A stretch of DNA of 64,000 bases, taken from contig JAQRGA010000185.1 in the NCBI GenBank assembly GCA_029237695.1, positions 62,001 through 126,000 of the forward strand. Reading direction: 5' to 3'. Of this stretch, positions 1 through 64,000 are shown in pieces (the stretch's first letter is position 1; the number at the start of each line of letters is the position of its first letter). The DNA comes from Conchocele bisecta (taxonomy: Eukaryota; Mollusca; Bivalvia; Lucinida; Thyasiridae). The translations under genes and the position numbers were made by a program. The notes under the pieces were generated by a model. It saw only the letters and a program-made list of their open reading frames with translations. It had not been told where the DNA came from and did not search any database.

Positions 1-90
1 CAGACTGTACGGATGCACAGGCTGATCTGGATCTACACTCGTCGCAAAACCTACTAGCCCCTTTTCTCCAGTGGCAGCCGCACATAAAAA
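1..90 (-). repeat. MITE-A fragment (one end)
   Basis: This is part of the commonest dispersed family in the window. The full element runs from GTGGCTGTGACTGGAGAAAT through a middle that resembles its own reverse complement (GATCAGCCTGTGCATCCGCA) to an inverted copy of the first end. Only one end is present here, cut by the window edge. Confidence 0.6.
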
Positions 91-180
91 AACACTATCC
101 TTGTATTCTATTTATCAGGTAACGTTTTGTGTTGATCTACTCCTATTCCCGACATAGGCTATGCCATTATAGCGGTATAG

Positions 181-682
181 TACGGAGTACCGCAGGGGAC
201 GTAGAAATATATTTTTATTAATTCATTCCCACGAAATAACAATTCGTTCCCACGAATTAACAATTCGTTCCCTCAAATTAACAATTCGTTCCCACGAAAT
301 AACAATTCGTTCCCACGATATAGTAATTGTTATTTCGTGGGAACAGAATTGTTATATTGTGGAAACGAATTGTTAATTTGAGAGAACGAATTGTTAAATT
401 GAGGGAACGAATTGTTATTTCATGGGAACTAATTGTCAAATCCAGGGAACGAATTGTTATTTCGTGGAAAATAATTGTTATATTGAGGGAACTAAGTGTT
501 AAATTGAGGGAACGAATTGTTATTTCATGGGAACTAATTGTCAATTCGAGAGAACGAATTGTTATTTCGTGGGAACGAATTGTTATATCAAGGGAACTAA
601 TTGTTAAATTGAGGGAACGACTTGTTATTTCGTGGGAAACGAATTAATAAAGAAAAGTCCATGTTCACTGCGGGGCTCCGTA
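181..682. mobile_element. FB21 foldback element, copy 1 (both ends present)
   Basis: The ends are inverted repeats (TACGGAG... at the left, ...CTCCGTA at the right). The interior is an array of a 21-bp unit, core AACAATTCGTTCCC plus a 7-bp variable part (ACGAAAT, TCGAATT, TCAATTT or ACGATAT). The array reads one way up to about 330 and the reverse complement after that, so the whole element can fold on itself. Because 21 is a multiple of three, long frames stay open on both strands; I do not regard them as genes. No transposase is present. No clear target duplication is seen for this copy. Confidence 0.85.
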
Positions 683-784
683 GATACCGACTATACCAGT
701 TTATTCGTGGTCTGGATACCACTACTGTCTAGTATCTGAATCTAGTGTTTGTCTCGTGGTCTGGGCATACGATACTGTCTGTGG

Positions 785-1075
785 GCGTACGCTACTGTCT
801 GTTTCACGAAACCTGCCCAAAGTTTACGGCTATATAAACAATGCAAAAATTTATTGTTTTCGATAATATTTACCAAAACAGAAGAATGAGCCTTCTTTTT
901 ATTGAGTGAAATTTGTCCAATACTGATTGTTTTGCGAACATTTTTTTTCCCCGTGTAAATCTCCATAATGAGGTATTTTTTTTCTAATTTCAGAAATAGT
1001 GGACCGGTTTTCAACATTTAGCTTTTGTGTTCTTAGATCATTTTCAATATATATATCCAGGTTTCGGAGTCATTT
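785..1075. repeat. MITE-E fragment
   Basis: It contains TTTCACGAAACCTGCCCAAA and adjoining AT-rich sequence that recur as the two inverted ends of the complete copy at 9,495-10,070 and again near 48.1-48.5 kb. No coding capacity is visible. Confidence 0.6.
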
Positions 1076-1136
1076 TTTTACTCCTCCGCCAGCTCCTCCA
1101 TGTGTAGCTCCTGCTCTGTGCTACCTATCTGTAGAC

Positions 1137-1440
1137 TATTTCACCAACATTGCAAAGTATACTTTTCTAGCAAAGTATACTTTGAGGGAGAAATTCTCAA
1201 TTTTAGAATAAATTTATTAATTTTTATTATGCTGAATTTATTACATTATCACAGCCATTTTGGCTGTGATAATGTAATAAATTCAGTATAATAATTCTGC
1301 ATACTTTTAATCATCAAATATATTCTGTCGTTAGTTCTATATTAAATAACGCATTTTGGGAAAAGTAAGTGATTACTCCCTCAAAGTATACTTTGCTAGA
1401 TAAGTATACTTTGCAATTTTGATGAAATCGGCTACTGATG
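1137..1440. repeat. MITE-C, foldback copy
   Basis: A nearly perfect palindrome. AAGTATACTTTGAGGGAG lies near one end and its complement near the other, with a central hairpin around 1,250-1,275 (CACAGCCATTTTGGCTGTG). Further copies lie at 12.6 kb, 49.25 kb and, in part, 58.1 kb. There is no ORF of interest. Confidence 0.8.
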
Positions 1441-1747
1441 ACAGTACTGTCGATCCGCATAGTATATCCTAGTTCAAGCTGAACCCATCATAGTAGTGCT
1501 GGTCTGGGATATGTCTATGTGAGATATAGGTCAGCAACAAACAGTGCTGCTTAGCTCAGCAATGTTCTAACCTACTCGGCTGGTCGACGTGTCGAGCCTC
1601 TCAACGATATTCCGAGCTGTATATCGCCCAGCTCGCAGCCGGACACATGCCCGTGTCTCAGATTGGAGCCGGGCAGTGCGCATAGGGCTGGTACTATGAC
1701 CCTGGCACAGTCTGACCACAGAGGCTGGACCTCCAATGTTCTGGGCG

Positions 1748-1972
1748 TCGTTTTACTAAACTTCGTACGACTAAAATGTTCGTAAGTGCAAAGCTAGGAT
1801 CATCTGGAAATTTCAATAGATTAATTTACATTTATTGAACACATGCAGCCTATGCTCAATAAATGTAAATCCAATAGTTGTTTACAAGAAAGCATTGTTA
1901 AATGATTTGAAATCACAATGTTGCACTTTTGAACATTTTAGTCGTAGAAGCTTAGTGAAACGACCCCCAGGC
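1748..1972. repeat. MITE-B, foldback copy
   Basis: The ends are GTTTCACTAAACTTCGTACG and its near complement. The centre is a hairpin built on TTTACATTTATTGAGCATAG and its complement. This family has nine recognisable copies in the window. Confidence 0.75.
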
Positions 1973-1974
1973 CC

Positions 1975-2900
1975 TGGCATCGCAATGCTCCCTCAAGGTG
2001 CTAACGGAATGATAGTCCAGTCACCGGACTAGTGGGCTGTGCATTGGTGCTTGCTCATGCCTGGATACCGCAATGGTTTCTCAGCACATGGGTGGAACGG
2101 TCATGCAAGCGCCATCGTTTCGTCGTCCTAATTCTCCAGTAGCACTTTTCCGCAAATTAACGCAATACTACTATACATGTAGTCCTGAACTATCAGCGAC
2201 GATCTCCGTCGGAGGGAACAGATCAGAGGTGTCATTTCAAAACATGTTATCTCTCGTATCTCTCATATAATTGAGCCCGGCGAACTGTCAGGTCAATGAC
2301 CGTTGGTCCGTTTGTTTCCGAATTTACTAATAGTTGCAATGCAGTCAATATATGTGAATTAAATGAAGGAGGCAACGAGGCGGTTAAATACAGCTTACTA
2401 GTAGGTAGTTCATTCTCCTACCGACTATACCGGTACGTCAGACGGTGATAAGGTCTGAGTGTGAGTGCTTATCATAATACTCAGTGTTATAGTAGTTGTT
2501 GATGCTATTATACGATTTGTGAAGGAAGTGTAGACCAAGCAGGGGTGGATCCAGGTGATACGGGCAAACGCACCGCCCGCAGAAGAGGAGCAACACCGCA
2601 GGTTGAGTAGGGGCTGAATAACTGGCACACCCGCAGTAGAACGGGACACTGTAGTCAGAGACAACCAAAGCCAGAGGCCCCCGCACCACAACCGCCAACG
2701 GGCAATAACAAGGAACAACAGCCACGCCCTGAACAGCGCAGTCACCCACTAGGCCGCCACTGACAAACAACAGGCAGTTCGTTCCGCCGCATATCCCAAG
2801 GCGCATATACATGTAGCATGACATAGCCCAGTATGCTCGACAGAGTAAACGGCCCAGATATTTTTCCCATTCACGGCACATATTCTATTCTCTATATATA
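1975..2900. other. No gene seen
   Basis: I see no domain-bearing frame or exon here. Overlapping minus-strand frames at 2,425-2,881 are low-complexity Cys/Trp/Leu-rich and look like chance frames. Confidence 0.5.
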
Positions 2901-2934
2901 TGTATTTAGGTTATGGCATGTGGTTATTCTCTTG

Positions 2935-3160
2935 TATGTGGCAGTGACTGGAGAAATGGGGCTTATGTAATATGTGACCAGTAGAGCTGCTGATCAAGTA
3001 GTACCCTCCAGTAGCCTGATAACGATCTATATTATTTGTTAGAAGCGTGACGGATGTTTCATTGATTGAATAGTGAGCAGTGCCGATCATGATCAGACTG
3101 TGAAGATGCACAGAATGACCAGGATCAACACTAGTCGTAAAACACATATGTCCCTGACTA
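2935..3160 (+). repeat. MITE-A copy
   Basis: A typical MITE-A copy: GGCAGTGACTGGAGAAATGG at the left, GATCAGACTGTGAAGATGCA in the middle and the degraded inverted end near 3,150. Confidence 0.7.
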
Positions 3161-3251
3161 GAACTATAACAATTACTTATAGGAATATATTACCTAATGT
3201 ATAAAACTACACGACATTATAATTATTCACTATACATGTATATGTATATAT

Positions 3252-3453
3252 GTACACTACCTGCGCTAATCTTGTCAATATTTGGAAATGTCTTTATTTC
3301 AAAATACATGAATATAGTGTTTGAAATCCAGCAGCTTGACCTGTACTACAGTACAGACTCAGACAATCAAATTGCTTCATTGCTAGTTGGCATTGCTAAT
3401 AAATATTCAGAAACGTTGACAAAGTGGGCAAGATTAACGCTGGCGGTTTTGTA
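3252..3453 (+). repeat. Dispersed repeat I, complete copy
   Basis: Inverted ends TACACTACCTGCGCTAATCT and AAGATTAACGCTGGCGGTTT flank a middle containing CCAGCAGCTTGACCTG. This is the same family that is split by the polymerase palindrome at 13.86-25.51 kb. Other copies or halves lie near 6.0, 9.1-9.3, 12.6, 30.1 and 35.9-36.1 kb. Confidence 0.7.
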
Positions 3454-3522
3454 CATGTATTAGTTTTACGAAGTTAAATTATTACAGCATGCATGGGGAA
3501 CCAATGGTAGTTCACATGTCTG

Positions 3523-3764
3523 GGGCTGTTTCACTAAACTTCGTACGACTAAAATGTTCATACGTGCAAAATTATGATAGTCTGTAAATTTCACATTAAC
3601 AATGTAATCTTGTAAACAATTATTGGATTTACATTTATTGAGCATAGGCTGCATATGCAGCCTAAGCTCAATAAATGTAAATCCATTAATTGGAATTTGC
3701 GGACGATTCTAAATTTACACTTACGAACATCTTAGTCGTACGATGTTTAGTGAAACGGACCCCT
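3523..3764. repeat. MITE-B, complete foldback copy
   Basis: A full 240-bp foldback with the family ends and the central hairpin (GCATAGGCTGCATATGCAGC region near 3,645). Confidence 0.85.
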
Positions 3765-4181
3765 GGTATACAACACAAGCTGACACGAGTGAATATACCG
3801 GCTATAAGTGTTAACATATCTGGAGTATGATCGGTTATAAGCGGACATTGGTGCTACCGTTTCTGTCTTCCGTCGCCTCGGGACTGTAAGTCTGCAAATG
3901 TATCGCACTGAAACAAAATACAGGTGAATGGAGATGTTAATTAGATCACTTTGAATGTATTTGTAATGCGTTATCAACAATAACAATTAAAAAATACTTG
4001 AATACCTATATGTGCAACTAAGGTACAATTGAACCCCTGCAAACGGGACAGAGAGACAAGTAAGTTGTACATAATTTTGATAGGCTTCGTTGCCATTTTC
4101 TCCGAGGATAATGTATGTCATGATCGCAAAGCACCTACGCGTATCTTGGAGTAGTAGTCATATGCAAGTTTCACAGTGAAA

Positions 4182-4250
4182 CCTCTCTAAACCGGACACC
4201 CTCGGATGTCCCCAGAGTGTCCGGTCTTGAGTGGTTCCACTGTACATTAA
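4182..4250. repeat. MITE-F fragment
   Basis: GTGAAACCTCTCTAAACCGG followed by CCCCAGAGTGTCCGGTCTTG forms a short inverted repeat. Better copies lie at 6,432-6,630 and 46,685-46,895. Confidence 0.6.
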
Positions 4251-4661
4251 GATGTCCAATAGTCTCATGCAAATATGCCATGTTTGTAAACATTGTCTGC
4301 CTTTGACACCTCTTTTAATGAATGGGACAATCTGAAATTAATACGGAAATGACTATACTAGTGTTTAAGGGTGCTCTAAGCCACATGTGATTGAACATAA
4401 ATCGCATGTCAGTATCGTTTATAGTATTTTATTCTTGTACATGTGCTCTAAGCAAACTGTTTATCCGGAAATGTTCCCAGCTCTGGAATTACGATCCTTC
4501 AACGCACATGCACGATAGAGGCGGGTATGTGTGACACATGTTTTAAATTTAAAGACAAAAATGCCCAACTATAATTGCCACAAGCAATTGCTAAAATATT
4601 GTTACAACAATGAACAATGCTGGAGATTTCACTACAGGAGAACAGTATATACGAGCCATAC

Positions 4662-4776
4662 CCGTCGTCTCCGTCCATGGTCGGCATATCGTCGGCAACG
4701 TTCCAGAAGAGGCCGTCGTCAAACAGGTCACTCCCGTCGTCAATGTTGTTTAGCACGGGCAGTCGTAATGCGAACC
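4662..4776 (-). CDS. Rh-type ammonium transporter, C-terminal exon
   Basis: Read on the minus strand, a pyrimidine-rich stretch ends in an AG acceptor just above 4,776. The frame then reads LRLPVLNNIDDG and later DGLFWNV. This matches the place in Rh proteins where the last membrane helix ends in a Leu-Arg-Leu-Pro-like motif and an acidic tail has a Phe/Trp pair. The donor GTATGG follows at 4,656-4,661. A minus-strand frame starting at 4,819 looks like a secreted protein with a signal peptide, but its 'signal' is the intron's pyrimidine tract. The family moves ammonia, and possibly CO2, across the plasma membrane. The segment coding the penultimate helix, expected between 6,131 and 4,776, was not found. 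Confidence 0.6.
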
Positions 4777-5400
4777 CTGGAGCGAGAATAGAGAATACCA
4801 GTGTAAATGTTAGTTTCATATCGAGTTCAATCAGGCAAGGCTAGGAAACTGGTAGGAATTCCGAGGCTCGCCTCGAATTCCTACCGTTTCCGAGCCGAGC
4901 CTGATACAGAAATGTCATTATTGGCTATTACAGAATACATTGTATCAGGCTATGAATATCTTTTGATATCGAATTGATCAGGTAAGGTTATACACTACCA
5001 AATGTGTGGCATATGATTTTAATATCGGTTCTTTTCATATGAATTCCATATGCAATTCATATGTTTTTCATATGTTTTAGAAAACGAGTCAAGGCCATAC
5101 AACAAAATGGCTAAGTGTTTCAGTGACATTTCAAAGGTAACACATATCAAGGTCGTGTTAATGGTTGGCGAGTGTGTGACATATCGAATTGAATCAAGCT
5201 GCAGTAGCTTTCTGACTTCATCTCACACTCTAGCCGCGCTCTGATTTGGCGCAACTGCTGGGAGGCGGTCATCTTGGACATCTGCTGCCTATATAATGAT
5301 CAATATGTATACCAAACTTACTAAACACGGTCATTGTACATTTAAATCCATGCTGGTATGTCCATCCGCTCTGGTGCATAGTGGGAATGCAATATATGAT

Positions 5401-5782
5401 TACGGAGTCCTACAGGGGACGTATACTCTTTTTTTTTTATTAATTCGTTCCGACGAAATAACAATTCGTTCCCACGAAATAACAATTCATTCCCTTAATT
5501 TAACAATTTGTTCCCACGAAATAACAATTCGTTCCCATGGGAACAAATTGTTATTAGTGGGAACGAATTGTTATATCGTGGGAACGAATTGTTAAATTGA
5601 GAGAACAAAATGATTCGTTGGAACGAATTGTTAATTCGTGGGAAAGAATTATCATTTCGTAGGATCGAATTGTTAATTCTAGGGAACAAATTGTTATATC
5701 GTGGGAACGAATTGTTAATTCGAGGAAACGAATTGTTAAATTGAGGGAATGAATTGTTATTTAAATCCACGTCCCCTCCGTA
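5401..5782. mobile_element. FB21 foldback element, copy 2
   Basis: TACGGAG at the left, CTCCGTA at the right, 21-bp units inside, and an orientation switch near 5,537. It lies between the C-terminal exon and the 6.1-6.3-kb exon of the Rh-type gene. No target duplication is obvious. Confidence 0.85.
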
Positions 5783-5984
5783 GAAATTGAATAGCAATGC
5801 TATTACATGTGAGCTCCCCGCCCCCTATGGTCAGGGCAACAGTGAGCATGAGAGCCGCTATCCGGTATCCGCCAGACAATTATATGTATGTTATTGTTCA
5901 GGCTCCCTCGTATGTCATTCCTTAAAATGCAAAATGCGAACAATAACTTATACTTATCCGTCATTACAGGTATCTCTATTGACT

Positions 5985-6080
5985 CGCAGTGAAGCAGTTT
6001 GATTGGCTTAGCCTGATCTGTGGCACAGCTCAGATGCATAAGATAGAAATATTTGAAAATAATAAAATGTTGGCAAGATT
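5985..6080 (-). repeat. Dispersed repeat I fragment
   Basis: GTGAAGCAGTTTGATTGGCT followed by a TGTGGCACAGCTCAG segment matches the left flank of the polymerase palindrome (13.80-13.85 kb). Confidence 0.6.
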
Positions 6081-6130
6081 CGCACAGCATGTGGTGTAAG
6101 ATACATAAAGTCGCACCCAGGCTGGCCTAC

Positions 6131-6262
6131 TGATGCTCCAGTCATCGAAGTTAATCATGCCGGCTACGATGGCCCCGGCAATGGCGGCCAGAACTCCCGG
6201 CATGCCGTGCAGGTTGTGTACCCCGCACGTGTCATGGATCCGCAGCTTCTTCTCTATAAATG
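6131..6262 (-). CDS. Rh-type ammonium transporter, exon with HDTCG motif
   Basis: The minus-strand frame reads [15 protein letters not shown] then [13 protein letters not shown]. The His-Asp-Thr-Cys-Gly...Asn-Leu-His-Gly block is diagnostic of Rh/Rh50 transporters; it lies on a pore-lining helix of the family. The acceptor AG is at 6,263-6,264. A likely donor GTAGGCC follows the FDDW residues; that boundary is an estimate. The join to the upstream exon is out by one base as read, which could be an indel. It belongs with the exons at 7,989 and 8,504. Confidence 0.8.
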
Positions 6263-6431
6263 CTGCTTTGATAGAATAGATGAACTTAACGGCCCATATA
6301 CACAATATAATAGTATCATTTAGGGCAAAGTAAATTTAGATGAATTTGGATTTAATTTCTTGATCATGGTCTGCACATGTCGTTATTCAGTGAGTGAAAC
6401 ATCGGTCGTGCGCATAACAAATATATTTGAT

Positions 6432-6630
6432 ATGTGAGTGAAACCTCTCTAAACCCGATACCCTGGGAGGTACCCAGGGTGTCCGGCTTAGAGAGGATTC
6501 TCTGTAAATCAGGCATTTGATCATTATGTGCGATCACGAACAGACATTAGCCCCTGAGATAAATTACCAAGAAATTCATCAAATGTTAGATCCCAGGTTG
6601 GTGTCTGGTTTAGAGAGGTTCCACTGTATC
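6432..6630. repeat. MITE-F copy
   Basis: It begins GTGAAACCTCTCTAAACCCG and ends near TTTAGAGAGGTTCCACTGTA, an inverted pair. A poly-G run (~6,640-6,666) follows directly. Confidence 0.65.
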
Positions 6631-6805
6631 ATGCTGTATGGGGGGGGGGGGGGTTGTTGGGGGGGTTGATTCAACAGACTCCATAAGCCGCAGTTCTATA
6701 GTCATAGCCACATTCATTGTAATGGGAGTCTGACCCAAATATTCAGCGAATTAGTGAAAAATGTTGAGAATTGAAAGACGGAAGACTGGTGATTTACCAG
6801 GCGGC

Positions 6806-7044
6806 CGTTTCATTAAACTTTGTACCACTAAAAAAATGTTCGTAAGTGCAAACTTATGATAGTCTGTAAATGTCACATTAGCAATGTTTTCTTATCAACA
6901 ATTATTGGTTTTACATTTATTGAGCATAGGCTGCATGCAGCCTATGCTGAATAAATGTAAATCCGTCAATTATTGAAATTTCCAGACGATCATAATTTGC
7001 ACTTACGAACATTGTAGTCGTACGAAACTTAGTGAAACGGCCTC
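6806..7044. repeat. MITE-B, complete foldback copy
   Basis: Family ends at both sides and a central hairpin near 6,920 (GCATAGGCTGCATGCAGCCT). Confidence 0.8.
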
Positions 7045-7980
7045 CTGTTATTTTACTTGCATATCGTCACCGGCTACATCTACATTTATTGTTTCCCGAT
7101 CAATGAAAGAATAGTATTTCGTCTCAATTAATAGAAAATTGTGACGCTTTCGCCAATATCTATTAAATTAATCATTAAATGTTTAGCTTTGTTGTCATCA
7201 GTTCACGAGACGTAAAGCATATTACCGCCCACACACGCGCTCACTTCGTGTCACACCGCCAATGACATGCTAGTTTAGCGATTCGAGATCACGTTTAGGG
7301 GCGGAGCTTCGCGAGTGGGCTGGTAAACAGTAAGTACGTTATAGTTCACATATTGAATTTGCTCGCTACGAAATTAATTTATTAAAAATTCAATATATGA
7401 ATTATATCTATTACGTAATATGCAGAGCTAACTTTATCTGTGACAGCCTAACTACTAATGGCGAATTATATTGGCTGACCGACCGTCTAACCCACATCAA
7501 TGGACCACCGTCCGTTACTTAGTAACTTGCGCCGGTTACCAGACGAACATGCGTTTATACGATCGCTCTGAGTAGAATAGAGTGGCATCTCATCAGGGCA
7601 TGGGTGAATTTTCTCGACGTGAAATATTTCACGACGGCGCATAGTTTGTTATTTCCCTTTGCAAATATATTTATATAAATCCGGTCCTATGGTTAAGTTT
7701 AGCGTTTATTTCTGTGCAGTCTGATCTGAGTATACACTGTTTTCAATAAAATTAACGAGTGTCAAAATATGAATCTGCCAAATAATGCCGTTCCTGATCA
7801 ACTGTGCAGATATATAGGATAACCTGGATCAACACTAGTCTAAAACACTATAATAATACTATAACGGCCCCTTTACAGATCAAATCGTGCGGCAATACAA
7901 GCAATATGAACATTAACTACAATTTGACCGGATTTCTATAAATAAATTAAAAGGGAAATAACTAACTACGATCCATAATT
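7045..7980. other. Intron of the Rh-type gene; no other gene seen
   Basis: This is single-copy-looking AT-rich sequence between Rh exons on the minus strand. No ORF or RNA gene is recognisable. Confidence 0.5.
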
Positions 7981-7988
7981 GAGTTTAC

Positions 7989-8127
7989 CTGAATGAATCT
8001 GAAGCCTGTGATGGAGACGAAGCCGGAGACACAGCCCATCAGAAGGGCACCCCAGGGCTCCAGGGACATGGCTGCTGTCGTCCCCACGTCAACCCCGCCC
8101 GCCAGGGTCGCGTTCTGGATGTGGTCC
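7989..8127 (-). CDS. Rh-type ammonium transporter exon (HIQNATLAGG), one-base frameshift
   Basis: On the minus strand the acceptor CAG is at 8,128-8,130 and the donor GTAAAC at 7,983-7,988. The frame opens DHIQNATLA, an Rh-family signature. A second frame carries it on through SLEPWGALLMGC to a phase-0 end at FRFIQ. The block is 139 bp, whereas unbroken phase would need 138. The extra base lies in the G-run around 8,096-8,102 and would introduce a stop, so this is either a sequencing error in a GC-rich run or a true lesion. The phase at the upstream join (8,504) is consistent. The family role is ammonium transport. Confidence 0.8.
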
Positions 8128-8129
8128 TG

Positions 8130-8435
8130 GAAAATGAAACGAACGAAATACTAATTCTTGGAAACAAAATCATAAGTAGTGGGAACAAATTGTTAATTAG
8201 TGGGAACTAAATAATAGTTAATAATAAAGGTTAATTCGACGAACGAAATACTAATTCTTGGAAACAAAATCATAAGTAGTGGGAACAAATTGTTAATTAG
8301 TGGGACTAAATAATAGTTAATAATAAAGGTTAATTCGTGGGAATGAAATATTAATTCATGGGAACAAAATATTAATGAATAGGAATGAACTATTAACTCG
8401 TGGAAACAAATGCTAATTCGTGGGAATCAAAGAAA
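8130..8435. repeat. FB21-related decayed copy filling an Rh intron
   Basis: Degenerate FB21-like units occupy nearly the whole 376-bp intron between Rh exons. A 99-bp block is duplicated in tandem (8,141-8,239 and 8,240-8,337). The repeat begins within about 10 bp of the splice acceptor, so its T-rich reverse strand probably supplies the pyrimidine tract of that acceptor. Confidence 0.7.
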
Positions 8436-8503
8436 CATCTGAATCAAACTGACCATGTCCTCCCCGAGGCTCTGTACTTTGTGTAACTATGTAGTTTACA
8501 TAC

Positions 8504-8667
8504 TGCGGAAAATTTCCCTTTCTTGTTGTAAATAGCCGAGAATGCGAACGTGGCGAGGGTACAGCCACAGAGATAGAGGTACCTGTTCACATAGTCCCGA
8601 TGTTGTTCGTCCCCGTCCACTCCGCCACCGTTGAAACTCGGCCAGTACAGCCAGAGGAACACCGTCC
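8504..8667 (-). CDS. Rh-type ammonium transporter exon (FLWLYWPSFN), intact
   Basis: The minus-strand exon has acceptor CAG at 8,668-8,670 and donor GTATGT at 8,498-8,503. It encodes TVFLWLYWPSFN at its start, then DEQHRDYVNRYLYLCG and ends in a KKGKFSA segment. The Phe-Leu-Trp...Trp-Pro-Ser-Phe-Asn block is the best-known Rh signature. Its phase joins the 55-bp exon at 10,241 and the exon at 7,989 without conflict at either side. There is no lesion in this exon. Confidence 0.9.
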
Positions 8668-8734
8668 CTGGAAGAAGACCCTTGCTGACGAATTCAATGT
8701 AAAGCCTACATTAAAACGCATACGCTATTGTGGT

Positions 8735-8885
8735 AATGAATGGAGAAATGGGACTAATGGGATTAGTGATCAGTGTAGCTCCTGGTCAAATAGCAAACTC
8801 CTGTAGACTGGTAATGATATATATTGCTTATCAGAAGCATGGCGAACAGTGTAGATCCATCACCCATTTTTACAGTCACAGCCAC
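8735..8885 (+). repeat. MITE-A copy, shortened
   Basis: Starts GAATGGAGAAATGGGACTAA and ends with ATTTTTACAGTCACAGCCAC, the family's inverted end. Confidence 0.6.
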
Positions 8886-9084
8886 TATTTAGGTACGATT
8901 TGTACATGCTGTATATTAACAAAATTGCAATGTATTTTTGCATAAGCAATGTATGAACTTACCAGAACTGGTGTTTTATGCCAACATGTTCAGGATGGCA
9001 TCTACATGCAGTTGCTGAAACCACGTGTGACTCTTACACTGGGTTCCATGAGCACATTAAAGGAAAATGCCCATGTGCTATAAA

Positions 9085-9300
9085 CTACCGCCCGAGCTAA
9101 TCTTGCAAACATTTGGTGTTTTTTTTTGTTGTCGTTTCTCCAAATACGAGAATATTGTGCTTAAAATAGCAGCTTGATTGGCTGAGGCTGTTCTGTGATA
9201 CAACTCTTTGCTAGCCAATCAAACTGCTTCACTGCGAGTTGAGATTCCCAATAAATCTGCATAACGTTGGCATCTGGGCAAGATTATCGCGGGCGACGGT
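9085..9300 (+). repeat. Dispersed repeat I, uninterrupted copy
   Basis: It runs from the TACCGCCCGAGCTAATCTTG end through TTGTGCTTAAAATAGCAGCT, TTGATTGGCTGAGGCTG and ACTGCTTCACTGCGAGTTGA to GCAAGATTATCGCGGGCGAC. Its reverse complement reads straight through the site at which the polymerase palindrome is inserted elsewhere, so it serves as an empty-site paralogue. Confidence 0.75.
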
Positions 9301-9494
9301 CTACTGGTGTGGTTTACAGCACGGTACTAACAATGTTCAACCGCTGCAGTGGAATAGTTTGTGTACTGACTCTTGTAAGGCCTTGCTGTCTTGTTGACTT
9401 TTACTGCATCGGATTATTTTCATGTTGGCTGGGACATTTCAGTTTGATAGTTTGCCGTGCATCCTTCAGTATATGTGTTTTATATTAGCCGTGT

Positions 9495-10070
9495 TAGTAC
9501 GTACTATTCTACTGTATGTTTCACGAAACCTGCCCAAATTTTACGGCTATGTAAATAATACAAAAAAATATTTTTTTTTGACAATATTAAATTTTATAAA
9601 AATTTAAGAATGAACGTTCTTTTTATTTCGTAAAATTTGGTCAAAAATTGATTTTATTATGAAATATTATTTCTCTAGGAGAATTTAAAATTGGGGGAAA
9701 ATAGGTGGAAAACGTGGAGGAGGAGTCGAACAACTAAAACTTTTGGAAATGACTATGAAACTTGGCTAGATAGCTTGGAAATTATCTAACTAAGAAAACA
9801 AAAGTTAAATTTTGAAAATCGGTCCACTGTTTTCTAAAACTAGAAAAATGTCCCTATGTTAAATCCCCATAGACATCTACACTCTGTGAAGATGTCTATG
9901 GGGATTAAACATGGAGAATGATTTGTTCGCAATAAAATCAAATTGGATCAAATTTCATGAAATAAAAAGTAGACTCATTCTTAAATTTTGATAAACTTTA
10001 GTAAACAAATATTGTTTTTGCATTGTTTATATAGCCGTAAAAGTTGCGCAGGTTTCGTGAAACAGACAGT
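9495..10070. repeat. MITE-E, complete foldback copy
   Basis: Ends TTTCACGAAACCTGCCCAAA-like and TTGCGCAGGTTTCGTGAAAC are inverted. The centre at about 9,860-9,910 is a hairpin (CATAGACATCTACA / TGAAGATGTCTATGG). Confidence 0.75.
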
Positions 10071-10240
10071 AGTGATGTGTTGCCACGTTGGAGTCACCAT
10101 TATCGTCACTGTACATGCGATCCATGTATTCCTATCATGGCATCTTGCTTTGATTTGCAGTTTTATGGAGTCATTCATCACATTTGAATATCTTGTTATC
10201 TACATAACTCCGTTTTAAAGACATTACATGTAAACCTTAC

Positions 10241-10295
10241 CAATAAGTGAAAATATATCCGAGTGGATGAACATAGACTCGCCCGTATCTGTCGC
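10241..10295 (-). CDS. Rh-type ammonium transporter, short exon before FLW motif
   Basis: A 55-bp minus-strand exon with acceptor CAG at 10,296-10,298 and donor GTAAGG at 10,235-10,240. It encodes GESMFIHSDIFSLI and leaves one base, which pairs in phase with the two leading bases of the 8,667 exon. In Rh proteins a Ser-Asp-Leu-Phe-like segment directly precedes the Phe-Leu-Trp signature, so the order is right. Without the neighbouring exon it would be too short to recognise. Confidence 0.75.
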
Positions 10296-10299
10296 CTGT

Positions 10300-10885
10300 A
10301 ATAAGGGATCATAGCTAGTTATCTCCCTTTGAAGTTATGTATAGAAATCCTGTATAAATTATAAAGTTTGGGACTTATTGCTTGTTAAAAGGACGAATAT
10401 AGCAGGACTTGTTGTGACAACGAACCATTTTAGTATTGTTAACGATTGTTGATCCAGATCATCCTACGTACCTCCGTAATCTGATCCAGGGCTGTACCCA
10501 GTGTTCAGTAAGAAATAAACGCTCTGATACCACATAGGACCGGATCTCTATAAATAGATTTGCAAAAGGAAATAACTAGATAAGTTCCCTCATTGAAGGG
10601 TCAGTGTGAAGATGGGGATACTTTTATGAGGGAGTCCGTCCATTTATTCCGCTGGCCCTTTATGTACTAATCCGTGGTTGGAGCAGCAGTGGTATCAGTA
10701 GCGGTGGCAATAAATCAGCTATTTAACCTATTGTGGCGTTTGACAAACAATGGTCCGGGATCAAAATGGGCGGGACCCCATGGGTCATGTAGGTGTCACA
10801 CTTCAAATTTGACCATATATGGTCATGCTAAGTATCAAATCGAAGGTATCGACGAGACAATAACTCTGGAGAATTTATATTAGTT
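10300..10885. other. Rh intron; expected middle exons not found
   Basis: Between 10,300 and 11,800 an intact Rh gene should hold about 130 codons (after the GFG motif and up to the SDIF segment). I find no frame with those features, so they are lost, too diverged or located elsewhere. Confidence 0.4.
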
Positions 10886-11110
10886 ATGTATGGCAGTGAC
10901 TTGGGTAAAAGGGACTTATGGGTTTGCGACCAGTGTCGATCCATATCAGCCTGTGCATCCACGCAGTCTGATCAGGATCTGCACTGTTCGCCGTTCCATC
11001 AATGAAACACCCGTCGTGCTTCTAACACGCAACATAGATTGTTATCAGACGTACAGGGAGCGTGTTATTTTACCAGAAGCTACACCGATCACACATCCCA
11101 TAACCCCAAT
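10885..11110 (+). repeat. MITE-A copy
   Basis: TATGGCAGTGACTTGGGTAA at the left; GATCAGGATCTGCACTGTTC in the middle. The right end is degraded. Confidence 0.65.
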
Positions 11111-11269
11111 TTATACCGTCCACATAGTGAGTATGTGCCGTGAAACTGTGAATACTACCTAATCACTGTGTATGAATATGTGTGGTTGTCATACAAGTCG
11201 ATTTTTCGCTTTTGAGAATGCGGCTGGGGATATTTTTTGCATTTTAAAGCTATGTGTAGATGTTTACGG

Positions 11270-11415
11270 GATAAATAGAATAGTAGACTAGTGCCGTGAA
11301 TGGGAAAATATATCTGACACGGCACGGAAACGGGATGTATTCGGTAGAGCCTCACCCATCCCGTTTCCTAAGCCTTGCCAGATATTTTTCCCATTCATGG
11401 CACTAACCTACTATT
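11270..11415. repeat. Inverted repeat around 11,345
   Basis: GCCGTGAATGGGAAAATATA (11,292-11,311) is mirrored by TATTTTTCCCATTCATGGCA (11,384-11,403), and ACGGGATGTATTC by CATCCCGTTTCC. A similar GTGAATGGGAAAAATA-type sequence is near 2,860. It is a short foldback of unknown family. Confidence 0.55.
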
Positions 11416-11699
11416 CTCTATTTCTTCAGCCACAGCCAGATTTGCGGTCTCATTGGAAGAAGGTGGCTATCTGCATGAGGGAGTTAGATTTTCTATACCA
11501 CTAACGCCTTCAACTACAAATCGGCGGTGGTTATATCTGAGTAGTGATATCAGTAGTAACTGAAATGGTCACAGGAAGAAGTGGGATAACTACATGGCTC
11601 CTTCACGTACACATCGACGGGATTAACTTTAGGTTAGAGAATACTAAATGGGTCTGCCTTTGGAATTTTTTGGTGCGGGCCTAGAAATCAAAATATGCT

Positions 11700-11798
11700 T
11701 AATGTACAAAGCAAGACAGACACGTGTTCCATGTGGTCTGGATCTACCCTGGTCGCAACACCAGAAGCCCCATTTCTCCATCCACAGCCTCATATTAC
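11700..11798 (-). repeat. MITE-A fragment abutting an Rh exon
   Basis: The end CCCATTTCTCCATCCACAGC lies 6-10 bp from the last recognisable codon of the Rh exon at 11,802, so the insertion appears to have cut that exon. Confidence 0.6.
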
Positions 11799-11801
11799 TT
11801 A

Positions 11802-11845
11802 ATATCCGAACCCGATCAATATCACCACGAGAACGTCTTGGAACG
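11802..11845 (-). pseudogene. Rh-type transporter exon 2 remnant (FQDV...GFG)
   Basis: On the minus strand the frame reads FQDVLVVILIGFGY, matching the family segment in which Phe-Gln-Asp-Val is followed by a hydrophobic helix ending in Gly-Phe-Gly. It would follow directly on exon 1, which ends in ...MYP with one spare base; the phase fits if this exon starts at 11,845. The expected AG acceptor is not present (the sequence reads TCCG before the exon), although a pyrimidine tract is. The frame stops at 11,799-11,801, and a MITE-A fragment begins within a few bases. I read it as a damaged exon. Confidence 0.55.
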
Positions 11846-11889
11846 CGGAAGGATTGGATAGGGAAATAAGATGGGGGTAGCAAAGATTC

Positions 11890-12570
11890 ATAAATATGTT
11901 CACGTGAACGTCTACTCGCCTACTATGCGAATAAATATGGCTTTACCTGTGGGCAACGTGTACACGAGCAATATGCTGTGCATCAGATTGAAAAGTTTAC
12001 ACATTAATAAACATCCAAATTTACGCACAAAGTGGTGATCTTGTATGATGGCTTGTACATACAAAGCTGGCGGAGATGGCAACACAATGCTCCATATAGT
12101 GTACAGTTACAAGACAATATTCATATATCACATCACTGTAAGACTTATGAAGCATTATCATTGAAGTCAAGTGTATCTATCTATCACCTAATAACTTAAT
12201 CGAGGGTCTATAACCATGTCATAAACACACCGCTCCGTATAATTTAGGGAAGTGTTTCGAAAATGGCGTAACTAAACAATTTCAAAATATTCTCCTCAGT
12301 GTATCAAGTGATGGCTACCTGTCCATTTTCAAAATCCAGCGGAGTGTTTTGAAGTTCTTATACCGGCATAGCTCCACTAGTATATTTAAACTCGATAACG
12401 ATAATCTCTGCAACGAGACTATAATAATATGTATCGCTGTATAGTACTGACAGGAGCAATTACTCTTTAACATCGTGTTATAATATCACGCCATTGTAGA
12501 TTTACTCAGATGTTGGTCGATGGGGTCGTTCACCTATTTACTGTATTACAAGGCCGTATGACCGTATTAC
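11890..12570. other. No gene seen
   Basis: AT-rich, apparently single-copy intron sequence of the Rh-type gene. No other feature is supported. Confidence 0.5.
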
Positions 12571-12599
12571 ACCGCCGCCTGCGTTAATCTAGCCCTGCA

Positions 12600-12838
12600 G
12601 CCAATTTCACCAAAATTGCTGAGCATACTTATCTAGCTAAGTATACTTTGAGGGAGTAATCATTTATTTTTTTGGAAATGCATTATTTCATATATAACTA
12701 ACGACAGCATATATTTTACGATTAAAAGTATGCAGAATTGTTATATATATATATATATATATCACAGCCGTGATAATATAATAAAATCAGTATATTTAAC
12801 CTTAAATTGAAAGTTTCTCCCTCAAAGTGTACTTGTGG
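12600..12838. repeat. MITE-C copy
   Basis: AGTATACTTTGAGGGAGTAA on the left and its complement on the right, with a (TA)n stretch at about 12,743-12,760 near the centre. Just before it lies the TACACCGCCGCCTGCG-type end of repeat I. Confidence 0.7.
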
Positions 12839-12965
12839 CGGTTATACGGGCAGTTTAATCACAAAGATAGGGAATACAGTCATAACTTATTAAACATGTA
12901 TTGGTGAATCAGAATTTGTTTGTTTCATGTAATTCCTATTTCTCTCAGTCGTTTGTTGAGTTAAC

Positions 12966-13240
12966 TCAATAACCGGCAAGGCAATCCATGCCAGGTTTCA
13001 ATAAGACGCTTTGATATTCCTTAATCCTGCACTTAAACGCGAACAAATCATGTACTTAGTATTAACAAATCCTACACTTGAATGAGAACAAATTAGACAG
13101 TTGACATCAATACCGGCAAGGAAATCCCCGCCAGGTATTGATCAGAATCTTTGATATCCACTTCAATCCGACACTTGAAAAGTGAAATTTGACTTGTCGC
13201 TTTAACTAATCCGATACACACTTTGAATAATTCACAGGCA
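12966..13240 (+). repeat. Two tandem units of about 141 bp
   Basis: TCAATAACCGGCAAGGCAAT (12,966) and TCAATACCGGCAAGGAAATC (13,107) begin two diverged copies of one block. No coding function is seen. Confidence 0.55.
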
Positions 13241-13714
13241 CTTGTTTAATCCATGGAATGACATTAAACGGAATCAATAATCCATCATAATTGTTTTTCG
13301 TTAGGCAAATGTAAATGCTTTCATTTAAAGACACCACTGGCTTTATCACCTTGTATTTAAGTCCCGATCCCATAGGACTAGGCTAGCACGAAGTTGTCCG
13401 GCCACTTAGGCATGCTTTTTATACGGCATATAATGAACAGCAATTATTACAACTTATGGTGAATTAAGATTTCTATTTAGAAATTAAACTATTAACGGAT
13501 GAGTGCAAAGCAAACTTAATGAAACGCATTTCAAATATCAATCATGTCAATATCATTGAGAATGTTGAAATAAGTATGGATAATCTGATCAGAACTCTCA
13601 TAAACAGCGTAAATGATCAATATATTAGTTACATAGTTGTCTCCCATCGACAACTTCGTAATACCCACAGGCGACTGTCCTTTAGTCAGTTCACATTCAC
13701 GATATTCGCGACAG

Positions 13715-13852
13715 TACTTAGCAAGATAAGTATGCTTAGAAATTTTGGTGAAATAGGCTACAGATGTAAATGTTTCTGAAGATTTATTGGCAATCTGAAC
13801 TCGCAATGAAGCTGTCTGATTGGCTTAGCTTGAGCTGTAGCACAGCTCAGGT
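13715..13852 (-). repeat. Dispersed repeat I, left part of the interrupted copy
   Basis: A stretch of MITE-C-like sequence passes into ACTCGCAATGAAGCTGTCTG and TAGCACAGCTCAGG. The repeat resumes at 25,519 with ATCAAGCTGCAAGATTTTAA, which shows that the palindrome was inserted into it. Confidence 0.75.
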
Positions 13853-13859
13853 TCATCCA
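13853..13859. repeat. Target-site duplication, left copy (TCATCCA)
   Basis: The same seven bases follow the other end of the palindrome at 25,512-25,518. If the element is taken to start AG...CT, the shared direct repeat is 5 bp (CATCC). Polintons usually make 6-bp duplications, so the exact boundary is ambiguous by one base at each end. Confidence 0.8.
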
Positions 13860-13885
13860 GTAGTATATAGGGTATCACTTCATTA

Positions 13886-14178
13886 CCGCGACCCAGGGTA
13901 TCAGAATTAGCCCAATCCTGGGATACCAAGAGGGTAAAATTGGGTCATAATTTTCTATAATTAAGCACGAAAAAACTACCTCCCACCTATGACAGAGGTT
14001 GTCATAAATTTATAGGAGTGTAATATCCGTCCCCAAATGGAGGAGGTTTTCGGCTACCTTTTTCAGTTATAGGAGTGTAAAAATCGCTCCGACAACAACG
14101 GTTTTCGGCAACCATTGATACCGCGACCAGGGGTAAGAGAATTACCCCAAGTCTGGGATACCAAGAGGGTAAAATTTT
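13886..14178 (+). repeat. Subterminal direct repeats in the element end
   Basis: ACCGCGACCCAGGGTATCAG (13,886) recurs as ACCGCGACCAGGGGTAAGAG (~14,121), each followed by GGGATACCAAGAGGGTAAAA. Between them TATAGGAGTGTAA occurs twice (~14,011 and ~14,070). The same arrangement is mirrored at 25,200-25,487. Such repeats could be sites for an element-encoded DNA-binding protein (inference). Confidence 0.75.
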
Positions 14179-14309
14179 ATCATAAATTTATAACAAAATT
14201 ATGAGAATATATTTGAATTCGTATTGAACAAAGTAAACATAATATTTAAATATATTAAAAACTTCCAACCTTGGGAAAGTATATTTTAATAATATATAAG
14301 AACCAAAAA

Positions 14310-17300
14310 ATGTCACACGCTAAACAAAAACTATCACAAAAAGTTATGAAAACGGCACACCCTAAATTAACTCACACAATGATTGGTGAAAATGGGGGTA
14401 TAAATGCCACGAAAATTCCACAAAATTCTTCTCCTAAAATTAGGGAATTAAGAGCGGAATTAAAATCCTTTGGGGTGTCGTTTTCATCAAGATTAAGAGA
14501 AACGGGTTTAAATAAGCTTATAAATGAATAAAAAAATGAAGAATATATGAAAAGGATGAGCCGCGCGTTCGAATAGAAAATAAGGATTACAAAAAGATAG
14601 CGCAAAAGCTCGCAGATGAGTCCGTATTATCACTTAGAAGTAAAAATGTTGGCAAACCAAAAAACCGGTTCCCCAAAACGGGTTTACTAAAACAGTTGAT
14701 AGGGGAAAGGGATGAAATATTAGATGGGTATAAGGAAAATAAAGAAACCACAGTGAAAGGACGCCGGTTAACTACACTAACCATAAAAACCAAACTTCAG
14801 GTAGATAAGACACAAAAATTGATGACCTTGTTGCAACCTCTGCTGACTGGTAGCTTCTACCTTAGATATTCTTTTTCTTACAGATTAATCCACCAAGATG
14901 AGAAAGATTTTCGAGGAAGGCCTAAAAAAAAGTTAGGTTTTTTTATAAAAATCTTTTCGGTAGTCCCTGGTTCAGAGAATACACAGAAGTGCACAATTGG
15001 ATTAAAAAGCAAGAGGAAGAAAGATTAAATATAGATAAAATAGATCGACCAAACACGAAATGGAGGTTTGTAAGGTGGGTAACCACTAGTGTTAAACTAA
15101 TTTACGGAACGGCAACAAGAGACGTCGGAAGGGCGTCAGATCAAGTGGCCGGAGGGCACTTGCCTGAATGGTTGCGACACAAAAAAGGACTGAAACCACT
15201 AGATAGTTTTGATGATGATCTCTGTTTATTCCGGTGTTTAGCACTTCATACGACAGAATTACGCACTGACCGCTGTTTATCATTAACAAAAGATCTATCA
15301 GAAAAATATTTAAAATTTTGTTCCTCAAAAAAGTTGGATATTTCAAGCGGACCGGTTTTATTCGACGATCTGGATAAAATAGAAGAATGTTTTAAAATAG
15401 GTATTGATGCGTACGAACCCGCAGAAGATGGAACATGGTTTTTACGAAAAGTTGCCGCGAACTACGAAGAACTTGGTACCAAGAAGATGAAAATAGGTAT
15501 TTTTAATGATCACGCATTCCTTATTACAGATATGAATAAAGTTTGTAAAACGTATTGTTGTTCTGAGTGTAATCAACGATTTACACAATCGCACTGCTTG
15601 ACAAGACACGCAAAAACGTGTATGAGAGGAGAAACAAATGTATTGTGCAAAGCAGATAAAATAGATAGACCAACACTGCGTTCGAAAAATCGTTTTTTAT
15701 CCAATACCTAAATGCAGCAAAAAGCAATTACGTGGATAAACTCTTTTGAAGGACCACATATCCACACAGCTGTATGTGGTCACGGTGGAGAAAGAATGGT
15801 AGCTGGAGCTCCTGTAGATGGATTTTGTTCAGAAACGGAAACAGTTTATCAATTTCACGGCTGCTATTGGCACGGATGCCCAAAACACTGTCTTAAAGAT
15901 GCCAAGAAAATTTTTAAAAATCTAGGGTACGAGATGAATTGATCAGAGCAGAGTTTGAGTTAGTAGTTATTTGGGAATGTGAATATGATAGTAATTTTAA
16001 TAATTTGAAGAAAATAATTCGAAAGAATTAAAAAACCCTCCAACAACAATTTATCCATACCACATTGTATACGATTTTGAAGCGTATTTGGATCCTTCAT
16101 CCAAAACCCCTGTTACTAAAGATTTAGAATATATAAATGAACACGTTCCAATAAGTGTAAGTGTTGGAGATACACTGTCTAGAGTTATAACACACATATG
16201 TGATACTTCTCCTAAAAAATAAGTGCAATTTTTTCTTGAAGATATTAGTAAGCGAGCGCAAGCAATTCGTAAGGTTGTCGGTGAAGATAAAACATACGGA
16301 TTTCCCACCGATATGGACCGACTTTTCTCTTCACAGAGTGGTGAGATAAAGCGGTGGATAAACCAAGTGCCGGTAATTGGTTTTAATTCCAGCAACTATG
16401 ATATTAATTTAATAAAGAAACACTTAGTAGAGGCTTTAACTGATACTGTTAAAAAGGTGTTAGTAGGAAAGAAAGCAAATACGACAATCTTCCTATTTAC
16501 CCCAGAATTTAGGTTTTTGGATGTAAAATTATATCTTGCTCCGGGTATTGATTACGACCGATGGGTAAGGGCGTATGGATGTGAAGCAACAAAGTCTTTC
16601 TTTCCATAGAATGGTTTGATTCCCCCGATAAACTTAATTACGAGGGATTATTACCACCACTTAAAAACTGGGGGAATAAATTAAATCCCAGTAAAATTCT
16701 AACCCAAAACCAACTAGATGAGTGCAACAACATTTATAAAAACCTGAAAATGAAGAGTTTTAAAGATTGGTTGAAATATATAACAACTTAGATGTTGAAC
16801 CTTTCCTAGAAGCTATTGGTAAAATGACTACATTTTATAAAACAAAAGAGTAGATATATTTAAGGACGCGGTTACCCTTCCGGGGTTGCGTTACAATATA
16901 TTCTAAAAAAAAGGAACTATAAAACACCACGTAAAAGTTACAAAACTAAAGAGAATATAGCGGCAGACGCGATCTGTCCACCACTTTTCGCTCCCGACGA
17001 AGAAAGTTATGAAATTTTAAAAGGAGCACTAGTTGGAGGTCCATCAATTGTGTTTACAAGATATGCGGAAGCCGGAGTTTCTAGAATTAGATCAACTCCT
17101 GATGGAAACGGAAAACTCTGCAAAGCGGTGTTAGGATTTGATGCGAACGCTTTGTATTTATCCACACTTGCAAAAACAATGCCCTGCGGAAAGGGAACAT
17201 TATACAACGTATTTGCACCAAATAATCCGAAAAAACTTGCCGCCTTTTCAAAAACAGTATTATCAACGATTGGTTGGTTTGGGTTTGCTGAGGTTGATAT

Positions 17301-18396
17301 AGAAAGTTCCACAGAATTAAAAGAAAAGTTTTCAGAAATGTCCCCTATATTTATAAAACAGAGTTGTAGAAGAGGAAGAAGTTCCGGACCATATGCTCAG
17401 TTATTTGAAACAAACCAACCGTGAAAAAGGAAAATGTAAGAAGTTGGTAGGAGCAATGTCTGGTAAAAAAGTTTTATTATTCACACCATTATTAAAATGG
17501 TATTACAACATGGATTACAAATAACAGGTCTATACAGGATTAGACTATGAACCAGGAAAACCCTTTGAGTGGTTTGTTAAGGAAGTTACTGCCGCTAGAA
17601 GAGCCGGAGATGTTGATATATCAAAGTCCCCAATTGCAGATATTATGAAATTATTAGGAAATTCGTGTTGTGGAAAAATGATAGAATCTCCAGAAAAACA
17701 TCTTAACACAACCTATACAAAAGATGAAAAATGTGTAGACAGAGCATTAAGATCCGCGTATTTTCACGATTTGGAAGAGATAGGAGATGCGTACGAAATA
17801 TCATCAAGAAAAGTAAACGCTCGCATGACGCGTCCATTTCATTGTGGGATTGCTGTATACCAATATGCAAAACTAAGAATGTTAGAGTTTTATTATGACT
17901 TTATGGATAAGTACGTAGATCGGTCTGATTTTGAGTTAATACAGATGGATACTGACAGTTTATATATGGCAGTTAGTAAAAAAACAGGAGGATTAGATGG
18001 AATGATAAAACCACACTTACTTCAGGATTTAACAACAAACATAACAATCAATGGTTGGCATGGATAAATGGAGTAATAGAGATCCATATTATTTAAAACA
18101 GAGTTTTCAGGGAGACCGCGCTATAGCTCTATCCAGCAAGTGTTATTTAGTTGAGAAATTTGAAAATTCAGAATTAAAACATTCCGCAAAAGGTTTATCC
18201 GCACGCCAAAACAACCTTTCTTGGTTAAGATACAAAGAAGCACTTCACCCAACTGATATTGATAGGGGGAACAAACAGAGGTTTTAGAATGAATTCCGGT
18301 GTTATGAAAACTTATACACAATGCAAATTAGGTCTTTCCGCTTACTATGATAAAAGAAGAGTTTTATCAGACGGAATCCATACAGAACCTCTATAG
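14310..18396 (+). pseudogene. Protein-primed family-B DNA polymerase, left-arm copy (broken)
   Basis: The gene starts at ATG 14,310 (MSHAKQK); the terminal stop is at 18,394-18,396. The order is: a basic N-terminal region; a Phe-Asp-Asp-Asp-Leu-Cys-Leu-Phe-Arg-Cys block (~15,210); a C2H2 finger, CSECNQRFTQSHCLTRH (~15,565-15,617); and a nuclease-like VYQFHGCYWHGC block (~15,845-15,880). Then come the exonuclease motifs: DFEAYL (~16,073), FNSSNYD (~16,381) and a Tyr/Asp ExoIII region (~16,790). The polymerase motifs follow: DANALYL (~17,140), KLLGNSCCGK (~17,648) and DTDSLY (~17,950). The catalytic motifs are present but split by a stop at 14,529 and many single-base indels, so no one frame spans them. 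The family replicates linear DNA from a terminal protein. The right-arm copy is better preserved. Confidence 0.85.
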
Positions 18397-18454
18397 TTAA
18401 TTTCTTCAAATTATAAGAAAAAAAACAACAAAAAAACCGTAATTGACCACCCAC

Positions 18455-18694
18455 TTAACCAGCTGCAGTCACCGTTTGAACCTTTTTTGGTCTTCCAACC
18501 GGTCCTTTTAAGCGACGTTCCGGGTTTTTTTTCCAATCTTCTCTAGATAATCCGCTTATAAATTGGTCATTTTCCCACAAATCTGTAAGGCGTTTTGTCC
18601 CAATATGATATTTTTTCTTGATTTCCGTAGCAGGAACATGTCCCCGAGATCGAAGAATATCCAACAGAGCGTCTCGATTAAGAACAGACTTCAT
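18455..18694 (-). CDS. Small HTH / AT-hook protein, left-arm copy
   Basis: 79 residues, intact, with the same protein as the right-arm copy. It begins MKSVLNRDALLDILRSRG. A helix-turn-helix-like stretch (~residues 8-42: ATEIKKKYHIGTKRLTDLW) is followed by a basic AT-hook-like GPVGRPKK near residue 66. It lies tail-to-tail with the polymerase gene, only about 60 bp from its stop. It is probably a DNA-binding protein acting on the element's own AT-rich DNA (inference). Its full preservation in both arms contrasts with the broken polymerase frames. Confidence 0.7.
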   Translation of the reverse strand: MKSVLNRDALLDILRSRGHVPATEIKKKYHIGTKRLTDLWENDQFISGLSREDWKKNPERRLKGPVGRPKKVQTVTAAG

Positions 18695-18868
18695 AAATCT
18701 TCTTTATATAAAACACCACATATAAGTTTAACATAAACTCATAATTGGGAAAATTTAGTAATTATTTTTAACCAAGAAGTTAAGACAGAAAAACGTTTCA
18801 CGCACCTTTTTTGTAAAAATAATGGGAGGATTTTTTAAAAAAAATATATATAGAGGTGGTTCATATTG

Positions 18869-19087
18869 TTATTTAAAACATAGCTCGCCGCCCCAATAAT
18901 CCTGTCGTTTACGATCGTTGTGACTCCATTTATCGGTTACGGTACTATTGTTTTTACCAATCGGAGGAGTAACGTAATTATAATACAGAGGTATTATAGC
19001 AAGGGACAAAACCGCCAGAGCCGCCGCTGAATAAGACCAAGAAGAATCTTCCTCTTCTTGTTTTAACGTTTGTGCGAACCCAGAAAC
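18869..19087 (-). pseudogene. HTH-transmembrane gene, 3' fragment in the left arm
   Basis: This is the mirror image of the last ~72 codons of the gene at 19,901-20,450: the hydrophobic segment and the tail ending in GGELCFK are present. The N-terminal half is missing because homology between the arms stops at 19,087, immediately before the central foldback. Confidence 0.75.
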
Positions 19088-19090
19088 TGC

Positions 19091-19381
19091 TTAACAATGC
19101 TGAGTAGTTTCTTAGCAATGCTGACTAACTGATGAGCAGATAATGCCCAGAATGTCCATAATGGTGAACAAATGTTTAAAAAGTTTTATAATTATTGACA
19201 AAAAATCGGTCATTTGTCCCAAGTACTTATAAATTACTAAAGAATGTACCAATAGATTACTTTTAGTTGTACGGACTGATTTTTTGTCAATAATTATAAA
19301 ACTTTTTAAACATTTGTTCACCATTTTGGACATTCTGGGCATTAGTCAGCATTGCTAAGAAACTACTCAGCATTGTTAAGC
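19091..19381. repeat. 290-bp foldback at the arm junction
   Basis: CTTAACAATGCTGAGTAGTT (19,091) is mirrored by AACTACTCAGCATTGTTAAG (ending 19,381). An inner pair is AACAAATGTTTAAAAAGTTT and its complement, with a loop of about 70 bp. The pattern AGCATTACTCAGCA goes on just outside to about 19,420. I see no target duplication. It sits within 4 bp of the end of the left arm. Confidence 0.8.
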
Positions 19382-19496
19382 ATTACCTAGCATTACTCAG
19401 CAATTACTCAGCAACCCCTCAGTTAGAGTTAGTTATAATTGGTTCAAATAAACCGCTAATTTCTTCCGTTTCTTCGTAGAAAGCCGTATCCGTAAA

Positions 19497-19838
19497 CTAA
19501 TCGTTGATTTTAAACAGTTTTATAAAATTAGCCCCATTCTCTTCAACTAATCGTTTGTCAATCCTGTTTAACCACTTCATTTCGCTAATTTGTTTCTTAT
19601 AAACCCTACATAATTTTCGATATAATATTGGAAATGTGACTCTTTTATCGGTGCGTAATAGGTTGCGCTGATATTTCATGTACTCTATTTTACCTAATGA
19701 TTTCATGTTATAGTAATAGTCGTCAACAAGACCATTACAAAACTCCACTTCCCATTCTATTACTTTATCCATTTTATTATTAATAAGGTTTTTCAAATAT
19801 GCCTTTTTAAAACACATTTCTAAGAGTTTATCTCCCAT
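19497..19838 (-). CDS. Orphan 113-residue basic protein
   Basis: Starts MGDKLLEMCFKKAYLKNLI. It is rich in Lys, Arg, Tyr and Leu and has no family I recognise. Predicted features are mainly helical with no membrane segment. It is divergent from the HTH-transmembrane gene, with about 60 bp of AT-rich DNA between the two starts (TATTTATAAAC near 19,884 could be a TATA-type element). The frame stops at 19,497-19,499 (TAG) but remains open for a further ~26 acidic codons to a TGA, so the stop may be premature. This is the only copy, as it lies in the unique centre. Confidence 0.5.
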   Translation of the reverse strand: MGDKLLEMCFKKAYLKNLINNKMDKVIEWEVEFCNGLVDDYYYNMKSLGKIEYMKYQRNLLRTDKRVTFPILYRKLCRVYKKQISEMKWLNRIDKRLVEENGANFIKLFKIND

Positions 19839-19900
19839 TTTTATAAAATATTTTGGGCATTTTGAACATATTTTCTGCGCCTTATTTATAAACTATTAAT

Positions 19901-20450
19901 AATGCCAAAGCTCGTACTTATCTAACGAAAGTATAGAGAAGAAATAGTTTCATCCCGCGGAAAGGTAACCGCGGATCAACTTAAAAAGAAGTTTGGAATC
20001 GGTAGTGCGCGACTTAAAAAACTGTGGGATAATAACCCATCCCCTGGATTGTATTTACCTCCAGTATTACCTCCTACGGATTTACCTGCGAAAGAAAAAA
20101 CGATTACGCGGGTAACCGGTGGGGGGACAAATGAGCTTAACAAGTTAAGCAAGGGGGTGGGTGTCAATGAGCAATTCGTTAAAAATTTGGAAAAAATTAT
20201 TGATAATAAAAAAGAAACTCTCCAATGTGAGGTTTCTGGGTTCGCACAAACGTTAAAACAAGAAGAGGAAGATTCTTCTTGGTCTTATTCAGCGGCGGCT
20301 CTGGCGGTTTTGTCCCTTGCTATAATACCTCTGTATTATAATTACGTTACTCCTCCGATTGGTAAAAACAATAGTACCGTAACCGATAAATGGAGTCACA
20401 ACGATCGTAAACGACAGGATTATTGGGGCGGCGAGCTATGTTTTAAATAA
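19901..20450 (+). pseudogene. HTH plus C-terminal transmembrane protein (one frameshift)
   Basis: An ATG at 19,901 (MPKLVLI) is followed by a stop in its frame at 19,922-19,924. The main frame is open from 19,926. It carries KVTADQLKKKFGIGSARLKK, which matches the HTH of the neighbouring AT-hook gene position by position (KKK-F/Y-x-IG-S/T-x-RL-x-x-LW). A Pro-rich linker, an acidic stretch (QEEEDSS) and one hydrophobic helix (~20,290-20,345) follow, then a polar tail ending GGELCFK. A DNA-binding module joined to a membrane anchor suggests a protein that tethers element DNA to a membrane; this is inference only. A single indel near 19,920 separates start and body. Confidence 0.6.
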
Positions 20451-20626
20451 CAATATGAACCACCTCTATATATTTTTTTTAAAAAATCCTCCCATTATTT
20501 TACAAAAAAGGTGCGTGAAACGTTTTTCTGTCTTAACTTCCTGGTTAAAAATAATTACTAAAATTTTCCCAATTATGAGTTTATGTTAAACATTAATATG
20601 TGGTGTTTTATATATAAAGAAGATTT

Positions 20627-20866
20627 ATGAAGTCTGTTCTTAATCGAGACGCTCTGTTGGATATTCTTCGATCTCGGGGACATGTTCCTGCTACGGAAAT
20701 CAAGAAAAAATATCATATTGGGACAAAACGCCTTACAGATTTGTGGGAAAATGACCAATTTATAAGCGGATTATCTAGAGAAGATTGGAAAAAAAACCCG
20801 GAACGTCGCTTAAAAGGACCGGTTGGAAGACCAAAAAAGGTTCAAACGGTGACTGCAGCTGGTTAA
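20627..20866 (+). CDS. Small HTH / AT-hook protein, right-arm copy
   Basis: Identical in protein sequence to the copy at 18,455-18,694 (79 residues). It lies 176 bp downstream of the HTH-transmembrane gene on the same strand and converges on the polymerase gene. The shared HTH between the two neighbours points to an old tandem duplication followed by different C-termini (AT-hook in one, membrane helix in the other). Confidence 0.7.
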   Translation: MKSVLNRDALLDILRSRGHVPATEIKKKYHIGTKRLTDLWENDQFISGLSREDWKKNPERRLKGPVGRPKKVQTVTAAG

Positions 20867-20938
20867 GTGGGTGGTCAATTACGTTTTTTTTTTTGTTTTT
20901 TTTTTTGTTTTTTTTTTCTTATAATTTGAAGAAATTAA

Positions 20939-23900
20939 CTATAGAGGTTCTGTATGGATTCCGTCTGATAAAACTCTTATTTTATCATAGTAAGCGGAAA
21001 GACCTAATTTGCATTGTGTATAAGTTTTCATAACACCGGAATTCATTCTAAAACCTCTGTTTGTCCACCTTTCAATATCATTTGGGTGAAGTGTTCTTCT
21101 TTGTATTTTAACCAAGAAAGGTTGTTTTATTTTTTGGCGTGCGGATAAACCTTTTGCGGAATGTTTTAATTCTGCATTTTCAAATTTCTCAACTAAATAA
21201 CACTTGCTAGATAGAGCTATTGCGCGGTCTCCCTGAAACTCTGTTTTAAATAATCCAGGCTCTCTATTACTCCATTTATCCCATGCCAACCATTTATTTT
21301 TATTTTTTGTTTGTTGAAATCCTGAAGTAAGTGTGGTTTTATCATTCCATCTAATCCTCCTTTTTTTTTACTAACTGCCATATATAAACTGTCAGTATCC
21401 ATCTGTATTAACTCAAAATCAGACCGATCTACGTACTTATCCATAAAGTCATAATAAAACTCTAACATTCTTAGTTTTGCATATTGGTATACAGCAATCC
21501 CACAATGAAATGGACGCGTCATGCGAGCGTTTATTCTTTTCTTGATGATATTTCGTACGCATCTCCTATCTCTTCCAAATCGTGAAAATACGCGGATCTT
21601 AATGCTCTGTCTACACATTTTTCATCTTTTGTATAGGTTGTGTTAAGATGATTTTTCTGGAGATTCTATCATTTTTCCACAACACGAATTTCCTAATAAT
21701 TTCATAATATCTGCAATTGGGACTTTGATATATCAACATCTCCGGCTCTTCTAGCGGCAGTAACTTCCTTAACAAACCACTCAAAGGGTTTTCCTGGTTC
21801 ATAGTCTATAATCCTGTATAGACCTGTTATTTGTAATCCATGTTGTAAATACCATTTTAATAATGGTGTGAATAATAAAACTTTTTTACCAGACATTGCT
21901 CCTACCAACTTCTTACATTTTCCTTTTTCACGGTTGGTTTGTTTCAAATAACTGAGCATATGGTCCGGAACTTCTTCCTCTTCTACAACTCTGTTTATAA
22001 ATATAGGGGACATTTCTGAAAACTTTTCTTTTAATTTCTGTGGAACTTCTATATCAACCTCAGCAAACCCAAACCAATCGTTGGATAATACTGTTTTGAA
22101 AAGGCGGCAAGTTTTTTCCGGATTATTTGGTGCAAATACGTTGTATAATTTTCCCTTTCCGCAGGGCATTGTTTTTGCAAGTGTGGATAAATACAAAGCG
22201 TTCGCATCAAATCCTAACACCGCTTTGCAGAGTTTTCCGTTTCCATCAGGAGTTGATCTAATTCTAGAAACTCCGGCTTCCGCATATCTTGTAAACACAA
22301 TTGATGGACCTCCAACTAGTGCTCCTTTTAACATTTCATAACTTTCTTCGTCGGGATCGAAAAGTGGTGGACAGATCGCGTCTGCCGCTATACTCTCTTT
22401 AGTTTTGTAACTTTTTACGTGGTGTTTTATAGTTCCTTTTAGAATATATTGTAACGCAACCCCCGGAAGGGTAACCGCGTCCTTAAATATATCTACATCT
22501 TTTGTTTTATAAAATGTAGTCATTTTACCAATAGCTTCTAGGAAAGGTTCAACATCTAAGTTGTTATAATATTTCAACCAATCTTTAAAACTCTTCATTT
22601 TCAGGTTTTTATAAATGTTGTTGCACTCATCTAGTTGGTTTTGGGTTAGAATTTTACTGGGATTTAATTTATTCCCCAAGTTTTTAAGTGGTGGTAATCC
22701 CTCGTAATTAAGTTTATCGGGGGAATCAAACCATTCGTATGGAAAGAAAGACTTTGTTGCTTCACATCCATACGCCCTTACCCATCGGTCGTAATCAATA
22801 CCCGGAGCAAGATATAATTGACAATCCAAAAACCTAAATTCTGGGGTAAATAGGAAGATTGTCGTATTTGCTTTCTTTCCTACTAACACCTTTTTTAACA
22901 GTATCAGTTAAAGCCTCTACTAAGTGTTTCTTTATTAAATTAATATCATAGTTGCTGGAATTAAAACCAATTACCGGCACTTGGTTTATCCACCGCTTTA
23001 TCTCACCACTCTGTGAAGAGAAAAGTCGGTCCATATCGGTAGGGAAATCCGTATGTTTTATCTTCACCGACAACCTTACGAATTGCTTGCGCTCGCTTAC
23101 TAATATCTTCAAGAAAAAGTTGCACTAATTTTTTAGGAGAAGTATCACTATGTGTGTTATAACTTTAGACAGTGTATCTCCAACACTTACACTTATTGGA
23201 ACGTGTTCAATTATATATTCTAAATCTAATTTAATAACAGGCGTTTTTGGAGGAAGGATCCAAATACGCTTCAAAATCGTATACAATGTGGTATGGATAA
23301 ATTGTTGTTGGAGGGTTTTTTAATTCTTTCGAATTATTTTCTTCCAAATTATTAAAATTACTATCATATTCACATTCCCAAATAACTACTAACTCAAACT
23401 CTGCTCTGATCAATTCATCTCGTACCCTAGATTTTTTAATTTTTTCTTTGGCATCTTTAAGACAGTGTTTTGGGCATCCGTGCCAATAGCAGCCGTGAAA
23501 TTGATAAACTGTTTCCGTTTCTGAACAAAATCCATCTACAGGAGCTCCAGCTACCATTCTTTCTCCACTGTGACCACATACAGCTGTGTGGATATGTGGT
23601 CCTTCAAAAGAGTTTATCCACGTAATTGCTTTTTTGCTGCATTTAGGTATTGGATAAAACGCTTTTTCGAACGCAGATGTTGGTCTATCTATTTTATCTG
23701 CTTTGCACAATACATTTGTTTCTCCTCTCATACACGTTTTTGCGTGTCTTGTCAAGCAGTGCGATTGTGTAAATCGTTGATTACACTCAGAACAACAATA
23801 CGTTTTACAAACTTTATTCATATCTGTAATAAGGAATGCGTGATCATTAAAAATACCTATTTTCATCTTCTTGGTACCAAGTTCTTCGTAGTTCGCGGCA

Positions 23901-25061
23901 ACTTTTCGTAAAAACCATGTTCCATCTTCTGCGGGTTCGTACGCATCAATACCTATTTTAAAACATTCTTCTATTTTATCCAGATCGTCGAATAAAACCA
24001 AAAGGTCCGCTTGAAATATCCAACTTTTTTGAGGAACAAAATTTTAAATATTTTTCTGATAGATCTTTTGTTAATGATAAACAGCGGTCAGTGCGTAATT
24101 CTGTCGTATGAAGTGCTAAACACCGGAATAAACAGAGATCATCATCAAAACTATCTAGTGGTTTCAGTCCTTTTTTGTGTCGCAACCATTCAGCAAGTGC
24201 CCTCCGGCCACTTGATCTGACGCCCTTCCGACGTCTCTTGTTGCCGTTCCGTAAATTATTTTAACACTAGTGGTTACCCACCTTACAAACCTCCATTTCG
24301 TGTTTGGTCGATCTATTTTATCTATATTTAATCTTTCTTCCTCTTGCTTTTTAATCCAATTGTGCACTTCTGTGTATTCTCTGAACCAGGGACTACCGAA
24401 AAGGTTTTTATAAAAAACCAAACTTTTAGGCCTTCCTCGAAAATCTTTCTCATCTTGGTGGATTAATCTGTAAGAAAAAGAATATATAAGGTAGAAGCTA
24501 CCAGTCAGCAGAGGTTGCAACAAGGTCATCAATTTTTGTGTCTTATCTACCTGAAGTTTGGTTTTTATGGTTAGTGTAGTTAACCGGCGTCCTTTCACTG
24601 TGGTTTCTTTATTTTCCTTATACCCATCTAATAGTTCATCCCCTTCCCCTATCAACTGTTTTAGTAAACCCGTTTTGGGGAACCGGTTTTTTGGTTTGCC
24701 AACATTTTTACTTCTAAGTGATAATACGGACTCATCTGCGAGCTTTTGCGCTATCTTTTTGTAATCCTTATTTTCTATTCCCTTGAACATGCCGCGCGTG
24801 AACGCGCGGCTCATCCTTTTCATATATTCTTCATTTTTTGCTTCATTTATAAGCTTATTTAAACCCGTTTCTCTTAAACATTGATGAAAACGACACCCCA
24901 AAGGATTTTAATTCCGCTCTTAATTCCCTAATTTTAGGAGAAGAATTTTGTGGAATTTTCGTGGCATTTATACCCCCATTTTCACCAATCATTGTGTGAG
25001 TTAATTTAGGGTGTGCCGTTTTCATAACTTTTTGTGATAGTTTTTGTTTAGCGTGTGACAT
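20939..25061 (-). pseudogene. Protein-primed family-B DNA polymerase, right-arm copy (less broken)
   Basis: This is the better copy. ATG is at 25,061 and the stop at 20,939. Long frames cover 24,901-24,164 (N-terminal basic region), 24,001-23,231 (C2H2 finger, GCYWHGC nuclease-like block and ExoI DFEAYL) and 22,889-21,702 (ExoIII YYNNLDV, PolA motif DANALYL). Shorter ones cover the ExoII region (23,112-22,834), the DTDSLY motif (~21,380-21,405) and the AKGLSARQ tail (~21,150). At least seven frame changes separate them. The full gene would be well above 1,000 codons, consistent with Polinton/adintovirus polymerases that carry an N-terminal extension. The lesions mostly differ from those of the left arm. 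Confidence 0.85.
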
Positions 25062-25511
25062 TTTTTGGTTCTTATATATTATTAAAATATACTTTCCCAA
25101 GGTTGGAAGTTTTTAATATATTTAAATATTATGTTTACTTTGTTCAATACGAATTCAAATATATTCTCATAATTTTGTTATAAATTTATGATAAAATTTT
25201 ACCCTCTTGGTATCCCAGACTTGGGGTAATTCTCTTACCCCTGGTCGCGGTATCAATGGTTGACGAAAACCGTTGTTGTCGGAGCGATTTTTACACTCCC
25301 ATAACTGAAAAAGGTAGCCGAAAACCTCCTCCATTTGGGGACGGATATTACACTCCTATAAATTTATGACAACCTCTGTCATAGGTGGGAGGTAGTTTTT
25401 TCGTGCTTAATTATAGAAAATTATGACCCAATTTTACCCTCTTGGTATCCCAGGATTGGGCTAATTCTGATACCCTGGGTCGCGGTAATGAAGTGATACC
25501 TTATATACTAC

Positions 25512-25518
25512 TCATCCA
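25512..25518. repeat. Target-site duplication, right copy (TCATCCA)
   Basis: Matches 13,853-13,859. The sequence that follows continues the interrupted dispersed repeat I. Confidence 0.8.
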
Positions 25519-25850
25519 ATCAAGCTGCAAGATTTTAAGCACAATATTCAAGTATTTGGAAATAAAAAAAGACAAATACGACAGTGAATGGAGAAATGAG
25601 GCTTTTGTTATCAGTGTAGGTCCTGATCAAATAGCACATTCCTGCAGCCAGATAACGATCTACATGTATATTGCTTGCTAGAAGCATGACGGGTGTTTCA
25701 TTGGTGTAATGACGAACAGTGCAAATCCTGATCGACTGTGCGAATGTACAGACTGATCTGGATATACACTGGTCGCAAAACGCATAAACCCGATTTCTCG
25801 AGGAACAGACACAAATGTGGGCAAGATTAGCGCAGGCAGTACTGTACGAA
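25519..25850 (-). repeat. Dispersed repeat I, right part, itself split by a MITE-A
   Basis: ATCAAGCTGCAAGATTTTAA and AATATTCAAGTATTTGGAAA continue repeat I to about 25,575. A MITE-A copy then runs to ~25,805. The repeat's terminal GGGCAAGATTAGCGCAGGCA follows at 25,825. Two independent insertions therefore hit this one copy. Confidence 0.7.
25580..25805 (+). repeat. MITE-A copy nested in repeat I
   Basis: GTGAATGGAGAAATGAGGCT at the left and CGATTTCTCGAGGAACAGAC at the right. Confidence 0.65.
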
Positions 25851-26039
25851 CGTATTATTTTCAGGTTTTTCGACCGATAGTTAATAAAATGGACCTCTAA
25901 TTGCTACAACTGTATATCCTAATCACATTAGACACAGTCCCATATCAGAACTAGGATAATTCAACGGGAAGATCGCCATGTTCTTTGAGCGACGGAAATA
26001 CGAACAATGTAGACACTGATCTGTGGCTACATTTGACAA

Positions 26040-26278
26040 CAAATCTGTGCGGTGACTGGCGAAATCGGAAGTATCGGTTTTACGACCAATGTAGATCCAG
26101 ATCAGCCTGTGCAGATCAGCATGTGCATCCGCACAGTCTAATCAGGATCTGCACTGTTCGCCATTCCATCAATGAAACAGCCGTGATGCTTGTAACAAGG
26201 AAATCAGATCGCCATCGGACTACATGAGTTATTTTACCAAATCCCATATACGCCCAATTTCTCCAGTCACAGCCACGC
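26040..26278 (+). repeat. MITE-A copy
   Basis: GGTGACTGGCGAAATCGGAA at the left, an internal duplication of GATCAGCMTGTGCA, and TTTCTCCAGTCACAGCCACG at the right. Confidence 0.75.
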
Positions 26279-26363
26279 ATAATAAGGTTCGTTTTGTTGG
26301 GCGACATCCCATTTGTATTAAGTTTAATTTCCATGAAGCGCCATGAACAACACACCATGTGCA

Positions 26364-26672
26364 GGCGCGGATCCAGGATTTCGGGCTAGGTGGGGGCGTA
26401 ACTATTTTGAAGCTCGTTCATAGACCGTGCGGAGCTCGGGATAGAGCTACGGGGGTCCGGGGGTATTCGCCCCGAAACAAATTTGAAATCTACATCGCAT
26501 ATCCTGCGTTCTGGCGCATTTTGGAGCAAAACTAAACAATAAATTCACACGCGAACGTAGAAACGTGTCTTCTAACTTGTAAAACATCTTTACGCGAATT
26601 TTATCGCGAATAGGGGGGGGGGGGGAGCGCGTCTGGTCCGCCCCCCCCCCCCCCCTGAATCCGCCCATGATG
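26364..26672. repeat. GC-rich MITE with poly-G/poly-C end
   Basis: Inverted ends GGCGCGGATCCAGG and CCTGAATCCGCCC. A G-run (~26,611-26,624) and a C-run (~26,640-26,656) near the right end form a hairpin. No transposase. Runs of this kind are often mis-assembled. Confidence 0.55.
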
Positions 26673-26689
26673 TAAACTATACTGGCCAT

Positions 26690-28300
26690 GTGTTACGTGA
26701 GCCCTACGGTAATTTGCTATGGGTAATCTAAAACAGAATTAATGACACCTCCCCAAAATAAGAAAAAAACAGCCCACTCTCATTAGTCGCGATAATCCGG
26801 GGTCATATCATGCACTGTGACAGGGTAAACGAACACGACATCGAGCAATACCGAAATCAACACCCGAAAATAACATCGCCCTGCGACGAGTTAGTTACCT
26901 TTCTTGGTTGGCCTTCGGAACGAAGTCCATACCCGGACATACAAATCCATGAACAGGCCGAATGTTTATGTACGGAAGGAACACGAATAATAGTGTATTG
27001 TTTAAGTTAAGTCATGCTGTGTCTTGAGCACAATAGTGATAACAGCATACCCGTATTATGACAACGAATGGAAGGACAACACGTGATGATCTGGACGTTT
27101 CAATTTCTAGGTAGCTGATCAAGAGCGACACTTATCAATAACTTATGCAGAGCATGATGTTATTAGACGATCAAATCAGGGTTCAATATATGTCCGCATT
27201 TTAGTAGTTACTGAGTCTCGGGGGGGGGGGGATGATAATGAGCGAGTGAGTATTGGTGTTTAACGGCCTATCAACAGCTAAGGTCATTTAAGGCCGGGCC
27301 AACGGGTTGTACTATCCCGCATTAAACGGATCCACGATGAGGAAAATTCCCAAAATCAGAACTCAATATTTCCATGCCACACCAGTCACTTTAGTAGCTC
27401 GGTAATATGATTTGCCATAAGCTTATTACTTCTTAATGGAGCATAACAGGTCAACGTTGTCACTTGTTTATCCCTTGTTTATCGATTTAAATGGTTTAAA
27501 TCAACTCGAAGCTCAACGGCCGCACAAACTCGATTGAACTGCACGCCTTCCAATGATTTAAATACGCAGCGCGTTTAAATAGTCAATTACGTTTTTTTAA
27601 TGTGCGCACTGGTCATTTAAAAAGTCGTGATTTTTTGCGCGATGTCGGGCGCAAGACAATCAATAATTTGCGGCATTGACAATAATTAAGGGGGATTGCC
27701 GCAATCTCGTGTGCTGGATGCATCCCTGCCATCCCTGCATGATACGTAAACAAATTTGATTGGTGGAACATCTTGTGAATATTAACTAGCGTCAAATGAC
27801 GCGCATACGCGATCCAATGGGATAAACCCGAGATACTGGGGTTGCTAGTCGGAGGAGATTTTGAGCAGAGGTCGATTATAAATTAGCCGAATAAACACAT
27901 TTTACGCGATTATACGTGGCTGAAACTATGGACTTCAACAACAACAACTTCCGGCGTTCAGCTGATTACGTATTCAAAATTGTGTTATTTGGCTATATTT
28001 AAAGTTTTAAACGAAGATAATTGCCAAAAATGCAAACTTTATCGGTTGATGCAATTTGGAAGTGATACAGCAAAATTCGCGTTCGTAGATTACCGAATAG
28101 CGGAGAAAAGGGTTGCTACAAACTATTTCAGAATTCGATGGATGACCAATATATTAGCCGATCTATAAATAGATCGGCTAATAATAAGGGCCATTTTCCT
28201 GTAGCTTATAAAATGTATCCTCCAATAATATGGGATATACCAATGCCGTACCAATCTCGCTATGTTACCTGCTTGCAGGACATTGCGAGTAGATCATTCC
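26690..28300. other. No gene seen
   Basis: Mostly single-copy intron sequence of the Rh-type gene, with a poly-G run at ~27,221. The frames at 26,810-27,010 and 27,980-28,168 show no recognisable domain. A short perfect inverted repeat, TAGCCGATCTATAAATAGAT with GATCGGCTA after it, is at ~28,155-28,180. Confidence 0.45.
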
Positions 28301-28311
28301 CAAATATGTGA

Positions 28312-28515
28312 CCTTCACTGGAGAAATGGGTTTATGGCTTGCGACCAATGTAGATCCTGATCAAACTGTGCATCCGCACAGTCTGACCAGGAACTGCACG
28401 GTTCGTCACTCCATCAATTAAGTACCAGTCATGGTTTTAAAAAGGAATATACATCATTAGCAGTCTACAGGAGTGTGCTATTTCATCAGAAGCTACACTG
28501 GTCACAGATCCCGTG
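28312..28515 (+). repeat. MITE-A copy
   Basis: TGACCTTCACTGGAGAAATG at the left, GATCAAACTGTGCATCCGCA in the middle; right end short. Confidence 0.65.
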
Positions 28516-28669
28516 TACATGCTATTACACGAGACAAAACCAGGTTTATTGATGTTAGGGTCATTTTATCATTATAGCCCAGGATCAGCCCCCCCTCTCC
28601 CTGGTTGATGCTTCTAACGACATTGTTGGCTCCGTATCAGTGTGTATTAGTGGAGGGTAGATGTGAACT

Positions 28670-29205
28670 TAAGGTACATGCCCACTCAGTAGGCACAAAA
28701 TGTTCTTTACAGGAATTAAATACGTGTTTAATTGTGTCACTATATCACCAGTTCTAAAAATTACGACTGCTGCTACATGTATACACCATTACCCCACGTA
28801 TTGATTGATATTATTAAACATTTTATATCAGAGGTAAATGTCCACACTGATATCAGGGGCGATAACCGTGTTTCCTTAAACAGTTAACGGACTTTATTAT
28901 TGGTTATGTGTATTTATTTTTTGATGCACAGTGATCATACTTTATAATTTGTCGAAAATATTATTTGTTCAGGTCACGCATTTAATTAGTATACATAACT
29001 AAATAATGTCATGCCTCATTTGCATATGGAAATAGCCTGATACCACCGCGAGTCACTATTAATAAAATAAATATTACTAAATTATTATATATGTACAGCG
29101 GGCACTACTAAATTTTATAGACTGGTGGAATAGTGACACAATTATACACTTATTTAATTCCTGTAAAAAGCAGTTTGTGTCTACTGAGTGGGCATGTACC
29201 TTTAA
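28670..29205. repeat. MITE-D, complete foldback copy (~535 bp)
   Basis: AAGGTACATGCCCACTCAGT at the left is mirrored by ACTGAGTGGGCATGTACCTT at the right. Internal pairs include GGAATTAAATACGTGTTTAA and its counterpart near 29,150. Other copies lie at 31.1, 56.4 and 58.5 kb. Confidence 0.8.
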
Positions 29206-29274
29206 CTTATTACAAATATTCCGGTGCCAGCTGATCAGGTCACAAATGTAAGGAACCCTTTTTGTGTTAGTTAT

Positions 29275-29495
29275 ATCTGGCTGTGACTGGATAAATGGGG
29301 CTTATGGGATTTGTGTAGCGCATGAGCATCATCACACACGAGTAGCCTGATAACGATCTTGCTTGTTCTAAGCATTACGGGTGCTTCATTGCTGGAATAG
29401 CGAACAGTGCAGATCCTGATCCGACTGCAGTCTAATCTGTATCTATACTTGGTCGAAAAACATATACGCCCCATTTCTCCAGTCATAGCCACATG
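29275..29495 (+). repeat. MITE-A copy
   Basis: CTGGCTGTGACTGGATAAAT at the left and CCCATTTCTCCAGTCATAGC at the right. Confidence 0.75.
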
Positions 29496-29827
29496 TATTT
29501 GTCGGGCTGTAAACAAAGACTTAACTGTTGTATTTTAATCATTTAAATATTAAAGGTTAATGCTGGCGATCGGAAAGACTAAACTGCTTTTTTTTTAGAA
29601 TAATTTGAATATTAAACCTATTAAAAACTGTTGGCGATCGGTAAACCTGGCCCACGCCTACTCCACCGGCCAAATCACACACCCACCTCACTAATACCGA
29701 TGTTGAACTGCGTTTGATAATTACACCACAGTCTGCGCCAATCTTGACAATATTTACTTTTGATACGCCCATTTGAAAAGAACGGTACGTATTACGTATT
29801 CACTTTTGGTCAAAGCTTGTGCACACA

Positions 29828-30090
29828 ATAACTAGAGTCTTACTTGGCGGATCGTAACCAAATTCGGTACACATGATTAACACGGCAAGATGACGAAGTC
29901 TATTTATTGTCAAAGATGTATCTCCCCTTGGCGGCTATGTTTAATTTTCGTACTCTGTATCCTTGTCCACCCGATAACTCAAGTTCTACTTGACGGATCG
30001 TAACCAAATTCGGCACACATGTTTATCAAGGCAAGATGAAGAACCCAATTGATTTTCAGTGAGTTATCTCCCCTTGTGAACTGGCTTTGC
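29828..30090 (+). repeat. Two tandem units of about 145 bp
   Basis: CGGATCGTAACCAAATTCGG occurs in both units, each ending near TATCTCCCCTTG. It resembles 3' ends of LINE-type repeats; family not identified. Confidence 0.55.
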
Positions 30091-30114
30091 CTCGACGGGC
30101 GTATATTGTGACCT

Positions 30115-30250
30115 TCGACACTCTTGTTTTTATTCCATTTCCAAATACTTGAATATATTGCATATAATCCAGCAGCTTGCTTGGCTGAGTGGAGACTGCC
30201 AATATTCAGAAACTTTGACATCTGGGCAAGATTAACGCTGGTGGCTGTGT
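30115..30250 (+). repeat. Dispersed repeat I fragment
   Basis: CCAAATACTTGAATATATTG, CCAGCAGCTTGCTTGGCTGA and the end GGGCAAGATTAACGCTGGTG. Confidence 0.65.
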
Positions 30251-30333
30251 AATTATGGCTCAGTTTCGAAATGAATGTTGGCTGTGGCTGGGGAACTAGG
30301 ACTTATGACATTTTCCGCAGTCCTGGGGCCCGT

Positions 30334-30562
30334 TTCACTAAACTTCCTACGACTAAGAAGTTCGTAACTGCAAACTTGAAATCCACAATAACATTTGTTC
30401 TCACAGCCGATTTTCGAAAATCTGTCGTGGATGCTGCATTTAATGACATGAACCCGTAGGTACACAATGGTAGCATTAGAGAAACACGTAAATGTGAGAA
30501 GAACATTAATGTAAATCTTCGTACGAACATTTTTATCGTACAAAGTTTAGTGAAACGGGCCC
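30334..30562. repeat. MITE-B variant with a different centre
   Basis: The ends are those of MITE-B (GTTTCACTAAACTTCCTACG ... GTTTAGTGAAACGGGCCCCT) but the central hairpin is replaced by unrelated sequence. A half copy of ordinary MITE-B follows directly (30,567-30,710). Confidence 0.7.
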
Positions 30563-30566
30563 CTGG

Positions 30567-30710
30567 TGGCCGTTTCACTAAACTTCGTACGACTAAAATG
30601 TTCGTAAGTGCACAATTAGGATATTAGTATGTAAATTTCACATTAACAATGTTTTCTTGTAAACAATTATTGGATTTACATTTATTGAGCATAGGCTGCA
30701 TATGCCTATA
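30567..30710 (+). repeat. MITE-B half copy
   Basis: Only the left arm and part of the central hairpin remain; it passes into GGCAAGACTAGCACGGGCGA, a repeat I end. Confidence 0.65.
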
Positions 30711-31104
30711 TAACATTGGCAAGACTAGCACGGGCGATGGTGTAGCCCAACATGATAATGATCTATACTGTTTGTTAGAAGCATATCTGTAGTTTGCTTT
30801 ACTTAAAGGCGAACAGTGCAGACCCTGCGCATAGTCTGGTCTGTGTCTACACGGGAAGCAAATTTCATAAGCATCATACAGCCACATATGTGATGAGGAT
30901 TAATTACAACCAAGAAGCAGGACACCCTATCTATCTAGATATGTGAGTTATTGTCACAGCCTACCTCGGACAGAGATCAAACTTAACTGGCGAACAATTA
31001 CTACTTTGTTATTTGAGGACACGCTCAACATCGGGTACATGTATGTCAATGGGACTGGCGTGCCAAAACATAGAATATAGTAAATAATTCGGCCAATCGT
31101 TAAA

Positions 31105-31612
31105 GGTACATGCCCACTAAGTAGGCACAAAATATTATGTATAGGAATTAAATAAGTGTATAATTGTGTCACTATTCCACCAGTTCTAAACATTGCGAGT
31201 GCCCGCTGTACGGATATAATCATAGTAATACTTATTTTCCTGATAGACTCGCGGTGGTATCAGGCTAATTTCATATGCAAATGAGGCATGCTATTTTTTA
31301 ATTATGTATACTAATTGAATGCGTCACCTGAACAAACAATATTTTAGGCAGATTATAAAGTTTTATCATTGCACATCAAAACAATAAATGCGCTGAGAGA
31401 ATATATCGTAATGTCTGTTAACATTTATAGAAACACGGTTATCGCCCCTGATATCAGTGTGCACATTTACGTCTGATATAAAATGTATAATAAAGGCAAC
31501 AAATACGTGGGATAGTGGTGAATGGATGTTTAGTTTGCCAGAAAATGTCCCAGATTATGTCTCTGATATAAAGAACACGGTGTGCCTACTGAGTGGGTAT
31601 GCACCTTTAAAC
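31105..31612. repeat. MITE-D copy
   Basis: AAAGGTACATGCCCACTAAG at the left and ACTGAGTGGGTATGCACCTT at the right. Confidence 0.75.
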
Positions 31613-31659
31613 TTCTCCAAGGGAATTTGGGTCAAGATATGTGAGAATATCGGACATAG

Positions 31660-31885
31660 TTGTGACTGTACCTGGGAAATGGGGCTTATTGGTTTTGCGA
31701 CCAGTGTAGATCCAGATCAGCCTGTGCATCCGCACAGTCTGATCAGGATCTGCACTGTTCGACATTCCATTAGTGAAACATCCGTCATGCTATATACCTC
31801 GTTATCAGGCTACATGGCGGGGCTATTTGATCAGGAGCTACGCTCGTCACAAATGTCAAGAACCAGATTTCTCCAGCCATAGCCA
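31660..31885 (+). repeat. MITE-A, well-preserved copy
   Basis: TTGTGACTGTACCTGGGAAA, then GATCAGCCTGTGCATCCGCA and GATCAGGATCTGCACTGTTC, and TTTCTCCAGCCATAGCCACA at the right. Confidence 0.75.
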
Positions 31886-31899
31886 CATACCATGGGTGA

Positions 31900-32370
31900 C
31901 CAGAGTAGACGCTGATCAGCTGCCACACACATGCAAATAGCACATGTATGTATATTACGTTTTAATGTGCAACCTCCATTGACAATGTACATAAAATTTG
32001 ACATGAATATATATTACCCTTCTTGTGGCACCATGTAGTCAATGGAAATCTAATAAAACAACCTACTAATAAAATAATAGTGACTGACATAAATAAACCA
32101 TATCAATGTGATATGTAAGTCATTATGCAGATATTGCTACCAATACAATTGCACACACACCTGTAATATGCAAATAATATACCAAATTGTATGTATAACA
32201 TGTATATTTACGTCTCTACACAGGTGTGTAAAGCCAAACTGTACATATAAAACTGACAGCATCTGCATACAGACTTATTGGACACATATATATGATTTAT
32301 TGATGTAAGTAGTTGTCGTTTTATGAGTAAGTTTTCTTTTTATTATATTTCCATAGACTTTACATAGGGC
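31900..32370. other. No gene seen
   Basis: AT-rich intron sequence of the Rh-type gene without recognisable repeats or exons. Confidence 0.45.
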
Positions 32371-32439
32371 CATGAGAACGGCACAACAACGTTTATGTAA
32401 GCCAGCCGTCAAATGCTTATTGACTAATTGACCGCTATC

Positions 32440-32640
32440 TTATTATTTTTGTCGTCTGCTGTTTATTTTCTATTTTCCATTTCTATCATCAGAAACATGC
32501 TTTAGAATAATTTACAACATGCTTTGACAGCACTTTAGAATCATTTCCATTGGAAATGATTCTAAAGTGCTGTCAAATCATGTTTTTATTGAGAAATAAG
32601 GCAAGATATAAAAGCAAAATCAGACGACCATTGTTGTGAG
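32440..32640. repeat. MITE-G foldback copy
   Basis: Central perfect hairpin on TTTGACAGCACTTTAGAATC / GATTCTAAAGTGCTGTCAAA (32,520-32,580). GTCGTCTG at the left and CAGACGAC at the right mark the ends. A second copy is at 36,385-36,560. Confidence 0.75.
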
Positions 32641-33029
32641 TAGCGGTCTAAGGATTAATGGCGATCAGTAGAAACCCTGAACAGACTGTGTAGATGTGTG
32701 TTTACACAGGCTGAAATGACTTTAAGCCCGCTGTGTCACGTGTTGTACCTGGCATACGAGACGAACCATATTACGTTGTCTTAAGACGTTGTGTGATATC
32801 TCTACTCACAAATGGTATTATATTTTCCGTACATTACCCCGAATGTTGACGAACCCTTCAAAACAACGGATGAATAGAAGTCCGCATTTGCTATGATAAT
32901 GTTTTCAACTTCGACGTTATTTATTGAAAATATCGCAGTTTCAAAACAAAAATCATGAAAAATCGTACGAGGCCACAAAGCTTGTCTCATGTTACAATTA
33001 TACCCAAACAAGACACGCCGTGTGATTTA

Positions 33030-33200
33030 CAATTTACAATATTTTTCAGAAATAAAGTCAAAAGTTGACAAAATTTTCAGAGTACATGCGGAATTATATT
33101 GCGGAAAATTGTGTCAACTTTTGACGCTATTTACGGAAAATCTTGCAAATTTTGTAAACGTATTTAATGAAATTGCGCCTATGTTCGAAAGTACATGAAC
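33030..33200. repeat. Repeat H copy
   Basis: GTCAAAAGTTGACAAAATTT is mirrored by AATTGTGTCAACTTTTGACG. It recurs near 47.4-47.7 kb, and TTTACGGAAAATATT-type parts recur at 36.8 and 50.6 kb. Confidence 0.6.
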
Positions 33201-33602
33201 AAAATCACATGGCTTGTCTAATTCGTGTCATATAATATTTGCAGCTATGTTTTTGAGTTTAAAATATGCATGCACCTATATAATAATAAAAGATGATGAA
33301 AAACTCAGTATGCGATAGAATTATGACTGGGTCTGCTTATGGGATAGTATCACATAGGACAATCGAATGGTCAGTGAAAGAAGCGGCTTCAAGGACGGAT
33401 TCCGGGGGTGGAGGGTGGGCGGTCACTGCTCGCGCCCCAACCCCGCTATTGTTTGCTAAATATATTCACAAAATTTCAACATTGTCCGTCAACATATGGC
33501 GCTAAAATACGCCAGGAAATGCGATGTAGATACATGTATATAACATTAAAGTGATACATTAATTATCTTCCACATTTCATCCACCTCCTGCCATCCGCTT
33601 AT

Positions 33603-33842
33603 ATGTGGCTGTGACTGGAGAAATGGGGCATATTGGTTTTGCGACCAGTGTAGATCCAGATCAGCATTTGCATCCGCACAGTCTGCTCAGGATTTGCACT
33701 GTTCGCCATTCCATCCGATGTAACACCCGTTATGCTACTAACAGTCAATATGCATCGTCATCAGGTGACAGGAGTGTGCTATTCGACTTGGATCTATGCT
33801 GGTCACAAATACCATAATCCACATTTCTCCAGCCATAGCCAC
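33603..33842 (+). repeat. MITE-A, complete copy
   Basis: TGTGGCTGTGACTGGAGAAA at the left and TTTCTCCAGCCATAGCCACA at the right; the clearest pair of inverted ends for this family. Confidence 0.8.
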
Positions 33843-33907
33843 AGCCACATCGGTGATCAGTGTAGACCCTAATTAGCTTCCACACAAAATGCCCAACTAG
33901 AAACCAG

Positions 33908-34135
33908 GGGGTCGTTTCACTAAAATTCGTAGTACGACTAAAATGTTCATAAGTGCAAATTTCAATCGATGGATTTACATTTATTTAGCATAGGCTGCAT
34001 AGCCTATGCTCAATAAATGTAAAGCCAATAATTGTTTGCAACAAATAAAACATTGTTAATGTGAATTGTACAGACTATCATAAGTTTGCACTTGTAAACA
34101 TGTTAGTCGTACAGAGTTTAGTGAAACGGGCCCCA
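33908..34135. repeat. MITE-B, complete foldback copy
   Basis: GTCGTTTCACTAAAATTCGT at the left, hairpin near 33,990, GTTTAGTGAAACGGGCCCCA at the right. Confidence 0.8.
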
Positions 34136-34139
34136 GGAA

Positions 34140-35060
34140 TACTCGCCTGTGCTCCGTCCATCGATTAGGACGGGACATATAACTAAAGGGGTTATTAGTA
34201 GAACAAGGGGGTAAGTCTATAAGGAATTAACCAGTGTCGTCCACTGATCCCTTCACTTATAATGTTCAAAATTTATTTCGCTGTTATGCAATGTGATTTA
34301 AAGATATTGCAAATTGAGCCTGTGCTCGACAATTTCCGTAAATTTCCGTCGTCATTTACGGAAATTATCGGCTGTTTCCGGAATCTATTTCGGCGAAATA
34401 CGGAGATTCACTAAGCAGACAATCTCACACACCAATACTTAGGATAAAATTGTAGACCAGAAATTTCTCCCACAGAGTGGACTTTGTATGATGCTTAGTT
34501 GTAAACGGGGCCATTTACGTCATCTAGGTATCATGTTCTGTATTTTGCTTTGTAATCCAACTACATTTGCTGTCTGCGTGTTTACCACCAGCCTACACCC
34601 AGGCTGTGATTGGGGGGTATGTGGTGTCCGGTATGTGTGACTCGTGTAGACCCAGATCACACTGCGCAATTTACTAATTCCGCTGGTGTTGCACTCCGCA
34701 CCGGCGTTTAATGTTTCATGTTGAAAAATAAGTTGGACCCTGATGTGATGCAACTCAACTCTACTTAAAGCTATCGTATAAAGGCAGTTTCGTCTTGTAA
34801 GCGGCACAAATCCGAAATACACACTTGAGCCTCTTTAGGGAGATGCCATGGTGAAGTGTATAGAGAGGCCCCCACTGTAGTTACGGTATGCGAAAATCCA
34901 AAGACATGGCCTGGTGTTTTTTCAATCATGAACAGCCAGCGTCATTATCAATACATCACAGTGGAATAAGCACACAAAGTAGTATGCGTGTTTAGAGAGG
35001 TGCTACTCTGCCACATCTTATTAAATAAAGGAAGTTTACTAACAACAAAATGTTGCTATT
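34140..35060. other. No gene seen
   Basis: Intron-side sequence of the Rh-type gene with a partial MITE-C end near 34,460 (AATTTCTCCCACAGAGTGGA). No exon recognised. Confidence 0.4.
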
Positions 35061-35068
35061 CTGCATTG

Positions 35069-35371
35069 TACGGAGGAGCCCCGCAGGGACATGCATTTGT
35101 ATTATTAATTCGTTCCCACGAAATAACAATTCGTTCCCCCAATTTAACAATTCTTTCCTTCGAATTAACAATTCGTTCCACGATATAACAATTGGTTCCA
35201 TCGAATTAATAATTAATTTCCACGAAATGACAATTCGTTCCGTCAATGTAACAGTTCGTTCCCACGAATTAACAATTCGTTCCCACGATATAACAATTCA
35301 TTCCAACTAATTAACAATTCGTTACCGTGGGAACGGATTGTTATTTCGTGGGAACGAATTAATAAAAAAAA
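35069..35371. mobile_element. FB21 foldback element, copy 4 (right end lost)
   Basis: TACGGAGGAGCCCCGCAGGG at the left, 21-bp units, and an orientation switch near 35,328. The right CTCCGTA end is missing. Confidence 0.75.
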
Positions 35372-35396
35372 GTACCACCGTCTCATCATCAGGGGG

Positions 35397-35600
35397 CCGT
35401 TTCACTAAACTTCATACGACTAAATTGTTCGTAACTGGACAATTATGATAGTCTGTAAATTTCACATTAACAGTATTTTCTTGTAAACAGTTATTGGCTT
35501 TACATTTATTGAGCATGCAGCATATGTTCAATAAATGTAAATCCATCAAATGAACTTTCCAAACTATTCTAAATGTGCACTTACTGAAACTGGCCCCAGG
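35397..35600. repeat. MITE-B copy
   Basis: GTTTCACTAAACTTCATACG at the left and the hairpin at ~35,505-35,545. The right end is cut short at TGAAACTGGCCCCAGG. Confidence 0.7.
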
Positions 35601-35688
35601 TTACTACTGCTGGGTCAGTTTGTTTATAGTGACCACCAGGAGGCGCGGTTGCTGTATATACGACAATTCCTGCTACATTGGAACTTAC

Positions 35689-35845
35689 GTGGGTACATCT
35701 TTGTCAAGTGTTTTGCCGCGCTGCCGTTGGCGTCGACATATTCTGACAACAATGCGAAACACAGAATTAATACAAACTGTACGACCAGCACGACCGTTCC
35801 AAACTGGAATCTCCAGATGCCTACCATTGTTTTATTCAATTCCAC
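35689..35845 (-). CDS. Rh-type ammonium transporter, N-terminal exon 1
   Basis: The minus-strand ATG at 35,845 opens MELNKTMVGIWRFQFG, followed by a strongly hydrophobic helix (VVLVVQFVLILCFALLSEYV) and ending ...LTKMYP with one spare base at the donor GTAAGT (35,683-35,688). A short N-terminus, one membrane helix and a Tyr-Pro end are what Rh proteins show just before their Phe-Gln-Asp-Val segment, which is found at 11,843 on the same strand. This puts about 23.8 kb of intron 1 between them, including the whole palindromic element. The assignment rests on helix position, the Tyr-Pro/FQDV join and phase, not on a database search. Confidence 0.6.
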
Positions 35846-35914
35846 TGTTCTTTAACAACAGTATATCGCTGCAAACGTGCGCATATATACACAGCCGTGT
35901 GTGTTAATCAACAA

Positions 35915-36090
35915 TTTTCAAGTCCAACTGGGAATCAAGCGATTTGATCGACTGAGCCTGTGCTGTTGCACAGCTCAGGCTCAGTTAATCAAACTGCTTG
36001 ATTTCATACACAATGTTGAAGTATTTTCAAAATAACGAAATTGACAAATATTGGTAAGATTATCACAGGCGGCAGTGTATATATGTGTTA
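35915..36090. repeat. Dispersed repeat I copy
   Basis: A hairpin GAGCCTGTGCTGTTGCACAG/CTCAGGCTC lies within ATTTGATCGACTGAGCC; the end GGTAAGATTATCACAGGCGG is at ~36,054. Confidence 0.65.
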
Positions 36091-36384
36091 GTATGCTACG
36101 AAAATACGGTATTATTTTAAAATGCTAGTTAATTCCATCGGCTAGTATATGTGACAAAACGAAACCCATTGAGTTTGCAAACAGTGAAGCCCCCCCCCCC
36201 CCCCAGACACATACGCACCAAGCACTTTTCACTATGCAGTTGTGGGAACGTCCATGATTTACCTGCAACATATCCGCATTGGCGTGAATGACTGTGCTAC
36301 CAGATCAGACACTACACTGGTCAAACACTCAATAAGCCACCTTTTGTCACATACGAGTTAATCCAACAGATTACATTATCACAT

Positions 36385-36560
36385 GTGGGATTATTGCACG
36401 AACATTGTTGTCTGATGTTGCTTTAGCATTCTTTCTCAATAAAAACATGTTTGACAGCACTTTAGAATCATTTCCAATGGAAATGATTCTAAAATGCTGT
36501 CAAAGCATGTATTTGATGATAATTATTGAAGAAAATAAATAAACATCAGACGACAAAATT
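36385..36560. repeat. MITE-G foldback copy
   Basis: Hairpin TTTGACAGCACTTTAGAATC / GATTCTAAAATGCTGTCAAA at ~36,451-36,505, followed by CATCAGACGAC. Confidence 0.75.
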
Positions 36561-37280
36561 TAATTCAGCATTAACCTCCCTATAACAGCCACCTCTCTAA
36601 CAACAGCCAGTTTTGCGTCTTCCCATGGATGGCTGTTGCAGAGAGGTTGCACTGTATGATGGTGTTATAGAGCGTTTTAGACATGGAGAAACAGTTGTAG
36701 TCATTGTCTAGTCACTGTATTTATAAAGTATATTACACCATCATATCACCATGCCGACGATCTGTGATCTTTTCCGTAAATGTCGTCGAATTTTATGAAA
36801 TGCTCATGTTCCTTTTTTGCTTTGATTAACTCTCGATGTCATTTACGGAAAATATCAAACATTTGGAAAACATATTTCTGTAAAGAAATCACATATCTTC
36901 TTACGTACAAAATCACATTGTCATATTTCAGAAGTGTTTCGTTGTTTTAACGATTGGCGTTATTTTAAATCCTAAAACGTCTGTGTGTTTTTGCTGTTTT
37001 TTACATTCCTAAATGAGTTTGCAATTATCGCACATTTTATCCCGTGGACATAATACTATATAATTGTGTCCACCACGAAGGTGGGGAAGGAATAAAGGCC
37101 ACACGTTGTCCCGCATTAGCGGGACAACCCCCCACCCAATGCGAGAGGTCTTGTGTCATAGTGAATGCCCCCGTACGCAGTACACAGCCGCAGCCATAAA
37201 GCTGAACGACATCTAATTTTGCGGACGTTGAAATATCACTCGCCAGCAGATGTAACACCAATTATATGTGAATGCGTGTA
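36560..37280. other. No gene seen
   Basis: Contains a CCTCTCTAACAACAGCC-type short inverted repeat (36,590-36,650) and a repeat H part (~36,780-36,900). No coding exon recognised. Confidence 0.45.
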
Positions 37281-37287
37281 TATACTA

Positions 37288-37535
37288 CAGCGCAGCCACA
37301 ACTATGTGCACTTATTAGAACAAACATGGTACAGTATCAATTACAGCACAGCCATAAAGCTGTACACTTATTAGAACAGACATGGTACAGTATCAATTAC
37401 AGCGCAGCCATGAAGCTGTACACTTATTAGAACAAACATGGTACGGTATCAATTACAGCGCAGCCATAAAGCTGTACACATATTAGAACAAACATGGGTA
37501 CATTACAGAGCAGCCATAAAGCTGCACACTTATCA
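37288..37535 (+). repeat. 56-bp tandem array, five units
   Basis: Units start CAGCGCAGCCATAAAGCTGT at 37,288, 37,344, 37,400, 37,456 and 37,506 (the fourth is 50 bp). It lies about 130 bp beyond the recombinase end of the DIRS-type element and may be part of that element's complex terminal repeat (inference). Confidence 0.75.
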
Positions 37536-37659
37536 GATACAATGCCCAAACGAAATCACAGGTCAGACATAATCTGAGCCCCGGAATGTTAGCATACGTT
37601 CCTTCAGTTCTGGGTGAATGATAGCACAAAATTGTAGTAAAGCTGTCAATCGTTCAACG

Positions 37660-38657
37660 TGATGCCAATTAAAATTGCGACATCCGTATATACGAATGTA
37701 ATGCACTGGACTTCCAGCGGCCCATTTTCTGAATTACGAGTTCCGCCCTGGTATACCTGCGGCGGCCGCGGACGTAGCCGCTCCTATGCGAAAACTATGG
37801 CTTTTGTATAAAGACGGGTCATACCCAATGAACGATATTGCATCACGTAAACTTTTCGCGACATATGAAGTTGTCACTGGCACTTTATCCTGGAATTGGA
37901 AAAGCGGGCCCGTCGTGTGTGTAGCCATGGTTAGATACTGCTTTTAAGCAATGAACGGGACAAATGGCCAGTTCTGAACCTGATCGCAAGCATAACGTGA
38001 CCGGATCTGACGTTGTTTTGTGCTTGTAATGTCTAAGAATAATCTGCATCGCAACTGGGGTTACACACGAATTATTTGGCAAAAAAAAAAAATGACATCG
38101 GCAAATTGTACGACCTTGTACTTTTGATCTTTATTTCTGCATGCAATTTCGCCCATACGCAGAAAGGCATGAAACGCGAGAACAAATATTGCTTGACATA
38201 ACCGCCTATGAAATTGAGACACAACGGTGTGACGTAGTGCTTGTACTAGTCTACTGAGAATTGTTTTAGTGATCGGTAAACGTTTGTCGGTGCTGGCCTT
38301 CAAATTATGAGCACCTTTTTGCAATTTTTTAATGTAAAAAGAAGCCGTCGGATCAGATACCTGTATAAGCTTATGAATGAATGAGATGGCCGATATGTGT
38401 GAAGATATAGTCGACGGACTATATCCCTGCTCGAACATGTGGGCGATATAATTTGCTACCATGCTTTCCGAGGATGGAAATACATTGGAAGACATACACG
38501 TCAATCGAACGAATGTTACATACGCTTGCAATGATCTAATATACGATGTCCACGTTGACGATGAAAGCGACGCCTTGAATAACTTAGCCTTTACACATGT
38601 TAGATTAGCAATATGCTGTCTGGTAACGGATAGGGTGCTTGTCCAGCCAAGGTGCAA
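37660..38657 (-). pseudogene. DIRS-type tyrosine recombinase
   Basis: The N-terminal SAM-like half runs in 38,657-38,061 (SSSTWTSYIRSLQAYVTF; FHAFLRMGEIA, with the first catalytic Arg). The C-terminal half has the HSFRIGAATSAAAAG box (~37,795, His-x-x-Arg) and the last block read in another frame near 37,735-37,690 (GRWKS, then a Tyr). Frame changes occur near 38,090, 37,890 and 37,735. Tyrosine recombinases of this kind cut and rejoin DNA through a covalent Tyr link. Confidence 0.75.
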
Positions 38658-39994
38658 TTCGTCTGGCTTCCTGAAATTGGAATCGAGACAATTTGTCAGC
38701 GACTACGTTATGTTTTCCAGGAACATGCTGAGCCCGAAATAAAATATTGCACGTCAGACACGCTACCACTAGACGTCTTACCAGTGACATTAACACCTTA
38801 TGTTTTGAAGATATTTTATTTACGATATCAACCACGGCTGAATTGTCAGACAAGAACATTATCTTATGATTGGAACTAATTTATTTATTCCCCACAGCTC
38901 CACCGCGATAACGATTGGTAGTAACTCCTTAATTGTTATAGATTCATTTCTAAGAGAATCCGGGCATAACCCGGCAATCCACTGTGAACCCAAAATAGCG
39001 GCAAATCCACCATGAAACGCCCGCTGCGTCGGTATATAACTTTATGTATTCGGAATTTAACCAACGACGATTGAGAAATGCGCTTTTACCATTGTATTTA
39101 GAAATAAATTTCAGCCATGCGTGAATGTCGGCTCTCGCTTCATTAGTGAGACGTATGTGATGATGTGGTTTTTTGCACACCCATAGTTAGTTGTATCAAT
39201 CTTTCGTAGAAAAGCGCGACCTGGCACAACAACAGAACACGCAAAGCTAAGAAGGCCTATCAGCGATTGCATTTCCTGCAATGTTGCTTTCTTTTTAGAA
39301 TGAAATCGCTCTAATTCTTGTCTAATTTGCTCGACCTTTTCCTTTGGAAGACGCACATCCATTCTCGAAGTATCTAACTCATAACCGTACACCGTGATTA
39401 CAGTGGTAGGATTGACAGTTTTTGAATGTTTGATTGGTATATACCGACATTCCTGCATAGCGCAATAAATTATCTAAATCAGTTTGACATTGATTCGACA
39501 ACGCATCATTAACAAACACGAAGTCATCGATTACGTGCGACACGCCACCAGCTCCAAACTTGTTTTTCCATTACCCACTGTAATGCAGTGCTGAGAGTTT
39601 CGAAAAATTGAGCACGATGATGAACAACCCATGGGCAAACATTTGTCGTAATATATTTACCCTCCCAACTAAAACCGAGGCATTCATAATCCTTTGGTGA
39701 CACCGGGATAATCCGATAAGCGCATTCGATATCTGATTTCGCTACTAAACAATTAGGACCATATTGCTGAATGAGATTAATTACTGTATCAATGGAGTCA
39801 TAATGGACAACACACGAACTTCGCGGTATGTTAGCATTAACAGAATGTTCATCTCCGTTAGATAAGTCGTGTATTAATCTAAACGTACCCGCTCCCTTTT
39901 TTGGTATAAGACCAATTGGAGAACACAACAATGAGGCAAATGGCGGTGTATCAAAGGGGCCAGCTATCCGACCTTGATCTAACTCACTGTTCAA
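38605..39994 (-). pseudogene. DIRS-type reverse transcriptase and RNase H
   Basis: RT signs are PIGLIPKKGAGTFRLIHDLS (~39,930-39,870), KSDIECAYRIIPV (~39,740) and the catalytic box read as VIDDFVFVND in another frame near 39,530-39,505. The connection region has LPKEKVEQIRQEL and MQSLIGLLSFACSVV (~39,360-39,230). RNase H signs are YTDAAG (~39,030) and LSDNSAVVDIVN (~38,850), followed by HVPGKHNVVADKLSRF (~38,715). At least four frame changes break it. Confidence 0.75.
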
Positions 39995-40107
39995 TTATTT
40001 TTGCTGTACGATATGTTTTGTTTTCTAGCGCAGAAGTGTGATTGTTGCTAACCTGTGCGTCCGTTGACCTGAATAACCAATTGAGAAACCGTTAGTGAAA
40101 CCGTGAA

Positions 40108-41389
40108 TTAATATTCTGTCAAGCTTACATCATACCCTCGCAAAATTTCAGACATCGGGCTGATATGTATCGGTGTGGGAAGTTTAGTCTCTATATCACT
40201 ACCAGATTGATTTCCATTAATCCCGCTTTTTACAGGCGGTAACGCTGTGCTTTCCGTTGCATTTTGCACACAGATGCTTGAATTTACATGCGTCTGGTCG
40301 CTTACATTTCCCGGATTCGCAAAATCCCCAACAGTAGCCAATTGGGAAACGTTTTGAGCGTGTTTCACGAAAGAACGATTATTTCTATTACTATTCTCAG
40401 AAAAGCGATAATTTATACCTTTCGTAACGCATTGCTGAAACCAGCGCATTGGGCATGGATTTCCACGTAACTTGACCGTGATTCAACAACGTACGAAATG
40501 TCTCGTCGTAGTACCGGAAGGCATGCGGACCATGCTCACGAGCGATTGATCGAATCCGATTTTCATAATTCAACAGATCTAGATTTGACTCTGGAAATTT
40601 CTGAAGATACACATATGAAAATATGGTAAACGCTTCACACCATTGAAATATGGTTAAAGGATATTTATGCGTCTGCTTTCGTGACAGATTGACAACCTTA
40701 CTATCTGCGCTGTTGTTAACAGTAATCGTATACGATTCATCTTCATTTACGTTGAGCAAGTCACGAAAATCAATAGGTTCGCGACGCCAAATCCGAGTTT
40801 TAACTTTTTTCTGGAACTGCGTAATCTAGCGGCAACGCTTCTGCAACATCTAATACACCAGCGCAGGAATTTGACAGCTGTGACCTCGCACTCTCTGTGC
40901 TATTAATAGCTGTACTGTACCTTCGGTGTGTTGCTTTCCAGCCAACACGGAGTTAAGGATTGTTAACACATCGCTGTTGGGTTGGTCCATTCCCAATTCC
41001 GTTGGTGACATCAATGGGGACACCGGGTCAGATGTACTTATGAGATCAGGTACATTACTGGGGCCTGGCGTGGGCGTAGCCAGAATCATTTGGGGGGCAA
41101 AACCACTCCACTAGACTGTATTTGGGTAGTATATAGGATCTGGAATGTTACTGGGGCCTGTGTAACCAAGTTAGATGTAGGCATAACAAGGCCACGCGAC
41201 TGCAATTGGACTAATTATCTCAGTGGCCAGCGCGGACATGTCCACCTGAGTCGATTGAATTGGCGGCGCCAAGTCCGTGGCAATTGGTAGTCCTGAACCT
41301 GGGTCCTCAGTCGACAACCTCCCTGCACGCCGCCGCTTTGTCTGTGCTGGCGCCTTTCCGGACCCTGGAGTCTGTTTTCGCTTCGGCAT
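40108..41389 (-). pseudogene. DIRS-type gag-like region
   Basis: Starts MPKRKQTPGSGKAP at 41,389, basic and Pro-rich, followed by a Ser/Thr/Pro-rich stretch and then a conserved-looking domain around 40,400-40,680 (FQWCEAFTIFSYVYLQKFPE; then HAFRYYDETFR). That Trp...Ala-Phe...Phe-Pro and Tyr-Tyr-Asp-Glu pattern is typical of the first ORF of mollusc and other DIRS-like elements. Frames change near 40,800 and 40,420. No zinc knuckle is seen. Confidence 0.55.
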
Positions 41390-41662
41390 CCTGAAACTGA
41401 CAATCCAATCAGGAGCAACGCGGAACTACCATGAATATACCCGGAGATTTTTATTCCTTAGTCAAATTCATCAATAAATCAGTTTTTAAAGGCACTGAGG
41501 CCGCATATATTGACTCGAGTTTGAATATGTGGATTAAAACCATATAAAGTGCTACTGATCGACATCCATCGGTAGCGGAACATACACTCCCTACTTGAGC
41601 CCATAGTGTTGGGCATAAACCAGCCTTGAAGCCCTATTTGTTATGCACCAGTCAATTGTAAT

Positions 41663-41722
41663 CCCCCCCCCCCCCCGCCCCCCCCCCCCCCCCCCCCCAC
41701 CCCCCCCCCCCCCCCCCCCCCC
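41663..41722 (+). repeat. Poly-C tract in the left end of the 3.1-kb element
   Basis: About 60 nearly uninterrupted C, against only about seven G in the matching right end. It looks like expansion or polymerase slippage in sequencing. Confidence 0.8.
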
Positions 41723-43114
41723 AGGCCGGGACATAGCGGGGGATAGCGGGGACATTGCATTTTTTTTTTTTGCAAAGCCCTGGTATATCCCCCGCACTGT
41801 GGGGACCGAAAAAATGTGTATTCCCCGCTATATGGCCCCGCCCCCGGGGCAGATACACATGAGTTTGGGCCATTTTTATAATGTATATTAAAAGTATTAT
41901 AACATGTTTTAGCCATCTATTCACTCAAGGAGTGTTGCTTTATCTTTCACATACTATATACAAGTGCTATGTGATTTTGCCAATGTATGACAAGGCAGGT
42001 ATTCCATGGGTAAAACGATCTGCAAACAAAAATATGATTATTAAGCTCGACACTTGCACTTGAGTTGTGTATACAATAAATGATGTAGTTGTGTTACACG
42101 AACTGTGCATGTAGAGCCATGTATATCCCGAAGGACTGCACTGATGTGCAGGCTCTTCTGGGTCTACATTGCCCTAAATCATGAGACCGTCTTTATCAGA
42201 ATGTGGCTCAAATATTGCTTGAATTCATTTATGAGTTATTGGAATTGCAACATGTGACGCTATTAAATATTCAGCAATCATATTAATGGCCTGATTGACA
42301 ATGATGAAATTGTGTTTTACGGCTCAGTGACGTGTATCTTTTAAGCACTTGGAGCTGGTAATACACCTGTACCGGTTTAATAGGAGTTGTGATTCATCTC
42401 TGAATTTACGTAATCTAGATTTAGTGTTCTTATGGCCTTATTGGATGACTGAATAAATCCTGGACGCTCGTATAGATTTGCTGAGTTAAATACTGTTCGT
42501 CTGCATTCTTAGAAAACCGGACCTGATATGTGTAATCGGTGTAAGTCCCATTCCCACCATGTAAGGCACAGCACCACACAGTCAGATTGGGATCCAAACC
42601 GATCCTAGAACATGTCTTACCGTATTGTTCGAAAGGGTACAAACTGTGAGTGTTGAGCCCTGTAGACCCTGATCGGCCTGCACTGGTGCGCGGGCCAATC
42701 TGGGTCTACATTGCCCTCTATCATAAGACCACCTTTCTCAGAATAGGCTCAAATATTGCATGAATTCTAGTTACAAGATATTTCTCCAGTTGCAATTTAC
42801 TTTATCGGATTTACAATCTCTGCTCAACATTACCTACCAGCTAAGTACCATTCAATGAAATAAACATGACTCCCTGGCCATCAAGCAAACACGTCCGCTA
42901 TTCCATGTGGAACACAAGGTCTATCTGACGTGTTTGCGTGATTCATCTCTGAATTTATGTACTCCTGATTTGCTTTTATTATGGCCTTATAAATAGTCTG
43001 CATTCTGAGAAAACCGAGCCTTATAATCGATCATCGATCGGTTGATGCTAACCGATTACAAACGATAATCGATTATGATTCTTCCACCGATTGCCCATCA
43101 CTACAGAATGTGTT

Positions 43115-43610
43115 TGAATTCGGCAAAAGAAAACTGAAAATATTGCCAGAAAACGGACTGGTATTTAAATTATCATCTAAACGTAAAGTATTTTTAGCAC
43201 AAAATGACCTTGACCTTCAGCGATTACCCCCACGTTCAACAGATGCCTTCCACTGATCGATATGAATGTAGATACCGAATATGGTTGAATTCGGCAAAAG
43301 GAGACTGAAAATATTGCCAGAAAACGTACTGGTAATTATCATCTAAACGAAGTATTTATAGCACAAAATGACCTTGACCTTCAAGCGATGACGCACACCT
43401 TCAACAGACGCTTTCCACTGATGAATGTAGATACCGAATGTGGTTGAATTTGGCAAAAGAAAACTGAAAAATACTGCGAGAAAACGGACCGGTATTAATT
43501 ATCATCTAAATGTGAAGTATTTATAGCACAAAGTGACCTTGACCTTTGAGCGACGAGGCCCTCGTTCCCGCTGATTGATATGAATGTACATACCGAATAT
43601 TATTGAAATT
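43115..43610 (+). repeat. Three tandem units of about 159-171 bp
   Basis: GAATTCGGCAAAAGAAAACT starts units near 43,115, 43,287 and 43,446, each with GACCTTGACCTT in the middle and ATGAATGTAGATACCGAAT at the end. Tandem cores of about 160 bp are known in bivalve non-autonomous elements. No protein. Confidence 0.7.
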
Positions 43611-44785
43611 GGTGAAGTGGTTCTCAAGTCATTCGCGAAACAAACATGCCACCTACACACGGCAGACATCAGACGAAGGGGCGATCGCTATATCCCCCGA
43701 ACCTTTTTCGGTCGGGGGATAAAAACTAAAAAGGGTGGGTGGCAATTTGCTCGTTCTTTCTTTCTTGCAATACTGCACTCGTTCATGTATGAATAATTCA
43801 ACATTATGGCAGGTTCTATGACCTTGCATACCCGGCCCGGGCTGGAGTCCGCTTGACCATCAAAAATGCCTTAAATTTTGACACATTTTAAATTTTTTAA
43901 ACTATGCACGAAAAAGGAGACCAGAAATCAGACTTTTTAAAACCCTTTCAACACTAGATACCTCTGCAAACAGTGTATATCCAGATGACCTGGCTCGTAA
44001 CGAGCCGTCTCATCAGGATCTGCACTGGTTGCAAGGATTTTTCCTAATTTGCTAAAAAATATTCCCTTTTTTAATATGAATAGACTTGTCCAAAAATCAT
44101 TTTCTGATTACTTGATTGGTCGGAATTTGAAAGTGGAATATTCCATTAAGTTTAAAACTTTGGGGTGAAACAGTTAAAATAAAATAAAATGTTTTAAAAA
44201 TGTGCGCCAAAGTAGAGTATTGCGACGGCCAATTTCGAGCCTATGCTGCAATACTCTGTTGCACAGCCAGTTTTAGTGGTGGAGAAAACCGGAGTACCCG
44301 GAGGAAACCACCAACCTATGGCAATTTGTACTGCCAACTTCCTCACATGTGGTCTGCATGAACGTATCATACAGTCTCTCGCCCACATAGGTGAGGAGTT
44401 TTTCAGCCACCAGGGCCCCAGTATTAAACAAACCCACGAAAACCCATGACACAGTCGTCGTTTCGGCCACATGATCAAGTTTTTTTAATATATAAAATAT
44501 TTATATGACATCACATTTATAATATACAGTGGACATGACAAACAGTTTTCAAGATTTTCAGGAATACAGAGGCCAAACTTCGAAGTCCAGCCGCTTACTT
44601 TTTCGGCGCACACCTCAAGATTGAAGAAAAAAAATCCCCGCTATTTTTTCGCGCAAATGTAAAGCCCCTGGGTAGCCCCGGCACTGCAGGGTCAAATTTT
44701 TTGTTAATGCCCCGGGGTTTAGCCCCGCTATCCCCCGCTATGTCCCGGCCTGGGGGGGCGGGGATTACAATTGACTGGTGCATTA

Positions 44786-45270
44786 CAGAGTTGGAAACAT
44801 CCGTAGTGAAAAATGTCATTGTATAGTACATGTACACATAACAATCAACACGGTACCTTGGCATGAGACAACCAAACAACCCACACTCACAGTAATATGC
44901 AGAATACTATATAATGGCACAAGCCTGAAAGTTTACATGCTTGAAACTGCAATTATAGTCAATTATAGTGGGTTGTCCGCTCATACCAAACACTGAACCG
45001 GATTAGCACACACTAGACAGGGTTATATCACTAATACCCCATGCCTGAAATTGTGAATGCAATAAACACCGGCAAGTTACTCGACTAAGAGACATCAAAT
45101 TAAGCCGGCCACACCAGGGACCGGACACTCTCAGTACAAGCAGTGCATCAAATTAACCGTGCATACCGATAATGACATGTACAAATGGCTCAACAATTAC
45201 GGGTAACAACCAATGAATTTGAAAATGTTTTGCATGGCAAACTATATGTATTATTGCAGCCCATGTACAA
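44786..45270. other. No gene seen
   Basis: No recognisable repeat family or exon. Confidence 0.4.
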
Positions 45271-45399
45271 ATTACCACCATGGATTAACAAGCCTGATAG
45301 TACATGTAGGCCTATCACATAATTTCACAAACCCAGAAACTATAATATTGCCAAAACCAAAACAACGTCCCACCTGTGTATGCAGGCGTACCCGTGACC

Positions 45400-45956
45400 G
45401 TTGACCCTTCTGACGTCCCACTTGGCGCAATACTGCGTATTTGATACTATGCAGGAATTTTCGGTGGCCGGCGGAGTTTAGGTGCACGCATGTCCTATGG
45501 AGTAGATGCTGCTGTGGCTTAGAGAATCCCCTGTGCTTCCACAGCGATACACCATTGTCACATCGCTGTATTTTGTCGGCAGGTGTGCATTAACTGCCCG
45601 CACCTTTAGATTGAATTGATCGTACGCCCGCGGCAGCAGTTCGCCGACAATTACGGACGTTTTTATAGACCGAGGACAGAAACTCCGCAAAACTGACAAT
45701 GTACTTCACCACATCCCCAGGGCAGAAGAGTTGCGAGATCGTTCTCTCCAATTTGTAAAAACACAATATCCGGCGAGCACGCTCGCAATGCGTGTAACTC
45801 GTTCTGTAATGATTTCCTGCCCGGTGATATTTTTGCACCTCCAACACCGTGAAATGTTACCTCAAACTTGGCAACATCCAACGCCAGATTGGCAGGACCC
45901 TCGTGTGACGAGTACTCTCCCAAACGAAAAACCGAACGTATGAATGTCCAAAACAC
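45400..45956 (-). pseudogene. SGNH-hydrolase-like domain, broken
   Basis: Minus-strand frames read SPDIVFLQIGENDLAT (45,790-45,740; the Gly-x-Asn-Asp-type block of SGNH hydrolases), VIVGELLPRAYDQFN (~45,650) and HLNSAGHRKFLHS (~45,480; the catalytic His block). An upstream FHGVGGAKI stretch would be the Gly block. Frame changes fall near 45,690 and 45,480. Such domains are often found beside or inside mollusc retroelements; no other retroelement part is adjacent, so its origin is open. Confidence 0.5.
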
Positions 45957-46379
45957 AATACTTTTGTTTTAAACTGCGACATTTAACGTATTTTATTTTT
46001 AACATGTACATAACTGAACTGAATGACCGGACGAACAGTGATTGCTAACAATGTATGGGTGTTCCAAAATGAGTTCGTACATAAATAGTCTTGCCTTCGC
46101 GCAAGCTGTATTATATTCAAGTCGCTTGGACAGCACACTAATACCGACATTTAGGCGCTGTATACTTATTAAAGCGCAATCGGTCAGCCAATCATTAAAG
46201 CGCATTAGGAATTCTCATTCAATGAAAAGCAGAATACTGGCCAACACCCGCGTGCTGTATCATCGAAACTGCGGGATCACGAGGGGTGTCCGAAATGTAA
46301 TGCAATGACGGTTGTTACAGTCGCCAAGTCATCGGACTTTTTTCGGATTGGTAAACAAATAATTGTCATACACGTACAG

Positions 46380-46560
46380 TCCCCAGGGTGTCCGATTGGG
46401 AGAAGTTCCACTGTAAATCAGACATGTGAGCACTTTATGAAACATTTTAGTGTTGTACAATCATGCCATTGTCATCGGAGATATATCACAGCTAAGCACA
46501 TCTAAGTTAAACATCCATATCTTGCCGAGTGTCCGATTTAGAGGGGTTCCATTGTATTTC
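46380..46560. repeat. MITE-F copy
   Basis: CAGTCCCCAGGGTGTCCGAT at the left and GTCCGATTTAGAGGGGTTCC at the right. Confidence 0.6.
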
Positions 46561-46684
46561 ATCAAATAACATGGAGGTTGTTTTACCATTGCACACACAG
46601 CCAGTAACTATGTATGGTAATCCGCACACCTCTCTTTCCAAACCTGAAGACAAATAATCAGTTAATAAATAAAACTGTTTACTA

Positions 46685-46895
46685 CAGTGAAACCTCTCTA
46701 AACCGGACACCCTGAGAGGTCCCCATGGTATCCGGCTTAGGGAGGTTTCACTGCAAATCAGGCGTTTGATCATTCTGAGCCATAGCTGTGTGCTATGCGA
46801 TCACGAACAGACATTATCACCTGAGATAAATGACCAGGAAAACTCACTTGTGTTTTCTTGGTGTCCGGTTTAGAGAGGATCCAAGTACAAAGATT
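46685..46895. repeat. MITE-F, best copy
   Basis: CAGTGAAACCTCTCTAAACC at the left, an inner hairpin partner GGCTTAGGGAGGTTTCACTG (46,733-46,752), and GTGTCCGGTTTAGAGAGGAT at the right. The CAGTG ends next to TA suggest a Tc1/mariner-type origin (inference). Confidence 0.65.
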
Positions 46896-47094
46896 GACAT
46901 TGACATTCAAATGATCGAAATAACAATAACAATGATTTACAGGGTATTTGTTTCTATAAATGGAATATGAGTTTGTTGGCAGACCTCTACTTTTCAATGT
47001 GCATCAGTCGGTGCACAACAAATATAGCAAATGCATCCAATTTATATATCATTCTGCTTAACGTTTTTAATTTCTGTTAACATTAAAACAGAAA

Positions 47095-47245
47095 ATGTAC
47101 GTAATAAATGTGAACGATTATTGGATGTACATTATATGCAGCCTATATTCAATAAATTTAAATCCGTCAATTTTAATTGACAGATGATCTTAAATTTGCA
47201 CTTACGAACAATTTAGTCGGACGGAGTTTAGTGAAACCGCCCCCA
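47095..47245. repeat. MITE-B, truncated copy
   Basis: Central ATTATATGCAGCCTATATTC hairpin part and the right end GGAGTTTAGTGAAACCGCCC. Confidence 0.65.
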
Positions 47246-47374
47246 GTTGAATCCCAACACAATTTAGATTACTGTTCGAACACCCTTCGTACAGAAAGGA
47301 GTAAAGGGAGGTAAAAGTTACATTGGCTTATATAATGGGAAATAATATTGGGTACAGCCAGTAGAGACACGTCA

Positions 47375-47690
47375 TGTCAAAAGTTTACACAATTATATTC
47401 CGCATCTACTCCGGAAAATGTTGTCAACTTTTAACACTATTTACGGACAATATTGTAAATTGTGTAAACGTATTTCATGCAATTACGCAGTACGTAGATG
47501 TCCGAAGGTGCAAAAGCACATGTCGTGTGTCAAATGGCTGTACCCAATATCAAAAGTTGACACAATTTTCAGAACATTTCTCTGAAAATTTCGTCAACTT
47601 TTGACTTTATTTATGAAAAATATTCTGAATTTTGTAAAAATATTTAATGAACTTACGCAGATGTCTGAAGGTACACTCGCATTGCGTGTC
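47375..47690. repeat. Repeat H, two adjoining units
   Basis: TCAAAAGTTTACACAATTAT and TCAAAAGTTGACACAATTTT each pair with a TCAACTTTT(A/G)AC counterpart. The units run in tandem. Confidence 0.6.
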
Positions 47691-47774
47691 TCATTTTTGT
47701 CCGAAAATAATATAACTAAAGGAAAATCAGAACAATGTAATTGTCGATCTGTATCGCTTTTCTGGGTACATATG

Positions 47775-47948
47775 TACGGAGCCCCACAGGGGACGTAGAC
47801 TTTTTTTTTTTAATTCGTTCCCAGGAAATAACAATTTGTTCCCTCAATTCAACAATTCGTTCACACGAATTAACAATTCGTTTCCACGGCATAAATTGTT
47901 AATTCGTGTGAAAGAATTGTCATATCGTGGGAACAAATTGTCACTGAT
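47775..47948. mobile_element. FB21 foldback element, copy 5 (truncated)
   Basis: TACGGAGCCCCACAGGGGAC at the left, a few 21-bp units, switch near 47,895; the right end is lost. Confidence 0.75.
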
Positions 47949-48099
47949 AAAAAACATGTTTATAAGACTGCACAGTGTAGCTAGCGCCACCCACAGTGTT
48001 CTGCTACATTGTGTTATTGTGTATAGTGATATGCTACGGTACTACTTTAAGCTTAGGTATGTCCAATTAGTAGGCACAAAATGTTCTCTATTATTAAGA

Positions 48100-48475
48100 T
48101 TTCTTTTAATTCTTGAAATTTGGTCCAATATTGATTTTATTGCGAAAAACAATTTCCCTATGTTAAATCGCCTTAGACATCTTCACATGGTTTTTCGAAT
48201 GTCAGAAATAGTTAGCCGATTATCAAAATTTAAGTTTTGATTTCTTAGTTAGATCATTTCCAAGCTATCTAGCCAGGCTTCAGAGTAAATTTCCAAAAAT
48301 TTTATAACTCCTCCCCCAGCTCCTGCGCTTCCTTTTCCCAATGTTAAATTGCCATAGACAAATCAACTTTTCGTAATAAAATGAATATTGGACCAAATTT
48401 CACGAAATAAAAAAGGCTAATTTAATATTATGCATTATTTATATAGCCGTAACATTTTGGCAGATCTATAGTAAC
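48100..48475. repeat. MITE-E, partial copy
   Basis: TGTTAAATCGCCTTAGACAT and the TTATATAGCCGTAACATTTT end match the family at 9.5-10.07 kb. Confidence 0.55.
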
Positions 48476-48479
48476 GTGT

Positions 48480-48612
48480 TAGAAGCATGCTGTTTTATTG
48501 ACTGAATGGCGAGTTGTGCACAATCTAAATTTACTGCATGGAGGCGCAGGCTAATCTGGGACTACAGTGGTCGCATTACCCGTAAGCCCCATTTCTCCAG
48601 TCACAACCACAT
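48480..48612 (+). repeat. MITE-A, partial copy
   Basis: GCCCCATTTCTCCAGTCACA at the right end; the left end is missing. Confidence 0.6.
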
Positions 48613-49037
48613 AATTGAGACACGCCTTTGATTCAGTAACATCGGACATGTGAGTAATTTCAATGAAACACCCGTTGTGCTTCTAATAAGCAATAAAGAT
48701 CGTTATCAGGCTATACTTAAACTTAATAACACATAAGTGCCATCTGAATGTGCACATCTATACATGTACTCGACCTCGTATCCCGGCATTACATGTACAT
48801 ACACACTACTAGTAATATCACTTTACATACGAAGTAGATCATAACATGTTTGATAAAAAACGTTAACTCATTATGATTTACAGGCCTTTGCGATTGTATT
48901 GGCATCGACAAATCGCATCCTGGCACTTGGAAAAAGAGTTAATACGTAAACCAAATTCCAGAAGAGGTGAAATTGTGCATCAATTCGACATTTCAATTGA
49001 GGATAACCACAACGTTGTGAGGAAATTACCAGAATTC

Positions 49038-49175
49038 GTTCACTTTCCATGTTCTGTGTTCACTGTCCATGTTCTGTGTTCTAGTCTATTATAGTTCACT
49101 CTCCATGTTCTGTGTTCACTGTCCATGTTCTGTGTTCTGTGTTCTAGTTCTGTGTTCCATGTTCTGTGTTCAGCC
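49038..49175 (+). repeat. Minisatellite of TTC(A/T)C...CCATGTTCTGTG units
   Basis: CCATGTTCTGTGTTCACTGT and CCATGTTCTGTGTTCTAGT recur five to six times with variable spacing. Confidence 0.65.
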
Positions 49176-49252
49176 TATTCTATTTTTAGTTTTGATGTTA
49201 TGTCACTGATTTTGACGTGAAAAGTCAAAAGAAAAATCCACATCAGTAGCCG

Positions 49253-49455
49253 ATTTCATCAAAATTGCAAAGCATACTTATCTAGCAAAGTATACTTTGA
49301 GGGAGTAATCATTTATTTTCCCAACACGCATTATTTCATATAGAACTAACCACTGCATATATTTGATGATTAAAAGTATGCAAAATTATTATATTGAATT
49401 TATTACATTATCACAGCCAAAATGGCTGTGATAATGTAATAAATTCAATATAATA
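49253..49455. repeat. MITE-C copy (right part missing)
   Basis: AAGTATACTTTGAGGGAGTA, then the hairpin CACAGCCAAAATGGCTGTG near 49,412-49,430. The second arm ends soon after the hairpin. Confidence 0.75.
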
Positions 49456-49881
49456 AAAAAAATAAAAATATGCAAAAAATCGATATAAAATAATTTTAAT
49501 TTCTTTGCAATATAATTGGGTCAGAATTATAAGGAAGAAACGGCATTTTGTTTTTGAAAATTGAACAACAAAGAAATTCAGAAACGCCATTGTTTTCCAT
49601 AACATTCGTTTCTCAATAACATTCTTAGGCTTCGCAAAATAGTGCAGTACCGAATTTCGATATGTGTGCAGCATATGTGTGCAGCATACAGTTCAGCGGA
49701 AATAACTGTATGAACTGCTCCATGAATTAATTCAAGAGTCAGAGCTGATCATAATAGTTTCAGCTGGTGTTATTGTATATTGTATATAAATCCTTGCATG
49801 GATGAAAATATAACGCGTAACTCGACCGTACTTCTAATATGAGACATGACATGTGTTTTTGCACTTAACCCATTACATGCG

Positions 49882-50310
49882 GAATACTACGGAGCAACGC
49901 AGGGGACATGCATTTATTTTTTATTAATTCGTTCCCTGGAAATAACAATTCGTTCCCAGAATATAACAATTCGTTCACTCGAATTAACAATTCGTTCCCA
50001 CGAAATGACAATTCGTTCCCTCAATTTAACAATTCGTTCCCTCGAATTAACAATTCGTTCCCACGATATAATAATGGGAACGAATTGTTATTTCGTGGGA
50101 ACGAATTGTTAAATTGATTGAACGAATTGTTAATTCATGGGAACGAATTGTTAATTCGTGGGAACGAATTGTTAAATTGAGGGAACGAATTGTTAATTCA
50201 TGGGAACGAATTGTTAATTCGTGGGAACGAATTGTTAAATTGAGGGGAACGAGGGGAACGAATTAGTAACAAAAACAATTCTACGTCCCCCGCGGGGCTC
50301 CGTAGAATAC
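49882..50310. mobile_element. FB21 foldback element, copy 6, with 6-bp target duplication
   Basis: The element proper is 49,888-50,304. GAATAC precedes TACGGAG at 49,882-49,887 and follows CTCCGTA at 50,305-50,310, so this copy shows a clean 6-bp direct repeat. Interior 21-bp units switch orientation near 50,071. Both inverted ends are intact, including CGGGGCTCCGTA. It is the best copy for defining the family. Confidence 0.85.
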
Positions 50311-50539
50311 ACCTTAACGGGTATGAATTTTTTAAATATTTTATTTTTGTTATTGTTATTTCTCAATGAAAGTATAATATGTTACGACCACTCGATGAGA
50401 CGGTTCAAATGGTGGTCGCGACATATACTTCTAAGCATATTTAAACAAAATATTTAACATTTTCCCCAATCAAATTTTCATCTTCTCAGCATGAAATGGG
50501 TTAAGAAGATGTCCGATATCTCATTATAACCGTTTACAA

Positions 50540-50690
50540 AGTGATATTTTTCGTAAATGGCGTCGAAAGTGTTCAGAGCAAATTCAGGATATAACTCGGC
50601 ATTTGCTAGGAAAAATTTCGTCAAATTTCGACGTCATTTGCAGAAAATATTACATTTTCTGTAAATATATCCCATTAACAAGAGGCACAA
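50540..50690. repeat. Repeat H fragment
   Basis: TTTTTCGTAAATGGCGTCGA and GCAGAAAATATTACATTTTC. It is the same AT-rich family as at 33.0 and 36.8 kb. Confidence 0.45.
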
Positions 50691-51610
50691 ATGGGCCTGA
50701 GCTGCTCACCTGACAAAACTCGCACACGAACGATCGCTTCGTCGGTACCTTAAATTTGATACATGACTTGACCATGTCTGGTAAAAAATGACATTTTACC
50801 CCACCCACACCCTGGACTCCCACCCCTGGACTTTATGATCCTAGGGCAGCCAGTTAAATAAATCCGAAAGAGAATCGACTATCGATCATTTGTGCCAAGT
50901 TTAGTCACAGTCGATTTGGGTGTAATTGAGAAAAAGAGATTTTAAAGAAGTTAAGCTATATTTAGATAGCGGCAATTTTATATATCTGAAACTGTTTCAC
51001 ACAATGACTATAACTGTGACGTTTGGCCAAGCGGTTCGTGAGAAAAAAAGACGTTTGAAATATATATTTGTTTGTTTATTGGTGTTTAACAGCCTGTCAG
51101 CAGCTACGGTCATTTAAGGCCGGGATATCTAATAACAATATCATCGGTTGACCTCTCGGTGGCCCTCGTGGATGACGTGATCATCCGATTTCGACTAAAA
51201 TTGCACCAGACGACCGTCTGGTCGGTACCTTCGATTTGATATATGACATGAACACATTCGGTCAAACATGAAATTTGACCCCTGTTAGACCCAGGGTCCT
51301 GCCCACTTTCGATCCCGGTGTCAAAATTAACAAATCTGAAAGAGCATCGACTATCGGTCATACATGCCAAGTTTCGTTGAAATCGTCTGACGGTTCGTGA
51401 GAAAAAGATTTTCTAAGAATTTAAGCCACTAGTGTTGAAGTTTGTAGACGGTGGTCATCTTGGGTTATGCGACGACCTCCCTTTTGATAAACGCAAAATG
51501 CTTCGCCGAAGGACCATACATGTAACTATGAAGGTTGCCCGGCAAATCTGTAAGAGCATCGACTATCGATCATTCCTGCCAAGTTTCGTCGAAGTATGTC
51601 TGGCGATTCG
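50690..51610. repeat. LINE-3'-end-like dispersed repeat, two diverged copies
   Basis: TCGACTATCGATCATT and GCCAAGTTT followed by GGTTCGTGAGAAAAA recur at 50,876-51,040 and 51,350-51,420, with a third in 51,550-51,610. It is typical of untranslated 3' parts of RTE-like retroelements; no coding part is left. Confidence 0.5.
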
Positions 51611-51614
51611 CGAT

Positions 51615-51832
51615 GTAACGTTTCACTAAACTTCGTACAACTAAAATGTTCGTAAGTGCAAGGATAGGATCGTCTGGAAATATCAATTGATGGATTTACA
51701 TTTATTGAGCATATGCAGCCTATGCTCAATAAATGTAAATCCAATAATTGTTTACAAGAAAACATTGTTAATGTGAAATGTACAGACTATCGTAATTTTG
51801 CACTTACGAACATTTTAGTCGTACGAATTGCA
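51615..51832. repeat. MITE-B, complete foldback copy
   Basis: GTTTCACTAAACTTCGTACA at the left, hairpin around 51,712, TTTTAGTCGTACGAATTGCA at the right. It interrupts the LINE-like repeat above. Confidence 0.75.
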
Positions 51833-52159
51833 CCTGGTCTGGAAGCTCTCTAAGACGAACGCCGTAGTTTTGCAATCGATCGTATAGTGAATATGTTCGA
51901 AATTAGCTGAAATGCCAAGACTATCAAACGGTGCACCAGAGGCGACCCCAGTGCGGGTCCGACCCCTCTAGCCTGCCAAATGGAGCGTATCTGTAGCAGT
52001 AGCGAGCACTTTGTAGAATGCCTACTCACCTCAGGGAAGCCAGTTATATACGATATTCGTGAATCTTCATGAGATTGCTTCAGAAATGCACCCAGCCTCT
52101 CTGTCTACATCCAACCAAAACTACATGTACATTTAATATTAATTACCAAACATGTCAGT

Positions 52160-52720
52160 CATACCCATTTGAACTCCGCTGCACAGGCTATTTCGTTATA
52201 GTGAGAATATTTTCTAACAATTCAAGCTGTTTTTAGACGGCAGCCATCTTTTGTTATGCCAGAACCTCCATTTTAACAAATCTGAACACTAGTCACCCAG
52301 GGACCATAACTGCGAAGTTTGGCCAACATCAGCAAAGCAGCTCGGGAGATGAAGACATTTGAAATATATAATAAAAGGACAACCAATTTAACATACATGT
52401 ATCTGAAAATGCTTCACACAAGGACCATAACTGTGAAGTTTGGCCAATCGGTTCGTGAGAAGAAGACGTTTGAAATCTCTAATCAACAGATGAACTTGTG
52501 ACCTGTCAGCGGCCATGCTGGATGTCGTAATCATCCGATTTCGACAGAAATTTCACAAGAGCCTCGCCTCGTCGATACCGTCGATTTTCTATGCATGTTA
52601 TATGACAAGAACAGATTCGGTCAAAATTTTGATCCTTATTTCCCTATTTGAGCCGCCCCTTATTTATCCCATGATCATCAGTTTAACAAATCTGAACTAT
52701 AATATAGTATCGATCATTCC
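52160..52720. repeat. LINE-3'-end-like dispersed repeat
   Basis: GGACCATAACTGTGAAGTTT and GGTTCGTGAGAAGAAGACGT, a diverged relative of the 50.7-51.6-kb copies. Confidence 0.5.
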
Positions 52721-52727
52721 CATAGAC

Positions 52728-53054
52728 GAAATTCGTTCCCACGAAATAACAATTCGTTCCATCAATTTAGCAATTCGTTCCCACGATATAGCAATTCGTT
52801 CCCTCGAATTAACAATTCGTTCCCACGAAATGACAATTCGTTCCCTCAATTTAACACTGAATTCGTTCCCACGAAATATTCCTGGGAACTAATTGTTATA
52901 TCGTATGAACGAATTGTTAATTCGAGGAAACGAATTGCTATATCGTGGGAACGAATTGTTAATTCGAGGGAACGAATTGGTAAATTGCGGGAACGAATTC
53001 TTATTTCGTGGGAACGAATTAATAAAACAAAATCCATGTTCCCTGCGGGGCTCC
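52728..53054. mobile_element. FB21 foldback element, copy 7 (left end lost)
   Basis: 21-bp units switch near 52,885 and end with CCTGCGGGGCTCC. The LINE begins immediately after this right end. Confidence 0.75.
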
Positions 53055-53064
53055 CTACCATTGC

Positions 53065-53626
53065 ATCTATGATGATTTTCGCGCTCCATGCGATTGTTTC
53101 AAAGTACCTGAACAGTAGTGGTCGTCTGTACACCTGTTTCATTGACTATAAAAAGGCATTCGACACCGTGGATCACTACAAGTTGTGGAGACGGATGATC
53201 AAAAGTGGTATAACCGGCAAGCTGTTCCAAGTCATCAACTCTATGTACAAAAACATCAGGTTGGCGATACGGCATAGCAACGAAACTTCGGACTTCTACA
53301 AATGCAGTACTGGCCTCCTTCAAGGCGAGGCATTGTCCCCATTTCTGTTTTCCCTGTTAATAAATGACCTTGAACTTGACCTGATGCACAACTCATGCCC
53401 ATCAATCAATATAGAGGAAATAAACATTTTTATTTTGATGTACGCGGATGATACTGTGCTGCTGGCTGAATCGGCGGCCGGACTACAAACAATTATCAAC
53501 CAACTGGACAATTACACTACAGAGTGGGGTCTTACCATTAACGTCGCCAAAACGAAAGTATTGGTGTTCCGGAAGTCGTGGCAACTGCGAAAAGAGGAGA
53601 AGTGGTTTTATAAGGGACTGAAATAG
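53065..53626 (+). pseudogene. LINE 1 reverse transcriptase domain
   Basis: CFIDYKKAFDTVDH (RT block with the first catalytic Asp), LLQGEALSPFLFSLLINDL, and the catalytic ILMYADDTVLLAES (~53,433-53,475), followed by GLTINVAKTKVLVF. These are the fingers-palm blocks of a non-LTR reverse transcriptase. The domain starts after the normal N-terminal blocks, and a frame change near 53,625 parts it from the C-terminal region. As a whole it is an inactive truncated copy. Confidence 0.85.
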
Positions 53627-53658
53627 AGATAGTAAACCAATTCTGCTACTTAGGAATC

Positions 53659-54630
53659 ATGCTAAATTATAACGGTAAATTTAACACAACACAAAAACAT
53701 CTCGCCGAACAAGCAAGAAAGGCTCAATTCAATCTGATGAAAGTTATTAAACAGAGTAACTTCAATGTAACCACAATGTTGGACTATTTTGACACTTACC
53801 TGGCCCCGATTCTGAACTATGGGTCTGAACTATGGGGAACAAATAAGGCACCGGAAATTGAACGCGTACACACATCGTTCATAAAACGCATCTTAGGGGT
53901 CAAAAGGTCGGCAAGTAACGCTATGGTGTATAATGAGGTCGCTAGAATGCCATTATATTTAACACGGTGCAATAGAATCGTCAAGTACTGGACAAAATTA
54001 CTATCAACAAATAACTGTATACTAAAATCATTATACGAAGATAGGCTCCAAGACTGCGAGGCAAATAACACGGGACATAACTGGCTCCGCAGCGTGAAGG
54101 ATATTCTGCTCAAACTCGGAATGAATGAGTTCTGGATTTCGCAGGAACCGGGTGACGTGAACATTTTCCTTGCGAGAGTACGACAACGACTAGCCGACCA
54201 GTTCTTCCAAACCAACGACTCTACAATCGAAACATGCTCGAAATGTGAAATATACAAGTATTTCGACAAAACACGCGGTCTAGCTAAGTACCTGTGCAAA
54301 CCAATCCCGGAACTACGTAGAAAGACGCTCTCGAGATTTCGGTTAAGCGCACACTCCCTAGCCATTGAAACGGGCCGATATAACCGAACGGATAGACGGG
54401 ATCGAGTCTGCGCAATGTGCGAGTTGAACGTTATTGAGGATGAATATCACCTGATTCTAATATGCCCCAAGTACAGCGAACTGAGGGCGAGACTTATCCG
54501 GCCATACTTTTACCGCAGACCGAGCGCTCAGAAACTAGTGGAACTATTGGACGCGGGCGATATAAAGACTATTACAAACCTTACTAGGTATATAACGTTG
54601 GCTATGCGTTTGAGAGAAGGACACGTGTAG
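53659..54630 (+). pseudogene. LINE 1 C-terminal region with Cys-His motif
   Basis: 323 open codons in one frame. Thumb-like DYFDTYLAPILNYGSELWG (~53,780), then a long helical stretch, then LRRKTLSRFRLSAHSLAIET and the zinc-binding-like CAMCELNVIEDEYHLILICP (~54,415-54,472), common at the end of invertebrate LINE proteins. The stop at 54,628-54,630 lies within the 215-bp tandem repeat. Confidence 0.8.
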
Positions 54631-55060
54631 GATTCATATACTGACACTCTACGAACATGCCCGCTCATGTTGCGAGGCATGATGGGCACATACATGCATC
54701 TGCGGTGAATGTGTGTGCCCGTGCGCCTCGAAATATGAACGGGTATTCGTGATTGTGATAACAGGAACATATACTGTTTTCGGAACTACTAGGTAACTTA
54801 CTAGGTATATAACGTTGTCAATGCGTTGAGCGAAGGACACGTGTAGGATTCATATGCTGACACTCTACGAACATGCCCGCTCGTGTTGCGAGGCATGGTG
54901 GGCACATACATGCATCTGCGATGAATGTGTGTGCCCGTGCGCCTCGAAATATGAACAGGTATTCGTGATTGTGATAACAGGACCATATACTGTTTTCGGA
55001 ACTACTAGGTAACTTACTAGGTATATAACGGAACAGGAACATACTGTTTTCGGAACTTCA
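54582..55060 (+). repeat. 215-bp tandem repeat at the LINE 1 gene end
   Basis: CTTACTAGGTATATAACGTT starts units at 54,582, 54,797 and (partial) 55,013. Each unit includes the last ~16 codons and stop of the LINE protein plus the start of the 3' region. Confidence 0.8.
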
Positions 55061-56130
55061 AGTGATCACACCGATTAGTCAAGGTAATATTCGCGAGATT
55101 ACTCGCTATACCCAGCGGCCAATGGTCGTTTGATATATCGATTAATATCGGCGAATACACCTATGATGAACTTTACGACAATGAATTGCAATTCCCGCTT
55201 TCTTGTAACTAGTGCTGATATAATTACAACCATTATAATAATACAATCTTTACTATTGAGGTGCAATAAATAACTGCTTTTACTGGACTGTCTGATAGCC
55301 TCACGTATTTCGATTTCGCACCAATGTGAGGGTACCAGCTAGTATGCATTTCACGACAAATCATCTACGTTTACCCAAGTCCCATTCTCCATAAACTGGA
55401 GATTGGGACAGTGGGGGTATACACACAGCCATTGTTTATTTTCCACAATTCTCGTACTCTAATTTACATGTAACCTCATTATTACCATGTTTCTCATTTG
55501 GGCTAGATACTAGTAAACTACGCAATAGCTAGCATACTCTATTTTTACTCAAATCTCATAGTTTTTAGACGTAATCTCAACAATTCAGCTTGTTACGCGC
55601 CTAGGTAACTGAACATGATCTTAGTAAATGCTGCAATAATTAGCAAACTCCATTTTACTCTAATCTCATCGTTTTGCTCGCTGTGTGTCTAGGAATTTGA
55701 ACATGTTTCTCAGCCGTTTTGCTTGTTGGGTGCCTAGGAATTTGAACATATTTTCGGTGTAACTAAAACTAGTAAAATTGTCAATATATCGCATACACCA
55801 TCTTACACGCAATCTTTTTGTGCGCTTATGAATACGAAAATGTTTTCAGAGACTACTGCATGCTGCAATAGTTAACATAAATGCTACACGCAATCTAATC
55901 GTTTTGCTTGTTGCGCACCTACATCTATGAATATGAATATGTTTTTCATTTGTAATTTCGACTAGTAATTTTGCAATAGTTAGCATACCCTATATTACAT
56001 GTAATGTCATTATTTGCTGGTGCTTGCCCATTTTGGGAGACAATGATCATGCGTCTCCCAGGATGAACAAGCTCCACAGCTTTTGTATGTATATATGTTT
56101 GTTTTGTACTCTCCCATAAGCTGTATAGCT
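55060..56130. other. LINE 1 3' region; no gene seen
   Basis: Repeated short AT-rich phrases (TTGCAATAGTTAGCATA, TAATCTCATCGTTTTGCTTG variants) between 55,440 and 56,020 suggest old internal duplications. A short inverted pair GGGAGACAATGATCATGCGTCTCCC (given as GGGAGAC / GTCTCCC) is at ~56,035-56,060. Confidence 0.5.
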
Positions 56131-56371
56131 TCAGGAAATAAAGAATTGAATTGAATTGTAAAGCAGATTACAGGTTAATTGCTGACTTTGCGAAGTATCG
56201 CCATACGTCCTAATTACTGCTCACCATTAACTTCCTATATCAATTTAATACAACGATCTGGATATGACCTTGGCGTTGTACAAACTTGTAAAACAAACCA
56301 TTCACTTGCATAGTCTGGTCGCTCGTGTCATGTGGCAGAAATTAGAACTGGACACAGAGCCCCCATAGTAA

Positions 56372-56800
56372 AGGTTCATGCCCACTCAGTTGGCACAACA
56401 TGTTCTTTATATCAGAGACATCATCTGAGACATTTTCTGGCAAATTAAACATTCATTCAGCATTATCCCACGTATTTATTGGTATTGTTATACATTCTAA
56501 TGCACCGAAAATAGAAAGCACGCATCTGATTGGTCACCGTAAAACGGACCATAAAACCTCTCACATACCGCTCCAAATCGAAAAACAAAGCATGGTTATC
56601 CCCTAAGTTTATATCAGACATAAATTCCCTCACTGATATCAGGGGCGACAACCGTGTTTCCTTAAAATGTTAACGGACACTACTATTTATTCTCTGTATT
56701 TATTGTTTGATGTGCAATGATCAAACGTTAAAATCTTTCAAAAATATTATTTTATCAGGTGTCGCATTAAAGTCACTATCAGTATAATAATAATAATTGA
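56372..56800. repeat. MITE-D, partial copy
   Basis: AAGGTTCATGCCCACTCAGT at the left; TGATATCAGGGGCGACAACC and GATGTGCAATGATCA further in. The right part is replaced by LINE 2. Confidence 0.65.
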
Positions 56801-56804
56801 TTCA

Positions 56805-58005
56805 TTCGTGCTCGTCATCCTCAATTATGGGTGTGAAATCTGGGGATTCACCAAAAATAAAGCTATTGAGACGATGCACTTGAAATTTTGCAAATTAATC
56901 CTGAATGTGATATCTTCTACTAGTAACGCTGGTATTTATGGTGAGCTCGCCAGATTTCCGCTTTATATCACACTCAATGTTCGTATTATCAAATATTGGT
57001 TACATGTCGTACATACAGATAATTGCATATTGTGCAGGATCTACACTAGTTCGTTGGCTGCAATAACGGTATGCTGAACTGGACAGCCAACGTAAAACAG
57101 TTGTTGTATGAGTAAGGTTTTTGGTAATGTGTGGAAGATCCTGAACGTGTTACAACACCGATATTGATTAGTATGTTTAAACAAAGACTAGTAGACTCAT
57201 TCGTACAAAAGTGGCACAGTGACATTGATACAAATAGAGTGTTAGTGTTGTACAAACATATAAAAAATACATTTCAGTATGAAAAGTATTTGGATATGAT
57301 TCCTAACAAATTGTTACGGGCATTCATGACTAAATTACGTTTATCTGCACATAATTTACGTATTGAAACTGGACGTTATGGTCATCAAAGAGTAGATCGT
57401 CATTTAAGATACTGTTTGTTATGTGATACAAATGACTTGGAAGATGAGTTTCACTTTGTACTTACATGTCCGATATACAGTGAAATACGACGACAGTACA
57501 TTAGCAGATTGTATACCACTCACCCGTGTGTGTACAACTTACATTGCTGCTACAGGATGTTAGGAAGCATATTGTTACAAAACTGTGCAAATATTTACAA
57601 CAACAAGCTTTTAATTTGAGTAATTCTCTCACTATGGCATTGAATATATAGTTCATCCTCATTACTGTATATCAAAATTACAGAACACGAAGAGCTAGAC
57701 CCGCGCTTATAAAGCTTTCCGAGCACGTACTCGGGACATGTACGCGAGGTCGAGATGGGGGATTGGTCGTGACTGAGCATGGCTCAGCATCGGCTGATCT
57801 CTCTTCCCGACTTCGGTCGCGGGAACGGGATGCGTGATCGGAAATATTTATAATCGCGCGCCTTACAAAATTTTATATTATTTCATGACAAATACGTTTG
57901 AATAATTAAAATCATTTAATATGTGTATATACAATAACATCGTATTTACATGACTAGAAACTGTATAATTCACGTCAAATAAAATATTCTTCTTCTTCTT
58001 CTAAT
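56805..58005 (+). mobile_element. LINE 2, strongly 5'-truncated
   Basis: Only the end of the protein and the 3' region remain. It finishes with TATTCTTCTTCTTCTTCTAA at ~57,986-58,006. It is related to LINE 1 in protein but has a different 3' tail. Confidence 0.7.
56808..57619 (+). pseudogene. LINE 2 C-terminal region
   Basis: LVILNYGCEIWGF corresponds to LINE 1 APILNYGSELWG, and FMTKLRLSAHNLRIETGRYG with CLLCDTNDLEDEFHFVLTCP to the LINE 1 end. Two frames (56,808-57,077 and 57,131-57,619) are separated by a frame change. It is a second member of the same clade. Confidence 0.8.
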
Positions 58006-58084
58006 ACATATTACTAACATATTATATCTGTATAGCGGGCACTTGCAATTTTTAGAACTGGTGGAATATTGACACAATTTATTG

Positions 58085-58210
58085 TTTGGCTGTGATAATA
58101 TGATAAATTCAGTATAATAATTCTGAATACTTTTAATCATCAAATATATGCAGTCGTTAGCTCTATATGAAATAATGCATTTCGGAAAAAATAAATGATT
58201 CTTCCCTCGG
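58085..58210. repeat. MITE-C, half copy
   Basis: TTTGGCTGTGATAATATGAT through to AATGATTCTTCCCTCGG: one arm of the foldback only. Confidence 0.65.
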
Positions 58211-58522
58211 CAGATCGGCATGCGCATCCTCGCAGTCTGATCTGTGCCATATGATAGTTTCCGTGCTCAACTAGTACTGATAACCGTTTTCACAATCTAA
58301 AGAGAACGTAGCCCTTTCAATACCACATACCTGTATATTGGTATTGGCAAACAGTGTAGATTCAGATGAGACAAAATCTTAGCTTCGACAAACCTCTAGT
58401 GTATATTGTATTTTATGTCATAAGAACCCGGATTGGAGACTACAAATCTATTCAGAACCCATGTCAATTGAGTTTGCGTCAACCGATTAACTACGGAAAA
58501 CTTAAAGTGTTCCTTAGTTAAA

Positions 58523-58860
58523 GGCACGTGCTCACTCTGTGGGTTATAATATAGGGAGACAGATAGTTTTATATATTCTGTAGATATGAAATTTTATGGC
58601 AAATCAAACATTCATTTACCATTGCCCCGCGTATTGATTGGCATTATTATACATTTTATAATAGACGTAAATGTTCACACTGATATCAGGGACGATAACC
58701 GTGTTTCCTTAAAATGTTACATGTAACGGACATAAATATTTATTATGGAGACTCATTTGCATATGAAAATAGCCTGATAACACCGCGAGTCACTATCAGT
58801 AAAATAAATATTACTAAATAATTATATCTGTATTGCGGGCACTTGTAATTTTATTTTTTT
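58523..58860. repeat. MITE-D, partial copy
   Basis: AAAGGCACGTGCTCACTCTG, GATATCAGGGACGATAACCG and TCATTTGCATATGAAAATAG are family parts in order. Confidence 0.65.
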
Positions 58861-59124
58861 CGAGTGTGTATAAAGGTTTTAATGAACTACGTATAATTCA
58901 AATATATTGTATAAAAATATACATTCACAATCATAATGTAGAAGAACTGTAGCAAATTATTTGGTAAACACCCATACATGTACAACATGCATTAAATGTA
59001 TAAAACAAATAATATCAACCCAGCTCATATTGCCTCCCCCTTAATGGATCGCCGTTTTTCATATAAATACAATACAATGTACAGTAATCACCCTAAGTAT
59101 TCGGACACCATTTGTTTTGGGAAG

Positions 59125-59187
59125 CAATGTATTTGGATACAATTTGTTTTGGGGGTTCCCCGAAACAAATTGTATCCAAATACATTG
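59125..59187. repeat. 30-bp near-perfect hairpin
   Basis: ATGTATTTGGATACAATTTG (from 59,127) is mirrored by CAAATTGTATCCAAATACAT, with a loop of about three bases and one mismatch. Part of the arm recurs just upstream (CACCATTTGTTTTGGG), and CTAAGTATTCGGACAC (59,093) resembles ends of Tc1/mariner-type elements. Confidence 0.75.
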
Positions 59188-59289
59188 TTATCGTAATAAA
59201 CCAATATAATAATACTAACCATAAGTATTGGGCCACTCTTCATGGTGGTTAACCAGAAATTAAATGATGTTATGGTACTTTGCTTGAAA

Positions 59290-59339
59290 TCAATATTGGC
59301 GAACTGGTGGAAGAGTGACATAATTATACACTTATTTAA
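59290..59339 (+). repeat. MITE-D fragment at the edge of the virion module
   Basis: GAACTGGTGGAAGAGTGACA and ATTATACACTTATTTAATT match the MITE-D interior, so the host side of the junction is at about 59,339. Confidence 0.65.
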
Positions 59340-60082
59340 TTTTCCAACCGCCGCCCTAATTACCATACAAAGTATTCCAGATAAAACGGTAATTCCACTC
59401 AAAACCCCTGCAAGTGGAACCGTTACAATTGTAGATAGCGTTGCAGCAGTCCCCGCACCACTCATTACAGATAAACTTTTCGGAAACTTCGGTTATTTTT
59501 CCATCTAGTTCAGTAAGTGCTGCAGAGTCCTCTGAGTGCAACACCTTATAAGCCTCCGTAAGGGCCGTCTGGTCTTTCTCAACCCCCAACCGGGCCTCTT
59601 TTATAAATTCTGTTATTTTTTTGTCTATTTTAGTAAGTGCTGCTTCTATGATGAGAGAGTTATCTGAGCACAACACCTTATAAGCCTCCGTAAGGGTCGC
59701 CTGATCTTTCGCAATACCCGTTCGGACTCCCTCAACCCCCAACCGGGCCTCTTTTCGAAATTAAGTTATTTTTCCTCCTAGTTTAGTAAGTGCTTCTCTG
59801 ATGAGAGAGTCCTCTGAGCGCAACACCTTATAAGCCGCCTGATCTCAATATCCATTCGGACTACCTCAATTTGTGCAGTCGCCGTCAGCACTTCTACTCT
59901 AACATCTGATATACTCCTGTGAATCCCGTTTGTGGCCTTCGATACAGTTTTATTGATCAGGGCCTTGGTTTTTCCGGTAGTTAAAAAGTCGCTCTCTGTC
60001 GGGATGAATCCCCCTTCTGTCGGTTCAAATTCTTTGAATTTGTCACCCAATCGGAAGAACTACCTGGTCCGTATATACTCAT
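59340..60082 (-). pseudogene. Coiled-coil repeat protein with hydrophobic C-terminus (virion module)
   Basis: An ATG at 60,082 opens a short frame that must change near 60,050 to reach the main one (FKEFEPTEGGFIPTESDF). Two and a half tandem units of about 120-155 bp follow (59,520-59,860), with a shared TEAYKVL core and helical, charged linkers typical of a coiled coil. After another frame change near 59,460 the strand encodes a Gly/Ala/Val-rich hydrophobic segment (VTVPLAGVLSGITVLSG). The gene ends abruptly in host repeat. It lies next to capsid genes and could be a fibre-like or membrane-linked virion component; function not established. It is an old broken copy. Confidence 0.55.
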
Positions 60083-60127
60083 AATTAATTTTTTTTAAAT
60101 TAAATTATAATATTGGGGCACCTATAC

Positions 60128-60814
60128 TCAATTGGAAATTTCGAGAACTACCGAAATCGGGTAATAGTTATTCAACTTTCTCGCTTGATCATCGAGAATA
60201 GAGACCGTAAATTCGTGGATGTGTCCCGTTTCCAAAACTTTCATCTCGGGGTGTGGGAAGTCTAAGGTCACCGTATCCCCAAAGAAACAGTCGCTGGCTT
60301 GCACGGTTTTCAGTAATGTGCTGGGGGATCCGTCTACCGTGTTGTACGACGTGTTCACCCGATCCAGGTGCACCCTGAGAGTTTTCGTGAAGGCGAAGTC
60401 CACCGGGTTATCACCGACGTACTCAAACGAGGTAAACACTCCTTTATTTACGGAGTATGTCTCTCTAAAACCGAGTTGAATACCCAACCCCGGGGAGACC
60501 ACTACCTTATTATCAGGGCTGATGGTCCTTGTTGCGAGCCCGGTAGCCTTCGATACTGTGAGGTTGATTATACCGTCAAGCTATGAGTTGACAAAATCGT
60601 TGAGCTGTCTTATTCCCCACAGTCCGTGAGGCAGCTTTACACCTAATTGTTGTTCATCCTTCACATAGTAAAACCCTTCACTCTTTCCCACATTCTGCCA
60701 CCCGACCGTGAAGGTGATTGTTCTGAGGCCTACCCGGCGTTTTCCGCAGCAGTTGTCGATTGATTTTTGAAGTTCACAACGCTGTTTTTGAACATTAGTG
60801 ATAGTAGCAAACAT
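60128..60814 (-). pseudogene. Minor capsid (penton-like, single jelly-roll) protein, one in-frame stop
   Basis: ATG at 60,814. The frame is open to a TAG at 60,581-60,583, then continues in the same frame to 60,128. It is predicted mainly beta with short turns; DCFFGDTVTLDFPHPEM and HEFTVSILDDQARK near the end are of the kind seen in Polinton/adintovirus minor capsid proteins, which form pentons at the fivefold vertices. Length about 228 codons fits a single jelly-roll. It is divergent from the gene at 60,829 with only 14 bp between the two start codons. The assignment is from overall pattern and neighbourhood, not a search. Confidence 0.65.
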
Positions 60815-60828
60815 AATAATATCTTTTA

Positions 60829-62259
60829 ATGGATATCAAAGCATTTAGCTTCAATTATAATGCAAAGTACGCGGTCGGTGGTAAACACACGCAAAAAGAC
60901 GTTGTTAATCCCCTTGTACACCGAACTGTGACAGTTAGACCGGACAGTGGCTTTACCACCAATTGTCCTAACACGTTTGAGAAATATGTAGTTCCAAAGA
61001 CTACTAGTCAAAATGTAATACTAAGATGAGATTTTTCCCATATCAACTTCTGGCAGAACCAGCTAAATTTCGCTGTATGGTGCGCAACGGCCGGATGCGG
61101 AGTTTCGCTTGAAGACCATCTGACATCCAAGAATGTCATGCTCCGAAGTGTCTACAACTTTCACGTTTATTACACAATTAGGAGGATTCTCAAAGAACTA
61201 GGTATTCCACTACTACCTCAAGACGATGGCTGGGATCCCATTTCCAGCACATACGACCGTAAGGCGTTCGAAAGATTGTGTAACGAATTTGGGGTACCAA
61301 AAGACGCGGACTGGAGACAGAAAGTATACACCCCAACCAACAGTTTAGGGTTAGTTCACCTTAAAGGCTTAGTTAGTGGTGAGCATCTCGATAAAGTCCC
61401 CGCATATTTCTCAGGGTTGTGGAGTGCTCGCGGAGCTACCCCACCACCAGTTAGAAAAATGGCAACATGGACTAAATATAATTATAAGTTGAATAAGATG
61501 ACGTTCGGTGATGAAGTGCTTGGTGGGCTTGCGTGTAAAGACGGTTATTGTCATTGGCTACCTACTAAAGTAGCCCACATGGAATACCTAGACCTGGGTG
61601 ATACTCCACAGATGCGAAATGCGTGGACCACCTTTATGTTAGATGAAAGCACTGGATTTACGCAGGGTGGGGTTATTCGCCTCAACGAATCCATTCGCGT
61701 ATACGTATGGCCAATCCTCGCCTCACAGAAGCAAACGCTCAGCGCTATACTGGGCATGGGAACTGCCTTTGACGCACAAAAACAGTTCTTGGCACTTGTC
61801 GAGGACGCCATCTCAGCTAAGGTGGACCTCCAGAAGGCGATCCAGAAATATCAAGACGTTTTACAGACAGCCCGCACCCCGGTAGACTACGCATTTGGAA
61901 TAGGTCTTTATATGGCGCCGATTAATATGATACTACGAGACGACCCGGTTGACGGTTACAATAATCAGATCGTAGTCGCCACCGCCAATCAAACAATCGG
62001 CCGCAACGGGAACGTGAACACGGGTATCATCAAGCTCCCACCCAAGATGCCCGGGTTCAACAGTGTAAGTGGAACCGATTTCATAAAACCCCCAATTCAC
62101 GAATTGGCCACCCCATCAAGTTCATTTGAACCCGTTGTTTCACGAATTGGAACAGGAGCGGAAACACCAATCGAGATTGGAAGCACAACCCACGAGGAGG
62201 AGAAATTAGGGCTCGTAGTCGCCCTCACGGTGATAGGACTACTCGCGCTTTGGTTTTAG
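60829..62259 (+). pseudogene. C-terminally anchored virion-module protein, one in-frame stop
   Basis: ATG at 60,829 (MDIKAFSFNYNAKYAVGG). A TGA at 61,027-61,029 interrupts the frame, which then stays open to 62,259. After the stop come FWQNQLNFAVWCATAGCG, a pattern I associate with endogenous Polinton-like elements of cnidarians and molluscs, a long mostly helical middle and a final hydrophobic helix (LGLVVALTVIGLLALWF) directly before the end. It could be one gene with a nonsense change, or a 66-codon leader gene and a second gene; the in-frame match favours one. It overlaps the convergent gene at 62,239 by 21 bp. Function is unknown; a membrane- or capsid-associated role is inferred. Confidence 0.6.
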
Positions 62260-63170
62260 GAACTCTCGGGAGGCTAAAAGTAGGAGACCGGCGATTGCCA
62301 CGATTAAAGCCCAAGTATTTTTGGCGAGCCATCCGGCCGTTTTTGCTAATATAGCTAACAAGTAAGAAACGATACTTCCGATCAGTCCAGGTAGTGCGGC
62401 AGCCGCCTTTTCGGCTAATTTAGCCAGGAGACTGGCGAGGGCTTTTAGTTGTTTTTTTACCCACTCCTTAGCTCCACCGGATGGCGCTGGTGCTGGTGAT
62501 GGCGCGGGTGGTGGCGCCGCACCACCAGTGAAAGCTAGAACTATGGTCGATATAGTCATGCCGACAGCTGCGAGGATGCTTGCTATCATGACGCCCTGCT
62601 CTCTGAACAGAGTGCGAAGACGCTCACCGAGTGTCGTGTCCTCGTGCAGAACCCTCGATATTGTTTCGCGGATCCGACTTATTTGTGTGCCGTTTCTATC
62701 GCGGTGGCCGTCTTCGCCATCGTTTCGTCGGTAGACTGTAGGGCCTCTACAGCGCGGGCCGGCATAATTGTTTTACCACGCGCCCAATCTGGAAATCCTA
62801 GTTCGTTCTTTATGATTTCGCCACCGCCCCGGTTTCCGGCAATGGTGTTTAGCGATAGGGGTTTACCGGTATTCATGTTGATGATCGGGATATTTGATGA
62901 TTTTAGTCGCAACCTACCACGCATATCCAATTCGAACTTGGAGTAGTCGCGACCGACAGACGGGACCAGACCGACTTCTGCCAAACTGTTGTAGTAATCC
63001 TTTACAGCTCCCTCGAGCAAATCCCGACTTTGACCAACGCTGCTGGTAGCGCCACCTATTTCTTCGCCGGGTGTTTTGTCGAAGGTTGTGATGGAATCCT
63101 CGAAGTTATCATCATCATCATCCTTATCGTCTCTGCCGATTTCATCCATGTTAATATCGTAATCATCCAT
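62239..63170 (-). pseudogene. Acidic plus Pro/Ala-rich hydrophobic virion-module protein, one frameshift
   Basis: ATG at 63,170 opens MDDYDINMDEIGRDDKDDD, a very acidic start, then a soluble region to a stop near 62,680. A different frame, open across the same place, carries on through LRTLFREQGVMIASI, a hydrophobic helix, a Pro/Ala linker (PPPAPSPAPAP), an amphipathic Lys/Ala/Leu-rich stretch and a second hydrophobic helix to 62,239. One indel near 62,68x parts the halves. The amphipathic and membrane segments recall internal virion proteins that act on membranes (inference, low confidence). It diverges from the major capsid gene with 56 bp between starts. Confidence 0.6.
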
Positions 63171-63226
63171 CTTTATAATTATGTATTAAAGACAAAACCA
63201 TACGGCTTTAATAGTTTCACTAAATT
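63171..63226. promoter_or_regulatory. Divergent intergenic spacer of the capsid gene
   Basis: 56 bp of AT-rich DNA (TTTATAATTATGTATTAAAG at its left) between two divergent start codons. It is the only place where a shared promoter for both genes could lie. Confidence 0.4.
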
Positions 63227-64000
63227 ATGTATTCGAGTCAATACGGTCGCAAACTCAATCCATACCGCAGACTGCGGGAGCCCCTCGGGGCAAAAGGCGT
63301 GAGACAGAGTGTCGTTATTACGAACAACCCATCGACGATCGACCAGAACCAGCACCTCTTAGTCCGCTTCCCCAACCTCGGAACTCACGACGTCATTGTG
63401 CCGGGGACTGTTCGCCTCGCTTTCACTATTTCGCTGACATCGACGGACGCGGACCGAACCGTCGTTCAGAACCTGGGTCGCGCCATCGTCAAGAAGACCA
63501 TGATAAAGATTTCTGGTAATGAGGTGATGTCGATCGACGACAGCGACGTCTACCATTGTTATCAGGACCTGTGGAAGACGGCGCAAGAGCGCGAAAACGC
63601 TGTCTATTAGGGTATTGACACCAGCAAAAATAAGAACGTAACCAAACTTAGAATCGGGGCTGTTAACAAGGCAGATAACAACGCGAGTGACAACGCGGTC
63701 GCGGGCGCTTACGGCAACCGCTTCTACATCCCGATCGACTTTGAGTTGCTGGAGAGTCACATGCCCTACTATCAGAGTGCTTTGGCTGACCGCCTCGAAT
63801 ACGAACTAACGTTCAACAACTACGGCCGAGTTCTCATAGCCACCGACATCTTATCGACGTATACGATCGAAAATGTTTCGCTGGAGTACGACATGGTCAC
63901 TATGCCCGAACTCGCGCGATTGATCAGAACCCAGTACGCCGGGCGTGTTGCCATACTTTAGGACCGAGTTCTTCGTCACCGCAAGATGACGAAAGACAAA
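63227..64000 (+). pseudogene. Major capsid protein (double jelly-roll), start of gene, two in-frame stops
   Basis: ATG at 63,227. The frame reads through 127 codons to TAG 63,608-63,610, then on in the same frame to a second TAG at 63,959-63,961, and beyond to the window edge. Recognisable parts are VVITNNPSTIDQNQHLLVRF (N-terminal jelly-roll strand area), FYIPIDFELLESHMPYYQ and DRLEYELTFNNYGRVL (~63,725-63,835), then LEYDMVTMPELARLI. These fit the hexon-like major capsid of Polinton/adintovirus-type elements. The gene is incomplete at the 3' side because the window stops. Both stops may be single-base changes. Confidence 0.75.

What the first reader, a model, noticed from the sequence alone, without database searches (positions are those of the whole stretch)
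13860..25511. An 11.65-kb palindrome with two facing DNA-polymerase genes behaves as one integrated element
Seen: the arms (13,860-19,087 and 20,232-25,511) are inverted copies, the outer ends both read GTAGTATATA, and TCATCCA flanks both sides. Known: Polintons/adintoviruses have short to moderate inverted ends and a single polymerase gene. Inference: this is either a new architecture with 5.2-kb inverted ends that each hold the polymerase, or a snap-back derivative of a protein-primed linear genome that was captured by integration. Both interpretations are unusual, and neither capsid nor integrase genes are present inside.
Basis: partly seen in the sequence, partly recalled or inferred. Interest (0 to 1): 0.9.

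Follow-up and report, generated by a model that had tools for sequence, protein, structure and literature searches.

The report
Palindromic polymerase transposons, rewritten every cycle
In this 1.9-billion-base genome a family of mobile DNA elements carries two facing DNA-polymerase genes in one long palindrome, and the two halves are likely rewritten from a single template each time an element copies itself.

Summary
The palindrome is real, at 13,859-25,512, with ends (AGT)2//(ACT)2 and a 5-bp target-site duplication (CATCC). It is neither a one-off nor an assembly error: the genome holds at least 18 loci with facing pairs (window included), 13 found by end sequence and 5 more by polymerase sequence. 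I read 14 of them and one compound copy; 14 of these 15 sites have their own exact 5-bp duplication. Nine hold most of the polymerase gene in both arms.

Three copies are full palindromes and a fourth nearly so: arm + 0.85 kb, hairpin stem, loop of about 75 nt, and back. The window copy has lost one inner half. In all nine two-armed copies the arms are sisters on a tree (0.4-1.5% apart; different copies 4.3% on average). Changes shared by both arms look selected (pN/pS 0.32, no stops); changes private to one arm look neutral (0.89, 5 stops).

Best reading: a Polinton-like replicon, without integrase in the frames tested, whose genome turns back at its central loop. Each insertion would start with identical arms, then drift. 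Integration by another element's integrase is inferred. Arm-to-arm gene conversion after insertion is the main rival.

The parts
13854..13858 (.). left copy of the 5-bp target-site duplication (CATCC)
   Evidence: exact match flush with both ends; 14 of 15 sites follow the same 5-bp rule
13859..19087 (+). left arm of the palindrome (terminal AGTAGT, polymerase reading inward, then inner genes); it lacks the 0.85-kb inner part that lies on both sides in full copies
13884..14192 (+). pair of 74-bp direct repeats in the terminal region (84% alike, 235 bp apart); role unknown, perhaps origin or promoter repeats (guess)
   Evidence: D1
14307..18396 (+). left copy of the polymerase gene, broken frames (bounds approximate, from open pieces and the closing stop)
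18455..18703 (-). left copy of the 82-aa gene (shares a 32-residue domain with the 174-aa frame)
18869..19087 (-). truncated left remnant of the 174-aa frame, with its hydrophobic stretch (membrane segment by eye, not predicted by a tool)
19088..19383 (.). central inverted repeat (hairpin stem and loop), flush with the left arm's inner end
19384..20231 (.). inner 0.85 kb, present only on the right side here; on both sides of the hairpin in E1, E4 and E12 and mostly so in E2
19497..19892 (-). 131-aa open frame in the inner part; no Pfam or PHROGs match, two weak NCBIfam matches far below cut-off
19926..20450 (+). 174-aa open frame: the shared short domain plus a hydrophobic stretch; none of 51 candidates scored as a homologue
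20232..25512 (-). right arm of the palindrome (ends ACTACT)
20618..20866 (+). right copy of the 82-aa gene
20939..25064 (-). right copy of the polymerase gene, broken frames (bounds approximate); the open piece 21,702-22,907 has 483 homologues, and most of the 120 listed carry PF03175
25179..25487 (-). mirror pair of the 74-bp direct repeats
   Evidence: D2
25513..25517 (.). right copy of the 5-bp target-site duplication (CATCC)

Best explanation
This is one copy of a multi-copy family of palindromic mobile elements, whose full copies have two facing polymerase genes and a central hairpin, and the two arms are likely made anew from one template in every replication cycle. Shown: copies at many sites with their own target duplications, a related hairpin at the centre of eight of nine two-armed copies, and arms of one copy that are each other's closest relatives. 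Inferred: the element's strand-displacing polymerase starts at a terminal repeat, copies inward to the centre, and the new strand folds back at the central loop and copies itself out to the end. The result would be a palindrome with two fresh, identical arms and two ends fit for integration. Inferred: the integrase comes from another element in the same genome, since none was found here. After insertion the arms drift apart, like the two LTRs of a retrovirus, and the centre loses sequence, often on one side, as in the window copy.
For: Family: the 631-bp end gives 56 matches (40 of 474 candidates scored); the 40 longer ones form 13 facing pairs and no other close pair. The polymerase piece gives 40 matches (40 of 2,306 candidates scored): 9 facing pairs and no other close pair. 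Integration: exact 5-bp duplications at 14 of 15 sites, 0 of 210 mismatched flank pairs. Concerted arms: sisters in 9 of 9 two-armed copies; within 0.44-1.51%, between 0.89-7.35%, mean 4.34. Timing: changes shared by both arms 21 synonymous, 26 nonsynonymous, 0 stops; private changes 30, 104 and 5 (Fisher p = 0.004). pN/pS is 0.71 within and 0.28 between copies (8 two-armed copies within; 11 copies between). Turn-round point: from the edge of the centre inward, mirror identity is 151 of 151, 160 of 160 and 160 of 160 in E1, E4 and E12 and fails only in the last ~36 columns (20/36, 20/36, 17/37), a loop of about 75 nt, although centres of different copies are only 77-94% alike in these three. 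Precedent: a strand-displacing replisome switches template at inverted repeats and makes hairpins in vitro (PMC9484634, passages).
Against: No extrachromosomal or hairpin form was seen. C9 shares two frame-shifting gaps between its arms (59 others are private), which some arm-to-arm conversion could explain. Part of the private indels may be sequencing error: the window arms have 44 indels to 77 substitutions against 24 to 255 in five other repeat pairs, and inverted duplicates are read badly by nanopores (PMC7229812, abstract). Which platform was used is unknown. This would inflate private changes, though not create selection in the shared ones. Arm pairing has modest support in E3 (0.72), E1 (0.90) and the window (0.91). 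Shared-change counts are small and half come from E6 (the test holds without it, p = 0.004). That the polymerase is protein-primed rests on family homology; the fold of an N-terminal piece failed (pLDDT 35). Most single-ended copies were not read, so a full-length parent may exist.
Confidence: 0.68

Rival explanations
1. The arms are kept alike after insertion by arm-to-arm gene conversion in the chromosome, as in sex-chromosome palindromes; replication plays no part.
For: Arms of one copy are sisters in 9 of 9 and the centre stems are perfect mirrors in 3 of 3; long palindromes are known conversion substrates (recalled). Two frame-shifting gaps are shared by both arms of C9.
Against: Conversion would spread disabling changes to both arms, yet stops are 0 shared to 5 private and frame-shifting gaps 2 shared to 59 private (some gaps may be read errors). 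Changes shared by both arms look selected (pN/pS 0.32 against 0.89 for private ones), as if made while the element replicated.
Confidence: 0.15
2. An ordinary Polinton whose terminal inverted repeats have grown to about 5 kb, the rest of the element having been lost; each copy is a deletion derivative of a full-length parent.
For: End motif and polymerase family as in Polintons; deletion derivatives exist (E5-E7, E9, E10); S2 has one polymerase arm and other genes between the same ends.
Against: Eight of the nine two-armed copies have a related central hairpin at the same place, so they come from one palindrome, not from separate deletions. S2's other half is itself a palindrome of the E8 kind. 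No ATPase, integrase or protease match to an ordinary Polinton in 24 fetched stretches and the window; none of the 113 scored integrase places lies within 30 kb of a listed family place (113 of 10,288 candidates scored). But only 16 loci were read.
Confidence: 0.1
3. A snap-back (defective, fold-back) genome of one virus, integrated once.
For: Anatomy of the window copy alone.
Against: The same palindrome with a related centre sits at many sites with different target duplications, and the polymerase stayed under selection between copies.
Confidence: 0.03
4. Assembly or library artefact (fold-back reads joined within a terminal repeat).
For: Fold-back reads occur in nanopore genomic DNA at about 0.55-0.6% (PMC12870357, passages); the arms look under-polished.
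Against: 18 loci with facing pairs; arms of two-armed copies differ by 0.4-1.5%, have different flanks and exact duplications, and meet at a related centre.
Confidence: 0.03

Closest known systems
Polintons / Mavericks (Polintoviricetes; adintoviruses)
   Same: Family-B polymerase with PF03175 relatives; (AGT)2//(ACT)2 end motif as in vertebrate Mavericks (PMC8097293, passages); terminal inverted repeats; integrated with a short target duplication.
   Different: Two facing polymerase copies; no integrase found; arms of about 4-6.6 kb in the large copies against terminal repeats of 46-1,447 bp in intact vertebrate Mavericks; 5-bp instead of 6-bp duplication; central hairpin.
Fold-back (snap-back) defective genomes of protein-primed viruses such as adenovirus
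   Same: Inverted duplication of one end with a loop, as expected from strand-displacement replication (recalled; only the reference entry for Daniell 1976 was seen).
   Different: Here the palindrome is inherited, mobile and multi-copy, and its polymerase shows purifying selection.
[quoted passage not shown]
   Same: Much of the element is inverted repeat (Galileo seen only as a search listing with the start of its abstract, PMC3573991).
   Different: That abstract places Galileo with P elements by its transposase; here the inverted part holds a polymerase and no transposase match was found.
Hairpin-ended replicons (parvoviruses, poxviruses)
   Same: A hairpin as turn-round point that turns one strand into two joined arms (recalled).
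   Different: The hairpin is internal in the integrated form and the outer ends are Polinton-like.
LTR retrotransposons (as a clock)
   Same: Two long repeats identical at insertion that drift afterwards (recalled; inferred here).
   Different: Inverted, not direct; the repeats hold the polymerase gene.

Membership tests
[quoted passage not shown]
   family: open piece 21,702-22,907 has 483 homologues, PF03175 in most of the 120 listed, though a direct Pfam scan of the piece gave no PF03175. Priming itself was not tested.
Polinton / Maverick | end motif (AGT)2//(ACT)2 | tested here: met
   both ends at 14 of 15 sites; E7 lacks its left end; motif from PMC8097293
Polinton / Maverick | 6-bp target-site duplication | tested here: not met
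   exactly 5 bp at 14 of 15 sites, extension by one base mismatched in all 14
Polinton / Maverick | retrovirus-like integrase inside the element | tested here: not met
   no match in the window copy's scanned frames nor by tblastn with L001's integrase in the window and 24 fetched stretches (L001's own integrase is found by Pfam, and by the genome search at 113 other places)
Polinton / Maverick | capsid, packaging ATPase and protease genes | tested here: inconclusive
   no match, but Pfam did not recognise L001's presumed capsid frame either, and the E8-type genes have no family match, so a capsid is not excluded
Polinton / Maverick | N-terminal TP and vOTU domains of the polymerase | tested here: inconclusive
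   30% identity over 166 columns to the matching part of L001's polymerase; fold prediction failed
Foldback / Galileo transposons | transposase encoded by the element | tested here: not met
   no transposase match in 10 frames (Pfam) and 9 frames (PHROGs) of the window copy
Snap-back defective viral genome | arises anew from a full-length genome and depends on it | tested here: inconclusive
   related centre points to inheritance; dependence on a helper not testable

The most novel reading that the evidence does not exclude
A new class of mobile replicon: a genome that is a half-length hairpin when it replicates and a full palindrome when it integrates. Its replication rewrites one half from the other every cycle, so it starts each insertion with two identical polymerase genes. 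It may be segmented: a polymerase palindrome (the window kind) and a second, more recently spread palindrome with other genes and related ends (E8 kind), joined in S2.
Probability: 0.4. Interest if true: 0.95.

Novelty: new variant of a known kind. Interest (0 to 1): 0.87.

Why it matters
How Polintons and their kin replicate in animals has hardly been seen directly (recalled). A family whose arms are identical at birth, with a turn-round loop at the centre, would be a genomic footprint of strand-displacement replication with fold-back. It would give an LTR-like clock for dating insertions and a way to tell replication-stage from post-insertion mutations copy by copy. It also shows a genome plan (a palindrome with two facing polymerases) that I did not find described. 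Searches: titles and abstract starts only; of the 44 papers holding both 'Polinton' and 'palindrom', 40 were listed and none has a title about palindromic Polintons.

Tried and rejected
One-off snap-back and assembly artefact were my working ideas until the genome search answered; both then failed. I first read the arm differences as sequencing noise; this stays likely for part of the indels. The duplication was first taken as 6 or 7 bp; 15 sites settled 5 bp. From I had concluded that mirror identity drops at the hairpin's edge (92% between E1's hairpin halves, 89.5% in the window; E12 gave 100% over 68 columns and E2's centre is partly deleted). One search, on whole centres, corrects this: the stems are perfect mirrors and only the loop differs. 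Relatives were sought in viral contigs with the polymerase, an end motif and the neighbour gene: none confirmed. Bacterial and archaeal contigs gave 2 confirmed of 53 stretches: L001, an ordinary Polinton on a tubeworm-symbiont record, and L002, a weak match that I did not read. The 174-aa frame has no homologue. The fold of an N-terminal polymerase piece failed; the model of the neighbour protein is weak (pLDDT 60) and was not searched. Genome searches for the centre and the inner part alone did not complete. One search prints E6 as non-sister only because the tree was rooted on it; in its printed tree the E6 arms pair with support 1.0. One search missed two duplications (12 of 15); one search corrects this. 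For the pairing I used the 40 longer of the 56 end matches; the 16 shorter ones are not counted.
Full report
THE OBSERVATION. The palindrome is in the sequence. Its arms are 13,859-19,087 and 20,232-25,512: 5,308 aligned columns, 5,124 identical, 77 substitutions, 44 indels. The ends read AGTAGTATATA and TATATACTACT. Each arm holds a polymerase gene reading inward. The open piece at 21,702-22,907 matches 483 proteins, best E 6e-132, most of the 120 listed with PF03175; Pfam did not call the window piece itself. Both polymerase copies are broken: in the part covered by family proteins the frame changes 5 times in the left arm and 4 times in the right, none in the same column, one pair 12 columns apart. 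Further in are an 82-aa gene and a 174-aa frame that share a 32-residue domain, and a 131-aa frame. No integrase or capsid match was found in the 10 and 9 frames scanned. Between the arms lies a 296-bp inverted repeat (19,088-19,383), flush with the left arm's inner end and folding as DNA at -121.5 kcal/mol against a shuffled mean of -25, and then 0.85 kb that belongs to the right side only.

IT IS A FAMILY. The genome that holds the window has 1.89 billion bases in 1,196 contigs. The outer 631 bp match 56 places (40 of 474 candidates scored). The 40 longer matches form 13 facing pairs (window included), 14 singles and no other pair within 15 kb. The polymerase piece matches 40 places (40 of 2,306 candidates scored): 9 facing pairs, 22 singles, no other pair. 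Five of those 9 are not among the 13, so 18 loci have facing pairs. Singles may have mates that were not scored. I fetched all 12 other end pairs (E1-E12), one of the five further polymerase pairs (C9), and two of the 14 single ends (S1, S2).

STRUCTURE OF THE COPIES. E1, E4 and E12 (12-13 kb) are palindromes with the inner 0.85 kb on both sides of the central hairpin; E2 has it whole on one side and 570 of 806 nt on the other. E3, E11, C9 and the window copy keep a hairpin and have lost sequence next to it on one side. E6 (8.6 kb) has lost the centre. E5, E7, E9 and E10 are shorter, with one arm much reduced. E8 has related ends (87-88%) but other genes. Nine of the 14 facing pairs read hold most of the polymerase gene in both arms: window, E1-E4, E6, E11, E12, C9. 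So the window copy looks like a full palindrome that lost one inner half. tblastn with the polymerase of L001 (an ordinary Polinton) hits 22 of 27 stretches (24 fetched, window in three); its ATPase, integrase, protease and three other frames hit none.

INTEGRATION. Fourteen of 15 sites (window, E1-E12, C9, S2) have an exact 5-bp duplication flush with AGTAGT/ACTACT ends and no longer match; E7 lacks its left end. Swapping flanks between copies gives 0 of 210. Each of the 14 is therefore best read as its own integration, and S2 shows that a compound element also went in as one unit.

ARMS ARE REMADE. On a tree of the polymerase segment the two arms of a copy are sisters in all nine two-armed copies (supports 0.72-1.0). 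They differ by 0.44-1.51%; different copies differ by 0.89-7.35%, mean 4.34. Since eight of the nine have a related hairpin at the centre, the palindrome is older than the copies, so the arms must have been made alike again since. When? Codon changes shared by both arms and seen in no other copy: 21 synonymous, 26 nonsynonymous, no stop. Changes private to one arm: 30, 104 and 5 stops (Fisher p = 0.004, also without E6). pN/pS is about 0.32 for shared and 0.89 for private changes (site numbers). Frame-shifting gaps: 2 shared, both in C9, against 59 private. Pooled pN/pS was 0.71 between arms of one copy (8 copies) and 0.28 between copies (11). The simplest reading is that arms were identical when the element went in, that the polymerase was under selection until then, and that the arms have drifted since. 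Gene conversion in the chromosome should have spread some of the private damage to both arms.

THE TURN-ROUND POINT. In E1 mirror identity is 99.4% in a 1-kb arm stretch and 98.2% in the inner 0.85 kb; inner halves in E4, E12 and E2 are 100%, 99.5% and 99.3%. In the centre itself (387-396 nt) mirror identity from the edge inward is 151 of 151, 160 of 160 and 160 of 160 in E1, E4 and E12, and fails only in the last ~36 columns (20/36, 20/36, 17/37): a loop of about 75 nt. Between copies the same centres are 77-94% alike in the better orientation among these three, and 99.4% between E1 and the window. So likeness within a copy reaches down to the loop while copies differ, as expected if a strand folds back at the loop and copies itself. 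Template switching at inverted repeats by a strand-displacing replisome, giving hairpins, has been described in vitro (PMC9484634, passages).

MECHANISM, WITH STATUS. Shown: palindromic copies at many sites, target duplications, related centre, concerted arms, selection on the polymerase. Inferred: protein priming at the ends (from the family: PMC11071308, passages), fold-back at the central loop each cycle, borrowed integrase. The genome has 113 scored places with Polinton-type integrase (of 10,288 candidates), none within 30 kb of the 80 listed family places. I did not test whether those Polintons have the same ends.

A SECOND PALINDROME KIND. E8 (4.9 kb) has related ends and genes without family match. 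Its gene is found at 40 scored places (of 356 candidates), all 98-100% identical, with five facing pairs within 15 kb and none in another orientation (my count from the list). S2 joins a polymerase arm to an E8-type palindrome between one pair of ends. This kind seems to have spread more recently than the window's kind.

RELATION TO KNOWN KINDS. The end motif is that of vertebrate Mavericks, whose intact copies have terminal repeats of 46-1,447 bp and 6-bp duplications (PMC8097293, passages). Here the duplication is 5 bp, the whole half is repeated, and no integrase was found, so by these features it is not filed as a Polinton, though it is plainly related. It works like a snap-back genome that has become heritable.

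DATA QUALITY. The window arms have 44 indels to 77 substitutions; five other repeat pairs of the window have 24 to 255 (Fisher 1e-10). Over the polymerase segment, ratios within other copies are 0.07-1.22 and between copies 0.06-0.21 (six pairs). Inverted duplicates are read poorly by nanopores (PMC7229812, abstract). Part of the broken frames may therefore be read errors; I do not say which.

LIMITS. Only 16 family loci were read (window, E1-E12, C9, S1, S2). Four of the five extra polymerase pairs and 12 of 14 single ends were not read. S1 shows one arm and no second end within 13 kb.

Noticed in passing
L022:300-5247 (E8), L030/L042 (S2) and 40 places: A second palindrome kind with related ends (87-88%) but other genes, not recognised by Pfam or PHROGs. 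Its gene occurs at 40 scored places at 98-100% identity with five facing pairs. One S2 gene shares the KKYxIGTxRLxxxW domain with the window's 82-aa gene. Possibly a second segment of the same replicon.
   Followed up: partly
window 60,128-63,185: A second cluster of open frames that looks virus-like: the 409-aa frame at 61,030-62,259 has 438 homologues, none of the 120 listed with a Pfam domain, two named on records of a bivalve symbiont (Thiodiazotropha), probably host DNA there. Identity unknown; model confidence too low to search.
   Followed up: partly
window 23,231-24,043: This polymerase piece has a weak match to a phage endonuclease family (phrog_13076, E 5e-4) and to a C2H2 zinc finger (E 0.08, below cut-off), so extra domains may sit in the polymerase's N-terminal half.
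   Followed up: no
window 38,061-38,702: Frame with a phage-integrase SAM-like N-terminal domain (PF13495, E 3e-5, just below cut-off), suggesting a tyrosine-recombinase element.
   Followed up: no
window 52,703-54,630: Two overlapping frames; the first matches a reverse transcriptase (PF00078, E 5e-27).
   Followed up: no
window 164-645, 5,429-5,762, 35,107-35,371, 49,870-50,252, 52,730-53,054: A short repeat family that matches itself in both orientations at many offsets (about 74-88%), satellite-like; one array runs into the reverse-transcriptase frame.
   Followed up: no
L001 (QGON01000029.1), 1-11,769: A contig filed as a bacterial endosymbiont of the tubeworm Escarpia laminata carries an ordinary Polinton (polymerase, adenovirus-IVa2-like ATPase, rve integrase with chromodomain, weak adenovirus-protease match below cut-off), so probably host DNA in a symbiont bin.
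   Followed up: partly
G000, 113 places: The host genome is rich in Polinton-type integrases (113 of 10,288 candidates scored), many with open frames, so ordinary Polintons may have been active there recently.
   Followed up: no
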